Positions 1-64,000 of a stretch of 64,000 bases of DNA are shown here, one piece after another (positions within the stretch are counted from its first letter, which is position 1; each line of letters starts with the position of its first letter). Source of the stretch: an uncultured Candidatus Cenarchaeum sp. Its GTDB lineage: Archaea > Thermoproteota > Nitrososphaeria > Nitrososphaerales > Nitrosopumilaceae. Position numbers and translations under genes: made by a program. The stretch is taken from NCBI GenBank assembly GCA_958295735.1, contig OY282369.1:62001-126000 (forward strand), given 5' to 3'. The notes beneath the pieces were generated by a model that searched no databases, was not told the DNA's origin, and saw only the letters and a list, made by a program, of their open reading frames with translations.

Positions 1-831
1 CGGGAAGGGCTCAAGGGCCTTAGCGATCGCCCCCGCCCCGGCCGCCCGCCCAAGATAACAAACCGGAAGCTCACCGAATTCATGGAAGAGGGGGACACGC
101 TGTCCAGGTTCCCGAAGCTGCTCGCGGAGAAGGTGAAGGAGAAGACCGGCATCGCGTACAGCGAGGGGGCGGTGCGCCGCAAGCTGCGCGACGGCGGCTA
201 TTCCCCCAAGGTCCCCGAGCCGGTGCACGCCAGGAGGGAGTCGGTCGAAAACGTAGCAAAGTGGCAAAAATGGCTGAAACATTGGCTCCAAAAGGCGGAA
301 AACGACGGATTTCTGCCGTTCGTGGTGGACGAGAGCAGCCTGCTGCACGACTACCAGCCCAGGCGGAGCTTGTGGACGCTGGTCGGGAAGCGGGCCTACG
401 AGTGGTACACGGGGAACCACACGCGCAGGATGATCTTCGGGGCGCTGTCCATGAACGGCGACCAGGTGTTCATGAACGCGCAGAGGTTCGACACGGAGAC
501 GACGATCAAGTTCTTCAGGCGCGTGACGGCACGGCACGGCCCGGCGGCGCTGCTCGTGGACAGGGCGACGCCGCACCGATCGATCGGCACGAACGAGTTC
601 GTAAAGGACAACGAGGGACTCGTGCGCATCGGGTACTTCCCCACCGGGTGGCCCGAACTCAACCCGGTCGAATCCTGCTGGAACACGCTCAAGCGGCAGC
701 CGCACGCGCACCAGGTCTACCCGACGGTGGACGCGAGGATCGCGAAGTCGATGGAATACCTGAGGACGCACCGGTTCCACCTGGACGTCACGCGGTTTCT
801 GTTCAGGGAGCCCGTCGCGAAGATCATCTGA
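1..831 (+). CDS. IS630-like transposase, 3' part (5' end outside window)
   Basis: The frame is open from base 1, so the gene begins upstream of the window; the first in-window ATG at 82 is not a convincing start. The visible 276 residues open with a helix-turn-helix tail (R-P-G-R-P-P-K linker, then a second winged-helix segment) followed by a DDE catalytic core. The triad can be seen as D110 (VVDES), D187 (LLVDRATPH) and E224 (LNPVESCW), counted from base 1. This order and spacing fit the IS630/Tc1-mariner superfamily, which inserts at TA. It ends in TGA at 829-831. No lesion is visible, so this could be an active copy. No inverted repeat could be found downstream with confidence. Confidence 0.8.
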   Translation, partial: REGLKGLSDRPRPGRPPKITNRKLTEFMEEGDTLSRFPKLLAEKVKEKTGIAYSEGAVRRKLRDGGYSPKVPEPVHARRESVENVAKWQKWLKHWLQKAENDGFLPFVVDESSLLHDYQPRRSLWTLVGKRAYEWYTGNHTRRMIFGALSMNGDQVFMNAQRFDTETTIKFFRRVTARHGPAALLVDRATPHRSIGTNEFVKDNEGLVRIGYFPTGWPELNPVESCWNTLKRQPHAHQVYPTVDARIAKSMEYLRTHRFHLDVTRFLFREPVAKII

Positions 832-955
832 CGGCGCCGCGCGCGGTCGGGCCCCGCGCGTGCCGGCGCGCCGCGTCCGCAAAAACAACCCGAATGAACG
901 CCCGCGATTAGCTCAGTTACTTATTTACGCGGCTATAGAAACCGAGAGCAAGAAT

Positions 956-1201
956 ATGGCGGATCGTTACGTTATAGCTTTGGCGGCCCACACGGGAGGG
1001 CCGTTCAAGCCGGTCATCATCACCCAAGAGAGGGGAAAGAGTCCTACGGGTCCCGACACAGCTGCTGGCGGCCCTCGGCGCAGAGGCCCCGACGGCAGTC
1101 AAAAAGAAACGCGGACGAAGATTCCCGACATAGCGGCCGGTTACGGCATAAAATGCGACGACTTGTTCGGGCTATTCAGGCGGGAAGAGTGGATCTTCTG
1201 A
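956..1201 (+). CDS. possible small hypothetical protein
   Basis: An 81-codon frame from ATG 956 to TGA, in a stretch of clearly lower GC than its surroundings (about 890-1250). A TATA-like CTATAG lies at 932-937, about 21 nt before the ATG. I recognise no family; the protein starts MADRYVIALAAHTGG and ends in a charged segment (FRREEWIF). It could equally be a remnant of a larger gene or non-coding. The low GC is the best argument that the stretch is a younger or less decayed piece than its neighbours. Confidence 0.25.
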   Translation: MADRYVIALAAHTGGPFKPVIITQERGKSPTGPDTAAGGPRRRGPDGSQKETRTKIPDIAAGYGIKCDDLFGLFRREEWIF

Positions 1202-1609
1202 CCCACAAAATGCGCGATCGTGGAGGCCGGGAGTGCGGGCCGAGGACTGGACGCATGCCTGAGGTTGAAAATGCACCCCCGTTTCGTGCCGGGCCGAGCG
1301 CCAAAACGGCCGGGATTTGTCGGGCGAACGGATCGGTTCCCGCGGCGCCGGCGGCCGACAGGCGGCGCCCCGATCCGCCGGCACGTTCCGCGGCAACGGC
1401 GGGCCGGAGCGCCGATCTCTCGTCGCCGGCCCGCGCGCCGCCCCGCGCGCGCCGGCCGCGCCGTGCAGGACGGCCGCCCCGGACCTGCGCGGCGCGGCCC
1501 GCCCACGGATCGGCGCGCCGCCGCGATCCGCGGGCGTGACCGGCCCCGCCCGGGGCCGGAACGGCATCGGGCGCGGGCGTTGCTGCCGGCCGCGCCGCCT
1601 CGGCGCGCG
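1202..1609. other. no recognisable gene
   Basis: Extremely GC-rich sequence. The open frames on both strands are low-complexity (Arg, Ala, Pro, Gly) and overlap each other, as expected from GC-rich non-coding DNA. I see no RNA gene or promoter here. Confidence 0.5.
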
Positions 1610-2335
1610 CCGGATGCCTGAAACGCGCCAGGTCGCGCGCCGGAGGTAGCGGCCCCGCTTGCCCGTGTCCGTCATGGTGATCTCCAGCGCGAACTTTGCC
1701 GTCAGCGTCGCGAATTCGGACGGCGCCCGGCGCTCCTCTGCCGGCCGGCGCCCCGATTCCGCGGCATCCGCATCGGCGGCGCGGTTCGGCGCGCGCCGCG
1801 CGTTGCGGCGGACCATGGCGAAGCACACCATGAGCGTCCTGATAGACCGGTTCCTGCCGCTCGTCGCGGGCAGGATCCGCTCGGTCGGCTCGTGGGCGTT
1901 CCCTGTCCTCCAGCGTTGCCCGTACGGGCCGGGGACGTCCGTCCTCACGGTCCTCCCGATCCCGCCCTGCCCGGCGCTGGCGGCGAGCGCGGGGTACTTC
2001 CGCCCCAGCTTGCCCGTGGCCTCCACCACGCGCTTTTCGACGACCGGCCGGAAGGCGAACTCCGTCCCGCCGTCCGCCTCCGCGCGCCGCGACGCCTTCT
2101 TACGCCCCCCGCGCCCGCATTCCGCCGGGGCCTTCTTGATTCCCGCCGCCGTCCCGGCGGGCGCGAGGAACTTCTCCCCGGCGCCGTCGAACGCGGACAT
2201 CGCGCCGGCCGTGCGGAACTCGCGATCCGCTGGGAAGAGCCTCGGCTTGGGCTCGGCCCGGCGCGGCTCCCCGAACGTCCCCCTGGCGCAGTCGATCATC
2301 TTGACCCCGTCGTGCGCGCGGACGGCCCCCGCGCG
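1610..2335 (-). pseudogene. decayed IS4-superfamily transposase, C-terminal half
   Basis: The minus-strand frame still shows the skeleton of an IS4-type transposase: a D-R-E-F block standing for the usual D-R-G-F (second catalytic Asp), a basic middle segment, then QRW-x(2)-GNAHEPTERI where an intact enzyme has the Y-x2-R-x3-E-x6-K signature. The N-terminal half is absent and most conserved aliphatic and aromatic positions have become Ala, Pro, Gly or Arg. It belongs to a different lineage from the intact ISH3-like transposase at 10577-11812. The replacement pattern fits A:T to G:C decay. Confidence 0.6.
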
Positions 2336-2465
2336 CCGCGGCGGCGAAGCCGGCATCCGCCGGGCGCGCCGGACGGGGATTGCCGCGTGGTGGGCTTATC
2401 TGCCGTATTTGCCGCGGGCGGCGCGGGCCCGCGCCCAAAACCTACACCCGGGACGTACCGGATCG
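2335..2465 (+). mobile_element. solo right-end fragment of ISH3-like element
   Basis: This stretch matches the right end of the complete ISH3-like element (about 12015-12149): both contain GCCGGCATCCGCCGGGCG, then a GCTTATCT box, a GGGCGGCG run and the terminal motif CTACACC..GGAC..AC.GGATC. The copy here has several T to C and A to G changes, including in the terminal repeat. No transposase is attached to it. Confidence 0.6.
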
Positions 2466-2598
2466 GGGAGCGGCTCGCTGTCGCCGGGCGTGGTTTCGGC
2501 CCGGGCGGTCCCGCGCGCCGGCCGGCGCGGGGGAGGCGATCGGTCCGGGCCCGCCGGCCCCGCGCGCCCGCGCCGCCGCGGGGGCGCCGCGCCGGCGG

Positions 2599-3195
2599 TC
2601 AGGCTATTATGGGCTGCCTGCCGAGCTCGTCCAGGTACTGCTGGATCACCTCGGGCGTCTCGCTGCCGTACGTTATGAGTATCCGGTCGCCGTCCTCGAG
2701 GACGTAGTCGTTTATGGACTCTACCTCCTCCCCGTTGACGTGGTACCGCAGGGTATAGTCCTCGTTCGTGCAGAACTCGCGCCCGTCGGGGAACACGTAG
2801 CAGTCCCCGTCTATCGATATGTCGAGGGTGTCGAACAGGTAGCCCATCGTGACCCCCGTGGAGTGCCTGTGTATGGTGGTGCCGTCCTGCGCCTCGAAGT
2901 GTATCCAGCTGTTCTGTATCTGGAAGGAGGGGCCCGAAAAGTCGAACGGATCGCCGAAGATCCTGACCAGTATGGACGCGTGCTCGTGCTCGTCCCCCAG
3001 CAGGCCGGCGCCCGGCGGGGTGCCGGGCGCGCTGGAGTCCATCGTGGCGAAGTTGTACGCCGACACGCCCACTATGATCCCGACGGCCGCCAGGATGGCG
3101 CCGGCTATCGCCGTGTTCCTGCGCTTCGTCCTGTCCCGCTTCGCGGCGTAGCTGTCTCGCTTTTCCACCCTATCCTTCTTGGTCTTCTTTCCCAT
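2599..3195 (-). CDS. conserved membrane-anchored protein of thaumarchaeal type
   Basis: 198 residues. A very basic, Lys/Arg-rich cytoplasmic tail (residues 1-27) precedes one membrane segment (about 28-50), so the rest should lie outside the membrane. The outer domain contains H-E-H-A-S, F-Q-I-Q-x-S-W-I-H-F-E and I-H-R-H-S-T-G-V-T blocks, three His clusters that could bind a metal or redox cofactor, and two Cys (CYVFPDGREFC). I recall this layout from ammonia-oxidising archaeal genomes as a conserved protein of unknown role; no function is claimed. A TATA-like CTTAATTAG sits about 33 nt upstream of the ATG. Codon use and GC look like the host core. Confidence 0.75.
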   Translation of the reverse strand: MGKKTKKDRVEKRDSYAAKRDRTKRRNTAIAGAILAAVGIIVGVSAYNFATMDSSAPGTPPGAGLLGDEHEHASILVRIFGDPFDFSGPSFQIQNSWIHFEAQDGTTIHRHSTGVTMGYLFDTLDISIDGDCYVFPDGREFCTNEDYTLRYHVNGEEVESINDYVLEDGDRILITYGSETPEVIQQYLDELGRQPIIA

Positions 3196-3251
3196 CGTGA
3201 CGGCATCGCGCGGCGGGCGGGGCCCTAATTAAGCGCTTGGCGGGCGGCGCA

Positions 3252-3343
3252 GTGCAGACTTGCGTCCGTTGTGATCCAGGCGCGAGATCGCGGGGCGGCC
3301 TGCCGTCGCTAGGCGCGGTTTTGGCTCGGACGCAAGTCTGCAC
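3252..3343. mobile_element. MITE copy 1 (IS66-type terminal repeats)
   Basis: A 92-bp palindromic element: GTGCAGACTTGCGTCC at the left and its exact inverse GGACGCAAGTCTGCAC at the right. The ends are GC-shifted versions of the terminal repeat of the IS66 element at 14330-16643 (GTGTAGACTTACGTCC). The core GTGATCCAGGCGCGAGATCG recurs in all copies. No matching target duplication remains on its flanks. Confidence 0.75.
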
Positions 3344-3744
3344 CTGCCGCCTCCCCCTGGGCGGCCCGCCCCGCGGCCCCCCGATCCCGTCGGCAGGACG
3401 GCCGCCGCCCGGAGGCTGGCCGGCGCCGCGCTTCCCGCGATGCGCCGTATCGCCTCCTGGCGCGGACCGCGACAAGCGAGAACGGCGCCGCCGCGGGCGC
3501 GGCGGGCTGCCCGGCCGGCATTGGGGCGAAAGTGGCCCCCGCCGCCCGGCCTTTCCGGCCGCCCGGCGCGCCCCGCCTTCCGCGCAGGCATGCTGCCGTC
3601 CCGGGGCGCGGCGGGCGGCGGGAAGGCAGCCGCGCACCGCCGCGGCATCGGCGAGCCCGGGATCGCGGCCGGCCCGGATCTCCCCGCGGCGGAGGAATGG
3701 CTGTTGGGATCGGCGGCCGATGCCCCACCGGGCCGCGCTGCCGC
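3344..3744. other. 3' flank of HEPN-TPR copy 1, no gene
   Basis: GC-rich sequence that is nearly identical to 13237-13637, downstream of HEPN-TPR copy 2. Its last 90 bases also match, with many A/T to G/C changes, the AT-richer sequence downstream of HEPN-TPR copy 4 (about 57865-57957), sharing GTTGGGATCGGCG. The conservation suggests the 3' flank travels with the cassette; it may hold a terminator but no clear hairpin plus T-run is visible. Confidence 0.55.
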
Positions 3745-5433
3745 CTACCCGTGACGCCCCAGTTCCGCGAGCGACTCTTCCTTCTTGGCAAGCGCGTACG
3801 GGTCGTCCGGGACGACGTCCAGCCGCCTGTCATAGTGCGCGACCGCCTCCTCGTGCCGCCCCAGTTCCGCGAGCGACACTCCTTTCGCGACATGCGCGCG
3901 GGAGTCGCCCGGATCCAGGGCCAGGGCCCGGTCGCAGTGCATGACCGCCTCCTCGTGCCGCCCCAGTTCCGCGAGCGACACTCCTTTCGCGACATGCGCG
4001 CGGGAGTCGCCCGGATCCAGGGCCAGGGCCCGGTCGCAGTGCATGACCGCCTCCTCGTGCCGCTCCAGTTCCGCGAGCAACTCCCCCTTTCCGACAAGCG
4101 CGTGCGGGTCGTCCGGATCCAGGGCCAGGGCCAAGTCGTAGCACTCCTCCGCCTCCCCGTGCCGCCCCAGCTTTGCGAGCGACTCCCCCTTCCTGACGAG
4201 CGCGTGCGGGTAGTCCGGATCCAGGGCCAGGGCCCGGTCGTAGCACTCCACGGCCTCCCCGTGCCGCCCCAGCTCCGCGAGCGACGTCCCCCGCATGGCA
4301 TGCGCGCGAGAGTCGCCCGGATCCCGGGCCAGGGCCCGGCAGTAGTGCATGACGGCCTCCCCGTGCTTGCCCATCCACGCAAGCGACTCCCCCTTCCTGA
4401 CGAGCGCGTGCGGGTAGTCCGGATCCAGGGCCAGGGCCCGGTCGTAGCACACCACGGCCTCCCCGTGCCGCCCCAGCTTTGCGAGCGACACCCCCTTCCT
4501 GACGAGCGCGTACAGGTAGTCCGGATCCAGGGCCAGGGCCCGGTCGTAGCACACCACGGCCTCCCCGTGCCGCCCCAGCTCCGCGAGCGACTCCCCCTTT
4601 CCGACAAGCGCGTACAGGTCGTCCATATCCCGATCCAGGGCCCGGTCGTAGCACTCCACGGCCTCCCCGTGCCGCCCCAGCTCCGCGAGCGACTCCCCCT
4701 TCCTGACGAGCGCGGAGTCGTCCCGATCCAGGGCCCCGTCGTAGCACTCCACGGCCTCCCCGTGCCGCCCCAGCTCCGCGAGCGACTCCCCCTTTCTGAC
4801 GAGCGCGCAGGGATCGTCCCGCCGTACGGCAAGCGCCATGTCGTAGTACATGATCGCATCCACGTACTCGCGCGAACGGGACAGGCCGTCCCCCACGTGC
4901 AGGCAGAAATGGCGGTTGCTGGAGTGGATCTCAAGCATGATGCATCTCATGAACGCCAGGACGGCTCCAAAATGCCGGTTGAGCTCGATCGGCGGCAGGT
5001 CCGAGGACCCGTGGACCCTGCGATGCCTGTGGACGAACAGGGCATCGAGCGTTGCCCGGCGCGGTCCTCGCAGGCAGCGGTCGAACGCGCGCGGCATGCC
5101 GATTTCGTTCAGGATGTTTTTTATGGAATCGACGTTCTGGAAATTCATGGAAAACACGATGCGCCGCGCCAGCGAGTCCCCGCCAGGCGGCTCGGGACTA
5201 GGCAGTTCGCCGTCCACAAGCTTGTCGGGGGATACCTTTCCCTCGTCGATCAGCGTTTCGACGGTATGCCTCAGGAACTGCTCGAGCACCGTGACCAGCC
5301 CCACGGTGCAGCAGTTCCCCGCAAAGTAGTCGACGCGCTTCATCTTGGACTTGATCCGGCCAAACTCCGCGAATACCGAACCGATGTCCTGCTCGCGCGC
5401 CGCCTCGTCGATGCGCCTGAATATTATCCGCAT
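3745..5433 (-). CDS. HEPN-TPR protein, cassette copy 1
   Basis: 562 residues. The first ~170 form an alpha-helical domain with a conserved LVTVLEQFLRH helix and the sequence R136-H-R-R-V-H141, which fits the HEPN RNase signature R-x4-H with a polar residue after Arg. From about residue 170 the rest is 34-residue TPRs (core GEAVECYDRALALDPD..ALVRKGESLAELGRH), about eleven, some nearly identical at DNA level. HEPN domains are often metal-independent RNases in toxin-antitoxin and abortive-infection systems; TPRs usually bind a partner. Nuclease activity is inferred. The gene lies 119 bp downstream of the small acidic-tailed gene (5553-6152), as in the other cassettes. ATG 5433 lies 29 nt after its own TATA box. 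It ends in TAG. Confidence 0.8.
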   Translation of the reverse strand: MRIIFRRIDEAAREQDIGSVFAEFGRIKSKMKRVDYFAGNCCTVGLVTVLEQFLRHTVETLIDEGKVSPDKLVDGELPSPEPPGGDSLARRIVFSMNFQNVDSIKNILNEIGMPRAFDRCLRGPRRATLDALFVHRHRRVHGSSDLPPIELNRHFGAVLAFMRCIMLEIHSSNRHFCLHVGDGLSRSREYVDAIMYYDMALAVRRDDPCALVRKGESLAELGRHGEAVECYDGALDRDDSALVRKGESLAELGRHGEAVECYDRALDRDMDDLYALVGKGESLAELGRHGEAVVCYDRALALDPDYLYALVRKGVSLAKLGRHGEAVVCYDRALALDPDYPHALVRKGESLAWMGKHGEAVMHYCRALARDPGDSRAHAMRGTSLAELGRHGEAVECYDRALALDPDYPHALVRKGESLAKLGRHGEAEECYDLALALDPDDPHALVGKGELLAELERHEEAVMHCDRALALDPGDSRAHVAKGVSLAELGRHEEAVMHCDRALALDPGDSRAHVAKGVSLAELGRHEEAVAHYDRRLDVVPDDPYALAKKEESLAELGRHG

Positions 5434-5444
5434 GGTTGCAACCG

Positions 5445-5470
5445 GCCGTACGGCTCGTTGCTATTTATAT
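5445..5470 (-). promoter_or_regulatory. TATA box and GCCGTACGGC palindrome of HEPN-TPR copy 1
   Basis: On the minus strand ATATAAATA (5470-5462) is followed by the perfect palindrome GCCGTACGGC (5454-5445) and then the ATG at 5433. With the usual archaeal spacing, transcription should start at about 5441, right beside the palindrome, a position suited to an operator. The arrangement is repeated at copies 2 and 3, and imperfectly at copy 4. Confidence 0.65.
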
Positions 5471-5552
5471 GTTTTTAATAGGCGGTACCGGTGGGAAGCG
5501 GCGGATCGGCGGACCGGATTCTGCCGCGGGCGGTCGGGGACGGGGGAGGCGG

Positions 5553-6152
5553 CTAGTCGTCCTCAACCAGCGCGAGTTCCCAGGTCCTGGCATGTTCACG
5601 GCGGTACTTGCGTTCATCTTCCCAGTTTCGCTTTTCGTCATTTATGACCATCTCTATGCACCTCCGTGCCGACACTTCGTGGTAGTACGGCCAAGGTTCT
5701 GATGATTTTGTCGCTTCCGCGCGCTGTTCCGTCGCCTGCTCCGCGCGCTGTTCCGTCGCCTGCTCCGCGCGCTGTTCCGTCGCCTGCTCCGCGCGCTGTT
5801 CCGTCGCCTGCTCCGCGCGCTGTTCCGTCGCCTGCTCCGCGCGCTGTTCCGTCGCCTGCTCCGCGCGCTGTTCCGTCGCCTGCTCCGCGCGCTGTTCCGT
5901 CGCCTGCTCCGCGCGCTGTTCCGTCGCCTGCTCCGCGCGCTGTTCCGTCGCCTGCTCCGCGCGCTGTTCCGTCGCCTGCTCCGCGCGCTGTTCCGTCGCC
6001 TGCTCCGCGCGCTGTTCCGTCGCCTGCTCCGCGCGCTGTTCCGTCGCCTGCTCCGCGCGCTGTTCCGTCGCCTGCTCCGCGCGCTGTTCCGTCGCCTGCT
6101 CCGCGCGCTGTTCCGTCGCCTGCTCCGCGCGCTGTTCCGTCGCCTGCACCAT
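5553..6152 (-). CDS. small acidic-tailed cassette protein, repeat-expanded (copy 1)
   Basis: 199 residues from ATG 6152, chosen because it lies 25 nt from the centre of the TATA box (6174-6180); the upstream ATG at 6161 would be too close to it. After M-V-Q come 17 copies of the octapeptide ATEQRAEQ plus a partial one, then a unique part ([18 protein letters not shown], followed by a charged helix) and the tail W-E-L-A-L-V-E-D-D. The family has six further members here (66, 106, 50, 49, 116 and 49 residues) that share the promoter and tail but differ in the middle. It is very hydrophilic, likely coiled-coil, with no signal peptide. It precedes a HEPN-TPR gene, so an antitoxin or regulator role is a guess. 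Confidence 0.7.
5715..6143. repeat. 24-bp in-frame tandem repeat, about 18 units
   Basis: The 24-bp unit GCTGTTCCGTCGCCTGCTCC plus four bases is repeated without visible variation and encodes ATEQRAEQ on the minus strand. The duplicated gene at 17760-18080 has a 12-bp unit (ATEQ) at the same position, so unit and copy number have changed since the duplication. Confidence 0.95.
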
Positions 6153-6173
6153 GCGTGGCATGGATCTTGCTCG

Positions 6174-6180
6174 TATTTAA
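6174..6180 (-). promoter_or_regulatory. TATA box of small cassette gene, copy 1
   Basis: Minus strand TTAAATA followed by ACGAGCAAGATCCATGCCACGC up to the start. The block TTAAATACGGGCAAGATCYACG is conserved upstream of the family members, including those whose coding parts differ. Confidence 0.7.
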
Positions 6181-6189
6181 TTTTTGGTT

Positions 6190-7516
6190 TGGATGCCGGA
6201 TGCGGGCTGACGCCGCCCGCGCGCGCCCGGCGGATCCGCCGGGGCCGGTCAGGCGGCCGCCCCGCCGCGGGGCCGGGCGGGCGCACCAGCCCGGATGCGG
6301 GGGAATCGAATACGCACCAGTCAGGCCCGGCCCAGGGTCCTGGGTCGAACGCGTTCCAATCGGGGTTGCGGGCGATCGATGCCGACCCTGCCTCCGAACG
6401 CGCGGTCCGTGCGGGCGGTGCCGCGAGCGCGGCCAGCCCGGAGAACGCCTCGCGCCCCCCCCCCCCCCGGCGCGGGGATCTTGTGGCGCGCCTTGCGCCG
6501 CGTCGCCACGTGGTCGCGCATGGCGGGCCCGGCGGGGTCGTCGCGGGGCGGCATGCCGCGGAATCCCGCGAACGCGTGCGCGCGCGGCTCGGCGTCGGCG
6601 GGGCGCGTCTTCGGCCTGCCTTCCGGGTGCGCCCAAGCGGCGTCGCGGAACTCCCCGGCGAGGCACGCCGCGGCGGGCGGCGCCAGCGTCCCGTTGCCGC
6701 GCGTCCTGCGGGTGCCCCGGGAGCCGGCCGTGCCTCGCCTCGCCCCCCGTGCCGCCGCCCGCGGCGGCGGCCTCGCCCCCGGCGAGCAGGTGCCCGCGGC
6801 ATCTCCGGATGCCGGAACTCGCCGCGGTACGCCGGCAGCCCGTCTGCCGCCGCCGCCTTACGGGGCATCCGGCCGAAGTGCTCCCCCGGGACTGCCGCCC
6901 CGCGGCCGGGCGCGAAGCGCGCCCGCGCGGCGTCGCCCGCGGCGGCCGCCCGGTCGCGGCCTGTCCTGCCCGGCGCGCCGATCTCGAACCCGGTCCCGCC
7001 CGCGCGCGCGAACGCGTTCCCGCGGAACGCCCGCTTTGTCCCCCGGCCGCTTCTCCGACGCGCCCGCCGGGGCCCCGCGGGCCTTCGCCACGGCGGCCCC
7101 CGGGATGCGTAAGCAGGACGCGGGCTCGACAAAGCCCGCGATCTTCGCGCCCGCGCGGCCCGTCGTGAAGGGCGCCGGGATCGGGCCGAGCGCCCCGGGG
7201 CCGCGCGGGGCGCCCTCGGGAAACGGCGCCCGGGCCTCGCGTAACTCCCCGCGCCTGCCGCGCCGGCCCTTCTCCGCCCCGATCGCGGTGGCCGCGCGCC
7301 GGCGCTGATCGAAGTCGCCGGCCAGGTTTTGCCACCGGGCGGACTTTTCCGGGGGGCCGCGGCGCACGGGGCGCGCCGGGATCCCGCACCGCGTGGCGAA
7401 CCGGGGCCAGTTGCGGCGCGGGGCGCCCTTGCGCCCCCCGGGCGGGCCCGCCCCGCGCGGGGCGCCGCCGTCCGAAGGCGCGGGCCCGCCGCCGGATCCC
7501 GCCCCGTCGTACGAGC
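6190..7516 (-). pseudogene. decayed IS66 transposase (copy A)
   Basis: This is a heavily decayed relative of the intact transposase at 54015-55745: landmarks such as SDGAGS, PPQGHKG, the CGRC finger, FRGMPPHNNPAE and [18 protein letters not shown] can still be traced, in several frames. In a 100-bp stretch aligned by hand (6475-6574 against 54261-54360) there are 16 differences: 14 are A:T to G:C, none the reverse. The N-terminal coiled-coil part is missing where it meets the next element at 7517. Its 3' side runs directly into the small-gene promoter. Confidence 0.7.
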
Positions 7517-9353
7517 TCATGATTTTGAAGTGGTTTTCCCCGCATCGGCGGCCTCGGCCCCCGGAAGCGCCCTCGTCCCCCCGCTCAGGTACTCGATGCC
7601 GAACTCGTAGAAGTCCACCCCGCGCAGCCTGCACGTCTCCTTCACGCTCATCAGGATCGACTGGGATTCGGCGCCCTTCCACGAGCGGCTCCCGCCGCTG
7701 ATCTTCCGCGCGATCACGCCGGGCCGCACGGCCCGCTCCGCGGCGTTGTCGTGGTACGGGATGCCGGCCACCGCGAACGTGAACGGGCGGTCCCTCTCGC
7801 GGCGCAGCCTCTTGACGAACCTACGGCAGTCGGGCTCCGCGTACCCGCGGGAGATCAGCCGGCCCGCCCCGGCGAGGAGCCTGCCCACCGCGAGCTTCCT
7901 GCGCCCCTTCCCGCGGAGCTCGGCCGCATCGCGGGAGCCGGGCAGCATCTTCTTGAGCGTGCGCGCGAAGCGCTTGAACTCGCCGCCAGGCTCCTTGTAC
8001 TCCAGGGTCTCGCGGATCTCGCGCGGGCAGTGCAGTTGGCACTATTGGTGCGAGCCCCCGGAACTGTTGTACGAGCCCAGCGAGTCGCTCGACAGGATGC
8101 CCCCGAATCCCTCCAGCATGGCCTCGGGGACGGACGCGCCGCGCGTGTCCCTGATCGCGTACGCGGCGGCCGTGCCGCTGACGAACGCCCACAGCCACGC
8201 GGACCTGCCGTCGACCCTCCACGGCGTCTCGTCCGCGCTGATCAGCGAGGCCTTGCGCAGCTCCTTCAGCATTCCCACGTACAGCGGCCAGAACGCCGCG
8301 GCCACGCGGTTCACCATCTTCACTATCGTCCCCAGCGCGATGTCGAGCCCCAGCGTCGTGCGGAATGCCAGCCGTATGTTGCGGTGCGACATGCCCGTCA
8401 TCCTGAGGCAGACCGCCATCATCGTTATGGGTATGTCGAACCCGCTGCCCGGCAGCGCCCCGGGAGTGGCCGGCGTCCGCGTCGTCTTGCACGGGGAGCA
8501 GTACTTGATGAACTTGTCGTACCTCACGATCTCGCTGACGATCCTCCTCTTTTCCACCGTGTGCGGGCACATGCCGACGGGGCCGGACAGCTCGCTGCCG
8601 CATATGGCGCACTCGTCCTCTTCCACGCGGACTATCCTGTCGGGCTCCGCGCGCGCCCTCGGGGCGCGCCTGCGGGGAGCCGCGCCTTCCTTGCCGCCGC
8701 CCTTCTTGGCGGCGGCGCCCTTCTTGGCGGCGGCGGCGCCCTCCTTGCCCCGCGCGTTGGGCCTTATCCCGAGGTTCCTGGCCGAGAGGGCGGAGTTGGT
8801 CTTCCTGGCCTGCGCGAGTTCCTCCCCCAGCCGCTTGACGTCCTCCCCGCACGGGCACGGGCTGCCGCCGCGCGCCTTCCCGCACGCCTGCCCCATCAGC
8901 CGCCCGATCTCCTTGCGCCGCTTTTCGATCTCCTCGTTCAGCCGCCCGATCTCGCTCCCCCCAGCATCCTTCTTCAGCTTCGCGATCTCCTTCTTCATCT
9001 TCGCGCCGTCCTTCTTCATCTTCGCGTTCCCCTCCGCGTCCCCCTTCGAGTCCCTCCTCAGCTTCGCGATCACGCTGCCCTGCTTCGCGGCCGCCGCATC
9101 GCGGGACGAAAGTTGCTTGGCGAGCCTCGCGATCTCCTTCTTCATCTTCGCGCCGTCCTTCTTCATCTTCGCGTTCCCCTTCGCGTCCCTCCTCAGCTTC
9201 GCGATCACGCGGCCCTCTTCGCAATCACGCGGCCCTCTTCGCGACCGTCGCATCGCGGGACGAAAGTTCCTTGGCGAGCCTCGCGACCGTCGCATCGCGG
9301 GACGAGGAGGCCCTGCCGACGGCCTTCTCGCCGAAGCGCTCGAATTTCGCCAT
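7517..9353 (-). pseudogene. IS66-family transposase with amber codon and frameshift
   Basis: ATG 9353 starts MAKFERFGEKAVGRASS. A 20-bp tandem duplication (ATCACGCGGCCCTCTTCGC twice, about 9204-9243) shifts the frame after about 45 codons. Downstream the frame is open through a Lys-rich coiled coil, a C-x2-C finger (CAICGSEL), a second (YCSPC), the catalytic Asp in SADETPWRVD and SSDSLGSYNSS, then an in-frame TAG at 8042-8044, and reads on in the same frame (CQLHCPREIRETLEYK) to the end with the third catalytic region (HDNAAERAVRP). It is therefore interrupted twice and probably inactive, unless TAG is read through. It is unlike the IS66 copies at 14612 and 54015 in its first half. Element ends were not found. 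Confidence 0.75.
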
Positions 9354-9479
9354 CTGTCGGAGGTAAGAATAACGACTCTAAAAGGCTGTCGATTTCATCA
9401 TATGTAAGTATAAGTATAACTACATAGCTGGGAAAGCCGGATTCTGTCGATCGCGGCAGCGCGGCCCGGGATTTCACGG

Positions 9480-9952
9480 GTGTGTTCGGAATGCCTGCGA
9501 ATCCGCTTCAAAAGCGTGAGCTCGTACCTTTTCTGTCGTTTTCGTTACGGGGGGCGATCTGCCGGAGCTCGGCGTCGATCCGGCAGGCAACCGCCCCCGC
9601 CTCCCGCGGGCAGGCGGCAGGCCGGGGAGGTGCTCCGGGACCGGGGAAGCGGGGATCGCGCGCCGCCGGGGCCCGCCGGAATTCGCCGCGGCTTGCGGCG
9701 GGCGGAGGCCCCGCCGCCCGCCGGACGCGGGCAGCCCGGAGGCCCCGCCCGGCGCATTCTCCGCCAGGAAAGACGCGGAGGCGATCGAGAAAAACATCCC
9801 GCGCCGGACAGGGGAGGACGCGAGCGAACAGGCGGCGCGGTTTTAGCACAACGCGCCGCCCGAGCTCGCCGCGCGGCCGCGCGACCCGCCCTCCCGGGCT
9901 CCGGTTGCGGCGGCCGGATGCCCGCGGCCCGCCCGGCGCCGCGCCGGCCGGC
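9480..9952. other. gene-free stretch with a dispersed repeat
   Basis: No convincing gene. Bases about 9655-9850 recur inverted at about 47745-47935 (shared landmarks GGCGATCGAGAAAAAC and GCGCCGGACA..GGAGGACGCG). The repeat is not recognised; it could be a decayed mobile element. Confidence 0.5.
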
Positions 9953-10372
9953 CTAGCGGGCCGCGTCCGCGCGCGCAACCGCGGCGGGCGGGGGGGACGC
10001 GGCGGGCCCCCGCTTCCTCTCAGCCTCGCGCGCTTCGCTCACGGCTCTGTGTGCGGCTATCAGCTCATCCGCGGCGGCGTCGAGATCGGCCGGGGTGACC
10101 GGGTCGTGCGGCTCGCCCCAGTGGGTGGGGGGCCTAGAGCTCTCGCGCCTTTTCAGCGCGCCCTTGTACTTTTCCGGGTTCTTCAGGTAGTCCTCCAGGA
10201 CGGCGCGCGTGGTCTCCCGCGGGATATCGCGCCACTTCGCGAAGGTGTATTCCACGGCCGGTATCATCTCTGCATGCTTCATGCCGCACAACACCGCGTC
10301 CTTCTCCACGAGTTCCTCGAGCTTCCAGATCAGCCGAACGGTGTCGTTCTCGTCCAGCTTTGCCGCGCCCAT
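9953..10372 (-). CDS. conserved hypothetical protein
   Basis: 139 residues, ATG 10372, TAG stop. The first ~85 residues are helical and well composed (LDENDTVRLIWKLEELVEK, AVEYTFAKWRDIPRETTRAVLEDYLKNPEKYKG); the last ~35 are Ala/Pro/Arg-rich and probably disordered. A TATA box TTTAAATA lies 26 nt upstream, giving a leaderless transcript. I cannot name a family. It looks like a host gene stranded between mobile elements: the region on its 5' side holds an IS66 end and an ISH3 element. Confidence 0.7.
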   Translation of the reverse strand: MGAAKLDENDTVRLIWKLEELVEKDAVLCGMKHAEMIPAVEYTFAKWRDIPRETTRAVLEDYLKNPEKYKGALKRRESSRPPTHWGEPHDPVTPADLDAAADELIAAHRAVSEAREAERKRGPAASPPPAAVARADAAR

Positions 10373-10393
10373 GCCCCGGGTGCGCCGCGGCGG

Positions 10394-10401
10394 TATTTAA
10401 A
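10394..10401 (-). promoter_or_regulatory. TATA box of 9953-10372
   Basis: TTTAAATA on the minus strand, centre 26 nt from the ATG; supports that start and a leaderless mRNA. Confidence 0.65.
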
Positions 10402-10419
10402 CGGTGATCAGTCCGGCTC

Positions 10420-10473
10420 GTACACACTTACCTCCCCCCCCTCCCGCCGCGCGCCGCGCGCCCGGACCTCCCC
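10420..10473. mobile_element. left-end remnant of an IS66 element
   Basis: GTACACACTTACCTCCCCCC followed by GC-rich sequence matches the left end of the complete IS66 element at 53739. It stops where the ISH3-like element begins at 10474, so it was probably cut by that insertion. Confidence 0.65.
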
Positions 10474-12149
10474 GATCCAGTAGATCCCAGGTGTAGTTTT
10501 TTGGGCGCGGGCCCGCGCCGCCCGAACCTGCCGCGCGATGCAAAGATCTATATAGACAAGTTTTCAGATCTCGGCGATGGCGACGCCAAACGGCCCTGAC
10601 ACGCAGCAGATCTCCCGCCCCGCGGCGAAGTTCATGGGAAAGTTGTTCGGGGATCTGGGCATAGGGACGGGGAAGAGGCACAACGCGGTGTACGGGCCGG
10701 CCGACTTCGCGCGCGTGGTGATGAAGGCGGGGCTCGAGAAATCCTCCATAGAGGCCGCCACGAGATCGATGCGGCGGGCAGCGGAGGCGGCCGCGGAGGA
10801 ATGCGGGTCCGGCGCGAAGCCGAAGCGCGTCCCGAACTCCGATCTCACCAGGTCGTCCATCCGCGTCGTGGGCGAGGGAAAAGTGGCCGGGTGCTGCAAC
10901 AAAAAGCTGGGCAGCACCGTCCGGGCGGCCGGCCGGTCCGGGACGAAGCCCGGCGTGGCGAAGGGCGCGATCGACATCACCGACTACGGGTACCACGGCG
11001 AGAAACTGGAGGAGCACACGCGGGATTCCCGCCCGCGCGGGGGGACGTCCACGGCCTTCTCGTACGCGCTACTGCACGGCATCGGCGAGGACGCGAACAT
11101 CATGCTCAAGGTCAAGCGGTTCCCCCGCGGCTGCAAGCTGGAAAGCATCATGCTGGCGATACTGGCGGCCGCCGCCAGGGCCGGGGTGCTGCCGGAGCTG
11201 CTGCTGCTGGACCGCGGGTTCTGCAACGTGGGCTGCATGCTGGCGGCCGGGCTGAGGGGGAACAGGTGGATCATGCCGATGCTCAAGAACGCGAAGGTCA
11301 AGCGCCTCATAAGGGAGCACGACGAGGGAAAGCTGCCGCGGGCCGTGGAATACACGATGCGCGGCGCCGGCGGCAGGAGCGTGACGTTCACCCTGCTCAT
11401 AGTGAAAAAAGCCGCGAACAAGGGGAAGGGGAAGGGGAAAGGCAAAGGGAAAGGCAAGGACGGCGGCGGCGGCGGCGACGCGGTGTCGAGGTACGTCGTG
11501 TTCGCCACCAACATGCGGGTCGAGGATGCCGACGCCGCGATCGAGTCGATCCCAGAGGAATACCGCAAGCGGTGGGGGATAGAGACGGGGATCAAGGTGG
11601 TCAAGGGCATCACGGGAATCACGACCAGCAACTCGATCGTCCTGCGGCTGCTGCTCTTCTTCGTGCCGCTCCTCGCGTACAACCTGTGGAGGATCGCCAG
11701 GTTCGCCATCGAGGCGGCGGATCGCGGCAGCGGGAGAAAGCTGACCGCGAGCATGTTCGTCGGGGGCATCGTGGAGGCCTTGGGATCGTTCGTCATAGAC
11801 AGGGGCAAGTAGCGCCGGGCGGCGCCCGGGGATCCGGAGCCCGCCAGGCCGCTGGAATTCGAGATGCGCCGGCCGCGGGGCCTCCCCGCCGGCCGCGCTC
11901 CCTCCCGCGCGCGGCCCGCCGCGCCCCCGTTTTTTTTTTTTGCGGCGCGCCCCGCCGTCCCGCGCCGCCGCGCCGCCCCGCGCAAAAGCCGATCCGGCTC
12001 CCGCGCGGCGCCCCCGCTTGCCGCGGCGTCGAAGCCGGCATCCGCCGGGCGCGCCGGCCGGGGATTGCCGCGTGATGTGCTTATCTACTGTGTTTGCCGC
12101 GGGCGGCGCGAGCCTGCGCCAAAAATCTACACCTAGGACTTACTGGATC
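10474..12149 (+). mobile_element. complete ISH3/IS4-like insertion sequence
   Basis: Inverted ends: GATCCAGTAGATCCCAGGTG at the left, and at the right CTACACCTAGGACTTACTG followed by GATC. The similarity continues for about 50 bp inward (TTTTTTGGGCGCGGGCCCGC at left). GATC may be part of the target. One transposase gene lies between. The element truncates the IS5-like gene to its right (12150-13084) and an IS66 end to its left. Confidence 0.75.
10577..11812 (+). CDS. ISH3/IS4-like DDE transposase
   Basis: 411 residues, intact, ATG 10577, TAG stop. A TATA box CTATATAG (10548-10555) lies 25 nt before the ATG, so the message should be leaderless. Catalytic residues in order: D136 (IDITDYGYHG), D212 (LLLDRGFCN) and E336 within Y329-RKRWGIETGIK, the Y-R-E-K signature of IS4-type enzymes. 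A Lys/Gly low-complexity run (KGKGKGKGKGK) sits between the second Asp and the Glu, in the insertion domain. The C-terminus is hydrophobic (LRLLLFFVPLLAYNLWRIARF), usual for this group. It looks functional. Confidence 0.85.
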   Translation: MATPNGPDTQQISRPAAKFMGKLFGDLGIGTGKRHNAVYGPADFARVVMKAGLEKSSIEAATRSMRRAAEAAAEECGSGAKPKRVPNSDLTRSSIRVVGEGKVAGCCNKKLGSTVRAAGRSGTKPGVAKGAIDITDYGYHGEKLEEHTRDSRPRGGTSTAFSYALLHGIGEDANIMLKVKRFPRGCKLESIMLAILAAAARAGVLPELLLLDRGFCNVGCMLAAGLRGNRWIMPMLKNAKVKRLIREHDEGKLPRAVEYTMRGAGGRSVTFTLLIVKKAANKGKGKGKGKGKGKDGGGGGDAVSRYVVFATNMRVEDADAAIESIPEEYRKRWGIETGIKVVKGITGITTSNSIVLRLLLFFVPLLAYNLWRIARFAIEAADRGSGRKLTASMFVGGIVEALGSFVIDRGK

Positions 12150-13084
12150 CCCCCGTTCCACTCCTTTTGCGCGGCGGTCAGCTCCTTCTTCGCGGTCCTT
12201 TTCGCGGGGTTCACGGGGGTGATTCCGGGAAGGCGCTTCTCGGATCCCTGGAACCCCGAGTCCCCGATCAGCCTTATCCTCTCCTTCTCGGGCGTGCCCG
12301 GATCCGCCATGCTCGGGAACGTCTCGGCCAGCCCTTCCAGCATCACGGTGTGGTTCCTGCTGCCGGGAAGCGTCTCGCTCACGTGCGCGGTCACCGTCCT
12401 CCGGTTGGTGACCGTCAGCGTGTTCGTGCAGTGCGTCTTGTTCTTGCGGGTATAGTAGTCCCTCTGCTCCTCCTCGTCGGAAGGCCGCGCGCGGGGCACC
12501 AGGGTGCCGTCGACCGTCAGGTCGCCGCCCTTCTTGCCCGGCATGAACTTCTTGCGCTCCTCGTCGGTCTTGCAGGCCGCTGTCTACTTGGAGATGTTCT
12601 TGGGCGTGGGCAGCACCTCCTCCATCACCCGCTCGTTCATCTTCAGGTACCAGGAGACGGAGCCCTGGTCCACCGCGAACAAGCCGGACAGCTGCTCCTG
12701 CGTCGGGTCGGCCTTGATGCGCATCAGGGAGAGGTACGCGGCGCGCCCGTACTCCAGCTTGCGCCCGTTGCCCCGGGCCGACGCGGTGCTCGCGCAGTTC
12801 CTGAACAGCGGGGTCTTGTTCATGCGCTCGATCGCCTCTGTATAGTGGGCCACCACGAGCTTGATCCCCTCCGGCGCCAGCCCGGTCCAGCACTTCGAGT
12901 GCGCGGGGTCGTTCATGATGCGGTGCAGCCACTCGGCCGAGTGCATGCGCGCGGGATCGCCGCACTGGAGCCTCCTTTCGGCGGCGGGCGACTTCCAGAG
13001 CGCCCTCTCGGCCTCCCGTTCCGCCTCCAGCCGCTTTACCTCGTTCTCGGCCATGGCGAGCCGCCGCTTGAGCGAGTTTGGCAT
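12150..13084 (-). pseudogene. IS5-like (DDE_Tnp_4 type) transposase, amber-interrupted and 3'-truncated
   Basis: From ATG 13084 the first 166 codons hold a coiled N-terminus and a helix-turn-helix (TQEQLSGLFAVDQGSVSWYL). An in-frame TAG at 12584-12586 follows; the same frame then reads on with DLTVDGTLVPRARPSDEEEQ (first Asp), HTVMLEG and IGDSGFQG (second Asp), KNKTHCTNTLTVTNRRTV being the typical middle block. The C-terminal part with the expected Glu (VEH-type motif) is missing, because the ISH3-like element ends at 12149. Without the amber the gene would otherwise be open. Confidence 0.75.
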
Positions 13085-13161
13085 GCCATCCTGTCGCGAC
13101 GTGGCTCCTCAACCCGCGGTGTGAACTTGTTTTGGCATTTGGTCAATACGCGTAAACCCTA

Positions 13162-13236
13162 TTGTGATCCAGGCGCGAGATCGCGGGGTGGCCTGCCGTT
13201 GCCAGGCGCGGTTTTGGCTTGGACGCAAGTCTGCAC
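13162..13236. mobile_element. MITE copy 2, left end missing
   Basis: Matches 3269-3343 almost base for base, with the right terminal repeat GGACGCAAGTCTGCAC intact. The left repeat is replaced by ACGCGTAAACCCT, so another event removed it. Confidence 0.7.
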
Positions 13237-14329
13237 CTGCCGCCTCCCCCTGGGCGGCCCACCCCGCGGCCCCCCGATCCCGTCGGCAGGACGGCCGCCG
13301 CCCGGAGGCTGGCCGGCGCCGCGCTTCCCGCGATGCGCCGTATCGCATCCTGGCGCGGACTGCGACAAGCGAGAACGGCGCCGCCGCGGGCGCGGCGGGC
13401 TGCCCGGCCGGTATTGTGGCGAAAGGGGCCCCCGCCGCCCGGCCTTTCCGGCCGCCCGGCGCGCCCCGCCTTCCGCGCAGGCATGCTGCCGTCCCGGGGC
13501 GCGGCGGGCGGCGGGAAGGCAACCGCGCACCGCCGCGGCATCGGCGAGCCCGGGATCGCGGCCGGCCCGGATCCCCCCGCGGCGGAGGAATGGCTGTTGG
13601 GATCGGCGGCCGATGCCCCGCCGGGCCGCGCTGCCGCCTACCCGTGACGCCCCAGTTCCGCGAGCGACTCTTCCTTCTTGGCAAGCGCGTACGGGTCGTC
13701 CGGGACGATGTCCAGCCGCCTGTCATAGTGCGCGACCGCCTCCTCGTGCCGCCCCAGTTCCGCGAGCGACACTCCTTTCGCGACATGCGCGCGGGAGTCT
13801 CTAGGATCCCGGGCCAGGGCCCGGTCGTAGTGCATGACCGCCTCCTCGTGCCGCCCCAGTTCCGCGAGCGACACCCCTTTCGCGACATGCGCGCGGGAGT
13901 CTCTAGGATCCCGGGCCAGGGCCCGGTCGTAGTGCATGACCGCCTCCTCGTGCCGCCCCAGTTCCGCTAGCAACTCCCCCTTTCCGACAAGCGCGTGCGG
14001 GTCGTCCAGATCCAGGTCCAGGGCAAAGTCGTAGCACTCCTCCGCCTCCCCGTGCCGCCCCAGCTTTGCGAGCGACACCCCCTTTCCGACAAGCGCGTAC
14101 TGGTAGTCCGGATCCATGGCCAGGGCCCGGTCGTAGCACTCCACGGCCTCCCCGTGCCGCCACAGCTTTGCAAGCGACGTCCCCCGCATGGCATGCGCGC
14201 GGGAGTCGCCCGGATCCATGGCCAGGGCCCGGCAGTAGTGCATGACGGCCTCCCCGTGCTTGCCCATCCGCGCAAGCGACTCCCCCTTCATGACGAGCGC
14301 GTACGGGTAGTCCGGATCCATGTCCAGGG

Positions 14330-16643
14330 GTGTAGACTTACGTCCATTGCCTAGCCGCGCCTGATGGGGCGCCACCACGCAGGCGAGCAGTGCGCCGGCA
14401 GGCGCGGGCGGCCGCCAGAGCAGGCCGTTCCCGCATCGGGGGGCCGGCGGGCGGGCAGGCGCGGGCGGGCAGGCGGGCGCGGACGGCCGCCAGAGCGGGG
14501 CTCCGTCCCGCCGGAGGCCCGCCGAGCGCGCCGCGGGTCAACATTGCTTCACCATCTTGTAGCAATGTTTCAGTAGGCACGCTTAAGGATCACCGGTCCG
14601 TGACCCCATCCGTGCCAGACTCGGAAACGGTGCTGTTGCGGAGGGAGCTGGTGGCGGTGACCCGGCTCCTGGATGACCTGAAGGCAAAATACGCGAAAGA
14701 CACGGGGGACATGAGGCTGGAGATTGCCGGGCTGCGGGGCGAGATCGATCGCCTGAATGTCGCGGCGGCGCAGCACGCCGGCTGCTGCGGGGACAAGGCA
14801 GAGATTGCCCGGCTGCGGGGCGAGGACAAGGCAGAGATTGCCCGGCTGCGGGGCGAGATCGATCGCCTGCGGGGCGGCAACGATCGCCCCGGGGCAGGGC
14901 CGGCGGCGCCGGCGGCGCGGAGCCGCGCGGCGGGGAATGCGGCGCCGGGCGCGCGCGGCGGGGAATGCGGCGCCGGCGCCGGGGGCGATGCTGCCAAGCC
15001 GGGGCGGGAGCCCGCCGGGGGTGAGAAGGACGCGGGCGCGATGGCCGCGGAGCTGAAGGATGCCAAGAGGCGGCTCGCCTTGTACGACCACCACAACAGG
15101 ACCGATGCCAGGGCGTACAACGCCGATCGGGCCAAGTTCCGCAGGGAGAACGGCACGTACGACAGCGACCGCAAGCCGGGAAAGATCGGCGCGCCGGCGG
15201 GGCACAAGGGGGCGTCGCACCGGCACAAGCCGGGAAGGAAGACCGTCGCCAAGCTGCACGCGTGTGATTACTGCGGGTCCTGCGAGCACCTCAAGCCGCT
15301 GCGGCCGGCCAACAGGATCGCCCTGATTCTGGAAAGCGACGGCAGCATCACGCCCGTCGGCATCTGGGCCGAGCGGGCAAATTGCACGAAATGCTGCAAG
15401 ATCAGCGAGGCGAAGTCGGAGGCGATTCCGGGCACGCAGCTGGGGCTGGCGCTGCTCATGATCGTGGCCGCGCACGTCGCGAAGGCCCTGCCGGACGCGG
15501 ACATCGCCGACCTCATGGAGCAGCTGCACGGCCTGAAGATCTCGCCGTCCGCGGTGCTGAAGGCCCGCAGGGCCATCGCCCGCGTCCTGGAGGCAGTGTA
15601 CCGGCGCATCCTGGAATACATGGTGGCCTACGCCACGTTCGTGCAGTTCGACGAGACCCCCATCAGGATCGCCGGGGCCCAGGGGTACGTCTGGCTGGCC
15701 TGCTGGGGGGATGCGGTGTACATGGTGTGCGTTCACAGCAGGAGCGCGGCCGTGCTGGACGCCCATTTCCCGGGGCTGAAGGACAAGCCGGCGGTGACCG
15801 ACCAGTACTCGGGGTACAACGGCATCAAGGAGAGGCAGGCCTGCATGATCCACATCCTGCGGCATTCCGAGAGCGGCGTGGTCCGCACCAAAGACGCGGA
15901 CGAGAAGGAGAAGGAGAAGCGGCCGTACGATCGGCTGCGGGGCATGTACAGGACGGTCAAGCCCATGGACACCGCGGGCGAGGCCACGATCAAGGAGCTG
16001 GACAGCCAGGTGCTCGACATAGCGGGCGAGTACGGCGAGGGGCACAAGATGCACACGGCCCTCTCCAACGCGCGGCCGAACATGTTCACGTCCCTGAGGC
16101 ATCCCGGCATGCCGTGCCACAACAACCGGGTGGAGCAGGCCATACACGAGGGGCCGGCCAAGGAAAAGAGGTCGCGCCGCCAGCTGAGGAGCGCGTCCGG
16201 CATGCGCTGCCTCGCCGTGACGTGCTCCGTGTTCCAGACGGGGAAGCGCCGCGGAATCTGGCCGGCGCGCATACTGGAGGCCGCCGCCACCGACCCGAAC
16301 TGGAACATACTCGATCCGCCGGCCACCGGGCCGCCGCCCCCCGGCAAGGGCGGCAGCAGCGGCAGCCGCCCGGCCGACGACGACGACGGCTTGCGCCGTG
16401 CCGCCCCGTGCTGAGGCGGCGCAAGCGGTACAACCAGCCCGGATGCCGGCACGGCCCCGGGCGGGGTTCGCCGCGCCGTCGGATCGCGCCGAATGATGCG
16501 CCGCGGCGGGGGCGCCCCGCCCGCCGGATGCGGCCGGAGCCGGCCGGACGGCCGGCAGGCGCGCGGCCCGCGAAGCGGAGGGCCAGCCGCGCCGGCTCGG
16601 GGCCGCGTTTGGGCGCGGCCGGGCAATGGACGTAAGTCTACAC
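14330..16643 (+). mobile_element. complete IS66-family insertion sequence
   Basis: 2314 bp with perfect 22-bp inverted repeats: GTGTAGACTTACGTCCATTG plus CC at 14330-14351 and its exact inverse at 16622-16643. It carries a single transposase gene, without the tnpA/tnpB accessory genes of larger IS66 members. Target duplication: 14322-14329 and 16644-16651. A 57640-57756 fragment is a second, older end of the same element, and the MITE family uses the same ends. Confidence 0.92.
14612..16414 (+). CDS. IS66-family transposase
   Basis: 600 residues from GTG 14612; this start aligns residue for residue with the start of the other IS66 transposase (VPDSETVLLRREL here, MAESGVALLRKEL there) and lies 28 nt from CTTAAG. 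A coiled coil with repeats of KAEIARLRGE is followed by a Gly/Ala linker, a two-Cys finger (CDYCGSC) and CTKCCK, then the DDE core: D347 (QFDETPIRI), D397 (VTDQYSGY) and E508 (NNRVEQAIH). C-terminal tail Gly/Pro/Asp-rich. It ends in TGA and has no lesion. Confidence 0.88.
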   Translation: MPDSETVLLRRELVAVTRLLDDLKAKYAKDTGDMRLEIAGLRGEIDRLNVAAAQHAGCCGDKAEIARLRGEDKAEIARLRGEIDRLRGGNDRPGAGPAAPAARSRAAGNAAPGARGGECGAGAGGDAAKPGREPAGGEKDAGAMAAELKDAKRRLALYDHHNRTDARAYNADRAKFRRENGTYDSDRKPGKIGAPAGHKGASHRHKPGRKTVAKLHACDYCGSCEHLKPLRPANRIALILESDGSITPVGIWAERANCTKCCKISEAKSEAIPGTQLGLALLMIVAAHVAKALPDADIADLMEQLHGLKISPSAVLKARRAIARVLEAVYRRILEYMVAYATFVQFDETPIRIAGAQGYVWLACWGDAVYMVCVHSRSAAVLDAHFPGLKDKPAVTDQYSGYNGIKERQACMIHILRHSESGVVRTKDADEKEKEKRPYDRLRGMYRTVKPMDTAGEATIKELDSQVLDIAGEYGEGHKMHTALSNARPNMFTSLRHPGMPCHNNRVEQAIHEGPAKEKRSRRQLRSASGMRCLAVTCSVFQTGKRRGIWPARILEAAATDPNWNILDPPATGPPPPGKGGSSGSRPADDDDGLRRAAPC

Positions 16644-17658
16644 GTCCAAGGCCCGGTCGCAGCACACCACGGCCTCTCCGAGCCGCCCCAGCTCCGCGAG
16701 CGACTCCCCCTTCCTGACGAGCGCGTACGGGTAGTCCGGATCCATGGCCAGGGCCCGGTCGCAGCACACCACGGCCTCCCCGTGCCGCCCCAGCTTTGCG
16801 AGCGACACCCCCTTCCTGACGAGCGCGCACATGTCGTCCAAATCCCGATCCAGGGCCCGGTCGTAGCACTCCACGGCCTCCCCGTGCCGCCCCAGCTCCG
16901 CGAGCGACTCCCCCTTCCTGACGAGCGCGGAGTCGTCCCGATCCAGTGCCCCGTCGTAGCACTCCACGGCCTCCCCGTGCCGCCCCAGCTCCGCGAGCGA
17001 CTCCCCCTTCCTGACGAGCGCGCAGGGATCGTCCCGCCGTACGGCAAGCGCCATGTCGTAGTACATGATCGCATCCCTGTACTCGCGCGAACGGGACAGG
17101 CCGTCCCCCACGTGCAGGCAGAAATGGCGGTTGCTGGAGTGGATCTCAAGCATGATGCATCTTATGAACGCCAGGACGGCTCCAAAACGCCGGTTGAGCT
17201 CGATCGGCGGCAGGTCAAATGACCCGTGGACCCTGCGGTGCCTGTGGACGAACAGGGCCTCGAGCGTTGCCCGGCGCGGTCCTTGCAGGCAGTGGTCGAA
17301 CGCGCGCGGCATGCCGATTTCGTTCAGGATGTTTTTTATGGAATCGACGTTCTGGAAATTCATGGAAAACACGATGCGCCGCGCCAGCGAGTCCCCGCCA
17401 GGCGGCTCGGGACCAGGCAGTTCGCCGCCCACAAGCTTGCCGGGGGATACCTTTCCCTCGTCGATCAGCGTTTCGACGGTATGCCTCAGGAACTGCTCGA
17501 GCACCGTGACCAGCCCCACGGTGCAGCAGTTCCCCGCAAAGTAGTCGGCGCGCTTCATCTTGGACTTGATCCGGCCAAACTCCGCGAATACCGAACCGAT
17601 GTCCTGCTCGCGCGCCGCCTCGTCGATGCGCCTGAATCTTATCCGCATGGTTGCAACC

Positions 17659-17684
17659 GGCCGTACGGCCCGTTACTATTTATC
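17659..17684 (-). promoter_or_regulatory. TATA box and palindrome of HEPN-TPR copy 2
   Basis: GATAAATA (17684-17677) and the 12-bp perfect palindrome GGCCGTACGGCC (17670-17659), then ATG 17648. Same layout as copy 1. Confidence 0.65.
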
Positions 17685-17759
17685 TGTTTTTAATAGGCAA
17701 TACCGGAGGGAAACGGCGGACCTGATTCTGCTGCAGGCGGCAGGGGGCGGGGGAGGCGG

Positions 17760-18080
17760 CTAGTCGTCCTCAACCAGCGCGAGTTCCCATTTCCTGGCAT
17801 CTTCGCGGCGGTACTTGCGCTCATATTCCCATCTTCGCTTTTCGTCATTCATGACCATCTCTATGCACCTCTGTGCCGACTCTTCGTGGTAGTACGGCCA
17901 AGGTTCTGATGATTTTGTCGCTTCCGCGCGCGGCGCGCGCTGCTCCGTCGCCTGCTCCGTCGCCTGCTCCGTCGCCTGCTCCGTCGCCTGCTCCGTCGCC
18001 TGCTCCGTCGCCTGCTCCGTCGCCTGCTCCGTCGCCTGCTCCGTCGCCTGCTCCGTCGCCTGCTCCGTCGCCTGCACCAT
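17760..18080 (-). CDS. small acidic-tailed cassette protein, copy 2
   Basis: 106 residues from ATG 18080, 25 nt from the TATA box. M-V-Q, eleven ATEQ tetrapeptides, RAPRAE, then the unique part ([18 protein letters not shown]) and a charged helix ending WELALVEDD. Compared with copy 1 the repeat unit is half as long and the residues around it differ, while the last 50 residues are nearly the same. It precedes HEPN-TPR copy 2 by 111 bp. TAG stop. Confidence 0.7.
   Translation of the reverse strand: MVQATEQATEQATEQATEQATEQATEQATEQATEQATEQATEQATEQRAPRAEATKSSEPWPYYHEESAQRCIEMVMNDEKRRWEYERKYRREDARKWELALVEDD
17940..18071. repeat. 12-bp in-frame tandem repeat, 11 units
   Basis: Unit GCTCCGTCGCCT repeated eleven times without visible change; encodes ATEQ on the minus strand. 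Confidence 0.95.
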
Positions 18081-18116
18081 GCGTGGCATGGATCTTGCTC
18101 GTATTTAATTTTTGGT

Positions 18117-19774
18117 TTGGATGCCGGATGCAGGCTGATGCCGCCCGCGCGCGCCCGGCGGATCCGCCGGGGCCGGTCAGGCGGCCGCTGCCGGGGCCGG
18201 TCAGGCGGCCGCTGCCGGGGCCGGCGGCCGCCCCGCCGCGGGGCCGGGCGGGCGCACCAGCCCGGATGCGGGGGAATCAAATACGCACCAGTCGGGCCCG
18301 GCCCAGGGTCCTGGGTCGAACGCGTTCCAATCGGGGTTGCGGGCGATCGATGCCGACCCTGCCCCCGAACGCGCGGTCCGTGCGGGCGGTGCCGCGAGCG
18401 CGGCCAGCCCGGAGAACGCCTCGCGCCCCCCCCCCCCCGGCGCAGGGATCTTGTGGCGCGCCTTGCGCCGCGTCGCCACGTGGTCGCGCATGGCGGGCCC
18501 GGCGGGGTCGTCGGCGGGGCGCGTCTTCGGCCTGCCTTCCGGGTACGCCCAGGCGGCGTCGCGGAACTCCCCGGCGAGGCACGCCGCGGCGGGCGGCGCC
18601 GGCGTCCCGTTGCCGCGCGTCCTGCGGGTGCCCCGGGAGCCGGCCGTGCCTCGCCTCGCCCCCCGTGCCGCCGCCCGCGGCGGCGGCCTCGCCCCCGGCG
18701 AGCAGGTGCCCGCGGCATCTCCGGATGCCGGAACTCGCCGCGGTACGCCGGCAGCCCGTCTGCCGCCGCCGCCTTACGAGGCATCCGGCCGAAGTGCTCC
18801 CCCGGGACTGCCGCCCCGCGGCCGGGCGCGAAGCGCGCCCGCGCGGCGTCGCCCGCGCGCAGCCTGTCCTGCCCGGCGCGCCGATCCCGAACCCGGTCTC
18901 GCCCGCGCGCGCGAACGCGTTCCCGCGGAGCGCCCGCTTTGTCCCCCGGCCGCTTCATCGACGCGCCCGCCGGGGCCCCGCGGGCCTTCGCCACGGCGGC
19001 CCCCGGGATGCGTAAGCAGGACGCGGGCTCGACAAAGCCCGCGATCTTCGCGCCCGCGCGGCCCGTCGTGAAGGGCGCCTGGATCGGGCCGAGCGCCCCG
19101 GGGCCGCGCGGGGCGCCCTCCGGAAGCGGCGCCCGGGCCTCGCGTAACTCCCCGCGCCTGCCGCGCCGGCCCTTCTCCGCCCCGATCGCGGTGGCCGCGC
19201 GCCGGCGCTGATCGAAGTCGCCGGCCAGGTTTTGCCGCCGGGCGGACTTTTCCGGGGGGCCGCGGCGCACGGGGCGCGCCGGGATCCCGCACCGCGTGGC
19301 GAACCGGGGCCAGTTGCGGCGCGGGACGCCCTCGCGCCCCCCGGGCGGGCCCGCCTCGCGCGTGGCGCCGCCGTCCGAAGGCGCGGGCCCGCCGCCGGAT
19401 CCCGCCCCGTCGCTCCCCTCGCAGCCCCGCTCCTTGCGCCAGGCGTTCCGCCGTGGGCCGTTCGTGCCGAGGGTCGACGAGGGCGCGTCCGTGCTGCCGC
19501 ACGCGGCAAGCCCGGCCGCCCGCTCCGCGGCCTTGGCATCACGCTCCGCGGCCGCAGATTCAAGCTTCGTTCTTTCCGAGCGCTGCCGCCGGTTCCTCGC
19601 GCGGCAGCTCCTGCTCCGAGTCCTCGGCCTCCAGTCCAGCGATCTCGGCTGCCCGCTCCGCGTTATTTCCGAGCGCTGCCGCCGGTTCCTCGCGCGGCAG
19701 CGCCACCCCAGATTCCGCCACGCCGGCAGGCACAAATCCGCCCCACCGATACGAATCGACTCATGCCAAACCAA
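18117..19774 (-). pseudogene. decayed IS66 transposase (copy B)
   Basis: The partner of 6190-7516 in the duplicated block, but it keeps the N-terminal coiled-coil region up to about 19730, where GCGGAATCTGGGGTGGCGCT on the minus strand corresponds to the MAESGVAL start of the intact gene at 55745. Reading is broken by frameshifts; one deletion (about 18510) is absent from copy A. At 19790-19845 a GC-shifted trace of the element's right end remains. Substitutions relative to the intact copy are again mainly towards G/C. Confidence 0.7.
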
Positions 19775-19900
19775 TCTTGCGCGGCTTGCGGGCCCACCAG
19801 GGAGGCCCCGAGGCGCGGCGGGGAGAAGCGCGTGCGGGCAGTACCGGTAGGAAGCGGCGGACCGGATTCTGCTGCTGGCGGCAGGGGGCGGGGGAGGCGG

Positions 19901-20101
19901 CTAGTCGTCCTCAACCAGCGCGAGTTCCCATTTCCTGGCATCTTCGCGGCGGTACTTGCGCTCATATTCCCGGTTTCGCTTTTCGTCATTCATGGCCATC
20001 CCTATGCGCCCCCGTGCCGACACTTCGTGGTAGTACGGCCAAGGTTCTGATGGTTTTGCCGCTTCCGCGCGCGGCGCGCGCTGTTCCCTCGCCTGCACCA
20101 T
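19901..20101 (-). CDS. small acidic-tailed cassette protein, copy 3 (no repeat expansion)
   Basis: 66 residues, ATG 20101: MVQAREQRAPRAEAAKPSEPW, then the usual helix and WELALVEDD. It represents the family without amplified repeats. Its promoter has decayed: the box that reads TTTAATTTTTGG (6176-6187) and TTTAATTTTTGG (18103-18114) in the sister copies reads TTTGGTTTTTGG here, so expression may be lost. No HEPN-TPR gene follows directly; the decayed IS66 copy B and then small gene copy 2 come next. Confidence 0.55.
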   Translation of the reverse strand: MVQAREQRAPRAEAAKPSEPWPYYHEVSARGRIGMAMNDEKRNREYERKYRREDARKWELALVEDD

Positions 20102-20147
20102 GCATGGCACGGATCTTGCTCGTGTTTGGTTTTTGGTTCGGGTGCCT

Positions 20148-20239
20148 GTGTAGACTTGCGCCCGTCGTGATCCGGGCGCGGGATCGCGGAGCGGATTGTT
20201 GCCGCTAGGCGCGGTTTCGGTTTGGGCGCAAGCCTGCAC
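20148..20239. mobile_element. MITE copy 3
   Basis: 92 bp, ends GTGTAGACTTGCGCCC and GGGCGCAAGCCTGCAC (one mismatch between arms), same core as copy 1. Confidence 0.75.
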
Positions 20240-20248
20240 GAGGCGCAG

Positions 20249-20340
20249 CGCAGGCTCGCGCCCGAGCAGGAACCGCGCCCGGCAGCGGCAGCCGCCCCCC
20301 GATCCCGCGCCCGGATCGCGGCGGGCGCGGGCCGGCGCCG
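20249..20340. mobile_element. MITE copy 4, inverted and decayed
   Basis: Inverse orientation next to copy 3: core CGATCCCGCGCCCGGATCGC and GGAACCGCGCC can be followed, but the ends have become GC-rich (GCGCAGGCTCGCGCCC). Confidence 0.55.
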
Positions 20341-20357
20341 CCGCGCGGGCGGTGGGG

Positions 20358-20364
20358 CTAAATA
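20358..20364 (+). promoter_or_regulatory. TATA box of HIT gene
   Basis: CTAAATA, centre 26 nt before TTG 20387; supports a leaderless mRNA starting at the TTG. Confidence 0.6.
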
Positions 20365-20386
20365 GCGCGCGGGCCGGCGCGGCGCG

Positions 20387-20794
20387 TTGGCCGTGTGCGT
20401 GTTCTGCGAGGTGATAGCGGGGAGGCGGCCCGGCGTGTTCCTGCACAGGGACAGCGAGGTGGTGGCGTTCATGGACAGGTACCCCATAGACGACGGCCAC
20501 AGTTTGGTGGTGCCGGTGGAGCACCACGAGAGGCTGACGGACATGGATCCGGCCAGCGTCGGGGCGGTGTTCGGCAGGGTGCCCGGCCTGGCCAGGGCCA
20601 TACTGGCCGGCACGGGGGCCGACGCGTTCAACGTGGCGCAGAACAACGGCTGGGCCGCCAAGCAGGTGGTCCCGCACGTGCACGTCCACATAATACCGCG
20701 GTTCAGCGGCAGGAGCACCGTCTGGACGAGCCGCAAGATCACCGACATCCCCGGCCTGGAAAAGACGGCCGCCAGGATAAGGGCCTGCATGTAG
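20387..20794 (+). CDS. HIT-family nucleotide-binding hydrolase
   Basis: 135 residues from TTG 20387 (GTG 20393 is an alternative). The histidine triad is H97-V-H99-V-H101-I-I-P, with the family's other blocks C-V-F-C-E-V-I-A-G near the N-terminus, FMDRYPIDDGHSLVVP and FNVAQNNGWAAKQVV. HIT proteins of this size are usually Hint-like nucleoside phosphoramidases or dinucleotide hydrolases in the cytoplasm. The C4-x2-C7 pair is typical of prokaryotic Hint proteins. The gene converges on the aRF1 gene, stop codons 7 bp apart. Host core gene. Confidence 0.9.
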   Translation: MAVCVFCEVIAGRRPGVFLHRDSEVVAFMDRYPIDDGHSLVVPVEHHERLTDMDPASVGAVFGRVPGLARAILAGTGADAFNVAQNNGWAAKQVVPHVHVHIIPRFSGRSTVWTSRKITDIPGLEKTAARIRACM

Positions 20795-20801
20795 GGCCGG
20801 G

Positions 20802-22085
20802 CTACGCGCCGGCCGAGTGCCCCGGGTTGTACCGCAGCAGGGCGGCCACCCCCCCCAGGCTGGACAGCGTCGATCCGTGCTCGGCCCTCCCGGATATCAC
20901 CTCCACGCGGGAGCCCGTGCGGGCCGCCTCCATCGACAGGTGGTCCACGAGATCCCTCTCCGAGGCGGCCAGGCCGGCCGCCGTGCCGCAGTTCCGGCAC
21001 GGGGAGGAGAGCATGGCGGACCTGCGCGGTATGACGTCCGGCCGCGCGGCCACCTCGTCGCGCGACGTGCCGCACCGCGAGCACCTCACCTCGATGCGGT
21101 GGAGGTCGGCCGTGTCGGTCACCAGGACGGTCTCGGCCGCGCTGCGGCCCAGCAGGTCCAGGACGTCGCGCAGGCCGTACGCGGCGAGCCCCGAGCGCGC
21201 GCCGATCTCCGCGAGCAGCCGGTCCACCAGCTTCTTCTCCTCCACCATGCGGTAGTCGGAGAGTATGTCCGCCGACTTTGCGAACGCCTCCCGCACCCCC
21301 TCGCTCCCCGAGTACGACGCGTCTATCGTCGCCAGTATCATCTCCTGGAGCCGGTACTCCAGGTGGCCCCCGTTGACGAACTCCTCCTTTGTCGGCCCCG
21401 GGCCCGACACTATGAGGCCCTTGACGCGGTGGATGTCCAGGAACAGCGAGCGCGTGGTCGCGGCCACCCTGGCGTAGTAGTACGACAGCTCCATCTCCCT
21501 GAGCCTCTGGAACCGCTTGGCCGACTGCCCCCCCTGCCTGTGCTTGCCGGCCACGCCGGAGCCGGTCTGCTCCAGCACCTCCACCTTGTCCCCGCGGAGC
21601 AGGCCCCACCCGGCGTCCTTGGCGTCGATGGCCAGGAACCCGATCATGTCGTCGTCCCGCAGCATCCCCTTGAGTATGTCCACGTGGAAGTGGTCGTCGC
21701 ACCGGTACAGGAACGTCCTGAGGTCCTTGGGCGGGTCGATCTCGAACGCGCGCACCGTCTCGCTGCCCACGGGCCCCCCGCCCTCCGGCTGGAGCGCGCC
21801 GCAAAAGACCACCAGGCCCCTCTCGGGCGTCTTCTTGTGCATCCTCAGGCGCTGCAGCACCTTCGCCAGCGAGCCGATCACGTGCGACCTGGTCAGGTCG
21901 GACTTTATGTTCTCGGCCGTCCCCTGCTCCTCCCTGAGTATGCCAATGACCTCGTGCATCTGCTTGCCCTTCGGTATGTACACGCTGATCAGCTCCGTGC
22001 CGCGCCCGGCTATCCGGGACAGCTCGTCGAGCGTCCTCCTTATGCGGTACAGCTTCACCGAGTCGTGGCCCCCCTTCCCGCCCAC
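20802..22085 (-). CDS. prf1: peptide chain release factor 1 (aRF1)
   Basis: 427 residues from GTG 22085, chosen because it lies 28 nt from the TATA box AAACTTAATATT and gives the family's normal length. Domain 1 carries N59-I-K-S62, which reads stop codons, and the Y-R-C-D-D block of the recognition domain; domain 2 carries G185-G-Q187 in HRQGGQSAKRF, which triggers peptidyl-tRNA hydrolysis; domain 3 has C-S-R-C and C-R-N-C pairs. It releases at all three stops in archaea and works with aEF1A and ABCE1. It ends in TAG itself, as do most host genes here, which shows that TAG is a true stop. Confidence 0.95.
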   Translation of the reverse strand: MGGKGGHDSVKLYRIRRTLDELSRIAGRGTELISVYIPKGKQMHEVIGILREEQGTAENIKSDLTRSHVIGSLAKVLQRLRMHKKTPERGLVVFCGALQPEGGGPVGSETVRAFEIDPPKDLRTFLYRCDDHFHVDILKGMLRDDDMIGFLAIDAKDAGWGLLRGDKVEVLEQTGSGVAGKHRQGGQSAKRFQRLREMELSYYYARVAATTRSLFLDIHRVKGLIVSGPGPTKEEFVNGGHLEYRLQEMILATIDASYSGSEGVREAFAKSADILSDYRMVEEKKLVDRLLAEIGARSGLAAYGLRDVLDLLGRSAAETVLVTDTADLHRIEVRCSRCGTSRDEVAARPDVIPRRSAMLSSPCRNCGTAAGLAASERDLVDHLSMEAARTGSRVEVISGRAEHGSTLSSLGGVAALLRYNPGHSAGA

Positions 22086-22489
22086 GGCCGCATCGGGGCC
22101 GGTTCGAATATTAAGTTTGGTCGGGGGGCGGCGCCGCGCGGTCCCGGGGCCGGGGGGCGGCCCCGGGGCCGGGGGGGCCGGGGCGCTCCCCCCGGCGGGG
22201 GCGCCGCGGGCGGCCGCGCCGCCCTTGCCCGCGGCCGCATCCGGGGCGCGCCCGGCCGCGCCGCGCGGCCGGGGCGGGCGGGGGCGCCCGGGAACCCGCG
22301 GGCGCCCGCGCCCCCTACGGCCGCGCGGGTGATCCGCCCGCATCGGCGGGGCCCCGTTCCGGCCCGCCCCGGGCGGCTTTTTTTCGCCGGGGTTGAAAAG
22401 CCGCAGGCGGCTCCGCCGCGCGCATCTTTCGGCGGCCGGCCCGCCGAACTTCGCGGCCGGCCCCGGCGGCGGGTCCCGCCGCTCCCGCG
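22086..22489. other. promoter of aRF1, then gene-free GC-rich spacer
   Basis: The TATA box of aRF1 is at 22107-22118 on the minus strand. The remaining 370 bases are low-complexity G/C runs with no gene, up to the stop of the giant gene. Confidence 0.6.
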
Positions 22490-25400
22490 CTAGCCGCAGT
22501 TGGCAACGAACGTGACGGTCTGCGATATGGAGTCGGCCCGGAGCACTTCCAGCGCCACCAGGTTGATCCGGAAGTCGACGTCCACGCTGCCGCCCGGCGG
22601 CGTCCCCCCCGGTATCTCGGTGCCCGCGGCCAGCGGGGTGGAGTCGGCCCGCCTCGGGGAGGCGCCGTCCAGGCCCACGGCCATCTCCGTGTACGAGAAC
22701 GGCAGCGTGGCGCCCGGTATGGGGTCGCCGCCCCTTAACTGCGTCCAGTCCGTGGCGGACACGGACACCGCGGGCATCGGGCCGGTTCCTATGTTCGTCA
22801 CGGTCTGCCGCACCGGCCTGCTCGTGCTCCCCGCGGTCAGGGGGGGGAGGGCGAGCGCCGACTTTTCCAGGTCTATCCCGCACGCGTCCAGGCCGCGGAG
22901 CAGATCGGGGGCCCGCACCCACTCCGCCGCCGTGCCGGACACGGACCACGCGCCGTACGTCACGGGAAACCGCAGGTCGCCGGAGCCGTCCATGCCCGTG
23001 CGGCCGAGCGGGCCGCCTTCCAAGTTGGCCGCGCCCGCCACGTTCCCCCCCGCGAGGGACGGGTCGCCCCCGGCCGGCACCAGGGCGCCGCCCAGCACGC
23101 GGACGGCCTCGTACGCGGCGTATGCGGGCGTGGCCGATCCGGCGGGCGCGCCCGTGATGCGGTCTATGTAGTCCGTTACGCCGTTGCGATCCACGGCGAA
23201 CTGGACGGCGGACAGCCGCGTGTCGCGGGCCAGCTGTATGGCCGCCGCATCGGCCAGTATCGCGGGGGACGCGGCCACCCCGTCGCCGGCCCCCGCCCCC
23301 GCTCCGCCGGGCGCGAACCACGCGGCCTCCCGCGCCGGGCTGCCGGGCGGCACGCCGCCGGCGAGGGCGGCGAGCTCCGCGTCCGAGCCGACGTACACTA
23401 CGGCCACGCTCCCGGCGCCCCGGCTCCCGGCCGCTCGCGCGACGGCCTCTTCCACGGGCCCGGCCGCCGCGCCGCCTTCCCGGAACTCGACGGGCGCGCC
23501 GAATTGTATCCCGAGCGGCCCCAGGTCCGACGCCAGCGGCCCCAGCAGCCCGTAGTCCGCGCCGCGCAGGCCCGCCTGCACCACCGGGACCACGGCAGCG
23601 TGCCCGCCCAGCGCCACCTCGGTCGCGAGGGCCCTGGCCAGGTGCGCCGTCCCGGGCTCCAGCCTGAATATACGGTCGCCCTCCACGGCAAGCGAGCGCG
23701 CCGCCGACGAGTGCGATATTACCGTGATGCCGTTCCCCGAGGCGTACCCCGCCATGCCGGCCAGCGCCGCATCGGAGGCCGGGCCCACGTACAGGAGGGG
23801 GCCCTCCCCGGCGGCGTGCGCCCCGCGGAGCGCCGCCTCCGCCGCCGCCGCCCCCGCGCCCGGCGGGAGCGCGTACTCCGACGTGCCGACGCAGAACGGG
23901 TAGCCGCGCGACTCCGAGACGGCGTTGAAGGCGGAGGCCCCCATCCGCGCCGCCGCCGCCGAGGGGTCGCCGGGGCCGCCATGGAACACGCCCGCCCGCA
24001 CGAGCGGCTTGTCGTCGCAGGACCCCCCCTGCCCGCCGGTGGACTTTGGGCCGGGGTTCTTGAGGTCGTTCCCGAAGCGGTCCGTTATGTCGGCGGACAG
24101 GTAGAACCCGACCGCGGAGCCGGCCGAGGCGGCCGCGCCCGCGCCCCACGACACCACGACGTTGCTGCCGAACGCGTCCGCCCCGGAGGCGCCGCCGCCC
24201 CCCGCCGCCGCCCCGTCCACCGTGATGTTCCCGTAGTGGGAGGGGAGCGAGAGCACCGGCTCCGAATAGACGGCGACGACGGAGCCGCCGCCCGCCACGA
24301 AGGCCCACAGGAAGGACGGGCCGTCGGAGTCCCGGGCGACCACCAGCGGCGCCCGCTCCCGCTCGTACCCCGCGCGCCCGTTGGTCACGAAGCCGTCGGG
24401 CAGCAGCACGGAGGTGGACCCGGGATCCGAGAACTCGGGGCCGGAGAGCGCGCCCCGCCTCTGGTCCGACACGGGCAGCGCGAAGGTCCTGTCCCCCCCG
24501 CTCCCGGATGCGGCGGGCGCGACGTCGTCCCCGGACAGGACGGCCGCCGCGCCGCTCCCGCCCCGCACCTCGATCTCCCCTTCTAGCGGCCCCGCCGCCG
24601 GCGCCGTCACCGCCTCGTCGAACGTGACTACAAGGCGCCCCGCGCCGCCGCCTTCCGCCAGGCGGAACGCGGCCGCGACGAGGACGGGGGGCGAGGAATC
24701 CGGCGCGTACGCGAGCGGTACGGCGGGCCCGCCGTACAGGTTGCCGGACGCGTCCGACACGAAGCCGCCGGGCAGCTCTACAGTAGCGGGGTCCAGGTCC
24801 GCCGCGTTGAGCTCTACGCGCTTGGCGCCGGAGACGTCCAGCGCGAACGCGGTATCTCCCGCGCGGCCGGACGCGGCGGAAGGGACGTCCGCGGCCGACA
24901 GGGCGACCGCCCCGCCGGCGCCGCGTATGACTATATTCCCCGCGAACGATTGCACATTCGGCGCGGCCGCGGCCGCCTCGCCGAACACGAGGGCGAGCCT
25001 GCCGTTCTCGCCGGCCTCCAGGTCGAGGGAGGCGGACGCGAGCGGGGGGGCCTGGCCGTCCGCCAGCTCCTGCCGGTACGCGCCGTCGCCGCGGAGGTTG
25101 CCCGCGGGTCCCGTCACCGCCGCGGGGTCCACGGTCACGGAGCCGGTGGCGTCGGGCGGCGCGGGCTCGCCGCCGAACCGCAGCACGTGGGTCTCGGTGC
25201 CGCTGCCCGACAGCGTGACGGGCCGGTCCGCGCCGCCTATACTGATCGGGCCGTACGCGGAGGCGCCGGCGCTCGCTGCCGCGTCGTAGCGTATCGTCGC
25301 CTGCTGGGGGCCGGTTATCTCGGCCGACAGGACGCCCAGCTCCGCTCCCGGGGCCGCGGCGGCGTACTCTATGGAGAACTGTTCCGCCGCTGTACTGCCG

Positions 25401-28400
25401 GTGTTGCCGTCGGCCGTATCTTGCGCCGCGTTTTCTGGTATGTCTACGAGTATCGTCCCGTCGGACGTGGGCGAGACCTCGAACGTGTACCTGGTGGCGC
25501 TGACGGACACGAAGTTCTCGACGCCGCCGTGGTCGGCCGTCCCCGAGAGCACGATGCCCGTATGATCGAACCCGGTGACGGGGCGGCTGAAGTCGACCCG
25601 GAAGGTGATCGTCGAGGCGTTGGTCGGGCTGCCGTGCTCGGTAGTGACGGTCGGGATCGGGGCCGTGGTCGGAGGGATCGGGGCGGGTTCGCCGTTGTAC
25701 GTTATGGAGAACTGTTCCGCCGCCGCGTTGCCGGTGTTGCCGTCTGCCGCATCCCGCGCCACATTGGCGGGTATGTCTACGATTACCGTCCCGTTGGTAG
25801 AGGGCGAGACCTCGAACGAGTACCTGGTGGCGCTGACGGACACGAAGTTCTCGACGCCGCCGTGGTCGGCCGTCCCCGAGAGCACGATGCCCGTATGATC
25901 GAACCCGGTGACGGGGCGGCTGAAGTCGACCCGGAAGGTGATCGGCGAGGCGCTGGTCGGGCTGCCGTGCTCGGTAGTGACGGTCGGGATCGGGGTCGGG
26001 GTCGGGGTCGGCGGAACTGTGGCGGGTTCGCCGTTGTACGTTATCGATAACGGCATTGCCTCCGCGCTGCCGATGCTGTCGTCGGCCGCATCCTGCGCCG
26101 CGCCTGCGGGTATGTCTACGATTACCGTCCCGTTGGTAGAGGGCGAGACCTCGAACGTGTACCTGGTGGTGTTGACGGCTGCGAAGTTATCGATGCCGCC
26201 GTGGGCAGCATCGCCCGAGATCACGATGTCCGTTTTCGCGAACCCGGTGACGGGGCGGCTGAAGTCGACTTGGAAATTGATCGGCGAGGCGTCGGTAGTG
26301 CTGGACTGCGCGGCCGTGACTGTCGGGACCGGGGCAGGGATCGGGGCGGGTTCGCCGTCGTACTCTATCGAGAACTGTGCCGCCGGCGCGCTGCCGATGC
26401 TCCCGTCGGCCGCATCCCGCGCCGCATTGGCGGGTATGTCTACGATTATCGTCCCGTTGGTAGAGGGCGAGACGTCGAACTCGTACCTGGTGGCGCTGAC
26501 GGGATCAAAGTTTTCGACGCCGTCGTGGTCGGCCGTCCCCGAGATCATGATGTCGGCTTTCGCGAACCCGGTGACGGGAAGGCTGAAGTCGACACGGAAG
26601 GTGATCGGCGAGGCGCTGGTCGGGTTGTCCTCCTCGGTCGTGACGGTAGGGAACGGCAGCGAGCTGTCGTAATCTATCGAGAACGGTTCCGACGCTGTGT
26701 TGCCGTTTCCGGCATCGTCATCCGCCACGTTTTCGGGTATGTCGACGCGTATGGTCCCGTTGTCCGAGGGCCTGACATAGAACTCGTACGTGGTGGCGTT
26801 GACGGGATCAAAGTGTTCGGCGCCGCTGATGGTGTTGCCCGAGAGCTCGACATCAGGCCGCTCGAATCCTTTGACGGGCTCGGTAAAGTTCACCGTGAAT
26901 CTGATCGGCGATTCGCGGGTCGGGCTCTGCTGCTCGGCCGTGACTCTCGGGATCGGCCTCGTGCCGTCGTACGTTATAGAGAACTGTGGCGCCGCTGTGC
27001 TGTCGGTGCCCGCGCTCCGGGCCGCGCCTGCCGGTATGTCGACCTTTATGGTCCCGTCGGACGTGGGCGAGACCTCGAACGAGTACGAGGCGCCGGAGCC
27101 CGCGAATCTTTCGACGCCGCGGTGTCCGGTCTCATTGGAGAGCATGATGGCGCTGGCATTGAATTCGGTGACGGGAAGGCTGAAGACGACCCGGAAGGTG
27201 ATCGTCGCGGCGTTGGTCGGGCTGTCCTCATCGGCCGTGACGGTAGTGGTCAGTAGCGAGCTGTTGTACGTTATCGAGAACGGTTCCGACGCTGTGTTGC
27301 CGTTTCCGGCATCGTCCACCACCACGTTTTCGGGTATGTTTACAAGTATGGTCCCGTCCGACGCGGGCCGGACCTCGAACGAGTACGAGGCGCCGGAGCC
27401 CGTGAAGTTTTCCACGCCGCGGTGTCCGGTCTCATTGGAGAGCATGATGGCGTCGGCCCCGAACTCTTTGACGCTCTCGCCGAACTCCACCGTGAACGGT
27501 ATGGAGGGGGCGCCGGTCGGGTCCGGCTGCGTGGAGTTTATGACGGGGGCGGGGGCGATCCTGTCTATTCTGATGCTCTCCTCGTTGGACTCCGCGTTCG
27601 CGTTTCCCGCCGCGTCCCGCACGCGGCCTGCAGGCACTCGCACCGTCAGGGTCTGCTGGTCGTCCGGATCATCCACGTCGAAGTCGTACGCCTCATCGAA
27701 GGGCCGGATCAGGCCGGCCGCACTTTCGGTCACGTACAGGGCGCCCGAGGCGGGATCGACGGCCACGCCGTACGGCGTGTTGATCGGGTCCTCTATGTCG
27801 GCGGCGTGGGTCCAGTCGGGGTGGTATATTCGGACGCGGCCGTCGCCGCCGGTCTCGGCCACGTACACGCGGCCCAAAGCGTCCACCGCCACGCCGGTCG
27901 GCCGGTCAAACGGGCCGGGCAGGTCGGCGGCGGCCTCGATGCTGTTGGGGGGGTATACGGGGACGGCGCTGGCGTTGGTGTCGGCCACGTACACGCGACC
28001 CAAAGCGTCCACCGCCACGCCGGCCGGGCCGTCGAGCCCGGGGATGTCGTAGATGTGGTTCAGGGAAAAGTCGTACACGCGGATGCGGTCGTTGCCGGTG
28101 TCGGCCACGTGTATGCGGCCGTACGGGCCGCCGGCCGCCACGCCGGCAGGGTTGTCGAACGAGCCGGGCAAGTCGGCAGCGTAGGTCCTGTCGGGGTGGT
28201 ACACGCGGACGCTGTCGTTGCCGGTGTTTGCCACGTACACGCGGCCCGAGGCGGCGTCGACCGCCACGCCGCGCGGGGCGTCGAGCCCCCCAATGCCGTC
28301 CACGCGATCCTGGGCCGGGTCATGCACCTGGACGCGGTCGTTGCCGCGGTCGGCCACGTACGTGATTCCCGAGCCGTCGACCGCGATTCCGGACGGGCTG

Positions 28401-31400
28401 ACGAACAGGCCGTCGCCGAAGCCGTCGAACGTCGGGGCGGGGTGCCACGCGGCGCGCAGTTCCGCCACGTTCCCGGAGGAGGGGTCCACGTCGGAGGCCA
28501 CCAGCGTGGACGCGTTCACGTTCTCGCTGAAGGACAGGCTGAACGGGACCGCCGTCAGGTTGGTGGGGCCGTCCAGCGCCTTGGCGACGGCTGGGAGGGG
28601 GAGCTTGCCGTCGTACGTCACGGTGAGCCGTTCTGCCGCGGCGCTGGGGTTGCCCTGCGCGCTGCCCGCTGCGCCGTGCGCCGCGCCTTCCGGTATGTCG
28701 ACCCGCACGGTCCCGTCCGACGCGGGCGAGACCTCGAACGAGTACGAGGCGCCGGCGCCCGCGAAGTTTTCGACGCCGCCGTGTCCGGTCTCATTGGAGA
28801 GCATGATGTCGCCGGCCACTAACCCGTCGACTGGGATGTTGAAGTCGACCCGGAAGCCGATCGTGGATTCGCTGGTCGGGCTCCGCTGCGCGGACGTGAC
28901 GACGGGGATCGGGACATCTCTGATTACGGAGATGCTCGCCTCGTTGGATTCCTCGTTCCCGTTGCCGGCAAGGTCCTGCACGCCGCCGGCCGGCACTCTC
29001 ACCGTCAGGGTCTGCTGGTCGGCCGGATCTTCCACGTCGAAGTCGTACGCCTCATCGAAGGGCCGGATCAGGCCGGCCGCACTTTCGGTCACGTACAGGG
29101 CGCCCGAGGCGGGATCGACGGCCACGCCGTACGGCGTGTTGATCGGGTTCTCTATGTCGGCGGCGTGGGTCCAGTCGGGGTGGTATATTCGGACGCGGCC
29201 GTCGCCGCCGGTCTCGGCCACGTACACGCGGCCCGAGGCGTCCACTGCCACGCCGGTCGGCCGGTCAAACGGGCCGGGCAGGTCGGCGGCGGCCTCGATG
29301 CTGTTGGGGGGGTACACGGGAACGGCGCTGGCGTTGGTGTCGGCCACGTACACGCGGCCCAAAGCGTCCACCGCCACGCCGGCCGGGCCGTCGAGCCCGG
29401 GGATGTCGTAGATGTGGTTCAGGGAAAAGTCGTACACGCGGATGCGGTCGTTGCCGGTGTCGGCCACGTGTATGCGGCCGTACGGGCCGCCGGCCGCCAC
29501 GCCGGCAGGGTTGTCGAACGAGCCGGGCAAGTCGGCAGCGTAGGTCCTGTCGGGGTGGTACACGCGGACGCTGTCGTTGCCGGTGTTTGCCACGTACACG
29601 CGGCCCGAGGCGGCGTCGACCGCCACGCCGCGCGGGGCGTCGAGCCCCCCAATGCTGGCCACGTGATCCCGGGCCGGGCCGAGCACCTGGACGCGGCCGT
29701 TTCCGCGGTCGGCCACGTACGTGTTTCCCGAGCCGTCGACGGCGATGCCGGACGGGCTGGCGAACAGGCCGTCGCCGGTGCCGGGGCCGCCGAACGTCTC
29801 GTCGTGGTGCCACGCGGCGCGCAGGTTCGCCACGCTCCCGGAGGAGGCGTTCACGTCGGAGGCGTCCAGCGTCGCGCCGTCGACGGCCTCGTTAAAGTCC
29901 AGCCGGAATCCCACCGTCGCGGCGGTAGCCGGGCTCTGATCCCTGGGGCTGACCGTGGGAACGGGGCCGGTCCTGTCTATGCGGATGCCGGCCGCGTTGG
30001 ATTCCTCGTTCGGGTTTCCCACCGCGTCCCGCACGCTGCCGGCCGGCATTCTCGCGGTGAGCACGTGCCCGGCGTCCGGACTTGCCACGTCGAACTCGTA
30101 CGCCTTCATGTCGAACGCCCGGATGCGGTCGAGGGGCGTCTCGGCCACGTATATCCCGCCCGACGGGCCGCCCGCCGCCACGCCGTACGGGCTGCTGAAC
30201 GTGCCCGGCAGGTCGCCGGCGTATTCGTGGGCGGGGTCGAATATGCGGACGCGGCCGTTCTGCGTGTCGGCCACGTACACGCGGCCCGAGCCGTCTACCG
30301 CGACGCCGCGCGGGGAGTCAAAGTCGAACTCGGGCGGGGCCTGCAGGGAGCCGTTGCTGGCGAGCGTGGCGGAGTCGAATACCGAGATCCTGCCGGGACC
30401 AGGTTCCGCCACGTACAGGCGGCCCGCGGAGTCCGCCGCCGCGCCTTCCGGCCCGTCGAGCACGCCGGCGGCGGTGGAGCCGACGTGCATCATCGAGGAG
30501 TTAAAGGCGTGGAGCCGCCCGGTGCCGGCATCGGCCACGTATAGGTTGCCGGAGGAGTCGACCGCCACGCCGGCAGGGTCGGTCATACTGGCGTTCGTGA
30601 TGTTGGCGAGGCGTTCCCTCCCGGCATCGAATGCCGCCACGAAGCCGCCCCGGTCGGCCACGTACACGCGGCCCGAGGCGGCGTCGACCGCCACGCCGGC
30701 AGGGTCGACGAACGGGCCGGGCAACGTGCCGGCGAAGCGCCTCGAGGAGTCGAAGATCTGGACGCGTCGGTTCCCCGAGTCGGCCACGTATATCTCGCCG
30801 GACGGGCCGCCGGCCGCCACGCCGGCCGGGGCGTCGAACTCGCCGTCGCCGGTGCCGGGGCCGCCGAAGTGTCCGTCGTGCCTCGGCACCGCGCGCAGGT
30901 TCGTCACGTTCCCCGAGGAGGCGCTTATGTCCGATGCGGCGACCGTCTCCGGGTCCACGTCCCCGCCGAAGTCCAGCAGGAAGCCGATCGTCGTGGCGTT
31001 GGTCGGGCCCGGCTGCGCGGCAGCGACGGTCGGGGCCGGTCCCGTGCCGTCGTATTCTATGGAGAAGCGTTCCGACGCGGTATTGCCGTTTCCGGCATCG
31101 TCCTCCGCCGCGTTTTCGGGTATGTCGACGTGTATGGTCCCGTCCGACGCGGGCGAGACGTCGAAGGTGTACGTGGTGGAGTTGACGGCCACGAGGTTGA
31201 CGGCCACGAGGTTGGCCGCGCCGGCGGCGGCGCCCGAGAGCGCGACGTCCGCCAATTCGAGCCCGTCGACGCTCTCGGTAAAGTTCACCGTGAATCTGAT
31301 CGGCGATTCGCCGGTCGGGCTCCGCTGCGCGGCGGTGACTGTCGGGGCCGGGGGCGTGCCGTCGTACGTTATCGAGAACCGTAGCGCCGCTATGCTGCCG

Positions 31401-34400
31401 GTGCCCGCGCTCCGGGCCGCGCCTGCCGGTATGTCGACCAGTATGGTCCCGTCGGACGCGGGCCGTACCTCGAACGAGTACGAGGCGCCGGCGCCCGCGA
31501 ATCTTTCGACGCCGCCGTGTCCGGTCGTGTTGGAGAGCGCGATGCCGCTGGCATTGAACCCGGTGACGGGAAGGCTGAAGTTGACTTGGAAGCTGATCGG
31601 CTTGGCGTTCGTCGGGCTCCGCTGCGCGGCGGTGACTGTCGGGGTCGGCAGCGAGCTGTCGTACTCTATCGAGAACTGTTCCGCCCGCGTGTTGCCGTTT
31701 CCCGCCGCATCCTGCGCCGCGTTCTCGGGTATGTCTACCAGTATGGTCCCGTTCGACGCGGGCCGGACCTCGAACGTGTACGAGGCGCCGGCGCCCTCGA
31801 CGGTGAGCGCGCCGCCGCGGTTGGCCGTCCCCGTGAGCCCGACGTCGCCGGCATCGAACCCGGTGACGTTCTCGCCGAACTCCACCGTGAACAGTATGGG
31901 GGAGGTGCCGGTCGGGTCCGGCTGCGTGGAGCTTATGGCGGGGGCGGGGGCGGTCCTGTCTATTCTGATGCCGGCCGCGTTGGATTCCTCGTTCCCGTTG
32001 CCGGCATGGTCCTGCACCCGGCCGGCCGGCAGGCTCACGGTGAGGGTACGCAGGTCGGTCGAATTCTCCACGCTGAAGGCGTACGCTACGTCAAATACGT
32101 GGATGCGGCGTGGGCCGCTATCGACCACGTGCAGGGCGCCCGAGGCGGGGTCGATGGCCACGCCGACCGGGTCGGCAAGCTGGCCGCCTGGAATGTTTCT
32201 GATCTCGGCGATTTCGGCCCCCGCCGGGTCGTGCACTCTGACGAAGCCGGGGCCGGAGGCGCCGCCGATGCCGCCGGAGCCGGAGCCGTAGTCCGCCACG
32301 TATACGCGGCCCGAGGCGTCCACCGCCACGCCGACCGGCTGGGAGAACTGGCCCGGGAGCTCGCCGGCCTGGGTCCCGTTGGGGTGGTACACGCGGACGG
32401 CGCCGTTGCCCCGTTCGGCCACGTACACGCGGCCCGAGGCGTCCACCGCCACGCCGTACGGGCCGGAGAGCCCGGTGAAGCTGTGGATTCTCGTTCCGTC
32501 GGGGTCGTGCACGTGGACGTTTCCGCCAGATTCGACCACGTGCACGCGGCCGTGCGGGCCGCCGATCGCCACGCCGACCGGAGTGTTAAACGAGGCGGGC
32601 AGGTCGTCGGCGCGGGTCATGTTGGGGTGGTACACGCGGACGGTGCCGCGGCCGGCGTCGGTCACGTATATGTCGCCCGTAACGCCGTCGACCGCCACGC
32701 CTTGCGGCCGGCTGGGCCCCGTAATGTCGGTTACGTACTCCCGGTCCTGGTCGAACACCCGGACGCGTTCGGTGAAGAGCACATCGGCCACGTACGTGTT
32801 TCCCGAGCCGTCGACCGCGATTCCGGTCGGTAGGCTTAACCGGTCGGGGCCGCCGTCGAACGCCGCGTCGTGGCGCCACGCGGCGCGCAGGTCCGTCGCG
32901 TTCCCGGAAGAGGCGTCCACGTCGGAGGCCTCCAGCGTGGAGGCGTCCACGGCGCTGCTGAAGGCCAGGGTGAAGGGCACCGCCGTCTCGTTGGTGGGGC
33001 CGTCCGGCACCGCGGCGACGGCGGCGGCGGGGGGCGTGCCGTCGTACGCCATGTAGAACCGCTCCGCCGCGTCGCTGGGGTTGCCCAGCGCGTTGCGCGC
33101 CGCGCCCGCCGGTATGTCGACCCGCACGGTCCCGTCCGACGCGGGCGAGACCTCGAACGAGTACGAGGCGCCGGCGCCGTCGAAGTTCTCGACGCTGCCG
33201 CGGGTCGCCGCCCCGGACAGCGCGACGTCGCCGGCCCCGAACTCGGTGACGTTCTCGCCGAACTCCACCGTGAACCCGATCGTCGAGGCGTTGGTCGGGC
33301 TCTGCTGCCCGGACGCGATTTTCGGGATCGGGCCCGTCCAGTTCACGAGGATGCTCGCCGTGCCGGATCCCGCGTTCTCGTTCCCGGCCGCGTCCCGCAC
33401 GCTGCCGGCCGGCAGCCTCACCTCGAGCACCCGCTCGTTGTCCGGCTCTTCCACGCCGAACGCGTAAGCCGCGTCGAACGCGAGCACGCCGTGGATGCCG
33501 GCATCGGCCACGTAGACGCGGCCCGACGCGCCGTCGACCGCCACGCCGCGCGGGGATGCGAACCGGCCCGGCAGCTCGCCGGCGGGCCCGCGGGAGGAGT
33601 CGAACACGCGGACGCCGGCGGCATCGGCCACGTAGACGCGGCCCGAGCCGTCTACGGTGACGCCGCGCGGGGATGCGAACGTGCCCGTGAGCTCGCCGTC
33701 GGGCTCGCGGGAGGAGTCGAACACGCGGACGCCGGCGGCATCGGCCACGTAGACGGCGCCCGTGGAGCCGTCTACCGCCACGCCGGACGGCTGGTCGAAC
33801 GTGCCCGGAAGGGCGCCGATGCGGTGCCCGGCGGCGAGATCGTATGCCTGGACGCGGCCGGCGGCCTGGTCCGCCACGTATATCGTTCCCGACGGGTCGA
33901 TCGCCACGGCGGCCGGGCTGCTGAGCCGGTCGGCGATGCTGGCGGTGTGGTTTCCGGTGGCGGAGTCGAAGACCAGGACGCGGCCGGCGCCATGGTCCGC
34001 CACGTATACGGCGCCCAGGAAGCCGTCGACCGCGACGCCGCGCGGGGATGCGAACGGGCCGGGGAGGTAGCCGGCGTGGTGCAGTGTGGAGTTGAACACA
34101 TGGACGCGCTTGTTGTTCGCGTCGGCCACGTATACGGCGCCCGTGGTGCCGTCTACCGCCACGCCGCGCGGGTCGTCGAACTGGCCGGCGCCCTGGCCGC
34201 GCTCGCCGAAGGTCGAGTTGTGCCGGGGCGCCAGGCGCGGGTTCCCCACCTCGCCGGACGAGGCGTTTATGTCCGCGGCGGCGAGGGTGCCGGCGTCCAC
34301 GGCCTCGCCGAACTCGAGGGAGAACGGCACCACGCGCAGGCCGGTGGGGCCGGCCGCCGCGGCGGCGACGGTGGCCTCCGGGCCGGTCCTGTCTATGCGG

Positions 34401-37400
34401 ATGCCCAGCGTGTTCGTCGCCTCGTTCGCGTTCCCGGCCAAGTCCAGCACGCTGCCGGCCGCCAGGTTCACCGCGAGCGCCCGCCCGCCTTCCGGGCCAA
34501 TCACGTCGAACGCGTACGCGTGGTCCAGTATGCGGACGCGGCCGGCGGCCGCTTCGGCCACGTGTATCCTGCCGGAGGAGTCCACGGCGACGCCGCGCGG
34601 GCCGTCGAACCCGGAAGCGCTGGCGACGGGGCTTCCGGAGGAGTTGAACGCCAGGACGCGGCTGGCGGCCGCGTCGTCGGCCGCGTCGTCGGCCACGTAT
34701 ATCCTGCCCGAGGCGTCTGCGGCGACGCCGCGCGGGGATGCGAACGGGCCCGGGAGCTCGCCGTCGGGCTCGCGGGAGGAGTTGAAGATCTGGACGGTGC
34801 CGTTGCCGCTGTTGGCCACGTATATGCTGCCCGAGGCATCCACGGCGACGCCGGACGGGGAGTCGAACGGGCCCGGGAGCCCGCCGTCGGGCTCGCGGGA
34901 GGAGTTGAAGATCTGGACGGTGCCGTTGCCGCTGTTGGCCACGTATATGCTGCCCGAGGCATCCACGGCGATGCCGCGCGGGGATGCGAATGGGCCCGGG
35001 AGCTCGCCGTCGGGCTCGCGGGAGGAGTTGAAGATCTGGACGGTGCCGTTGCCGCTGTTGGCCACGTATATGCTGCCCGAGGCATCCACGGCGACGCCGG
35101 ACGGGGAGTCGAACGGGCCCGGGAGCCCGCCGGCGCTGTGCCCGGTGGAGTTGAACGCCAGGACGCGGCCGGCGCCGTCGGCCACGTACGTGAGGCCCGA
35201 GGAGGCGTCTGCCGCCACGCCGCGCGGCTCGCTCAGCCGCGCGGCGCCCGCGCCGCCGCCGATCGTCGCGTTGTGCCACAGCTCCAGGCGCAGGTTCCGC
35301 ACATCGCCGGACGAGGCGTTTATGTCCGTGGCGGCGAGGGTGGCGGGGTCTATGTCCTCGCCGAACTTCAGGCCGAGCGGCACGGCCTGCAGGGCGGCGG
35401 GGCCGCGCTGCGGGGCGGTGACGGAGGGCTCCGGGGCCGTGCGGTCGATCGCGATGCGCGCCGCGCCGGAGGCGGCGTTGTATTCCCCCGCGCCGTCCCT
35501 CACGCTTCCGGCAGGCATGCTGACCTCCAGCGTCGAGCCGTCCGCCGCGCCTTCCACCTCGAACGCGTACTCGGCCGTGTCGAACGCCAGGGCGTGCGCG
35601 CTGTCGCGGAGGGCCGCGTACGCGATGCCCGTGGCGCCGTCGACCGCCACGGCGTACGGGCGGCTGACGGAATCGGTGATGTTGGCCAGGCGGCGCCCCG
35701 CGGAATCGTGCACGGCGATGCGGTCGCCGTTGTGCTCGGCCACGTATATGTCGCCCGTGATGCGGTGCACGGCGACGGCGACCGGGTTGTCGAGCCCCGT
35801 GATGTTGAGGGCGCTGTTCCAGTTGCGGTCGAACACGCTGACGATGCCGTTGACCGATCCGGCCACGTATATGTCGCCCGAGTCCGGGTGTACGGCCACG
35901 CCGGACGGGTCGGTTAACGTCATGTCGTGGATCCTGTTCCCCGCGCCGTCGAACTCGACGATTCTGTTGTTGCCGGTGTCGGTCACGTACACGTGCCCCG
36001 TGCCGGGATGCACGGCCACGCCGGCAGGAACGGAGAACGCGTGCGTGATGTTTCTGATGCTTTCCCCCGCGCCGTCGAACACGGCGATGCTGTTGTTGCC
36101 GGTGTTGGCCACGTACACGTGCCCCGTGCCGGGGTGCACGGCCACGCCCCGCGGGCCGTCGAGCGAGCCCGCGATGCTGGAGGTGCGGAGTCCCGCGCTG
36201 CTGAACACGTCGATGCTGTTGTTGCCGGTGTTTGCCACGTACACGGCGCCGGTCGTGCCGTCTACGGCCGCGCCGCGCGGGCCGTCGAGCGGGGCGGCGG
36301 GGCCGCCGAGGGTCGCGCTTAACAGCTGCGGCGCCAGGCGCAGGCCGTTCACGTCACCCTGGGAGGCGTCGATGTCCGATGCGTCGAGGGTGGAGCTGTC
36401 CACGGGCTCGTTGAACGCGATGCGGAACGGCACGTCCTGCAGGTTCGTGGGGCTCGGCGCGGCGGCTTCGACCACCGGCGTCAGGCGGACGACGTTGAAC
36501 GCCGTGGTGGATAACCCGACCGCGGCGCTCGGGTTGCCCGCCTCGTCGCGGGCGGCGCCGGCCGTGACGTTGACTGTGACCGTGCCGTCGACGGTGGGAG
36601 CGACCGCGAACGTGTGGCTGTTCCTGCCTTCGCCGTCGCCGCCGGCGCCGGCGCCGGCCGCCGCGAAGCCGATGACGCCGCCGGTCCTGCCCGTTCCCGA
36701 TACCGCGATGCCCGCTTCGTTGAACTCGTAGACCGGCTCGTCCCAGCGCACCGTGAACCCGACGGCGTACGCGGCGGCGGTCGGGCCGGCATGATCCAGG
36801 GCGATGTCCGGTACCGGGGCCCTGCGGTCGATCGCGATGCGCGCCGTGCCGGAGGCAAGGCTGGCGCCGCCGTCCCTGTCCCGCACCGTCGCGATAGGCA
36901 GGCGGACCTCCAGCGTCGAGTTGTCTGCCGCGCCCGCCACCCCGAACTCGTACGCGGCCGTGTTGAACGCCGTGACGCGGTCGTAGCCGCTGCTGACCGC
37001 GTACGCGGTGTCCGTGACGCCGTCGAGCGCCACGGCGTACGGGCGGCTGACGGAATCGGTGATGTTGGCCAGGCGGCGCCCCGCGGAATCGTGCACGGCG
37101 ATGCGGTCGCCGTTGAACTCGGCCACGTATATGTCGCCCGTGATGCGGTGCACGGCCACGGCGACCGGGTTGTCGAGCCCCGTGATGTTGAGGGTGCTTC
37201 TCCGCGCTGAGTCGAACACGGCGATGCTGTTGTCGCCGGAGTTGGCCACGTACACGTGCCCCGTGTCCGGATGCACGGCCACGCCGGACGGGCCGCTCAG
37301 CGAGCCCGCGATGCTGCCGATGCTTCCCCCCGCGCCGTTGAATATGGCGATGCTGTTGTTGCCGGTGTTTGCCACGTACACGTGCCCCGTGGTCGGATGC

Positions 37401-40400
37401 ACGGCCACGCCGGACGGGCTGCTCAGCGAGCCCGCTATGTTTCTGATGCTTCCCCCCGCGCCGTTGAATATGGCGATGCTGTTGTTGCCGGTGTTTGCCA
37501 CGTACACGTGCCCCGTGGTCGGATGCACGGCCACGCCCCGCGGGCCGTCGAGCGAGCCCGCGATGCTGGAGGTGCGGAGTCCCGCGCTGTTGAACACGTC
37601 GATGCTGTTGTTGCCGGTGTTTGCCACGTACACGTGCCCCGTGCCGGGGTGCACGGCCGCGCCGCGCGGGCCGTCGAGCGGGGCGGCGGGGCCGCCGAGG
37701 GTTGTGCTTAATAGCTGCGGCGCCAGGCGCAGGCCGTTCACGTCACCCTGGGAGGCGTCGATGTCGGATGCGGCCAGGGTAGCAACGTTCACGGGCTTGT
37801 TGAACGCGATGCGGAACGGCACGTTCTGCAGGTTCGTGGGGCTCGGCACGGCGGCTTCGACCACCGGCGTCAGGAAGACGTTGCGGGACACTATCGAGAA
37901 CGCGCCCGCGGCGCTCGGGTTGCCCGCCTCGTCGCGGGCGGCGCCGGCCGTGACGTCGACTGTGATCGTGCCGTCGGCGGCGGGCGCGACCGCGAACTCG
38001 TGGGCGTCGCTGCCCCCGCCGTCGCTGCCGCCGGCGCCGGTAGCCGCGAAGTTGACGACGCCGCCGGTCCTGGCCGTTCCCGATACCTCGATGCCCGTCT
38101 CGTCGAACCCGTAGACGGGCTCGCCCCAGTCTATCGTGAACTCGACGACTGCGGCGGGGGTCGGACTCGTCTGCGGCGAGGTGACGTCGGGGCGGGGCGG
38201 CGTGCGGTCTATCTTGACCGATGCCGCGCCGGTTGCCGAGCCGTAGTTTTTCAGCGCGTCGTGCACGGCGACGGCGCTCACGGTGACGTTGAGCGTCTGC
38301 TGGTCGGTGGCGCCTTCCACCTCGAACGCGTACTCGGACGTGCCGAACGCCGAGACGTTGCCGTGGTTGCGGCTGACCACGTAGACGGTGCCCGATATGC
38401 CGTCGACCGCCACGCCGGTCGGCGCCGAGATCGGGCCCGTGACGTCGGCGACGTGGTTCCCCGCGCCGTCGAACGCGGAAAGCCGGGAGCTGCTGTGGGT
38501 CACGTAGATGCGGTCATGCGGGCCGTCGACTGCCACCTCGTACGGGCTGGCGAGGGGGCCGGTGATGTTGAGGACGGGCTGCCGGTCGGGGCCGAGCACG
38601 ACGACGCCGCCGCCGGCGTCCGGAGGGCGCGTTTGGGCCACGTATATGCGGCCCGTCGCGCCGTCGACCGCCACGCCGACCGGGTTGACGAACGAGCCGA
38701 TGCTGAAGGCGCTGCTGCCGGTCGAACCCTCGAACGCGTGGACGCGGCCGAGGAGCGGGTAGGCCACGTACAGGATGCCCGCGTGGCTGTCGAACGCCGC
38801 GCCGACCGGGTTGCCGTCCGGGCCGGCGATGCTGCCCGCGTGGTTGCCCGCGCCGTCGAACACCTCGACGCCTTTGAGGTCCCAGTCGGCCACGTAGACG
38901 GTGCCGTCCGTGCCGTCGACCGCTATGCCGTTCGGGCTGGAGAGCGGGCCGGTGAGGCTGCCCGCGTGGTTGCCCGCGCCGTCGAACACCTCGACGCGGC
39001 CGTGGTTCGAGCTGGACACGTAGATGCGGCCGGACAGGGCGTCGACCGCCATGCCGTGCGGCGTGGAGAGGTTGCCGCTGCCCGGGCCGGCGCCGAAGTC
39101 CCCGTAGTGCGGCCACGCCTGCCTCAGGTTCCGCACCGCGCCCGAGGTGGCCGTGATGTGGGACACGTCGAGGGCCGTGGCGTTCGCGGGCTCGTCGAAG
39201 GTGACGTTGAAGTGCACCGTCCGCAGGCGGGAGGGCCCCGGCGTCGCCGGGGCGATCGCCGGGATCGGGCCGGTCCGGTCCACGATGATGCTCGCCTGGC
39301 CGGCCTCGTTTCCGTGCCCGCTCCGATCGTCCGCGCTGCCCGCCGGCAGCCTCACGGTGAGGTTCCCCTCGACCGGATCTTCCACGTCGAAGGCGTACGC
39401 CGCATCGAACAGCGAGACGCGGTGGTTGTCCCGGCCGGCCACGTACGCGTCGCCCGTGGCGGCGTCCACCCCCACGCCGGTCACTGTGAGGAGCGGGTCG
39501 TAGGGGTGGGTGAGGTTGGCGACGTGCTGCCACGCGGAGTCGAACACGGCGACGCGGCTGCCGAAAGCGTCGGCGACGAACACGTTGCCCGCGGGATCCA
39601 CGTCCACGGCGAACGGGTAGGCGAACGAGTTCGTGATGTTGACGACGGGCTGCCCCCCGGCATCGTACACGCGGACGGTGTTGTTCCCCGAGTCGGCCAC
39701 GTACACGGTGCCCGAAGAGTCGACCGCGATGCCGTTCGGCTGGTTGTACGGGCCGCCGACGTCGCGGACGTACTGCCCATCGGGGTCGAACATTTGCACG
39801 GTGTGGTTCAGCCTGACGGCCACGTACGCGTTGCCCGAGGAGTCGACGGCCACGCCGCTCGGGTTGGCGAACGAGTTCCGTATGTCGTGGACGTGGCGCC
39901 ACGCGGCGTCGTACACGCGGACGGTGTTGTTGCCGGTGTCGGCCACGTACACGCGGCCGTGCGGGCCGCCCGCCGCCACGTCCTCCGGCCTCAAGAACGG
40001 GCCGCCCACGTGGCCGAGGTGGTTGCCCGCCCTGTCGAACACGGAGACGCGGCCGTTCTGCTTCTCGGCCACGTACACGCGGCCCCCGGCGTCAACGGCC
40101 ACGCCGTGCGGCTCGTCTAACTGGCCGTCGCCCGGGCCGTTGCCGCCGAACGTCGCGGCGTGCGTCCAGACGCTGCGCAGGTTCGTCACGTTCCCCGAGG
40201 TGGCATTGATGTCCGATGCCTCGAGGGTCGCGGGGTCTATCGGCTCGTCAAAGCCCATGCTGAACGGCACGTCCCGCAGCGCGGTGGAGTGGAACTGCGC
40301 CGGGGCGATCGCCGGGATCGGGCGCGCCGCGTCGTGGACGACCAGGCGCCAGGCGGCGTTGCTGGGGTTGCGCGCGGGATCGAGCACCGCCCCATGCTTG

Positions 40401-42112
40401 ACGCTGGCCCAGATCGTCCCGTCCGATACCGGCGAGACGTCGAACGAGTACGAGTCGCCGGAGCCCGTGAAGTTTTCCACGCCGCCGTGCCCGGCGGTGC
40501 CCAGGATCACGACGTCGTCGGACGTGAACCCGTCGACGTCCTCGTCCCAGTCCACACGGAAGTTTATGGTCGGGGCATCGGTGGGGCTGGGCTGCGCGGC
40601 GGTGACGGTCGGCGTCTGGGGGGTCCTGTCCACGGTGACGCTCGCCGTGTTGGAGGGATAGTTCCACTTGTTTCCCTCGGCTGCCTTTTGGTGATTCTGC
40701 ACGCGGCAACCGGCCATGCTTACGGAGAATGTCCCTTCCTGAACCTCCACGTCAAAGGCGTAGTAGTGCTCGAAGACCTGGACTTGGTGGTTGCCGCTGT
40801 CCGCCACGTACATGCGGTCCGAGCCGTAGAATGTCACGTCCTGCGGATTGTTGAAGCCTGTGATGTTGGCTACGGGGCTCGTTGCGCCAGTCGCCCAGTC
40901 TATGTTTGCTCCGGGGCCCGGGAGTTGCCGGACGACGTCGAATACGTGGACTTTGTCGGTGCCCGCGTCGGCCACGTACATGCGGCCCGCCCTGTCCGCC
41001 CCCACGCCGCGCGGGTTGTCAAACGGGCCGGTGATGAAGCCGACGGTCCACCAATTACTGGCAGGGGCAGCTATCCTCACGCGATCGAGGTCCGGCTCGG
41101 ACACGAATACGTTGCCGCGGAAGTCTGCCCCCACGCCGGACGGTACTGAACGAACGTAATCGGAATTAAAAGCTAATACTGAGCTGTCTATGTCAATGGA
41201 GTGTTGGAGGTTCGAATGCCTGTACAGCGCGGTGCGTCCGCCGTGGCCCGCGTCGGCCACCGCCAAGAATTCGTCGGCGATTGCCATGTCCACCGGACTG
41301 GAAAGTGTCTGGCCGCCGTAGTGATAACCGTCAGCATTGACTGTACTGTGAAGGGTGGCGACGTGGGTAAGAGCCCTGTCGAAGATCAGGACCCGGCTGC
41401 CGCTCGCGTTGGCCACGAATATTCTTCCAGAGTTGTCGACCTCTACGCCCGACGGGTCGGCGAAAGTGAAGGGGAGTTTTCCCTCGTAATTCAGGCTAGA
41501 ATCAAAGTACGAGACGCGGTCATTTTCCGTGTCGGCCACGAATATGCGTCCCGTGGCATTGTCCACCGCTATGCCGTCAAGCCTTTTGAACTGGCCGTTG
41601 CCATCGCCCTCGCTCCCAAAGTTTTCGACGTGGCGCCACGCCGGGCGCAGGTTCTTGACGGTGCCGGAGGTGGTGGTGATGTCGGACTCTTGGATGGTTG
41701 CGGGGTTTACGTTCCCGCTAAAACTAATCTTGAATGGTACGGGACTCAGGTTGGTGGGCGAGGTCGTGTCGACGGAGATTACGGGCGTCGGGAACTTCTG
41801 CACGCCGCTGCCGGCGCAGATGCTGGGCGCCAGAAAATTCGTGTTCGCGTGCGCGGGCGGCGCGGCGGCGGCGCAGACCGCAAGAAAAAGGGCCGCGGAC
41901 AGGACCAGGACCGCCGCGAGCGGAAGCGGGCGCCGCGATGCGGGCCTCCCCGCGCGGGGATGTCCTGCTAGCGGCCGCACGGGCCGTCGCCTCCGTCCCT
42001 CGTCCCCCGCGCATCTCCCCACACAACTTCGGGCTCCACGTCCCGGCCGCACGGGCCGCCTCCCCCGTCCCTCATACCCCCCCCCCGCAGGACGAAAGGT
42101 GTGGCTGCGCAA
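22490..42112 (-). CDS. giant secreted NHL-propeller / Ig-like / periplasmic-binding protein
   Basis: One frame of 6540 codons without interruption. TTG 42112 lies 28 nt from CCTATATTC, fitting a leaderless start; a signal peptide (core PLPLAAVLVLSAALFLAVC, cut near AHA) ends at about residue 90, after an odd Arg/Gly-rich leader. From about 150 to 4800 modules alternate: NHL-type propellers (11 by my count; blades like PRGVAVDASGRVYVADTGN) and ~95-residue Ig-like domains (SPT..A.PI.F.V.F...V.GF, SYSFEVSPASDGTI.VDIP). Then come further Ig-like domains to ~5580, divergent ones to ~6020, a type-1 periplasmic-binding-like domain (~6030-6410) and a C-terminal beta domain. Probably extracellular, for adhesion or ligand binding. 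No membrane anchor is visible. Confidence 0.85.
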   Translation of the reverse strand: MRSHTFRPAGGGYEGRGRRPVRPGRGARSCVGRCAGDEGRRRRPVRPLAGHPRAGRPASRRPLPLAAVLVLSAALFLAVCAAAAPPAHANTNFLAPSICAGSGVQKFPTPVISVDTTSPTNLSPVPFKISFSGNVNPATIQESDITTTSGTVKNLRPAWRHVENFGSEGDGNGQFKRLDGIAVDNATGRIFVADTENDRVSYFDSSLNYEGKLPFTFADPSGVEVDNSGRIFVANASGSRVLIFDRALTHVATLHSTVNADGYHYGGQTLSSPVDMAIADEFLAVADAGHGGRTALYRHSNLQHSIDIDSSVLAFNSDYVRSVPSGVGADFRGNVFVSEPDLDRVRIAAPASNWWTVGFITGPFDNPRGVGADRAGRMYVADAGTDKVHVFDVVRQLPGPGANIDWATGATSPVANITGFNNPQDVTFYGSDRMYVADSGNHQVQVFEHYYAFDVEVQEGTFSVSMAGCRVQNHQKAAEGNKWNYPSNTASVTVDRTPQTPTVTAAQPSPTDAPTINFRVDWDEDVDGFTSDDVVILGTAGHGGVENFTGSGDSYSFDVSPVSDGTIWASVKHGAVLDPARNPSNAAWRLVVHDAARPIPAIAPAQFHSTALRDVPFSMGFDEPIDPATLEASDINATSGNVTNLRSVWTHAATFGGNGPGDGQLDEPHGVAVDAGGRVYVAEKQNGRVSVFDRAGNHLGHVGGPFLRPEDVAAGGPHGRVYVADTGNNTVRVYDAAWRHVHDIRNSFANPSGVAVDSSGNAYVAVRLNHTVQMFDPDGQYVRDVGGPYNQPNGIAVDSSGTVYVADSGNNTVRVYDAGGQPVVNITNSFAYPFAVDVDPAGNVFVADAFGSRVAVFDSAWQHVANLTHPYDPLLTVTGVGVDAATGDAYVAGRDNHRVSLFDAAYAFDVEDPVEGNLTVRLPAGSADDRSGHGNEAGQASIIVDRTGPIPAIAPATPGPSRLRTVHFNVTFDEPANATALDVSHITATSGAVRNLRQAWPHYGDFGAGPGSGNLSTPHGMAVDALSGRIYVSSSNHGRVEVFDGAGNHAGSLTGPLSSPNGIAVDGTDGTVYVADWDLKGVEVFDGAGNHAGSIAGPDGNPVGAAFDSHAGILYVAYPLLGRVHAFEGSTGSSAFSIGSFVNPVGVAVDGATGRIYVAQTRPPDAGGGVVVLGPDRQPVLNITGPLASPYEVAVDGPHDRIYVTHSSSRLSAFDGAGNHVADVTGPISAPTGVAVDGISGTVYVVSRNHGNVSAFGTSEYAFEVEGATDQQTLNVTVSAVAVHDALKNYGSATGAASVKIDRTPPRPDVTSPQTSPTPAAVVEFTIDWGEPVYGFDETGIEVSGTARTGGVVNFAATGAGGSDGGGSDAHEFAVAPAADGTITVDVTAGAARDEAGNPSAAGAFSIVSRNVFLTPVVEAAVPSPTNLQNVPFRIAFNKPVNVATLAASDIDASQGDVNGLRLAPQLLSTTLGGPAAPLDGPRGAAVHPGTGHVYVANTGNNSIDVFNSAGLRTSSIAGSLDGPRGVAVHPTTGHVYVANTGNNSIAIFNGAGGSIRNIAGSLSSPSGVAVHPTTGHVYVANTGNNSIAIFNGAGGSIGSIAGSLSGPSGVAVHPDTGHVYVANSGDNSIAVFDSARRSTLNITGLDNPVAVAVHRITGDIYVAEFNGDRIAVHDSAGRRLANITDSVSRPYAVALDGVTDTAYAVSSGYDRVTAFNTAAYEFGVAGAADNSTLEVRLPIATVRDRDGGASLASGTARIAIDRRAPVPDIALDHAGPTAAAYAVGFTVRWDEPVYEFNEAGIAVSGTGRTGGVIGFAAAGAGAGGDGEGRNSHTFAVAPTVDGTVTVNVTAGAARDEAGNPSAAVGLSTTAFNVVRLTPVVEAAAPSPTNLQDVPFRIAFNEPVDSSTLDASDIDASQGDVNGLRLAPQLLSATLGGPAAPLDGPRGAAVDGTTGAVYVANTGNNSIDVFSSAGLRTSSIAGSLDGPRGVAVHPGTGHVYVANTGNNSIAVFDGAGESIRNITHAFSVPAGVAVHPGTGHVYVTDTGNNRIVEFDGAGNRIHDMTLTDPSGVAVHPDSGDIYVAGSVNGIVSVFDRNWNSALNITGLDNPVAVAVHRITGDIYVAEHNGDRIAVHDSAGRRLANITDSVSRPYAVAVDGATGIAYAALRDSAHALAFDTAEYAFEVEGAADGSTLEVSMPAGSVRDGAGEYNAASGAARIAIDRTAPEPSVTAPQRGPAALQAVPLGLKFGEDIDPATLAATDINASSGDVRNLRLELWHNATIGGGAGAARLSEPRGVAADASSGLTYVADGAGRVLAFNSTGHSAGGLPGPFDSPSGVAVDASGSIYVANSGNGTVQIFNSSREPDGELPGPFASPRGIAVDASGSIYVANSGNGTVQIFNSSREPDGGLPGPFDSPSGVAVDASGSIYVANSGNGTVQIFNSSREPDGELPGPFASPRGVAADASGRIYVADDAADDAAASRVLAFNSSGSPVASASGFDGPRGVAVDSSGRIHVAEAAAGRVRILDHAYAFDVIGPEGGRALAVNLAAGSVLDLAGNANEATNTLGIRIDRTGPEATVAAAAAGPTGLRVVPFSLEFGEAVDAGTLAAADINASSGEVGNPRLAPRHNSTFGERGQGAGQFDDPRGVAVDGTTGAVYVADANNKRVHVFNSTLHHAGYLPGPFASPRGVAVDGFLGAVYVADHGAGRVLVFDSATGNHTASIADRLSSPAAVAIDPSGTIYVADQAAGRVQAYDLAAGHRIGALPGTFDQPSGVAVDGSTGAVYVADAAGVRVFDSSREPDGELTGTFASPRGVTVDGSGRVYVADAAGVRVFDSSRGPAGELPGRFASPRGVAVDGASGRVYVADAGIHGVLAFDAAYAFGVEEPDNERVLEVRLPAGSVRDAAGNENAGSGTASILVNWTGPIPKIASGQQSPTNASTIGFTVEFGENVTEFGAGDVALSGAATRGSVENFDGAGASYSFEVSPASDGTVRVDIPAGAARNALGNPSDAAERFYMAYDGTPPAAAVAAVPDGPTNETAVPFTLAFSSAVDASTLEASDVDASSGNATDLRAAWRHDAAFDGGPDRLSLPTGIAVDGSGNTYVADVLFTERVRVFDQDREYVTDITGPSRPQGVAVDGVTGDIYVTDAGRGTVRVYHPNMTRADDLPASFNTPVGVAIGGPHGRVHVVESGGNVHVHDPDGTRIHSFTGLSGPYGVAVDASGRVYVAERGNGAVRVYHPNGTQAGELPGQFSQPVGVAVDASGRVYVADYGSGSGGIGGASGPGFVRVHDPAGAEIAEIRNIPGGQLADPVGVAIDPASGALHVVDSGPRRIHVFDVAYAFSVENSTDLRTLTVSLPAGRVQDHAGNGNEESNAAGIRIDRTAPAPAISSTQPDPTGTSPILFTVEFGENVTGFDAGDVGLTGTANRGGALTVEGAGASYTFEVRPASNGTILVDIPENAAQDAAGNGNTRAEQFSIEYDSSLPTPTVTAAQRSPTNAKPISFQVNFSLPVTGFNASGIALSNTTGHGGVERFAGAGASYSFEVRPASDGTILVDIPAGAARSAGTGSIAALRFSITYDGTPPAPTVTAAQRSPTGESPIRFTVNFTESVDGLELADVALSGAAAGAANLVAVNLVAVNSTTYTFDVSPASDGTIHVDIPENAAEDDAGNGNTASERFSIEYDGTGPAPTVAAAQPGPTNATTIGFLLDFGGDVDPETVAASDISASSGNVTNLRAVPRHDGHFGGPGTGDGEFDAPAGVAAGGPSGEIYVADSGNRRVQIFDSSRRFAGTLPGPFVDPAGVAVDAASGRVYVADRGGFVAAFDAGRERLANITNASMTDPAGVAVDSSGNLYVADAGTGRLHAFNSSMMHVGSTAAGVLDGPEGAAADSAGRLYVAEPGPGRISVFDSATLASNGSLQAPPEFDFDSPRGVAVDGSGRVYVADTQNGRVRIFDPAHEYAGDLPGTFSSPYGVAAGGPSGGIYVAETPLDRIRAFDMKAYEFDVASPDAGHVLTARMPAGSVRDAVGNPNEESNAAGIRIDRTGPVPTVSPRDQSPATAATVGFRLDFNEAVDGATLDASDVNASSGSVANLRAAWHHDETFGGPGTGDGLFASPSGIAVDGSGNTYVADRGNGRVQVLGPARDHVASIGGLDAPRGVAVDAASGRVYVANTGNDSVRVYHPDRTYAADLPGSFDNPAGVAAGGPYGRIHVADTGNDRIRVYDFSLNHIYDIPGLDGPAGVAVDALGRVYVADTNASAVPVYPPNSIEAAADLPGPFDRPTGVAVDASGRVYVAETGGDGRVRIYHPDWTHAADIENPINTPYGVAVDPASGALYVTESAAGLIRPFDEAYDFDVEDPADQQTLTVRVPAGGVQDLAGNGNEESNEASISVIRDVPIPVVTSAQRSPTSESTIGFRVDFNIPVDGLVAGDIMLSNETGHGGVENFAGAGASYSFEVSPASDGTVRVDIPEGAAHGAAGSAQGNPSAAAERLTVTYDGKLPLPAVAKALDGPTNLTAVPFSLSFSENVNASTLVASDVDPSSGNVAELRAAWHPAPTFDGFGDGLFVSPSGIAVDGSGITYVADRGNDRVQVHDPAQDRVDGIGGLDAPRGVAVDAASGRVYVANTGNDSVRVYHPDRTYAADLPGSFDNPAGVAAGGPYGRIHVADTGNDRIRVYDFSLNHIYDIPGLDGPAGVAVDALGRVYVADTNASAVPVYPPNSIEAAADLPGPFDRPTGVAVDALGRVYVAETGGDGRVRIYHPDWTHAADIEDPINTPYGVAVDPASGALYVTESAAGLIRPFDEAYDFDVDDPDDQQTLTVRVPAGRVRDAAGNANAESNEESIRIDRIAPAPVINSTQPDPTGAPSIPFTVEFGESVKEFGADAIMLSNETGHRGVENFTGSGASYSFEVRPASDGTILVNIPENVVVDDAGNGNTASEPFSITYNSSLLTTTVTADEDSPTNAATITFRVVFSLPVTEFNASAIMLSNETGHRGVERFAGSGASYSFEVSPTSDGTIKVDIPAGAARSAGTDSTAAPQFSITYDGTRPIPRVTAEQQSPTRESPIRFTVNFTEPVKGFERPDVELSGNTISGAEHFDPVNATTYEFYVRPSDNGTIRVDIPENVADDDAGNGNTASEPFSIDYDSSLPFPTVTTEEDNPTSASPITFRVDFSLPVTGFAKADIMISGTADHDGVENFDPVSATRYEFDVSPSTNGTIIVDIPANAARDAADGSIGSAPAAQFSIEYDGEPAPIPAPVPTVTAAQSSTTDASPINFQVDFSRPVTGFAKTDIVISGDAAHGGIDNFAAVNTTRYTFEVSPSTNGTVIVDIPAGAAQDAADDSIGSAEAMPLSITYNGEPATVPPTPTPTPIPTVTTEHGSPTSASPITFRVDFSRPVTGFDHTGIVLSGTADHGGVENFVSVSATRYSFEVSPSTNGTVIVDIPANVARDAADGNTGNAAAEQFSITYNGEPAPIPPTTAPIPTVTTEHGSPTNASTITFRVDFSRPVTGFDHTGIVLSGTADHGGVENFVSVSATRYTFEVSPTSDGTILVDIPENAAQDTADGNTGSTAAEQFSIEYAAAAPGAELGVLSAEITGPQQATIRYDAAASAGASAYGPISIGGADRPVTLSGSGTETHVLRFGGEPAPPDATGSVTVDPAAVTGPAGNLRGDGAYRQELADGQAPPLASASLDLEAGENGRLALVFGEAAAAAPNVQSFAGNIVIRGAGGAVALSAADVPSAASGRAGDTAFALDVSGAKRVELNAADLDPATVELPGGFVSDASGNLYGGPAVPLAYAPDSSPPVLVAAAFRLAEGGGAGRLVVTFDEAVTAPAAGPLEGEIEVRGGSGAAAVLSGDDVAPAASGSGGDRTFALPVSDQRRGALSGPEFSDPGSTSVLLPDGFVTNGRAGYERERAPLVVARDSDGPSFLWAFVAGGGSVVAVYSEPVLSLPSHYGNITVDGAAAGGGGASGADAFGSNVVVSWGAGAAASAGSAVGFYLSADITDRFGNDLKNPGPKSTGGQGGSCDDKPLVRAGVFHGGPGDPSAAAARMGASAFNAVSESRGYPFCVGTSEYALPPGAGAAAAEAALRGAHAAGEGPLLYVGPASDAALAGMAGYASGNGITVISHSSAARSLAVEGDRIFRLEPGTAHLARALATEVALGGHAAVVPVVQAGLRGADYGLLGPLASDLGPLGIQFGAPVEFREGGAAAGPVEEAVARAAGSRGAGSVAVVYVGSDAELAALAGGVPPGSPAREAAWFAPGGAGAGAGDGVAASPAILADAAAIQLARDTRLSAVQFAVDRNGVTDYIDRITGAPAGSATPAYAAYEAVRVLGGALVPAGGDPSLAGGNVAGAANLEGGPLGRTGMDGSGDLRFPVTYGAWSVSGTAAEWVRAPDLLRGLDACGIDLEKSALALPPLTAGSTSRPVRQTVTNIGTGPMPAVSVSATDWTQLRGGDPIPGATLPFSYTEMAVGLDGASPRRADSTPLAAGTEIPGGTPPGGSVDVDFRINLVALEVLRADSISQTVTFVANCG
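27675..28295. repeat. internal duplicated propeller, unit 1
   Basis: About 620 bases nearly identical to 29034-29654, at a constant offset of 1359 bp and without indels. The few differences are mostly silent (for example GGTCCTC versus GGTTCTC). Confidence 0.85.
29034..29654. repeat. internal duplicated propeller, unit 2
   Basis: Partner of 27675-28295. The Ig-like domains between the two units differ much more, so the propellers were duplicated or converted recently. Confidence 0.85.
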
Positions 42113-42135
42113 CGCTCACGTTGCGCGAGTGGGGC

Positions 42136-42144
42136 GAATATAGG
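42136..42144 (-). promoter_or_regulatory. TATA box of the giant gene
   Basis: CCTATATTC on the minus strand, followed by a hairpin-like CGCAACGTGAGCGTTGCG that overlaps the proposed TTG start. Confidence 0.55.
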
Positions 42145-42365
42145 TTTTGCCGGGCGGTGCGCGCGGGGCCGGCGGCCCCCGGGCCGCGGGCGGATCCGGA
42201 TCGGCGGCGTCCTCGCGGCCTGGAGCGCGGCCCCGGGCCGCGGGGCCGGGCGGGGATGCGGCGCCCCGGGGCGGGCCCCGCGCGCGACGGGGGCCCCGGC
42301 CCCGGGGCGGCCCCGGAACGGGGGGGCGCCCGGGAGGCCCGGAAAAGGCGGGAGGCCCAGGGCCC

Positions 42366-43058
42366 CTACCCGGCCCCGCCCTCGATCTCGGCCATGGCCT
42401 GCCGGAAGGCCTCGGGCGGCTGGTTGCCCCTTATCTTCACGGCCCGCTCGCCGTCGAACACGAGGAACGTGGGCGTCGCGTCCACCCCCGCCGCGGCGGC
42501 GAGCCGCTCCATGTCCAGCACCCTCTGCCCGTGCCGCCCCTCTTCCATGCACGCGGCGAACTCGGCCGCATCGGCCCCCGCCCCGGCGGCGAACCGCGCC
42601 AGCGACTCCCCGGTGATCCAGCCGGTCCCCTCGCCGGCCCAGTTCCCGTACAGCGCGCCGTGGTACTCCCAGTACAGCCCCTGGTCGCCCGCGCAGTGCG
42701 AGGCCTCGGCGGCCGCCGCCGAGCCGGGCCCGTTGAGCGGGAAGTCCTTGAAGACCAGCTTGGCGCGCCCCGCGTCCAGGTACTCGGCCTTCAGCCACGG
42801 CAGGCCCGACTCGTGGAACATGCGGCAGTACGTGCACTGGTAGTCCCCCCACTCCAGTATGGTCACCGGCGCGGACGGGTCCCCGAGGGGCGGGGAGCCG
42901 CCGGCGGCGAGGGCCGAGGCCGCGAGCGCGCCCGGCGCCGCATCCGGGGCGCCCGCGCCCCCCGTGGCGGCCAGCACCGCGAGCGCCGCGGCCAGGCCGG
43001 CCGCCGCCGGGATCGCCGGCGCCCGCGCGCGGCGGGCGGCGGCCGCCATAAGGCCCAC
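42366..43058 (-). CDS. secreted DsbA-like thioredoxin-fold protein
   Basis: 230 residues. An Ala-rich membrane or signal segment (about 15-35) precedes a flexible linker and a DsbA/thioredoxin domain starting at GDPSAPVTILEWGDYQCTYC. The redox pair is C75-T-Y-C78, the cis-Pro is P196 (ATPTFLVF) and the helical insertion carries C122 and C170. It should oxidise or isomerise disulfides in exported proteins. Its neighbours on both sides are secreted NHL proteins, the likely kind of client. A weak TATA-like CTTTTAG is 27 nt upstream of ATG 43058. TAG stop. Confidence 0.88.
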   Translation of the reverse strand: MGLMAAAARRARAPAIPAAAGLAAALAVLAATGGAGAPDAAPGALAASALAAGGSPPLGDPSAPVTILEWGDYQCTYCRMFHESGLPWLKAEYLDAGRAKLVFKDFPLNGPGSAAAAEASHCAGDQGLYWEYHGALYGNWAGEGTGWITGESLARFAAGAGADAAEFAACMEEGRHGQRVLDMERLAAAAGVDATPTFLVFDGERAVKIRGNQPPEAFRQAMAEIEGGAG

Positions 43059-43082
43059 GCGCCCGCTCGCGGGCGGGGCCGC

Positions 43083-43795
43083 TAAAAGCCTTGGGGTCGC
43101 GGGCCGGCGCGGGGCCGCGCGCCCGCCGGCCGCGGGCGCGAAAGCGACCCTGCCGGACCGGACCCGCGCCCGCGGAGCGGGGGCTGCCGGCCCCGCGCGC
43201 GGGCCGGCGCGGGTTCAGGCCCGTCGCGATCCGGGCGCGGGACCGGGGAGCGGCCTGCTGCTGCCGGGCGCGGTTTCGGCCCGGACCCGGGTCCGCGCGC
43301 GGGCCGGGCCGCCGCGGCCCTGATGCGGGGCCGCGGGACGGCGGGCGCTTGCGCCGCCCCCTCTCCGCGGGCGGCGCCGGCGCCGGCCGGCGCGGGCGTG
43401 CACCCGCGGCGGCCGCGCGGCGCGTTGCCGCGCCCGGCGCCGGCCGGCCGCAGGCGCGCTCCACGCCGGCCGGCGCGGGCGGAGGCACGGCGCATCTTTA
43501 GCCGCCGGCACCGCCACGGCGGGCGGCATACATGCGGGCAGGCCTGCGGGCTACGGGGACGGGGCCGCGCGCGCGGGGCGAAGCGCGGGCCTGGCCCTCT
43601 CCTGCGGGGCCCCGCGTGCCGGAACGCGTGGCGGCAGGCCTGCGGGCCGCCGGGACGGGCATGCGGACGGGCGGGGCGGCAGGCCTGCGCGGCGTGCCAA
43701 AAAATCCGGGCCGCCGCCGCCGGCATGCGCACCAGGCGGGCGGCCGGACCGCGCGCCGCCGCGCCGCAAGGCGCAAGCCTGCAACGAATTCCGCG
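43083..43795. other. gene-free GC-rich stretch
   Basis: No gene seen. It holds a decayed MITE (43209-43300) and several copies of the palindromic motif GCAGGCCTGCGG (about 43548, 43632 and 43680). Confidence 0.5.
43209..43300. mobile_element. MITE copy 5, decayed
   Basis: Core CCGTCGCGATCCGGGCGCGG and GGGCGCGGTTTCGGCCCGGA match the family; the terminal repeats have lost their A/T positions. Confidence 0.6.
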
Positions 43796-46700
43796 TTACC
43801 GCGGCGGAGAGTAGGCGAGCGCCCTCGCGCCCCCCGATCCGAACGCGAAGTCGAGGGTGCCGTTGGCGGCGTGGAACACGCGTACGCGGTCGTCGCCGCC
43901 GCCGGCCACCGCGATGCTGCCGCCGTCCGGCGAGTAGGCGGCGGACATGAAATCGTCATATGCGCCGCTGATGCCCCCCACGTTAAAGTGGAAGTCGGGG
44001 GCGCCGCTGGAGTGGAACATGCTGATGCGGTCGTTGTAGTAGTCAGCCAACGCAATGCGGTCGCCGCCCGGCGAGTAGTCGACCGAACTCGGAACACGGC
44101 CCCTCATTGTGCCGTTGACGAACGGCACTTCGAAACTGCCGGCGAAGGTGCCGTTGGCGGCATGGAACAGTAGGAGGTGCTGGCAGGCGCCAGCCTGAAT
44201 CCCGTGGCCGCCGTAGTCATAATCGTGGCTGGCGGTGTCGTGCTTGTGATCGTGGCTGGCGGTGTCGTTAACATGATCGTGGTTGTCGGTGTAGTGGCGG
44301 TAGTAGTCGTGCATGTGCACATAACTGTAGACGTCATGCTCGTGATCATGAACGGTTGGTATGAGTGGGCACCCGGTCCAGGCGCCCACCGCGATGTGGG
44401 TGCCGTTCGGCGAGTAGTCGACGGAGTAGGGATTGGCAAACGACGACACCCCTGCGCTGAGGTTCCCTCCCGATCCGATCGCGAAGTCGAGTGTGCCGTT
44501 GGCCGCATGGAACACTTTGATTTTGTGGTTGTAGTAGTCGCCCGCCGCGATGCGGGCGCCGTCCGGCGAGTAGGCGACTGGAATCGGCCGCCCGGAGAAA
44601 CCCCGCGGGTCGGAGCCCAGCACGTCGAACGCAAAGTCAAAGGCGCCGTCGGGGTAGAATACCCTTACGCCGTGGAAGAAGTCGTTGGATTCGCCCGCCG
44701 CGATGCGGGCGCCGTCCGGCGAGTAGGCGACGGAAACCGGCGTGGTGGCGAACGATGCGCTGCGCGACCACGGATACATCCAGTGCTCGAAGCCGGGTTC
44801 ACCGTGGCCAAAGTCGTGGGCGAACGCGCCGTCGGCGTGGAACACCCGGATGCCGCCGCCGGCGGCCGCGGCGATCATGCCCGACTTCGGGGGCGGGGGA
44901 TAGGCGACGCCGTCGGCCGGAAGCCACAGCGCGCCGGCAAACTCGCCGTCGGCGGCGAACACCTGGACGCGGCCGTTGCCGCGGTCGGCCACCGCGATGC
45001 GGCCGCCGTCCGGCGAGTAGGCCACGGACGCCGGGTTCTTGAACTCCCCCGCGCCGGCTCCGCGCGATCCGAACGCAAAGTCGAGGGTGCCGTTGGCGGC
45101 GTGGAACACCTGGACGCGGTGGTTGCCGCGGTCGGCCACCGCGATGCGGCCGCCGTCCGGCGAGTAGGCGGCGGACATCGGGTTCTCGAACTCCCCCGCG
45201 CCGGCTCCGCGCGATCCGAACGCAAAGTCGAGGGTGCCGTTGGCGGCGTGGAACACCTGGACGCGGTCGTTGCCGCGGTCGGCCACCGCGATGCGGCCGC
45301 CGTCCGGCGAGTAGGCAGCGGACATCGGGTTCTTGAACTCCCCCGCGCCGGCTCCGCGCGATCCGAACGCAAAGTCGAGGGTGCCGTTGGCGGCGTGGAA
45401 CACCTGGACGCGGTCGTTGCTGCGGTCGGCCACCGCGATGCGGCCGCCGAACGGCGAGTAGGCAGCGGAGCGCGGATCGTCGAACTGCCCGTCGCCCGCG
45501 CCGCGCGATCCGAACGCAAAGTCGAGGGTGCCGTTGGGGCGGAACACCTGGACGCGGTCGTTGCCGGAGTCGGCCACCGCGATGCGGCCGCCCGACGGGG
45601 AATACGCGACGGAGCGGGGCTTGTCGAACTGCCCGTCGCCGGCGCCCCCCGATCCGAACCCGCGGGCGAGGGCGCCGTCGGGATCGAACACCCGGACGAG
45701 GCCGCTGCCGGCATCGACTGTAGCGAGGGCGCCGTGCAGTTGCGGCGGCGGGGGAGGAACGAACGACGCGGAGCGGGGACCGTCGAGATGCCCGTCGCCG
45801 GCTCCTCGCGATCCGAACTTGCCGGCGAACGCGCCGTCGGGGAGGAACAGCTGGACGCGGCCGCCGCGATCGGGCACGGCGATCCGGCCGTCAGACGAAA
45901 AGGCGACGGCGGCCGGGGAAGAAAACTGCCCGTCGCCCGCGCCGCGCGATCCGAAGCTGCCGGCGAACGCGCCGTCGGGGAGGAACAGCTGGACGCGGTC
46001 GTTGCCGGAGTCGGCCACGGCGATCGTGCCGCCGGACGGGGAATACGCGACGGAGCGGGGATCGTCGAACTGCCCGTCGCCCGCGCCGCGCGATCCGAAG
46101 CTGCCGGCGAACGTGCCGTCGGGGAGGAACAGCTGGACGCGGTCGTTGCCGGAGTCGGCCACGGCGATCGTGCCGCCGGACGGGGAATACGCGACGGAGC
46201 GGGGATCGTCGAACTGCCCGTCGCCCGCGCCGCGCGATCCGAAGCTGCCGGCGAACGTGCCGTCGGGGAGGAACAGCTGGACGCGGTCGTTGCCGGAGTC
46301 GGCCACGGCGATCGTGCCGCCGGACGGGGAATACGCGACGGAGCGGGGATCGTCGAACTGCCCGTCGCCCGCGCCGCGCGATCCGAAGCTGCCGGCGAAC
46401 GTGCCGTCGGGGCGGAACAGCTGGACGCGGTCGTTGCCGGAGTCGGCCACGGCGATCGTGCCGCCGGACGGGGAATACGCGACGGAGCGGGGATCGTCGA
46501 ACTCCCCGTCGCCCGCGCCGTGCGATCCGAACTTGCCGGCGAACGTGCCGTCGGGGCGGAACACCTGGACTCGGTGGTTGAACGTGTCGGCGACCGCGAC
46601 CGCGTCGGGCGGCGGCGCGGCCGGCGGCGTCTGCGGCGCAAAGGCGACGGACGTGGGATACCTGAACTGCGCCGCCCCCCCGCCCCGCGACGAGCCCTCC

Positions 46701-47683
46701 GATCCGAACGCGAAGGCGAAGGTGCCGTTGGAGTGGAACACCTGGACTCGGTGGTTGTCGCGGTCGGCCACCGCGATGCGGCCGCCCGACGGGGAGTAGG
46801 CGACGGACCAGGGCTCGTCCAGTTCGCCGTCGAGGGATCCCGGCCGCCCCACCGCGCGGTCAAAGTCGCCGTGCACGCCGAAGATCTGGATGCGGTCCCT
46901 GCCGGCGGCGGCCAGCGCGACGCTGCCGCCCGACGGGGAGTAGGCGACGTGCCGCGGCGTGCCGTACGTGTCGTCGCCGCACGGCGCATCGCCGGCGCGG
47001 CACCACGACCCGAGGCTGCCGGCGAACGCGCCGTCGGGGAGGAAGAACTTGACGCTGTCGTTGCCGTGGTGCGACACGGCGATCCGGTCGCCCGACGGGG
47101 AGTAGGCGACGGAGTACGGAAGCGGGAGCGCGCCGCCGCCGCCCGCTCCCCCCGATCCGAACGCGAATGCGAAGGTGCCGTTCGGGTGGAACACCTGGAT
47201 GCGGTGGTTGCGGTTGTCGGCCACGGCCACGTGGTCGCCCGACGGGGAGTAGGCGACGGCCACGGGATACGTGAACTCCCCGTCGCCCGCTCCCCCCGAT
47301 CCGAACGCGAATGCGAAGGTGCCGTTCGGGTGGAACACCTGGATGCGGTGGTTGTTGCGGTCGGCCACGGCCACGTGCTCGCCCGACGGGGAGTAGGCGA
47401 CGGCCACGGGATTCGCGAACTCCCCGTCGCCCGCTCCCCCCGATCCGAACGCGAATGCGAAGGTGCCGTTCGGGTGGAACACCTGGATGCGGTGGTTCAG
47501 GCTGTCGGCCACGGCCAGCGCGCCCGGCAGGCCGTGCTGGCGGTAGGCGGCGGGGACGTCAGGCGCGCTGCTGCCCCCCGCCGCCGCGGGATCGGCCTGG
47601 ATGGCGCCGGCCTCGACGCCGAGGAATGCGGCCGAGGCCGCGGCGGCAGCGGCAACAAGAACCAGCGCCGGAACGTGCAACAC
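43796..47683 (-). CDS. secreted NHL-repeat protein with His/Asp-rich loop
   Basis: 1295 residues from GTG 47683, 25 nt downstream of CTTAATAA. Signal peptide: hydrophobic core LVLVAAAAAASAAFLGV, then AGAIQA. The rest is about two dozen NHL-type blades of ~46 residues (GAGDGEF..P..VAYSPSGG.IAVADSGNDRVQVFHPNGTFAFAFGS), enough for several beta-propellers. Four blades at 45900-46500 are nearly identical. One blade near residues 1110-1160 carries a loop of H-D, H-E-H-D, H-M-H-D and H-D-H-K-H-D clusters that looks like a metal site. No anchor visible. The protein differs from the giant gene's propellers in the SPSGG blade type. It ends in TAA. Confidence 0.85.
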   Translation of the reverse strand: MLHVPALVLVAAAAAASAAFLGVEAGAIQADPAAAGGSSAPDVPAAYRQHGLPGALAVADSLNHRIQVFHPNGTFAFAFGSGGAGDGEFANPVAVAYSPSGEHVAVADRNNHRIQVFHPNGTFAFAFGSGGAGDGEFTYPVAVAYSPSGDHVAVADNRNHRIQVFHPNGTFAFAFGSGGAGGGGALPLPYSVAYSPSGDRIAVSHHGNDSVKFFLPDGAFAGSLGSWCRAGDAPCGDDTYGTPRHVAYSPSGGSVALAAAGRDRIQIFGVHGDFDRAVGRPGSLDGELDEPWSVAYSPSGGRIAVADRDNHRVQVFHSNGTFAFAFGSEGSSRGGGAAQFRYPTSVAFAPQTPPAAPPPDAVAVADTFNHRVQVFRPDGTFAGKFGSHGAGDGEFDDPRSVAYSPSGGTIAVADSGNDRVQLFRPDGTFAGSFGSRGAGDGQFDDPRSVAYSPSGGTIAVADSGNDRVQLFLPDGTFAGSFGSRGAGDGQFDDPRSVAYSPSGGTIAVADSGNDRVQLFLPDGTFAGSFGSRGAGDGQFDDPRSVAYSPSGGTIAVADSGNDRVQLFLPDGAFAGSFGSRGAGDGQFSSPAAVAFSSDGRIAVPDRGGRVQLFLPDGAFAGKFGSRGAGDGHLDGPRSASFVPPPPPQLHGALATVDAGSGLVRVFDPDGALARGFGSGGAGDGQFDKPRSVAYSPSGGRIAVADSGNDRVQVFRPNGTLDFAFGSRGAGDGQFDDPRSAAYSPFGGRIAVADRSNDRVQVFHAANGTLDFAFGSRGAGAGEFKNPMSAAYSPDGGRIAVADRGNDRVQVFHAANGTLDFAFGSRGAGAGEFENPMSAAYSPDGGRIAVADRGNHRVQVFHAANGTLDFAFGSRGAGAGEFKNPASVAYSPDGGRIAVADRGNGRVQVFAADGEFAGALWLPADGVAYPPPPKSGMIAAAAGGGIRVFHADGAFAHDFGHGEPGFEHWMYPWSRSASFATTPVSVAYSPDGARIAAGESNDFFHGVRVFYPDGAFDFAFDVLGSDPRGFSGRPIPVAYSPDGARIAAGDYYNHKIKVFHAANGTLDFAIGSGGNLSAGVSSFANPYSVDYSPNGTHIAVGAWTGCPLIPTVHDHEHDVYSYVHMHDYYRHYTDNHDHVNDTASHDHKHDTASHDYDYGGHGIQAGACQHLLLFHAANGTFAGSFEVPFVNGTMRGRVPSSVDYSPGGDRIALADYYNDRISMFHSSGAPDFHFNVGGISGAYDDFMSAAYSPDGGSIAVAGGGDDRVRVFHAANGTLDFAFGSGGARALAYSPPR

Positions 47684-47704
47684 GGCGGCGGGGAAGATGG
47701 CGGG

Positions 47705-47712
47705 TTATTAAG
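47705..47712 (-). promoter_or_regulatory. TATA box of the NHL gene
   Basis: CTTAATAA on the minus strand, 25 nt from GTG 47683. Confidence 0.6.
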
Positions 47713-48289
47713 CGCGCCGCAGGCCGGGCGCGCCTGCGTTGCGCGAAAATCGCGTCGCCTGTTCGCCCGCGTCCTCCCTTGTCCGGCGCGGGCCGTTTTT
47801 CTCGATCGCCTTCTCGCCCTTCCTGGCGGGGAATGCGCCGGGCGGGGCCTCCGCCCGCCGCGGACCGCGGCGAATTCCGGAGGGCCCCGGCGGGGCGCAT
47901 ACGAAGCGCCGGCCCGGCGCGGGCGGGGCGGCCGCCGACTCCCGCGGCGGCCGCGGCCGCCGGCGGCAGGGCCCGGCAGCCGCGGCCGCCGCGGCGCCTC
48001 CCGCGTCCGGCATCGCGGCGGCGGGGGAGGGGGGGCGTGCCCGCGCCAAAAAAAAAACGAATTCGGCCCGGATCTCCCGGCCCGCGGGCCGGCCGGGGCG
48101 GTCGTGGGACGCGGCGGCGGGGGGAGGGGCGGGTGGCGGCGGGGCCCGCAGGATGAGAGTTGCGGAAAGCCGTATCCCCGCAACGCTATGCGGGGGGAGG
48201 GGCGGGTGGCGGCGGGGCCCGCAGGGCCCGCGCCCAAAACCTGCGCCCGGGGAGTGCCGGATCGGCGCCCCGCCGCGGCACGCCGCCGC
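47713..48289. other. gene-free stretch with dispersed repeat
   Basis: About 47745-47935 is the inverted partner of 9655-9850. Further on, GCGGGGGGAGGGGCGGGTGG occurs twice (about 48118 and 48190). No gene seen up to the stop of HEPN-TPR copy 3. Confidence 0.5.
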
Positions 48290-49774
48290 CTATCCGAGCC
48301 GCTCCAGTTCCGCGAGCGACACTTCTTTCCTGGCTAGCGCGTACGGGTCGCCCGGAACGGCGCCCAGCCGCTCGTCGTAGTGTATGATCGCCTCCTCGTG
48401 CCGCCCCAGCTCCGCGAGCGATTCTCCTTTCTTGGCATGCGCGCGGGAGTAGCCCGGATCCAGGGCCAGGGCCCGGTCGTAGCACCCCATCGCCTCCCCG
48501 TGCCGCCCCAGTCCAGCAAGCGACGTCCCTTTCATGACATGCGCGCGGGAGTAGCCCGGATCCAGGGCCAGGGCCCGGTCGCAACACTCCACCGCCTCTT
48601 CGAATCGTTTCAGTTTCGCGAGCGACTCTACATTTCTGGCGAGCGCGTACGGGTCGCCCGGAACGGCGCCCAGCCGCCTGCCGTAGTGCACGACCGCCTC
48701 CTCGTGCCGCCCCAGCCCCGCGAGCGATTCTCCTTTCTTGGCATGCGCGTAGGAGTCGCCGGGATCCAGGGCCAGGGCCCGGTCGTAGCACTCCACCGCC
48801 TCCCCGTGCCGCCCCAGCTCCGCGAGCGATATTCCCTTCCTGGCGAGCGCGTACGGGTAGTCCGGATTCCGGGCCAGGGCCCGGTCGCAGCACTCTGCCG
48901 CCTCCCCGAATCGTTTCAGTTTCGCGAGCGACTCCCCCTTCCTGGCCAGCGCGTACGGGTAGTCCGGATTCCGGGCCAGGGCCCGGTCGTAGCACTCCAC
49001 CGCCTCCCCGTGCCGCCCCAGCTCCGCGAGCGACTCCCCCTTTCTGGCCAGCGCGGTGTCGTCCGGATCCGGGGCCCGGTCGTAGCACTCCACCGCCTCC
49101 CCGTGCCGCCCCAGCTCCGCGAGCGACTCCCCCTTTCTGGCCAGCGCGTACGGTTCGTCCCTCCGCGCGGCGAGCGACTTGTCGTAATACGCGATCGCCT
49201 CCGTGTACTCGCGCGATTGAAACAGGCCGTTCCCCACGTGCGTGTAGAAATGGCGGCTGCTGGAGGGGATCTCGAGCATGATGCAATTCATGAACGCGAA
49301 TACGACCCCGAAGCACCGGTTGATCTCGATCGGCGGCAGTTCCACGTGCGTGTGGACCGTCTCGTGCCTGTGGTTGAACAGGGTCTTGAGCGCTTCCCGG
49401 CGCGGCTCGCTCAGGCAGCGGTCGAACGCGCCCGGCTCGCCGATCTCGTTCAGGATGTTTTTTATGGAGTCGACGCTCTGGAAATTCAGGGAAAAAGCGA
49501 TGCGCCGCTCCAGCGTGGCCCCGTTGCGCCGTTCGGGACCAGGCAGTTCGCCGTCCACGAGTTCGTCGGGGGACACCTTTCCCGTCTTGAGTTGCGTCTC
49601 GACGACGTGCCTCAGGAACTGCTCGAGCACCGTGACCATCTTTACGTCGCAGCAGTACCTCGTCTTGTAGTCGGTCTGCTTCAGCTCCGACATGATCCAG
49701 CCAAGTCCCGCGAATATCGAGTCGATGTCCTGCCTGCGCGCCGCCTCGGTGATGCGCCTGAATTTTATCTTCAT
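48290..49774 (-). CDS. HEPN-TPR protein, cassette copy 3
   Basis: 494 residues, intact, ATG 49774, TAG stop. N-terminal HEPN-like domain about 55% alike to copy 1 by eye, with LVTVLEQFLRH-type helix (MVTVLEQFLRH) and R136-H-E-T-V-H141. About nine TPRs follow, several alternating between a LGRHGEAVECYDRALA and a LKRFEEAVECCDRALA type, so the array is not a simple amplification. It is 239 bp downstream of the small gene at 50014-50166. TATA box and palindrome as in copy 1. Confidence 0.8.
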   Translation of the reverse strand: MKIKFRRITEAARRQDIDSIFAGLGWIMSELKQTDYKTRYCCDVKMVTVLEQFLRHVVETQLKTGKVSPDELVDGELPGPERRNGATLERRIAFSLNFQSVDSIKNILNEIGEPGAFDRCLSEPRREALKTLFNHRHETVHTHVELPPIEINRCFGVVFAFMNCIMLEIPSSSRHFYTHVGNGLFQSREYTEAIAYYDKSLAARRDEPYALARKGESLAELGRHGEAVECYDRAPDPDDTALARKGESLAELGRHGEAVECYDRALARNPDYPYALARKGESLAKLKRFGEAAECCDRALARNPDYPYALARKGISLAELGRHGEAVECYDRALALDPGDSYAHAKKGESLAGLGRHEEAVVHYGRRLGAVPGDPYALARNVESLAKLKRFEEAVECCDRALALDPGYSRAHVMKGTSLAGLGRHGEAMGCYDRALALDPGYSRAHAKKGESLAELGRHEEAIIHYDERLGAVPGDPYALARKEVSLAELERLG

Positions 49775-49778
49775 GCCT

Positions 49779-49803
49779 GCCGTACGGCCCGTTGCTATTT
49801 ATT
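49779..49803 (-). promoter_or_regulatory. TATA box and palindrome of HEPN-TPR copy 3
   Basis: AATAAATA (49803-49796), then GCCGTACGGC (49788-49779), then ATG 49774. The coding sequence of this copy has diverged, but the palindrome is perfect. Confidence 0.65.
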
Positions 49804-49840
49804 TGTTTTCAGCAGGCATCAGCGCGGGGCTGGCGGCCCC

Positions 49841-49914
49841 CGCCCCGCGGGCGCGGATCCGGTTCGGCAGCGTCCAGCGCCCCGCGGGCGCGGATCCGGT
49901 TCGGCAGCGTCCAG
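49841..49914. repeat. 37-bp direct repeat, two units plus a partial third
   Basis: Unit begins CGCCCCGCGGGCGCGGATCC and ends GTCCAG. Related GC-rich blocks occur at about 51395-51470 and 61955-62140, always on the 3' side of a small cassette gene. Confidence 0.8.
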
Positions 49915-50013
49915 CGCCCCGCGGGCGCGCGGCCCCGCGCCGGAACCGCCGGGAGGAAACGGCGGGCCGGCGAACCGGATTCCGCCGCAAGCTGTTGGAA
50001 AAGTGGGGGAAGG

Positions 50014-50166
50014 CTAGTCGTCGTCCTCGACCAGCACGAATTCCATGGTCCTGGCATGCCTGCGGCGGGAGTCGCGGCCGCTATCCCACTCTTTTTTTTC
50101 GTCCTTCTCGTCCATCTCTTTGGAATACTCCTCCATGTATTTGGCTGATTCTGCTTCCCAATCCAT
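50014..50166 (-). CDS. small acidic-tailed cassette protein, copy 4
   Basis: 50 residues, ATG 50166, 25 nt from TATA box AATAAATA. Sequence type: M-D-W-E-A-E-S-A-K-Y, a Glu/Lys-rich helix (YMEEYSKEMDEKDEKKEW), RDSRRRHART, and the tail MEFVLVEDDD. No tandem repeats. It belongs to the same family by promoter, by HAR-T-x-E and by tail. It is the upstream partner of HEPN-TPR copy 3. Too short for most automatic gene calls. Confidence 0.65.
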   Translation of the reverse strand: MDWEAESAKYMEEYSKEMDEKDEKKEWDSGRDSRRRHARTMEFVLVEDDD

Positions 50167-50187
50167 GCGTGGCGTAGATCTTGCCCG

Positions 50188-50195
50188 TATTTATT
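50188..50195 (-). promoter_or_regulatory. TATA box of small gene copy 4
   Basis: AATAAATA followed by the conserved CGGGCAAGATCTACGCCACG up to the ATG. Confidence 0.6.
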
Positions 50196-50216
50196 TTTTG
50201 GCATTTGGGATCACAC

Positions 50217-51368
50217 TGCGATCCCGAAATCGTTTCGCAGCCTAGCTAGCAAGATACTACTCCCCCGCGTGCTCGTCTTTGACTGTTTGCCCCCTTTCGG
50301 GCATCTTCCGCGCGAGCGCCCTGGCGGGCGCCCCCGGCGCGCCCTGGTCCGGGGAGCCGCGGGGCCCGCCGCGGTTGTACCACTGGACGAACTCGCCCAT
50401 CCCGCTGAACCGCTCGATCTTCCCCCGGATCTCGCCGTGGAACCTCTCCAGCTTGCCGTTGGTCTGGGGATGCCCCACCCCCGCCAGGATGTGCCTTATG
50501 CCCAGCCCGGCGAGCCTCCTCCCGGACTCCGCCCCGCCGCGCTTCCCGGCCTCCGCCTCGGCGCAGGACCGGGACCCGTGGTCGGCCATCATACAGGCGG
50601 GCCTGCCGTGCTCGGCCACGGCCTTCTAGAGCACCTCCAGGGCGTGCTTCCCCGCGGCCTCGTCGAACGCGCCGCAGCCCGCGATGAACCGCGAGGCGTC
50701 GTCCCGGTGCGCCACGAACCGCCTCCCGTCGGGGAGCAGCTTGTGGTCGGCGTGCCGCGGGGAGTTGGAGAGCGTCCTCCCGTGCCTGATCCGCTCGCGC
50801 CTCCCGCTCTTCTCCGGGCGCTCCGCCGCCATCCCCTCCTCCTTCGGCACGCGGCGTATGGTGTTGCGCGGCACGCGGATCCTCGCCGTGACCGCCACGA
50901 TCCGCCCCGGCCCGGACGCGCCCGTCCTGCACTGGAGGAGCGCCCCTCCGCAGGGATCTTGGCGCGGTCCTGGATCTCCTTCCTCGGCCCGCCCCGTACG
51001 CCCGGCGCGGGCGCCTCCCCCGTCCCGCGGTACCGGGCGCATATACGCCGCGCGCGGCGCGGCGAGGCCCCCGCCCGTGCCGCGATCCCGGCGCTCCGGG
51101 CCCCCTTCATCTCGCCCGCCACCCGCTTCACCCCGGCGGGATCCAGCTTCGCCACCACTGCGTGCCTCTTTCGCCGAGTTCGTACGCGGCGTTTTCGACA
51201 TGGGGAGCGCCCGGACCCCCCACGCACCTTCATTTCCGATCCGGCCGCGCGGCGGGCCAGCCCGCCGGCCGGGATGCGAGACGGTTTCGGAACCGCCCCG
51301 CCGTCCCCTCCCCCGCGAACCCCCCGTTCCAGTCGTGGATCGGCACGCGGAACGATTTCGGGATTGTG
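50217..51368 (-). mobile_element. IS481-family element, copy B
   Basis: Ends TGCGATCCCGAAATCGTTTC (50217) and CGATTTCGGGATTGTGCG (to about 51370), an imperfect inverted repeat of about 22 bp. Contains one broken transposase gene. It lies directly upstream of small gene copy 4. Confidence 0.65.
50257..51170 (-). pseudogene. IS481 transposase, frameshifted and amber-interrupted
   Basis: The N-terminal helix-turn-helix (ARRICARYRGTGEAPAPG) is in one frame and, after a one-base loss near 50945, the rest is in another. LPDGRRFVAHRDDASRFIAG (first Asp) leads to an in-frame TAG at 50626-50628; the same frame continues with MMADHGSRSC (second Asp) and the hallmark HPQTNGKLERFHGEIR (Glu), then FVQWYNRGGPRGS. 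The same amber is present in copy C. Two lesions make it a pseudogene. Confidence 0.75.
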
Positions 51369-51532
51369 CGAATGGCGTGCGCGGGGCCGGCGGCCCCCGC
51401 CCCGCGGGCGCGAGTACAGATCGGCGGCGTCCCCGCGCCCGCGGCCGGCGGGCGCGCGGCCCCGCGCCGGAACCGCCGGGAGGAGACGGCGGGCCGGCGA
51501 ACCGGATTCTGCCGCAAGCGGTTGGAAAAGGG

Positions 51533-51729
51533 GTACACGCCTCCCCCCCCCCCCCAACCCGCCGCGCCGGTTCCTTGCGCGCCGCCACCGTCTCTAATTC
51601 CTCCATGCCGCGGCACAAATCCGTCATACCAGTACCAACCAACCAAGGAATTCCGCCGTTCGGCTAGGATTGCGCGACGTGCAGGCCAGCCAAGGCGTCC
51701 CCAAGGTGCGGCGGGAGGTAAGTGTGTGC
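51533..51729. mobile_element. 197-bp MITE derived from IS66, with 8-bp target duplication
   Basis: Left end GTACACGCCTCCCCCC and right end GGGAGGTAAGTGTGTGC match the ends of the IS66 element at 53739-55871. Flanking GAAAAGGG at 51525-51532 and 51730-51737 is a perfect 8-bp target duplication. Its inner part (51600-51720) is a shrunken copy of the transposase 5' region. It is inserted in the conserved 3' flank of small gene copy 5. Confidence 0.8.
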
Positions 51730-51745
51730 GAAAAGGGGGAGGCGG

Positions 51746-51895
51746 CTAGTCGTCGTCCTCGACCAGCACGAATTCCATGGTCCTGGCATGCCTGCGGCGG
51801 GAGTCGCGGCCGCTATCCCACTCTATCTTTCCGTCCGCCAGCATCTCATCGATGTACTCCCCCAGGTATTTGGCTGATTCTGCTTCCCGATCCAT
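51746..51895 (-). CDS. small acidic-tailed cassette protein, copy 5
   Basis: 49 residues, ATG 51895; TATA box ATTAAATG at 51917-51924. MDREAESAKY, LGEYIDEMLADGKIEW, RDSRRRHART, MEFVLVEDDD. Ends and promoter nearly identical to copy 4 while the middle 15 residues are quite different, a pattern that suggests the middle part is the variable, specific part. No HEPN-TPR gene follows directly; MITE, IS481 copy B and small gene copy 4 come next. Confidence 0.6.
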   Translation of the reverse strand: MDREAESAKYLGEYIDEMLADGKIEWDSGRDSRRRHARTMEFVLVEDDD

Positions 51896-51947
51896 GCGTG
51901 GCGTAGATCTTGCCCGCATTTAATTTTTGGCATTTGGGATCCCACAT

Positions 51948-53106
51948 GCGCGATCCCGAAATCGTTTCGCAGCCTAGCCGGCAAGATACGCCACCCCGGC
52001 GTGCTCGCCTTGGCCGCTTGCCCCCTTTCGGGCATCTTCCGCGCGAGCGCCACGGCTGGCGCCCCCGGCGCGCCCTGGTCCGGGGAGCCGCGGGGCCCGC
52101 CGCGGTCGCGCCGCCGGACGAACTCGCCCATCCCGCCGAACCGCTCGATCTTCCCCCGGATCCCGCCGCGGAGCCCCGCCAGCCTGCCGTCGGTCCGGGG
52201 ATGCCCCGCCCCCGCCGGGATCCGCCTCGCGCCCAGCCCGGCGAACCTCCTCCCGGACTCCGTCCTGCCGCGCTTCCCGGCCTCGGACTCGCTGGCGCAG
52301 GACCGGGACCCGTGGTCGGCCATCACAAAGGTGGGCCTGCCGTGCTCGGCCACGGCCTTCTAGAGCACCTCCAGGGCGTGCTTCCCCGCGGCCTCGTCGA
52401 ACGCGCCGCAGCCCGCGATGAACAGTGAGGCGTCGTCCCGGTGCGCCACGAACCGCCTCCCGTCGGGGAGCCGCCCGCAGCCGGCGTGCCGCGTGGAGTT
52501 GGAGAGCGTCCCCCCGTGCTTGATCCGCTCGCGCCTCCTGCTCTTCTCCGGGCGCTCCGCCGCCATCCCCTTCTCCTTCGGCACGCGGTGGATGGTGTTG
52601 TGGGGTATGCAGATCCTCGCCGTGACCGCCATGATCCGCTCTAGCCGGGACGCGCCCGTCCTGCACTGGAGGAACGCCTTCTCCGCCGAGATCTTGACGT
52701 GGTCCTGGATCTCCTTCCTCGGCCTGCCCTGTACGCCCAGCGCGGGCACCTCCCCCGTCCTGCGGTACCGGGCGCAGATCCGCCGCGCGCGGCGCGGCGA
52801 GACCTCCATCCGGGCCGCGATCTCGGCGCTCCGGACCCCCTTCTTCATCTCGTCCACTATCCACTTCACCTTGACGGGATCCAGTTTCGCCGTCACTACG
52901 TACCTCCTTCGCCGCGTCACTACGTAACGTTTTCGCCACGGGGAGCGCTCGGGCCCCCCGCACACCTTCATTTCCGCTCCGGCCGCGCGGCGGGCCAGCC
53001 CGCCGGCCGGGATGCGAGACGGTTTCGGAACCGCCCCGCCGGCCCCTCCCCCGCGAACCCCCCGTTCCAGGCGTGGATCGGCATGCGAAATGATTTCGGG
53101 ATTGTA
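51948..53106 (-). mobile_element. IS481-family element, copy C
   Basis: Ends GCGCGATCCCGAAATCGTTT and TGCGAAATGATTTCGGGATT (to about 53106). Similar to copy B but less decayed in its N-terminal half. It lies just upstream of small gene copy 5. Confidence 0.65.
51974..52896 (-). pseudogene. IS481 transposase interrupted by the same amber codon
   Basis: GTG 52896 with a Shine-Dalgarno GGAGGT five bases ahead. VTAKLDPVKVKWIVDEMKKG, a helix-turn-helix (AARMEVSPRRARRICARYRR), then RRFVAHRDDASLFIAG and an in-frame TAG at 52360-52362; after it FVMADHGSRSC in the same frame. The third catalytic block has decayed (GHPRTDGRLAGLRG against GHPQTNGKLERFHG in copy B), so the Glu is lost, and the frame runs past its normal stop. 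Confidence 0.75.
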
Positions 53107-53118
53107 CAAATCGGCAAC

Positions 53119-53205
53119 GGCAGACTCGCGTCCGCCGCGATCCAGGCGCGAGATCGGGGGGCGGTTCGCCGTTGCTAGGCGTGGTTTCGGTTTGGACGAG
53201 TCCAC
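53119..53205. mobile_element. MITE copy 6
   Basis: Core GCGATCCAGGCGCGAGATCG and GTTGCTAGGCGTGGTTTCGG; ends CAGACTCGCGTCC and GGACGAGTCCAC, each with small losses. Confidence 0.65.
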
Positions 53206-53280
53206 GCCGGCAGCACTGGAAGGAAATGGCGGGTTGGCGGACCGGATTCCGCCACAAACAATCGGGGGAGGGGGAGGCGG

Positions 53281-53631
53281 CTAGTCGTCCTCAACCAGTA
53301 CGAATTCCCAAGTATCGGCATATTCCTGGCGGGACTTACGGGCATAGTCCCACATCTCATCTTTGTCATCCAAGATCGACCTCCTGTCCTTCCGGTTCAT
53401 CTCTTTGATGTACTGCTCCCTGCACTCCCGCCTCATCTCTTCCATGCACTGCTCCCGGTACTCCCGGTACATCTCTTCAACGCACTGCTCCCGGTACTCC
53501 CGGTACATCTCCTCAGCGCACTGCTCCCTGGACTCCCGCCTCACCTCTTCGATGCGCTGCGCCCCGCCCTCACGGTCCACCCCTTCGATGCGCTGCGGCC
53601 CATACTTGGATGATCCTGTTGCCCGTTCCAT
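53281..53631 (-). CDS. small acidic-tailed cassette protein, copy 6 (coiled-coil repeats)
   Basis: 116 residues from ATG 53631, 25 nt from the TATA box at 53653-53660. Residues 33-80 are four 12-residue units (EYREQCVEEMYR type, each but one with a Cys), then KDRRSILDDKDEMWDYARKS and the tail TWEFVLVEDD. The repeat is unrelated in sequence to ATEQ but sits at the same place, so different members have amplified different segments. Four 12-bp repeats lie upstream of the promoter. Confidence 0.65.
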   Translation of the reverse strand: MERATGSSKYGPQRIEGVDREGGAQRIEEVRRESREQCAEEMYREYREQCVEEMYREYREQCMEEMRRECREQYIKEMNRKDRRSILDDKDEMWDYARKSRQEYADTWEFVLVEDD

Positions 53632-53671
53632 GCGCGGTGTAGATCTTGCCCGCATTTAATTTTTGGTGTTT

Positions 53672-53719
53672 GGGTAGTCTATCGGGTAGTCTATCGGGTA
53701 GTCTATCGGGTAGTCTATC
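53672..53719. repeat. four 12-bp direct repeats upstream of small gene copy 6
   Basis: GGGTAGTCTATC four times in perfect tandem, beginning about 12 bp upstream of the TATA box; possible regulator-binding array. Confidence 0.85.
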
Positions 53720-53738
53720 CCACAATCACGCCTGAACC

Positions 53739-55871
53739 GTACACACTTACCTCCCCCCCCCCCTCCCGGCGCCCCCCGCGCGCCCGGGCTGCCCCGATCG
53801 GCGCGCGCCGCGCGATCGCGGCCGGAGCGGGGATCCTTCGGCGGGCGGGCGCCGCCCCCCGCGCGCCCGGGCTGCCCCGATCGGCGGGCGCCGCGCGATC
53901 GCGGCAGGGTTCGGGGCATTTTCGGCGCGCGGCCGCCCCGGTACGGCGCTCCGTCCCGATGCCTGACGCGGGCTGACGCCGCCCGCGCGCGCCCGGCAGA
54001 TCCGTTGGGGCCGGTCAGGCGGACGCCGCTGCCGGAGCCGGCGCCCGCCCCGCCGCGGAGCCGGGCGGGCGCACCAGCCCGGATGCGGGGTCATCGAAGA
54101 CGCACCAGTCGGGCCCGGCCCACGGGCCGGGGTCGAACATTTTCCAGTCGCGATTGCGGGCGATCTCGGTGAAGGCCCTGCCCGGGAACATGCCGTTCAT
54201 GCGGGCGGTGCCCCCGATCGTGACCAGCTCGGAGAACGTCTTGCGCCCCTCCGGCGTGGAGATCTTGTGGTGCGCGTTGCGCTGCGTCACTATGAGGTCG
54301 CGTATGGCGAGCTCGGCGGGGTTGTTGTGGGGCGGCATGCCGCGGAATCCCATGAACGTGAGCACGTGCGGCTCGGCGTTGGCGAGGTGCGTCTTCAGCT
54401 TGCCGTCGGGGTACGCCGACACGGCGTCGTGGAACTCCTTGGCCAGGTACGTCACGGTGAACGGCGCCAGCGTCTTGATGCCGTGTATCTTGTGGTAGTA
54501 CCCCTGCATCCAGTCGTGCCTCGCCTCGTCCCCCGGGTCGCCGTCCACGGCGACGGCCTCGCCCTTGGCGAGCAGGTGCCTGCAGCATCTCTGCAGATGC
54601 TGGAACCACGCGCGGTACGCCGGCAGCCCGTCGGCCACCACCGCCCTGCGGGACAGCCAGCCGAAGTGCTCCCTCAGGACCGCCGCCCCCCGGGTGGGCG
54701 CGAAGTGCACCCACACGGCGTTGCCCACGACGGCCACCCAGACGTAGCCGGTCTTGCCCAGCACGCCGATCTTGAACCCGGTCTCGTCCATGTGCACGAA
54801 CATGCTCTCGCTGAACGCCCACTTGATCTCCTCCAGCTGCTTCTTCGACGCGCCCGCCATGGCCCTCCGGGCCTTCGCCACGGCCGCCTCCGAGATGCGG
54901 AAGTAGAACGTGGACTCGATAAAGCCGGCGATCCTCGCGTCCGTGCAGCCCATCTCGAACAGCGCCATTATGAGGCCGAGCGCCCTCGGGCCGCACGAGG
55001 TGCCCTTCGGAAACGGCGCCTGGGCCTCGTAGTACTTCTCGCACCTGCCGCACCAGCCCGTCTCCACCTCGATCATCGCGGTGACCACGCGCCAGAACTG
55101 ATCGAAGTCGTTGACCAGCTTTCGCCACCTGTCGAACTTCTCCAGGGGGCCGCAGCACACGGGGCACGTCAGGATCCCGCACTTCATGGTGAACTCGGGC
55201 TTGTTGCAGTGCGAGACGCCCTTGTGCCCTTGGGGCGGGCCCATCTTGCGCGGGGCGCCGCCGTCCGGAGCGGGCTTGCCGTCGCTCCCGGCCCCGTCGC
55301 TCCCCTTGTAGCCCCGCTCCTTGCGCCAGGCGTTCCGCCGGGGGCCGTACGTGGTGAGGGACGACGAGGGCGCGTTCGGGCCGTCGCACACGGCAAGCCT
55401 GACCGCCTGCTCGGCGGCCTTGGCCTTCAGCCCGGCGTTCTCGGCTTCCAGCCCGGCGATCTTTTCCAACGCGGCCGCCAGTTCCTTGCGCAGCAGCGCC
55501 TGCTCCGTGGACTTGGCCTTCAGCATCGCGATCTCGGCCGCCCGCTCCGCGGCCTCGGCTTCCAGCCCGGCGATCTTTTCGAGCGAGGCCGCAAGTTCCT
55601 TGCGCAGCAGCGCCTGCTCCGTGGACTTGGCCTTCAGCATCGCGATCTCGGCCGCCCGCTCCGCGGCCTCGGCTTCCAGCCCGGCGATCTTTTCTAACGC
55701 GGCCGCCAGTTCCTTGCGCAGCAGCGCCACCCCGGATTCCGCCATGCCGGCAGGCCCAAACTCGCCACAATTATACAAATCGACCCTTAGGCCAGCCTAA
55801 GCTTGCGCGGCGCGCGGGCCCGCCCGGGCGGCCAAGTCGCGGCGGGAGGGGGGGGGAGGTAAGTGTGTACC
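53739..55871 (-). mobile_element. complete IS66-family element with 8-bp target duplication
   Basis: 2133 bp. Ends GTACACACTTACCTCCCCCC and GGGGGGAGGTAAGTGTGTAC are inverse of each other. CCTGAACC is duplicated at 53731-53738 and 55872-55879. A ~54-bp block is repeated directly inside the left end (53769-53822 and 53849-53905). Single transposase gene. It is probably the source of decayed copies A and B and of the 197-bp MITE. Confidence 0.93.
54015..55745 (-). CDS. IS66-family transposase, intact
   Basis: 576 residues from ATG 55745, 28 nt from a TATA-like TTGTATAATT. Three coiled-coil repeats (LLRKELAAALEKIAGLEAEAAERAAEIAMLKAKSTEQA type), then the zinc-finger part (CGILTCPVCCG; CGRCEKYYEA) and the DDE core: D320 (HMDETGFKIG), D372 (VADGLPAYR) and E478 (PPHNNPAELAIR). 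C-terminus [16 protein letters not shown]. No lesion, terminal repeats intact: likely active or recently so. Confidence 0.9.
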   Translation of the reverse strand: MAESGVALLRKELAAALEKIAGLEAEAAERAAEIAMLKAKSTEQALLRKELAASLEKIAGLEAEAAERAAEIAMLKAKSTEQALLRKELAAALEKIAGLEAENAGLKAKAAEQAVRLAVCDGPNAPSSSLTTYGPRRNAWRKERGYKGSDGAGSDGKPAPDGGAPRKMGPPQGHKGVSHCNKPEFTMKCGILTCPVCCGPLEKFDRWRKLVNDFDQFWRVVTAMIEVETGWCGRCEKYYEAQAPFPKGTSCGPRALGLIMALFEMGCTDARIAGFIESTFYFRISEAAVAKARRAMAGASKKQLEEIKWAFSESMFVHMDETGFKIGVLGKTGYVWVAVVGNAVWVHFAPTRGAAVLREHFGWLSRRAVVADGLPAYRAWFQHLQRCCRHLLAKGEAVAVDGDPGDEARHDWMQGYYHKIHGIKTLAPFTVTYLAKEFHDAVSAYPDGKLKTHLANAEPHVLTFMGFRGMPPHNNPAELAIRDLIVTQRNAHHKISTPEGRKTFSELVTIGGTARMNGMFPGRAFTEIARNRDWKMFDPGPWAGPDWCVFDDPASGLVRPPGSAAGRAPAPAAASA

Positions 55872-55879
55872 CTGAACCC

Positions 55880-56181
55880 GACACGGCCCAAGGCAACGAT
55901 CGCGAAAGGGCGACTTTTGTTGACAATACGGGCCAAAAACCCGCCCGGCCACACCACGGCGCGGCCGAATCCAAGCGCGCGGCGCGCGGCCGGATGCTCG
56001 TCCTGCGGAGGGATCCGAGCGAGGGCGAGGAGCTCGAGAGGATGGACCGGAAGAATGTCGGGGCACCGTGCCGGTGCGCCGAGTACATGTTCATGGCCCT
56101 GGCGCCGCGAGGCGCACGGCCGGCGCATCGCGCGGGGCCCCGGGGGGCCCGGCCCGTAGCAAACGCGATTAAGAAATGCGT
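55880..56181 (+). other. gene-free stretch, possible IS630 N-terminal remnant
   Basis: No complete gene. On the plus strand, about 55995-56100 reads RRDPSEGEELERMDRKNVGAPCR, which resembles the first helix of IS630-type transposases, but nothing follows it. The upstream part has lower GC. Confidence 0.3.
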
Positions 56182-57574
56182 TATTCGACGATCCGCGGCC
56201 GGCGCGCCCTGCGGATTCCGGTTTTTCGCGCGGTCGCGGCGGGCCGGACCGCCGCGCGGGGGGCGGATCGGGCCATCGGCGGGGCGTGGAACGGCCGGCA
56301 TCGCCGCGGGAACGGGGCGCGGAAGGCCGCGGGCGCGGGAACGGGGCGCGGAAGGCCGCGGGCGCGGGAACGGGGGCGGCAGGGAGGCGCCGCGGCCGGC
56401 ACGTCGGTCAGTCGAACAGCCCGGCGGGCGTCAGTTCCCCCGCGCGGGACGCCTCGCGCGCGGACTCTTCCGCCACCTCGAGCGTCCCGAAGATCCTGCC
56501 GGCGGGCGGGCGCTTGATCGCCCCCCGCCGCATCCCTGCGGGGTCAAGCTCCGGCGCGCGCGGCGGCAGGTACTCCAGCATGGTGTCCCCGTCGAGGGAT
56601 TCCGGGAACTTTTCGGCCTTCGCCGGCTTGCGGTACGGCGCGCTGCCCGCGAACATCAGCACCTTGCCGAACTTGTCGCGGGCGTGCCCCGGGAAGTCTG
56701 CGTGGTTGTCGGCGTTCGCCTTGCCGCGGCTCGCGGGAGAACACGCCCGCGGCCGGGATCCCGAAGATCCGCATCTTTTCCCGCGCCGGGCAGGAGCGGG
56801 ACGGGGCGGCGATGAAGAGCCGGAACCGCCAGCAGCCGGGCCCGTTCCTGGCATTCTCTATGCCGGCGTTGTCGCCGGCCGCCGCCGCGCGGCCCTCCGC
56901 GGCCTTTTCCTCCACGAGCTTGCTGGCGCGCTCCCCAGACCCTCCCCGCTTTTTCTTCGAGGCGGCGCCCGGGTTCCTCGGCCGCGGCTTCCCCCGCGAG
57001 AACTTCGGCCTTTTCACGATGTCCCGCATCCCCGACTTGCCGCACTCCGCGCCGAACTTTTCCTCGACGCGCAGGAGGGCGGGCCGGAGTCCCGCCGGCC
57101 GGACCCGGAGCCGCACTTCTCGGGGCCCTCGTCGAGATCCGCCGCGAGCTGCCTGGGCCGGGCCCCGTCCGGGCGGCATTTCCTCCCGCGCCCCTCGCGC
57201 TCGTGCCTCGCGCGCATGCCCCATACTGTGCCCGCGCCAGCCATTCGTGCGCGATGGACCTGTGCCGGTTGACGATGGCGGCAATCTCGCCCGCTGTCTT
57301 GCCGTCCTTTCTCTGCATGTTGGCGGTCAGCTCCGCGTTCGCCCTGAGGTTCTTCTCCTTGTGGCACTGCTTCAGGCGCGCCATGCTGGTGTTGCGGAGG
57401 AATTCCTTGCCCCTCTTCGCCTTGATCGCTAGTCTTGCCACGGTCCTGCATCGAGGCCCGGGTTGTTAACCGTGCGTGTCAAAAATAATTTACAAATTGG
57501 TAAGTTTTTTTTACGTCCCGGCGCGGCATCCGTCGCGGCATCTGTTGGGCGCGCCGGCCGCGGATTGTCGAATA
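56182..57574 (-). mobile_element. IS630-like element bounded by TA
   Basis: Ends TATTCGACGATCCGCGGCCG and CGGCCGCGGATTGTCGAATA, inverse of each other with one mismatch over about 28 bp, flush with TA at both sides as expected for this superfamily. The sequence to the left (CAAACGCGATTAAGAAATGC) also precedes the second copy at 63373. Confidence 0.75.
56408..57441 (-). pseudogene. decayed IS630 transposase
   Basis: Starts MARLAIKAKRGKEFLRNT, with a helix-turn-helix (GKTAGEIAAIVNRHRS), and then needs at least two frame changes to reach KPRPRNPGAASKKKR, GDNAGIENAR (first Asp), LMFAGSAPYRK where LxDGAxYH is expected (second Asp gone) and PELDPAGM where an N/DPAE Glu is expected (Glu to Gly). All three losses are A to G or T to C type changes. 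Inactive. Confidence 0.75.
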
Positions 57575-57639
57575 GTCTACTTTTTTGTCGTTTTTGGTAC
57601 GGCGGCCTGGTCACGGTGTACGCCCGCGCGCTGGAAGAC

Positions 57640-57756
57640 ATCCCTCCGGCAGGACGGAATGCTCGCCTTCCGGCAACCCCGCGCCTGCCGGCGCACTACT
57701 CGCTTGCGTGGCGGCGCCCCACCAGGAGTGGCCGACAAGTGGACGTGAGTCCACAC
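57640..57756. mobile_element. solo end of the IS66 element type at 14330
   Basis: CCCGCGCCTGCCGGCGCACT and CGTGGCGGCGCCCCACCAGG match the inverse of 14350-14410, and the stretch ends in GGACGTGAGTCCACAC, a version of the 22-bp terminal repeat. The rest of the element is gone. Confidence 0.7.
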
Positions 57757-57957
57757 ACCAATCATGTGTTTAGACACACGCGAACTAAAGGTTGAAAGGT
57801 TTGAAGATCAAAAGTTTGGGAGTCTAGCACGATGTGTGGTTGAGGCGAATGTCTGCCAGCAACAATCTGCCCAAGATCGCGGCCGACTCGGATCTTCCCA
57901 CAACAGCAGAATAGTTGTTGGGATCGGCGTCGATGCCCTGTCGTAGCACGTTGCTGT
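57757..57957. other. 3' flank of HEPN-TPR copy 4
   Basis: AT-richer, gene-free sequence. Its last 95 bases align with the 3' flanks of copies 1 and 2 (shared TTGGGATCGGCG and AAGATCGCGGCCG..CGGATC). At differing positions this copy usually has A/T and the others G/C. Confidence 0.6.
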
Positions 57958-60267
57958 CTATATGTGCCGCCCTAGTCCCGCAAGCGACTCTCTCTTTCTG
58001 GCAAGTACGTGCGAGTCGTCCGGATCGGTGTCCAGCCGCCTGTCGTAGTGCATGACTGCCTCCTCGTGCCGCCCCAGTCCCGCGAGCGACTCCCCTTTCA
58101 TGACATGTGCGCGGGAGTGATCAGGATCCAAGGCCAGGGCACGGTCGTAGCACGCTACCGCTTCCTTGAATCGTCCCAGTCCCGCAAGCGACTCCCCTTT
58201 CATGACATGTGCGCGGGAGTGATCAGGATCCAAGGCCAGGGCACGGTCGTAGCACGCTACCGCTTCCTTGAATCGTCCCAGTCCCGCAAGCGAATCTCCC
58301 TTGCCGGCAAGTGCGATCGAGTCGTCCGGATCGGTGTCCAGCCGCCTGTCAAAGTGCGTGACTGCCTCCTTGAATCGTCCCAGTCCCGCAAGCGACTTTC
58401 CTTTCATGGCATGTACGGGCGAGTAGTCCGGATGCGAAGCAGGGATCCGGTCGTAGCACGCTACTGCCTCCTTGAACTGTCCCATCGCCGCAAGCGACAC
58501 TCCCTTGCTGGCAAGTGCGTACGAGTCGTCCGGATCCAAGTTCAGGGCACGGTCGTAGCACGCTACCGCTTCTTTGAATCGTCCCAGTCCCGCAAGCGAC
58601 TCTCCCTTTCTGGCAAGTGCGTGCGAGTCGTCCGGATCGGTGTCCAGCCGCCTGTCAAAGTGCGTGACCGCCTCCTCGTGCCGCCCCAGCCCCGCGAGCG
58701 ACTCCCCTTTCTTGGCATGCGCGCGGGAGTAATCAGGATCCAGGGCCAGGGCACGGTCGTAGCACGCTACCGCCTCCTTGAATCGCCCCAGTTTCGCAAG
58801 CGACTCCCCTTTCATGGCATGCGCGCGGGAGTAATCAGGATCCAGGGCCAGGGCACGGTCGTAGCACGCTACCGCTTCCTTGAATCGCCCCAGTACCGCA
58901 AGCGACCTTCCTTTCATGGCATGTGTGCGGAAGTCGTTCGGAACAGTGTCCAGCCGCCTGTCAAAGTGCGCGACTGCCTCCTTGAATCGTCCCAGTACCG
59001 CAAGCGACGCCCCTTTCATGACATGTGCGTGCGAGTCGTCCGGATCCAAAGCAGGGATCCGGTCGTAGCACGCTACTGCCTCCTTGAACTGCCCCATCGC
59101 CGCAAGCGACTCTCCCTTGCCGGCAAGTGAGATCGAGTCGTCCGGATCGGTGTCCAGCCGCCTGTCAAAGTGCGCGACTGCCTCCTTGAATCGTCCCAGT
59201 CCCGCAAGCGACTTTCCTTTCATGACATGTACGAGCGAGTAGTCCGGATCCAGGGCCAGGGCCAGGTCGTAGCACGCTACCGCCTCCTTGAATCGTCCCA
59301 GTTCCGCAAGCAACATCCCTTTCATTACATGTACATGCGGGCCGTCCGGATCCAGGGCCAGGGCCAGGTCGTAGCACGCTACCGCCTCCTCGAATCGTCC
59401 CAGTCCCGCAAGTGACACTCCCTTGCTGGCATGTGCGTACAAATCGTCCGGATCCCGGGCCAGGGCCAGGTCGTAGCACGCTACTGCCTCCTCGTGCCGT
59501 CCCAGGGCCGCAAGCGACTCTCCCTTTCTGGCAAGTACAGAATCGTCCGGATCCCGGGCCAGGGCCAGGTCGTAGCACGCTACCGCCTTTTCGTGCAACC
59601 CCAGTTTCGCAAGCGATTCTCCTTTTTTGCCAAGTATGTAAGGATCGTCTGGTCTTATGGCAAGCGACATGTCACAATACATGATTGCCTCTTGGTACTC
59701 GCGTGAATGAAACAGGCCCTCCCCCATGTGCCGATAAAAACTGTGGTTGTCGTGGTAGATCTCGGACATGATGCAGTTGATGAGTGTCAGGACTACTCCA
59801 AAACATCGGTTGATTTCAATTGGTGGTGATTTCTCGGTTGTGTGGACTATGTCGTTCCTGTGACTGAACAAATCTCGAAGTTTTGCCCGGTATGGTTCAC
59901 ACAAGCAGTCGTCAAACACATGGGACATGCCCATTTTGTTCAAAACGCCTTTTACGGTATCAATATTCTGAAAATTATGGTGTAAAGAAATGTATCGTCC
60001 CAGCGATACCCCTTTCAGCTTTTCAGGACCCGGCAATTCACCGTTTATGAAAGGTTGGGGGGGTATTTTTTCCCTCTCGATCAGCGTTTCGAGGGCATGC
60101 CTTAGGGACTGCTCCAACACGGTGACCAGTTTTATGATGCAAAGGTCCTTCATGGCGGCATTGGCACCCGTCAAGTTTGCCATGATCCAGCCCACTTCGT
60201 CAAACGTCGAACCGATCGACTGCGTGCGCGCCGCCTCGGTGATGCGGCGGCCGAATCTTATCCCCAT
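57958..60267 (-). CDS. HEPN-TPR protein, cassette copy 4
   Basis: 769 residues, intact, the longest and the least GC-rich of the family. HEPN-like domain with LVTVLEQSLRH and R137-N-D-I-V-H142, the most canonical version of the R-x4-H signature here (R-N-x-I-V-H). About seventeen TPRs of the LGRFKEAVACYDRALALDPD type follow, interleaved with a variant ending AVAHFDRRLDTDPDDS. Some adjacent units are identical at DNA level, so unit number probably changes by slippage. ATG 60267; TATA box 60306-60299; TAG stop. Its upstream partner (62223-62372) has been moved 1.6 kb away by IS481 copy A. Lower GC suggests more recent arrival or less decay. Confidence 0.82.
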   Translation of the reverse strand: MGIRFGRRITEAARTQSIGSTFDEVGWIMANLTGANAAMKDLCIIKLVTVLEQSLRHALETLIEREKIPPQPFINGELPGPEKLKGVSLGRYISLHHNFQNIDTVKGVLNKMGMSHVFDDCLCEPYRAKLRDLFSHRNDIVHTTEKSPPIEINRCFGVVLTLINCIMSEIYHDNHSFYRHMGEGLFHSREYQEAIMYCDMSLAIRPDDPYILGKKGESLAKLGLHEKAVACYDLALARDPDDSVLARKGESLAALGRHEEAVACYDLALARDPDDLYAHASKGVSLAGLGRFEEAVACYDLALALDPDGPHVHVMKGMLLAELGRFKEAVACYDLALALDPDYSLVHVMKGKSLAGLGRFKEAVAHFDRRLDTDPDDSISLAGKGESLAAMGQFKEAVACYDRIPALDPDDSHAHVMKGASLAVLGRFKEAVAHFDRRLDTVPNDFRTHAMKGRSLAVLGRFKEAVACYDRALALDPDYSRAHAMKGESLAKLGRFKEAVACYDRALALDPDYSRAHAKKGESLAGLGRHEEAVTHFDRRLDTDPDDSHALARKGESLAGLGRFKEAVACYDRALNLDPDDSYALASKGVSLAAMGQFKEAVACYDRIPASHPDYSPVHAMKGKSLAGLGRFKEAVTHFDRRLDTDPDDSIALAGKGDSLAGLGRFKEAVACYDRALALDPDHSRAHVMKGESLAGLGRFKEAVACYDRALALDPDHSRAHVMKGESLAGLGRHEEAVMHYDRRLDTDPDDSHVLARKRESLAGLGRHI

Positions 60268-60278
60268 ATCGTGCGTCA

Positions 60279-60306
60279 GGCCGTCTGCGGCCTGCTACTA
60301 TTTATG
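60279..60306 (-). promoter_or_regulatory. TATA box and imperfect palindrome of HEPN-TPR copy 4
   Basis: CATAAATA (60306-60299), then GGCCGCAGACGGCC (60292-60279; five-base arms GGCCG and CGGCC around CAGA), then ATG 60267. IS481 copy A is inserted 23 bp upstream of the TATA box. Confidence 0.55.
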
Positions 60307-60380
60307 CGTTTTTAAACAGAGTCAGGTATGTGTTGTGCAGAAATTAGATACTCCGGGCGTCCAGATCGGGCCCCGGGAGG

Positions 60381-60471
60381 GTGTAGACTTACGTCCAAAC
60401 CGAAACCACGCCTAGCAACGGCAACCGCCCCCCGATCTCACGCCCGGATCACAATGGACGTGAGTCCACAC
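60381..60471. mobile_element. MITE copy 7 with perfect target duplication
   Basis: 91 bp, GTGTAGACTTACGTCC to GGACGTGAGTCCACAC, flanked by CCGGGAGG at 60373-60380 and 60472-60479. The best preserved copy and the one closest to the IS66 ends. Confidence 0.88.
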
Positions 60472-60494
60472 CCGGGAGGAGCCGTCCCGGTAGG

Positions 60495-60672
60495 GTGGAA
60501 ATGAGGATGCGCGGGCGTTGGAGGGGAACGCTATCGCCCTGCGGTAGCCCGGGCCCGTGGGAGGAGTGGAAATGAAGGTGCGCGGGCGTCGAAGGGGAAC
60601 GCCCCACCCGTCGAACGCCGCCGACTGCACGTACTAGTGGAAACGAAGGTGCGCGGGCGTCGAAGGGGAACG
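60495..60672. repeat. three 36-bp direct repeats with 35-bp spacers (CRISPR-like spacing)
   Basis: Repeats at 60495-60530, 60566-60601 and 60637-60672 begin GTGGAAATGAAGGTGCGCGG and end GGGGAACG; units 2 and 3 differ at one base, unit 1 at a few. Both spacers are 35 bp and unrelated. The geometry is that of a short CRISPR array, but the repeats lie inside IS481 copy A, and single GGAAATGAAGGTG motifs occur upstream of the transposases of copies B (51225-51237) and C (52963-52975). Transposase-binding sites are the more likely reading. No cas gene is present. Confidence 0.7.
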
Positions 60673-60707
60673 GCCGCAGGCATGTCGGGGGCCGCCGGGC
60701 CGGGACC

Positions 60708-61690
60708 GTGGCAAAACTGAACAGGCCCAAGATCGCGTGGACAGTCCGGCAGAAGCGGAAGGGCCAGATGGCGAACCGCGAGATCGCGGTGGCCATGGGC
60801 GTGTCGGCCGTCCGGGTCAAGAAACCGCGGGCGCGGCACGAGGGCATCAAGCCCGCCGGCATACCCCCTCCGCGCAGGCCGGGCAGGAAGGCCGGGAGCG
60901 CGCCGGGGCGGGGGGAGCACTCCGCGGTGCTGCGGGCGCACGCCGGCAGGCCGGGCTCGTCGTCGTCCGTCCGCGACGCGCCGTCTGGGGATGGAATCAA
61001 CACATCGCGGCGCGGCATACGCCGCGTGTTGCCGGAGGCGGGATCGGCCGAAGGGCGGCCCGAAAAGTCCGGGAGGCGCAAGCGGGTCAGGTTGTGGGGG
61101 AGTATTCCAACTCAATGCGGCACGCCGACTACGAGCTGCCGGACGACGGCGGGCGGTCCGTCGCCTGCCGGGACGATGCGTCCAGCCTCGTCGCGGGGCG
61201 CGGCGTCTTCGACCGCGCCGCTGCCGAAAACGCCGTTTCCGTGCTTGGAAACGCAGTTTTTGTGCGCGGAAAACCGGCATCCGTCCCTGCCTGCCGCGGC
61301 GGCCGGTCCTGCGCGAACGAAGAGTCGCGCAGGCGCAGGCGCGGGTGCGCGGCCTCCTAGAAAAAGCTCGCGGAGCTCGGCATCTCGCACCGCCTCGCGC
61401 GCGCGGGCCGCCCGCAGACCAACGGCGAGTTGGGGAGGTTCCGCGGGGAGCTGCGGCGCGAGCTGCCGATCTTCGTGGCGGCCTCCCGCGGCATCGCGAC
61501 GAAGGCGCCCCCGGCGGGGTCGATGCGCGCACGGGCGGGCCGCTCTGCACGTCCAAGCCGCGCGGTCCGGCGGAGAGGTACGCGGACCGGCACAACGGCG
61601 GCCGGCCGGACGTGCCGCTCGACAGGTCGAAGCGGGAGACCCCCGCCCGGGCCCACGCGAGAAAGATGCCCTCGCCGGATGCCGCCGGGC
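60708..61690 (+). pseudogene. decayed IS481 transposase, copy A
   Basis: Starts near 60708 (MAKLNRPKIAWTVRQKRKGQ, helix-turn-helix REIAVAMGVSAVRVKK) and is broken by a frameshift near 61090. In the second frame HADYELPDDGGRSVACRDDA (first Asp) and GVFDRAAAENAV follow, then a TAG at 61360-61362, GRPQTNGELGRF (Glu block) and, in a third frame, DRHNGGRPDVPLDRSKRETP. Clearly IS481 family, of a different lineage from copies B and C, and inactive. Confidence 0.7.
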
Positions 61691-61944
61691 GCGGCGCAGA
61701 GCCGGGCGGACGGCGCCGGACGTCCGGGCCGCCCGCCGGCGGGATGGGCGCGCCGCCGGGCGGGGGCGGCGACGCCGCCCGAAAGCCGCGATTCTCCCGG
61801 CACGCCCGCCCCGGCCGGCGACGCCGATCCTGGCCCCTCCCGGGCCCCCCATGGCGCCCCGCGCAGGCAGTCCGAATCCTCGTCGCGGGGAATCTTGCCA
61901 AGGGGTCCGTGGCGGCGGGGGCATGCTTATTTCTGCACAACACA

Positions 61945-62222
61945 AAACGGAGCCGAGTGCGAGGCCGGCGGCCCCGCTCCGCGGGCGCGAATCCCGTTAG
62001 GCAAAACCGTTCACGCCCGCAGCCGGCGGGCGGTCAACCGCCCCGTGCTGGCGCCGGTACGAGGCCTCGTACCCGCTGGCCACAGGCGCGAAAGCGCCTT
62101 CGTTGATCCGCATTCGCGCCCCCGGAGCTGGGTTGCCGGCCCCGTGCTGGCGCCAGACGGGAAAGAGATGCCGGATTGGCGAATCGGGTTATGCCACGAA
62201 TGGTTGGGGGGAGGTGAGGCGG
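61945..62222. other. 3' flank of small gene copy 7, no gene
   Basis: GC-rich repeats related to those at 49815-49945 and 51390-51470 (GGCCGGCGGCCCCG and GCGGGCGCG). Before the IS481 insertion this was the spacer between the small gene and HEPN-TPR copy 4. Confidence 0.55.
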
Positions 62223-62372
62223 CTAATCGTCCTCATCCAATATTAATTCTCTGGTCATGGCAAAATCACGGCTGATCTGGCTGGAATATTCGCGGAATCT
62301 CACCCTGTACTCGGAGGGCGTCATTTTGATGCGTCTCGCCATGTGTTTGAATATATCTGTCTGTTGTTCCAT
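62223..62372 (-). CDS. small acidic-tailed cassette protein, copy 7
   Basis: 49 residues, ATG 62372; TATA box ATTAAATA at 62394-62401. MEQQTDIFKH, then ARRIKMTPSEYRVRFREYSS, and the tail TRELILDEDD. The most divergent member, low GC like HEPN-TPR copy 4, its inferred partner. Promoter block ATTAAATAGGAGCAGGATCT is of the family type. TAG stop. Too short for most automatic gene calls. Confidence 0.6.
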   Translation of the reverse strand: MEQQTDIFKHMARRIKMTPSEYRVRFREYSSQISRDFAMTRELILDEDD

Positions 62373-62393
62373 GCGTGGTGTAGATCCTGCTCC

Positions 62394-62401
62394 TATTTAA
62401 T
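62394..62401 (-). promoter_or_regulatory. TATA box of small gene copy 7
   Basis: ATTAAATA, centre 25-26 nt from ATG 62372. Confidence 0.6.
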
Positions 62402-62414
62402 TTTTGTGTTTGGG

Positions 62415-63356
62415 TCAGTATGTGTGGGATCCCGCAGGTCGTGCCGCCGGACGAACTCGCCCGTCCCGCCGAACCGCCCGATCTTCCCCCGGATCCCGCC
62501 GCGGAGCCCCTCCAGCCTGCAGTCGGTCCTGGGATGCCCCGCCCCCGCCGGGATCCGCCCCGCGCCCGGCCCGGCGAGCCCCCTCCCGGACTCCTCCCTG
62601 CCGCGCTTCCCGGCCTCCGACTCCGCAGGACCGGGACCCGCGGCCGGCCATCATACAGGCGGGCCTGCCGCGCCCGGCCACGGCCCTCCCGGGCACCCCG
62701 GGGGCGCGCTTCCCCGCGGCGTCCCCGGGCGCGCCGCGACCCGCGGCTGGCCGCGAGGCGCCGTCCCGGCGCGCCGCGGGCCGCTTTACGCCGGGGGGCC
62801 GCCCGCGGCCGGCGCGCCGCGCGGGGTCGGAGCGCGTCCCCGCGCCCGGCCCGGCCGCGCTTCCCGCCCTCCCCCGGATGCTTTGCCGCCAGATCCTCCT
62901 CCCCCGGCGCGCGGCGCCGCGCGGTATGCAGATCCCCGCCGCGGCCGCCGCGATCCGCCCCGGCCCGGCCGCGCCCGTCCCGCGCCGGCGGAACGCCCCC
63001 GCCGGGATCCCGGCGCGGTCCCGGATCTCCTTCCCCGGCCTGCCCCGCGCGGCGCGGCGCGGCGCGGGCGCCTCCCGCGTCCCTCGGCACCGGGCGCGGA
63101 TCTGCCGCGCGCGGCGCGGAGTGACCCCCGTCCGGGCCGCGATCCCGGCGCCGCGGCCCCCCTCCTCGCCCGCCGCCCGCTTCGCCCCGGCGGGATCCGG
63201 TTTCGCCGCTGCCGGGCGCACGCCCCGCCGGGCCCGCGCGCGGCGTTTTCGCCGGGGGGGCGCGGGACCCCCCCCCCCCCCCGCCGGCCAGGATGCGGGA
63301 CGGTTTCGGGGCCGCCCCGCCGGCCCCGCCCCCGCCAACCCCCCGTTCCGCAACAA
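62415..63356 (-). pseudogene. heavily GC-decayed IS481 transposase, copy D
   Basis: Aligns along its length with copy C, but reading sense is lost: for example the amber-containing LEVL-stop-KAVAEHGRP of copies B and C reads PGVPGRAVAGRGRP. In a 77-bp hand alignment (62923-62999 against 52605-52681) 16 bases differ: 15 are A:T in C and G:C in D, none the reverse. The left end of the element is missing; a run of 17 or more C occurs near 63270. Confidence 0.7.
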
Positions 63357-63372
63357 ACGCGATTAAGAAATG

Positions 63373-64000
63373 CGTTATTCGACGATCCGCGGCCGGCGCG
63401 CCCGGCGGATGCCGTTTTTGCGCGCGGTCGCGGCGGGCCGGACCGCCGCGCGGGGCGGCGGGGCGCGGAACGGCCGGCATCGCCGCGGGAACGGGGCGCG
63501 GGAGGCCGCTCGCGCGGGAACGGGGCGCGGGAGGGAGGCGCCGCGGCCGGCGCGCCGGGCAGTCGAACAGCCCGGCGGGCTCCAGTTCCCCCGCGCGGGA
63601 CGCCTCGCGCGCGGACTCTTCCGCCCCCTCGAGCGTCCCGAAGATCCTGCCGGCGGGCGCGCGCTCGAACGCCCCCGATGCATCTCTGCGGGGTCGAGAT
63701 CCGGCGCGCGCGGCGGCAGGCACTCCAGCATGACGTCCCCGTCGAGGGATTCCGGGAACTTTTCGGCCCTCGCCGGCCTGCGGTACGGCGCGCTGCCCGC
63801 GAACGCCGGCGCCCTGCCGGACTCGTCGCGGGCGCGCCCCGGGAAGTCCGTGCTGCCGGCGTTCGCCTTGCCGCGGGACTCGCGGGAGAACACGCCCGCG
63901 GCCGGGATCCCGAAGATCCGCATCTTTTCCCGCGCCGGGCAGGAGCGGGACGGGGCGACGGCGAAGAGCCGGAACCGCCAGCAGCCGGGCCCGTTCCGGG
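63373..64000 (-). pseudogene. decayed IS630 transposase, second copy (runs off the window)
   Basis: Left end TATTCGACGATCCGCGGCCG as at 56182. The minus strand reads MRIFGIPAAGVFSRESRGKANAG, FAGSAPYRRPARAEKFPESL and LPPRAPDLDPAEM, so the catalytic Glu that copy 1 lost is kept here, followed by a frameshift. 5' part lies outside the window. Confidence 0.65.

Follow-up and report, generated by a model that had tools for sequence, protein, structure and literature searches.

HEPN ribonucleases underlie many toxin-antitoxin (TA) systems, abortive-infection systems and CRISPR effectors. The HEPN domain is recognized by two marks, an R-x4-6-H motif with a polar residue (N, D or H) after the arginine and an E-x3-[KR] motif (PMC3710099). 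In the LA2681 family, this domain is fused to TPRs or encoded in an operon with them, and the antidote gene lies 5' of the toxin gene in type II TA systems, MNT-HEPN among them (PMC3710099). Neither HEPN-TPR fusions nor antidotes encoded 5' of HEPN toxins are new. A small repeat-rod protein acting as a dedicated HEPN partner was found neither in family libraries nor in the open-licence literature that we searched.

The window, i.e. the whole stretch of 64,000 nucleotides analysed here, belongs to a 3.17-Mb genome that encodes archaeal AmoA and therefore comes from an ammonia-oxidising archaeon. Coordinates are those of the window unless the genome is specified. We propose, with a probability of about one half, that it carries copies of a multicopy module of two genes, one for a HEPN ribonuclease and one for a small protein that is its cognate partner. 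This partner would most likely act as an antitoxin-like brake, and its middle would be a slippage-prone helical spacer.

HEPN-TPR genes and the small genes upstream

The focal small gene (5553..6152, on the minus strand like all the small and HEPN-TPR genes of the window described below) encodes 199 aa. A HEPN-TPR gene of 562 codons (3745..5433) is located 119 bp downstream and encodes a HEPN domain (4876-5433) followed by about 10 TPRs. The first-pass annotation overlooked this directly downstream gene, and its overall interpretation of the small genes is supported in part. The 180-residue N-terminal part of the focal partner is found in 12 copies in the genome and always precedes TPRs. Upstream of each of the 12 genes, a small gene is found on the same strand; the distance is 111-323 bp in 11 cases and 1,955 bp in the remaining one. 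The chance of such an upstream gene is about 0.7% per HEPN-TPR gene, which gives about 3e-9 with four independent lineages. With one just upstream of each HEPN-TPR gene, the small genes seem to represent cognate partners of a new type. Twelve other small genes have no adjacent HEPN-TPR gene: nine precede a pair in tandem, on its 5' side, and the other three stand alone (at 2875, 818 and 2566 kb of the genome). Furthermore, the distances between small-protein tails follow those between HEPN domains (r=0.87, permutation p=5e-5). Orphan-plus-pair segments were duplicated as blocks along with the intervening DNA, and co-duplication of pairs contributes to this correlated divergence and could alone produce it.

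Three other modules are found in the window. The small gene 17760..18080, which encodes ATEQ x11, is paired with the 5' part of a HEPN-TPR gene (16638..17648, 336 aa), the array of which is cut by an IS66 element; the probable 3' TPR part of the same gene lies at 13641..14378. An orphan small gene without repeat (19901..20101), whose divergent promoter block has 3 mismatches, is located 2,252 bp 5' of 16638-17648. The small gene 50014..50166, also without repeat, is paired with a HEPN-TPR gene encoding 494 aa (48290..49774). One orphan (51746..51895) is in tandem 5' of this pair and another (53281..53631) contains a Cys-containing 36-bp unit in 4.3 copies. Finally, a further HEPN-TPR protein of the window (57958..60267, 769 aa) has an RNDIVH motif and at least 16 TPR units. 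Its small gene (62223..62372) is the one located 1,955 bp upstream, a spacing that probably results from an insertion between the two genes.

TPR arrays are interrupted or frame-broken in three HEPN-TPR genes. The gene at 13641-17648 is split by an IS66-family transposase gene (14390-16414, plus strand): its HEPN part retains a few TPRs, other TPRs form a detached fragment, and the upstream small gene is intact. In the copies at genome 2299656 (L036:2657-4717) and 130873 (L037, genome 129005-130873), the TPR frame is apparently lost part-way, which reflects either assembly error or decay; their HEPN part is intact.

The HEPN-TPR genes carry upstream elements of their own. A TATA-like TATAAATAG and a palindrome-like CCGTACGG element (approximately 5444..5469, minus strand) precede the ATG of the focal partner. 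In eight of the 12 copies, a conserved TATA-like element followed by the palindromic GGCCGTACGGCC, or a sequence near it, is located 5' of the ATG. The copy at 57958-60267 has a different inverted repeat (AGGCCG..CGGCCT) at this place. Judged from their sequence, these inverted repeats are operator-like, and the HEPN-TPR gene probably has its own promoter. Given the apparent TATA box of the HEPN gene, the two genes of a pair are not necessarily cotranscribed.

The N-terminal domain is likely a HEPN domain, placement in a particular HEPN family being unproven. R-x4-H and E-x3-R are invariant in all 14 sequences compared, the 12 copies plus two relatives that belong to other genera (R136/H141 and E51/R55), and the residue after the motif arginine is H or N in every one of the 14, so that both superfamily marks are present. 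Moreover, the AlphaFold model is all-helical (pLDDT 83, pTM 0.84); the top PDB match in Foldseek is a HEPN toxin, 7ae2, at a level that is not significant (E=1.7, TM 0.34). HEPN-TPR proteins are predicted to be metal-independent RNases. Among described families, RiboL-PSP-HEPN (PF18735) shares with them the R-x4-H motif with H or N after R, the E-x3-R motif on an earlier helix and the all-helical fold predicted by the model. It matches the relatives with E-values of 8.4e-6 and 1e-5; for one copy of the window, the E-value is 0.0094. However, all scores are below the Pfam gathering cut-off of 28.4 bits (best 26.2 bits, for the relative L048; 16.3 bits for the window copy 59710-60267), the proteins found here have a fused C-terminal TPR array and an L-PSP or ParB partner was not seen. 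The LA2681 family has the same HEPN plus TPR architecture, but the partner is here a small repeat-containing helical protein, and no match to a Pfam LA2681 model was obtained for five N-domains at E<=10, a result that presupposes that Pfam includes this model and depends on HMMER filters. As in HepT/MntA (HEPN-MNT), a putative antidote gene lies 5' of the HEPN gene; however, the small partner is not a nucleotidyltransferase (none of the small proteins gave an MNT match), and the tyrosine of the HxY motif, at +2 in R-x4-H-x-Y, is present in only one of the 12 HEPN copies.

Small proteins with conserved ends and repeated middles

In the window, seven small genes, all on the minus strand, carry the same promoter/start block and encode a common C-terminal tail, E-[LF]-x-[LI]-[VD]-E-D-D, in agreement with the seven genes initially recognized. 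A profile search extended the family to 24 copies in the whole genome, of which the stretches around the members were read. The promoter/start block AAATRCGRGCAAGATCYAYRCCRCGCATGG has 23 matches in the genome (<=3 mismatches), all of which are starts of family members, whereas the reversed block gave none across the 3.17 Mb at the same threshold. The 24th gene (genome 2875178) has a shortened block. In the focal gene, this family-specific block of 30 bp (6149..6178, minus strand; genome 68149-68178) includes a TATA-like TTAAATA about 26 nt 5' of the ATG. This spacing, together with the fact that the corresponding codon is the sole ATG available in members without the first ATG, points to a leaderless start at 6152 as the most likely one.

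Subfamilies conserve the last residues E-[LF]-x-[LI]-[VD]-[EK]-D-D, whereas the codons for them vary synonymously (CTC/TTA/TTG for Leu, GAC/GAT for Asp, GTT/GTC for Val). The reading frame is intact in 23 of the 24 genes, the exception being a frameshifted orphan (genome 2337527-2337803). The strong tandem periods found in the small genes (12, 24, 27, 36, 21, 42, 63, 72 or 84 bp) are all multiples of 3; arrays elsewhere in the window include periods of 13, 16, 17, 19, 20, 26, 28, 29 and 37 bp. Together, the periods, the tail and the open frames support the view that the small genes are protein-coding, and the periods imply that their length shifts in whole codons. Searches of family libraries, including curated and defence families, gave only weak low-complexity matches for the small proteins.

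The focal array (5716..6147, minus strand) consists of 18.0 copies of a 24-bp unit, 100% identical and in frame. In the protein, which reads MVQ(ATEQRAEQ)17 [12 letters omitted] ... WELALVEDD, it corresponds to 17 full ATEQRAEQ units and a partial ATEQRAE. Other middles in the window are (ATEQ)x11, the 36-bp unit or unrepeated. Fixed ends with a fast-changing centre, as put forward from the window, are borne out by the common start block and tail and by the differing middles. Amplification holds as well, but not the number of three amplified middles: genome-wide, units of 8, 4, 12, 9 and 7/14 residues occur, with two kinds of 12-residue unit, and several members have no repeat at all.

Among close paralogues, the 24-bp unit is present in 18 copies in the focal gene (68 kb), 5.2 at 2871 kb and 1.9 at 2869 kb, and one close member, at 82 kb, has no array. 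At genome 2296966-2299442, three tandem small genes with near-identical ends, directly 5' of one HEPN-TPR gene, contain 8.1, 6.1 and 4.1 copies of a 36-bp unit and 2.9, 2.9 and 4.9 copies of a 27-bp unit, and can be viewed as a natural series for repeat-number change. Since paralogue arrays differ by whole units, repeats are gained or lost unit-wise and not by accumulating substitutions; as the focal copies are identical, their expansion is recent and differs from a residue-by-residue diversification. In the AlphaFold model of the focal protein, a single helix spans residues 2-149; after an interruption near SSEP comes a second one (155-198), with the acidic tail at its end. Hence, of the two roles suggested for the centre by the first-pass annotation, a spacer fits this single helix, but a specificity segment under diversifying change is not supported by the identical focal copies. 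Diversifying selection on the small genes is weakly hinted at by the non-repeat tail of one subgroup (23.5 nonsynonymous vs 2.5 synonymous changes), an excess over the neutral expectation that is marginal (p 0.01-0.07 depending on the mutation model) and that was not seen in the tail of another subgroup.

The acidic C-terminus of the small proteins, whose partners contain TPRs, recalls the EEVD tail of Hsp70/Hsp90, bound by carboxylate-clamp TPRs of consensus K5,N9-N6-K2,R6 (PMC2939883). However, over the 123 TPR units analysed here, position 5 is A, V, T or G, position 9 is mostly E, with N absent among the commonest residues, and positions 2 and 6 are partly R/K. Docking of the EDD end in such a clamp was therefore rejected, the canonical residues, including K5 and N9, being absent.

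Occurrence in other genomes

A set of 200 related genomes, including one of the same genus, yielded no small gene, and a solitary HEPN-TPR homologue is present in two of them (G016 and G006). As these two homologues, from other genera of the family (L048 and L049, the latter looking frameshifted at its start), have no small gene, the family does not always require a small antidote. A sample of 398 genomes of the phylum gave HEPN-domain matches, mostly weak, in four other genomes, and no relative was confirmed by searching the HEPN alignment against IMG/VR and the GTDB contig set (source genome excluded). Among the matches listed for a tblastn search of plasmids with a relative's protein, mainly the TPR part was covered.

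Possible functions of the module

What is observed is that all HEPN-TPR genes are paired with a small gene, that the two proteins diverge in a correlated way, that the HEPN motifs are present, that the promoter block is exclusive to the small genes and that repeats change in frame; from these observations we infer the brake role, partner binding and RNase activity. The small protein would be made first, from a strong leaderless promoter. Its conserved C-terminal helix and acidic end would bind its own HEPN-TPR protein and, once bound, it would restrain or gate the HEPN RNase. The middle would be a helical rod, altered in length in whole codons by slippage or unequal exchange, and may act as a spacer or valency element setting the reach of the protein and not as a residue-by-residue specificity code.

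An antitoxin-like role is favoured by the location of the small gene 5' of the HEPN-TPR gene and by the fact that the latter never occurs without the former in the source genome. As in type II TA systems, the putative antidote is adjacent to and 5' of the HEPN-TPR gene, on the same strand in 12/12 cases and within 323 bp in 11. However, the constant accompaniment in the source genome is opposed by the solitary homologues in G016 and G006 and, together with the probable separate HEPN promoter, these homologues weaken a strict TA reading. If the brake is real, this twelve-copy family with dedicated partners would represent a new control of a HEPN-TPR enzyme in archaea, and partners with the same ends and very different rod lengths would provide a natural series for testing the role of repeat number. 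A broader proposal, rather unlikely as a whole, is that of an undescribed lineage-specific HEPN ribonuclease system. Each enzyme would be under its own helical-rod protein, rod length or valency would be re-set by in-frame amplification of any short codon run in the middle, and loci would gather tandem 5' cassettes of alternative rods, making the system a protein analogue of the repeat-RNA (type III) antitoxins.

The main alternative to a brake is an adaptor or activator role, a real but minor possibility. The small protein would be a cognate adaptor, bait or activator, either serving as a scaffold for the HEPN-TPR RNase or displaying a helix that resembles a target; a challenge, e.g. by a virus, would trigger the enzyme, and changes in repeat number would modify what is sensed. 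Pairing and correlated divergence fit this role equally. TPR arrays, typical platforms for protein binding, likewise differ in unit number here (3 to 16 detected per protein), and the extra small genes in tandem 5' of several modules resemble a stock of variants. However, identical focal repeats are poorly suited to encode recognition, and the libraries searched gave no convincing defence-family match.

It is unlikely that the modules merely reflect neutral or selfish amplification, in which an IS-rich, repeat-prone genome would have duplicated them and the middles would be slippage products tolerated in an unconstrained part of the protein. Tandem repeats and transposases are indeed common in the window, and the block duplication of orphan-plus-pair segments with intervening DNA would be expected from such a process. 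Moreover, HEPN dN/dS ranges from 0.4 to 1.5 in recent pairs and is near 1 in several of them, and these values, with the three damaged TPR arrays, make decay of some copies possible; one small gene is also frameshifted. However, the 23 intact small frames, the conserved acidic end and promoter block, the HEPN motifs kept in all 12 copies and the strong repeat periods that are always multiples of 3 argue against a lack of constraint.

A very improbable reading is that the HEPN-TPR proteins are eukaryotic-like TPR proteins through which a putative sponge symbiont interacts with its host, the small protein being a helper peptide. TPR proteins are among the eukaryotic-like proteins considered in sponge symbionts (PMC7848895), and the source genome is that of an ammonia oxidiser; however, TPRs also occur in free-living relatives (PMC7848895), the proteins bear a HEPN domain and an N-terminal hydrophobic leader was not evident by eye in the translations. 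Lastly, a type III-like system in which the tandem nucleotide repeats would be an RNA antitoxin is hardly credible and was rejected: a tandem-repeat locus that directly precedes a predicted RNase gene is reminiscent of the ToxIN layout (PMC8860590), but the repeats here encode protein in strong periods that are multiples of 3, repeats are absent from several paired members (window 50014 and 62223; genome 669999 and 2795144) and the amino-acid tail and stop are conserved across members.

Besides the small-gene arrays, the window contains large tandem-repeat stretches at 25370-27452, 31314-31868, 33499-39953 and 44930-47517, with periods of 300-339, 117-126 and 144 bp, which possibly encode repeat-domain surface-type proteins.

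What the first reader, a model, noticed from the sequence alone, without database searches (positions are those of the whole stretch)
60495..60672. CRISPR-spaced 36/35-bp repeats inside an IS481 element
Three repeats of 36 bp with two 35-bp spacers upstream of a transposase. One repeat motif also precedes the transposases of IS481 copies B and C. Either transposase-binding sites with regular 71-bp phasing, or an IS that captured or hit a CRISPR array.
Basis: partly seen in the sequence, partly recalled or inferred. Interest (0 to 1): 0.55.

Follow-up and report, generated by a model that had tools for sequence, protein, structure and literature searches.

The report
CRISPR spacers scattered through a genome
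The triple repeat in the insertion sequence looks like a misplaced product of the cell's own CRISPR memory-writing enzyme, and about a hundred similar misplaced insertions were found in the half of this archaeal genome that was examined, which suggests that a CRISPR integrase can act as a genome-wide mutagen in nature.

Summary
The repeats are real: 36 bp at 60495, 60566 and 60637, with two unrelated 35-bp spacers. A sister insertion sequence (IS) holds the 36-bp site once, so this copy gained two 71-bp repeat-plus-spacer units. The repeat is not the genome's CRISPR repeat (14-16 of 36 matches, chance level). Yet the genome carries a complete type I-G CRISPR-Cas system whose 531-repeat array has the same geometry: 36-bp repeats, 35-bp modal spacers. 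In 1.664 Mb (53% of the genome), 117 direct-repeat pairs lie at offsets 69-74 against about 2 per neighbouring offset. Nearly all differ in sequence, and identical copies peak at 36 bp. None of the four relatives sampled (800 kb) has a pair at these offsets. Sixteen of 97 sites have an uninterrupted paralogue, 12 of 103 spacers have a traceable source elsewhere in the genome, and five of those 12 sources carry a TTN flank (5.6% by chance). Best explanation: off-target spacer integration by Cas4-Cas1/Cas2, about 200 events genome-wide. The biochemistry is known from the laboratory. I found no report of such accumulation in a natural genome. Enzyme dependence is inferred, not tested.

The parts
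60322..61951 (+). IS481-like element 'IS A' (degenerate copy); ends marked by the inverted arms 60322-60347 / 61926-61951
   Evidence: inverted repeat I2; sister copies; sister transposase fragment hits Pfam rve_3/rve
60495..60530 (+). repeat copy 1 (target-site duplication, 36 bp)
   Evidence: matches the position of the single site in the sister IS
60531..60565 (+). ectopic spacer 1 (35 bp)
   Evidence: no second copy in the genome at E<=1e-4; core absent from viral contigs
60566..60601 (+). repeat copy 2
60602..60636 (+). ectopic spacer 2 (35 bp)
   Evidence: no second copy in the genome at E<=1e-4; core absent from viral contigs
60637..60672 (+). repeat copy 3, contiguous with the transposase region as in the sister IS
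48117..48225 (.). second ectopic site: identical 36-bp copies 48117-48152 and 48190-48225 around a 37-bp spacer whose first 17 nt are the 3' end of the native CRISPR repeat
   Evidence: the junction sequence is found nowhere else in the genome
41972..42080 (.). third, more diverged ectopic site: copies 41972-42008 and 42044-42080 (86% alike), 35-bp spacer
15637..15871 (.). uninterrupted paralogue ('empty site') of the ectopic site at C1:1014416; gap-free over 235 nt at 89%
60374..60476 (.). about 100-bp dispersed palindromic element inserted in IS A (separate event, not part of the repeat array)
   Evidence: dozens of genome copies; absent from the sister IS

Best explanation
IS A carries a small neo-CRISPR array. 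The host's type I-G adaptation complex (Cas4-Cas1 fusion plus Cas2) used a 36-bp stretch upstream of the degenerate transposase as if it were a CRISPR repeat, inserted a spacer-length fragment and duplicated the 36 bp, and did so twice. The same enzyme has done this at about 200 places in the genome, mostly leaving repeat-spacer-repeat units whose 'repeat' is the local sequence. Shown: geometry identical to the native array, the genome-wide excess, the empty sites, spacers copied from other places, and the PAM-like flank. Inferred: that Cas4-Cas1/Cas2 is the enzyme, that these loci make no crRNA, and that loose target choice reflects a horizontally acquired system lacking a specificity factor.
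For: Native array: 531 repeats (up to 3 mismatches), all on one strand; 36-bp repeat; spacer length 35 in 58 of 138 and 36 in 39 of 138. Type I-G genes: Cas4-Cas1 (Cas1g 1.3e-161), Cas2g, Cas3g, Cas8g, Cas7g, Cas56g. Survey of window plus 80 x 20 kb: offsets 69-74 give 10, 17, 41, 34, 10, 5 = 117 pairs; the seven offsets on either side (62-68, 75-81) total 31 over 14 offsets; 54 of 117 pairs are identical and their length peaks at 36 (15), 37 (8), 38 (6). Controls: G001, same genus without a Cas1 match, 400 kb, none at offsets 64-74; G016, G037, G008, 120/140/140 kb, none at 64-78; a shuffle of 864 kb, none. IS A against its sister: single site. Empty paralogues for 16 of 97 sites. Bounded sources for 12 of 103 spacers; TTN flank in 5 of 12 against 5.6% background, P = 3e-4. 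Spacers with a second copy in the sample: ectopic 12 of 97, native 0 of 147. Window site 48117 has half a native repeat in its spacer. Sites are spread as expected at random (mean 1.16, variance 1.19 per 20 kb). One Cas1 only in the genome.
Against: Neither IS A spacer has a traceable source, and R1 differs from R2 at about 11% of positions, so IS A's own case rests on geometry and the sister copy. Seven of 12 traced sources lack TTN. Most spacers (91 of 103) have no source in the DNA searched. About 13 of the 117 pairs are expected from the local background. Control relatives have lower GC (57%, 36-41%) and fewer repeats. Dependence on Cas1 was not tested. The GGAAA motif near the target edge points the opposite way from the GCGGAAAG at the native leader junction.
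Confidence: 0.88

Rival explanations
1. Regularly phased transposase- or regulator-binding sites of the IS481-like family, expanded in this copy.
For: The first ~22 nt of the repeat lies upstream of other IS481-like transposases.
Against: The other IS copies looked at have the motif once; the same 36/35 pattern occurs in many unrelated sequences; a tandem gain of binding sites would copy the intervening 35 bp too, but the spacers are unrelated.
Confidence: 0.04
2. A remnant of a genuine CRISPR array captured by, or hit by, the IS.
For: 36/35 geometry matches the host array exactly.
Against: Repeat unrelated to the native repeat (14-16 of 36, chance); the repeat is IS sequence present singly in the sister; the cas genes and leader lie far away; the listed native-repeat matches all lie in the array region from C1:2939609.
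Confidence: 0.02
3. Replication slippage or templated repair of staggered breaks, producing duplications with filler DNA and no Cas involvement.
For: Filler copied from elsewhere in the genome occurs in repair (general knowledge); the genome is rich in repeats.
Against: Such events would not be expected to fix both the duplication at 36 and the insert at about 35, equal to the host array; no peak at these offsets in the same-genus genome; TTN enrichment.
Confidence: 0.05
4. A non-CRISPR integrase or very small mobile element that makes 36-bp target duplications.
For: Any integrase with staggered attack duplicates its target (general knowledge).
Against: The inserts are different from one another, and 12 of 103 are copies of unrelated genomic places, so there is no conserved element; the only Cas1 is the type I-G one.
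Confidence: 0.02

Closest known systems
Non-canonical (off-target) spacer integration by E. coli Cas1-Cas2, Nivala, Shipman and Church 2018 (paper not held; seen only as cited in passages of PMC9456107 and PMC11788318, otherwise recalled)
   Same: Spacer-length DNA inserted outside arrays, making new repeat-spacer-repeat units from local sequence.
   Different: There it followed Cas1-Cas2 overexpression; here a native system in a natural archaeal genome shows an estimated 200 accumulated events, by a type I-G Cas4-Cas1 fusion.
Ectopic spacer acquisition within arrays (Streptococcus thermophilus, S. mutans; seen as search listing, and passages of PMC8047081)
   Same: Spacer gained at a place other than the leader end.
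   Different: Those insertions are at real repeats inside the array; here the targets are unrelated chromosomal sequences.
Type I-G Cas4/1 adaptation in Methanosarcina barkeri (PMC10504553; passages)
   Same: Same fused integrase type; PAM 5'-GAA-3' on the PAM strand, i.e. TTC on the other strand; some nonspecific integration suggested in vitro.
   Different: In vitro system on a plasmid array; no genome-wide off-target record in the passages seen.
Suppression of off-array integration by Csa3a in Sulfolobus islandicus (PMC9456107; passages)
   Same: Proposes that Cas1 needs an accessory factor to avoid integration outside arrays.
   Different: Subtype I-A; no accumulation in the genome was described in the passages I saw.

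Membership tests
CRISPR array of the host type I-G system | Repeats share the native repeat sequence | tested here: not met
   IS A copies match 16, 15, 14 of 36; random 36-mers mean 13.6, 99th percentile 17
CRISPR array of the host type I-G system | 36-bp direct repeats separated by unique ~35-bp spacers | tested here: met
   native 36 / mode 35
CRISPR array of the host type I-G system | Leader and cas genes adjacent | tested here: not met
   cas genes and leader lie around C1:2930000-2984500, the window is C1:62001-126000
Off-target Cas1-Cas2 spacer integration | Target duplication of native repeat length around an insert of native spacer length | tested here: met
Off-target Cas1-Cas2 spacer integration | Uninterrupted pre-insertion site exists | tested here: met
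   IS A against sister; 16 of 97 sites overall
Off-target Cas1-Cas2 spacer integration | Insert is a copy of DNA from elsewhere, with PAM at the source | tested here: inconclusive
   12 of 103 spacers traced, TTN at 5 of 12, P = 3e-4; no source found for the two IS A spacers
Off-target Cas1-Cas2 spacer integration | Depends on active Cas1-Cas2 | not testable with these tools
   only correlation: no such pairs in 400 kb of the same-genus genome lacking a Cas1 match
IS481-like insertion sequence (the host element) | DDE integrase core and terminal inverted repeats | tested here: met
   sister fragment: Pfam rve_3 1.6e-7, rve 3.9e-7; arms 60322-60347 / 61926-61951. IS A's own fragments gave no Pfam hit; the IS481 label itself is recalled
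Type I-G CRISPR-Cas system | Cas4-Cas1 fusion, Cas2, Cas3g, Cas8g/Csx17, Cas7g/Csb1, Cas5-6g/Csb2 | tested here: met

The most novel reading that the evidence does not exclude
A horizontally acquired type I-G adaptation module, working in a host that lacks whatever normally restricts it to the leader, acts as a continuing genome-wide mutagen. It writes spacers at random chromosomal sites, creates new mini-CRISPR loci, disrupts genes and mobile elements, and leaves an unselected record of what the integrase samples, including self DNA that has been purged from the working array.
Probability: 0.6. Interest if true: 0.88.

Novelty: new variant of a known kind. Interest (0 to 1): 0.8.

Why it matters
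Off-target integration by Cas1-Cas2 is a laboratory observation whose natural weight is unknown. A genome with an estimated 200 dispersed repeat-spacer-repeat scars would show that CRISPR adaptation can be a large source of insertion mutations, and would suggest how new arrays with new repeats could be born. It would also give a record of spacer choice free of selection: 12 of 97 ectopic spacers have another copy in the sampled genome against 0 of 147 native ones. The test used here, a peak of direct-repeat offsets at the native repeat+spacer length, can be run on any genome with an array.

Tried and rejected
Rejected: transposase-binding phasing, captured CRISPR array, slippage and another integrase (see rivals). 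Protein-coding tandem repeats probably cause most other pairs, at offsets that are multiples of three (93, 102, 123, 126), but 70, 71 and 73 are not multiples of three. Tried without result: exact search of genome contigs for a 24-mer of the IS A repeat and for 28 nt of the native repeat, viral contigs for both IS A spacer cores and the native repeat, Rfam on 60300-60720, Pfam on ORFs of IS A, hairpin strength of the targets (mean longest stem 4.94 against 4.91 in GC-matched background), native-array spacers against the sampled genome (0 of 147). A first simple test for a second copy of spacers gave 7 of 97 for spacers against 318 of 1803 for random 32-mers, because random 32-mers often lie in long repeats; it does not by itself support self-origin, which is why I used matches bounded at the spacer edges. 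One apparent self match (site C1:404122, match at L064:611) was dropped because its flanks match too, so it is a second copy of the site. In one search, one of the 12 spacers is multi-copy (18 hits) and one is that same homologous site.

Literature: searches found no paper reporting genome-wide natural accumulation; the library is partial (open-licence PMC only).

Full report
Observation. Three direct copies of a 36-bp sequence lie at 60495-60530, 60566-60601 and 60637-60672, exactly 71 bp apart, with two unrelated 35-bp spacers. Shuffles of the window gave no match to the 36-mer with up to three mismatches.

What was there before. The closest relative of this insertion sequence in the same genome (C1:2568357-2569729, 86% alike over the transposase region) carries the 36-bp site once, running straight into the transposase region. 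IS A therefore gained two units of 36 + 35 bp. It also gained, separately, an about 100-bp dispersed palindromic element at 60374-60476. The two spacers are unrelated to each other and have no other copy in the genome at E up to 1e-4.

The host. The genome is one contig of 3,166,131 bases, GC about 69-71%, in the same genus as a 2,045,086-bp genome that I recall as Cenarchaeum symbiosum (name from recall). It has a complete type I-G CRISPR-Cas system: Cas3g, Cas8g, Cas7g and Cas56g on one side of the array, a Cas4-Cas1 fusion and Cas2 on the other. There is one Cas1 in the genome. The array has 531 repeats within three mismatches, all on one strand. The repeat is 36 bp and the spacers are mostly 35 (58 of 138) or 36 (39 of 138) bp. 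So the triple repeat in IS A has the geometry of the host array but not its sequence: the three copies match the native repeat at 16, 15 and 14 of 36 positions, like random 36-mers.

The genome-wide pattern. I searched the window and 80 stretches of 20 kb (1.664 Mb, 53% of the genome) for direct-repeat pairs with an unrelated spacer, at offsets 40-130, dropping pairs with the native repeat, tandem arrays and duplicates (on the first 864 kb this filter took 381 raw pairs to 158). Offsets 69 to 74 gave 10, 17, 41, 34, 10 and 5 pairs, 117 in all. The seven offsets below and the seven above gave 31 in total, so about 13 of the 117 are expected background. Of the 117, 54 have identical copies, and the length of identical copies peaks at 36 (15), with 37 (8) and 38 (6) as expected from chance matches at the edge. 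The sequences differ from site to site apart from a few sites with two spacers; five such chained sites were found among the 97 of good length. Sites are spread as a random process would place them: mean 1.16 and variance 1.19 per 20-kb stretch. By proportion the genome holds about 200.

Controls. The same search on 400 kb of the same-genus genome without a Cas1 match gave 8 clean pairs, none at offsets 64-74 and one at 75. Three other relatives with Cas1 (120, 140 and 140 kb; GC 36-41%) gave two clean pairs in all, at 49 and 62. A dinucleotide shuffle of 864 kb of the own genome gave none. The controls have lower GC than the host, which is a weakness, but the within-genome peak does not depend on them.

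Insertion, not decay. For 16 of 97 sites a paralogue elsewhere in the sampled genome runs through the repeat without interruption (at most six gap letters, at least 30 nt on both sides). Examples are C1:1014416 against window 15637-15871 (235 nt, no gap), C1:2788178 with four and C1:2911733 with three such paralogues.

Where the spacers come from. With bounded matching (match stops at the spacer edges), 12 of 103 spacers have a source elsewhere in the DNA in hand, which includes loci from whole-genome searches of 49 spacers. At those 12 sources, five have TTN next to the protospacer on one side, against 5.6% of random positions (P = 3e-4). A type I-G Cas4/1 from M. barkeri uses GAA on the PAM strand, that is TTC on the other (PMC10504553, passages). 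Native spacers behave differently: 0 of 147 have a copy in the same sample, against 12 of 97 ectopic ones (Fisher P = 1e-5), and their GC is 0.586 against 0.695. I read this as selection removing self spacers from the working array but not from inert ectopic loci; that is inference. At window 48117 the spacer begins with 17 nt of the native repeat followed by 20 nt found nowhere else in the genome in that junction, as expected if a fragment of a CRISPR array was captured.

Targets. Target sequences are enriched for GGAAA (13 of 68 against 2.0 expected from GC-matched background). It sits 2-7 nt inside one edge: 10 occurrences in six positions, against 7 in 40 positions outside. IS A fits this (GTGGAAA). 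The native repeat has GCGGAAAG at its leader end, but pointing the other way, so I do not claim the same recognition. Hairpin strength is not enriched.

Mechanism. Most likely the Cas4-Cas1/Cas2 integrase, with a ruler for 36-bp staggered attack and about 35-bp prespacers, integrates at chromosomal sites resembling a preferred edge, and repair fills the gaps and duplicates the target. In IS A this happened twice; copies 2 and 3 are more alike than copy 1, which suggests that the second event is the one between them. Type I-G is rare in this phylum (Csb1 in 2 of 398 genomes drawn), so the system was probably acquired from outside and may lack a factor that restrains it, as proposed for Csa3a in Sulfolobus (PMC9456107, passages). 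This last step is conjecture.

Novelty. Off-target integration is known from E. coli with overexpressed Cas1-Cas2 (Nivala 2018, not held; cited in passages). My searches found no report of a natural genome carrying this load. I call it a new variant of a known kind.

Limits. The survey covers about half the genome; thresholds were set while exploring; enzyme dependence, timing and crRNA production are untested; IS A's own spacers are untraced.

Noticed in passing
G000 C1:2939609 to about 2981980 (L096, L052): A type I-G CRISPR array of 531 repeats, very large by recalled standards; the listing has a gap without repeats between about 2946164 and 2947501.
   Followed up: partly
window 60374-60476 and dozens of places in the genome; tandem copies at C1:928041-928331 and C1:910983-911190: A roughly 95-100-bp palindromic dispersed element, sometimes in head-to-tail tandem; one copy lies near cas1 (C1:2984636). 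No Rfam match.
   Followed up: no
window 51219-51237 and 52957-52978 (minus strand); C1:1176536, 1112184, 1634413, 1329745-1329853: The motif GTGGAAATGAAGGTG(T/C)G precedes several IS481-like transposases and also stands in an inverted pair between other sequences.
   Followed up: partly
L096 17608-17741 (C1:2939609-2939742): At the leader-distal end of the array two spacers were inserted with a repeat unit that starts inside the last native repeat (its final 11 nt) and runs into the flank.
   Followed up: no
G000 C1:1154762-1155253: A second Csb1/Cas7g homologue far from the CRISPR locus.
   Followed up: no
L055 1986-2170 (C1:209985 onward): Another IS481-like copy related to IS A carries its own ectopic array with a different repeat (two 73-bp units); one spacer matches C1:967840-967873 at 97%.
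   Followed up: partly
window 22490-42112 (minus strand): A single open frame of 6540 aa made largely of 123-126-bp and 300-339-bp repeats, among many repeat-rich genes in the window.
   Followed up: no
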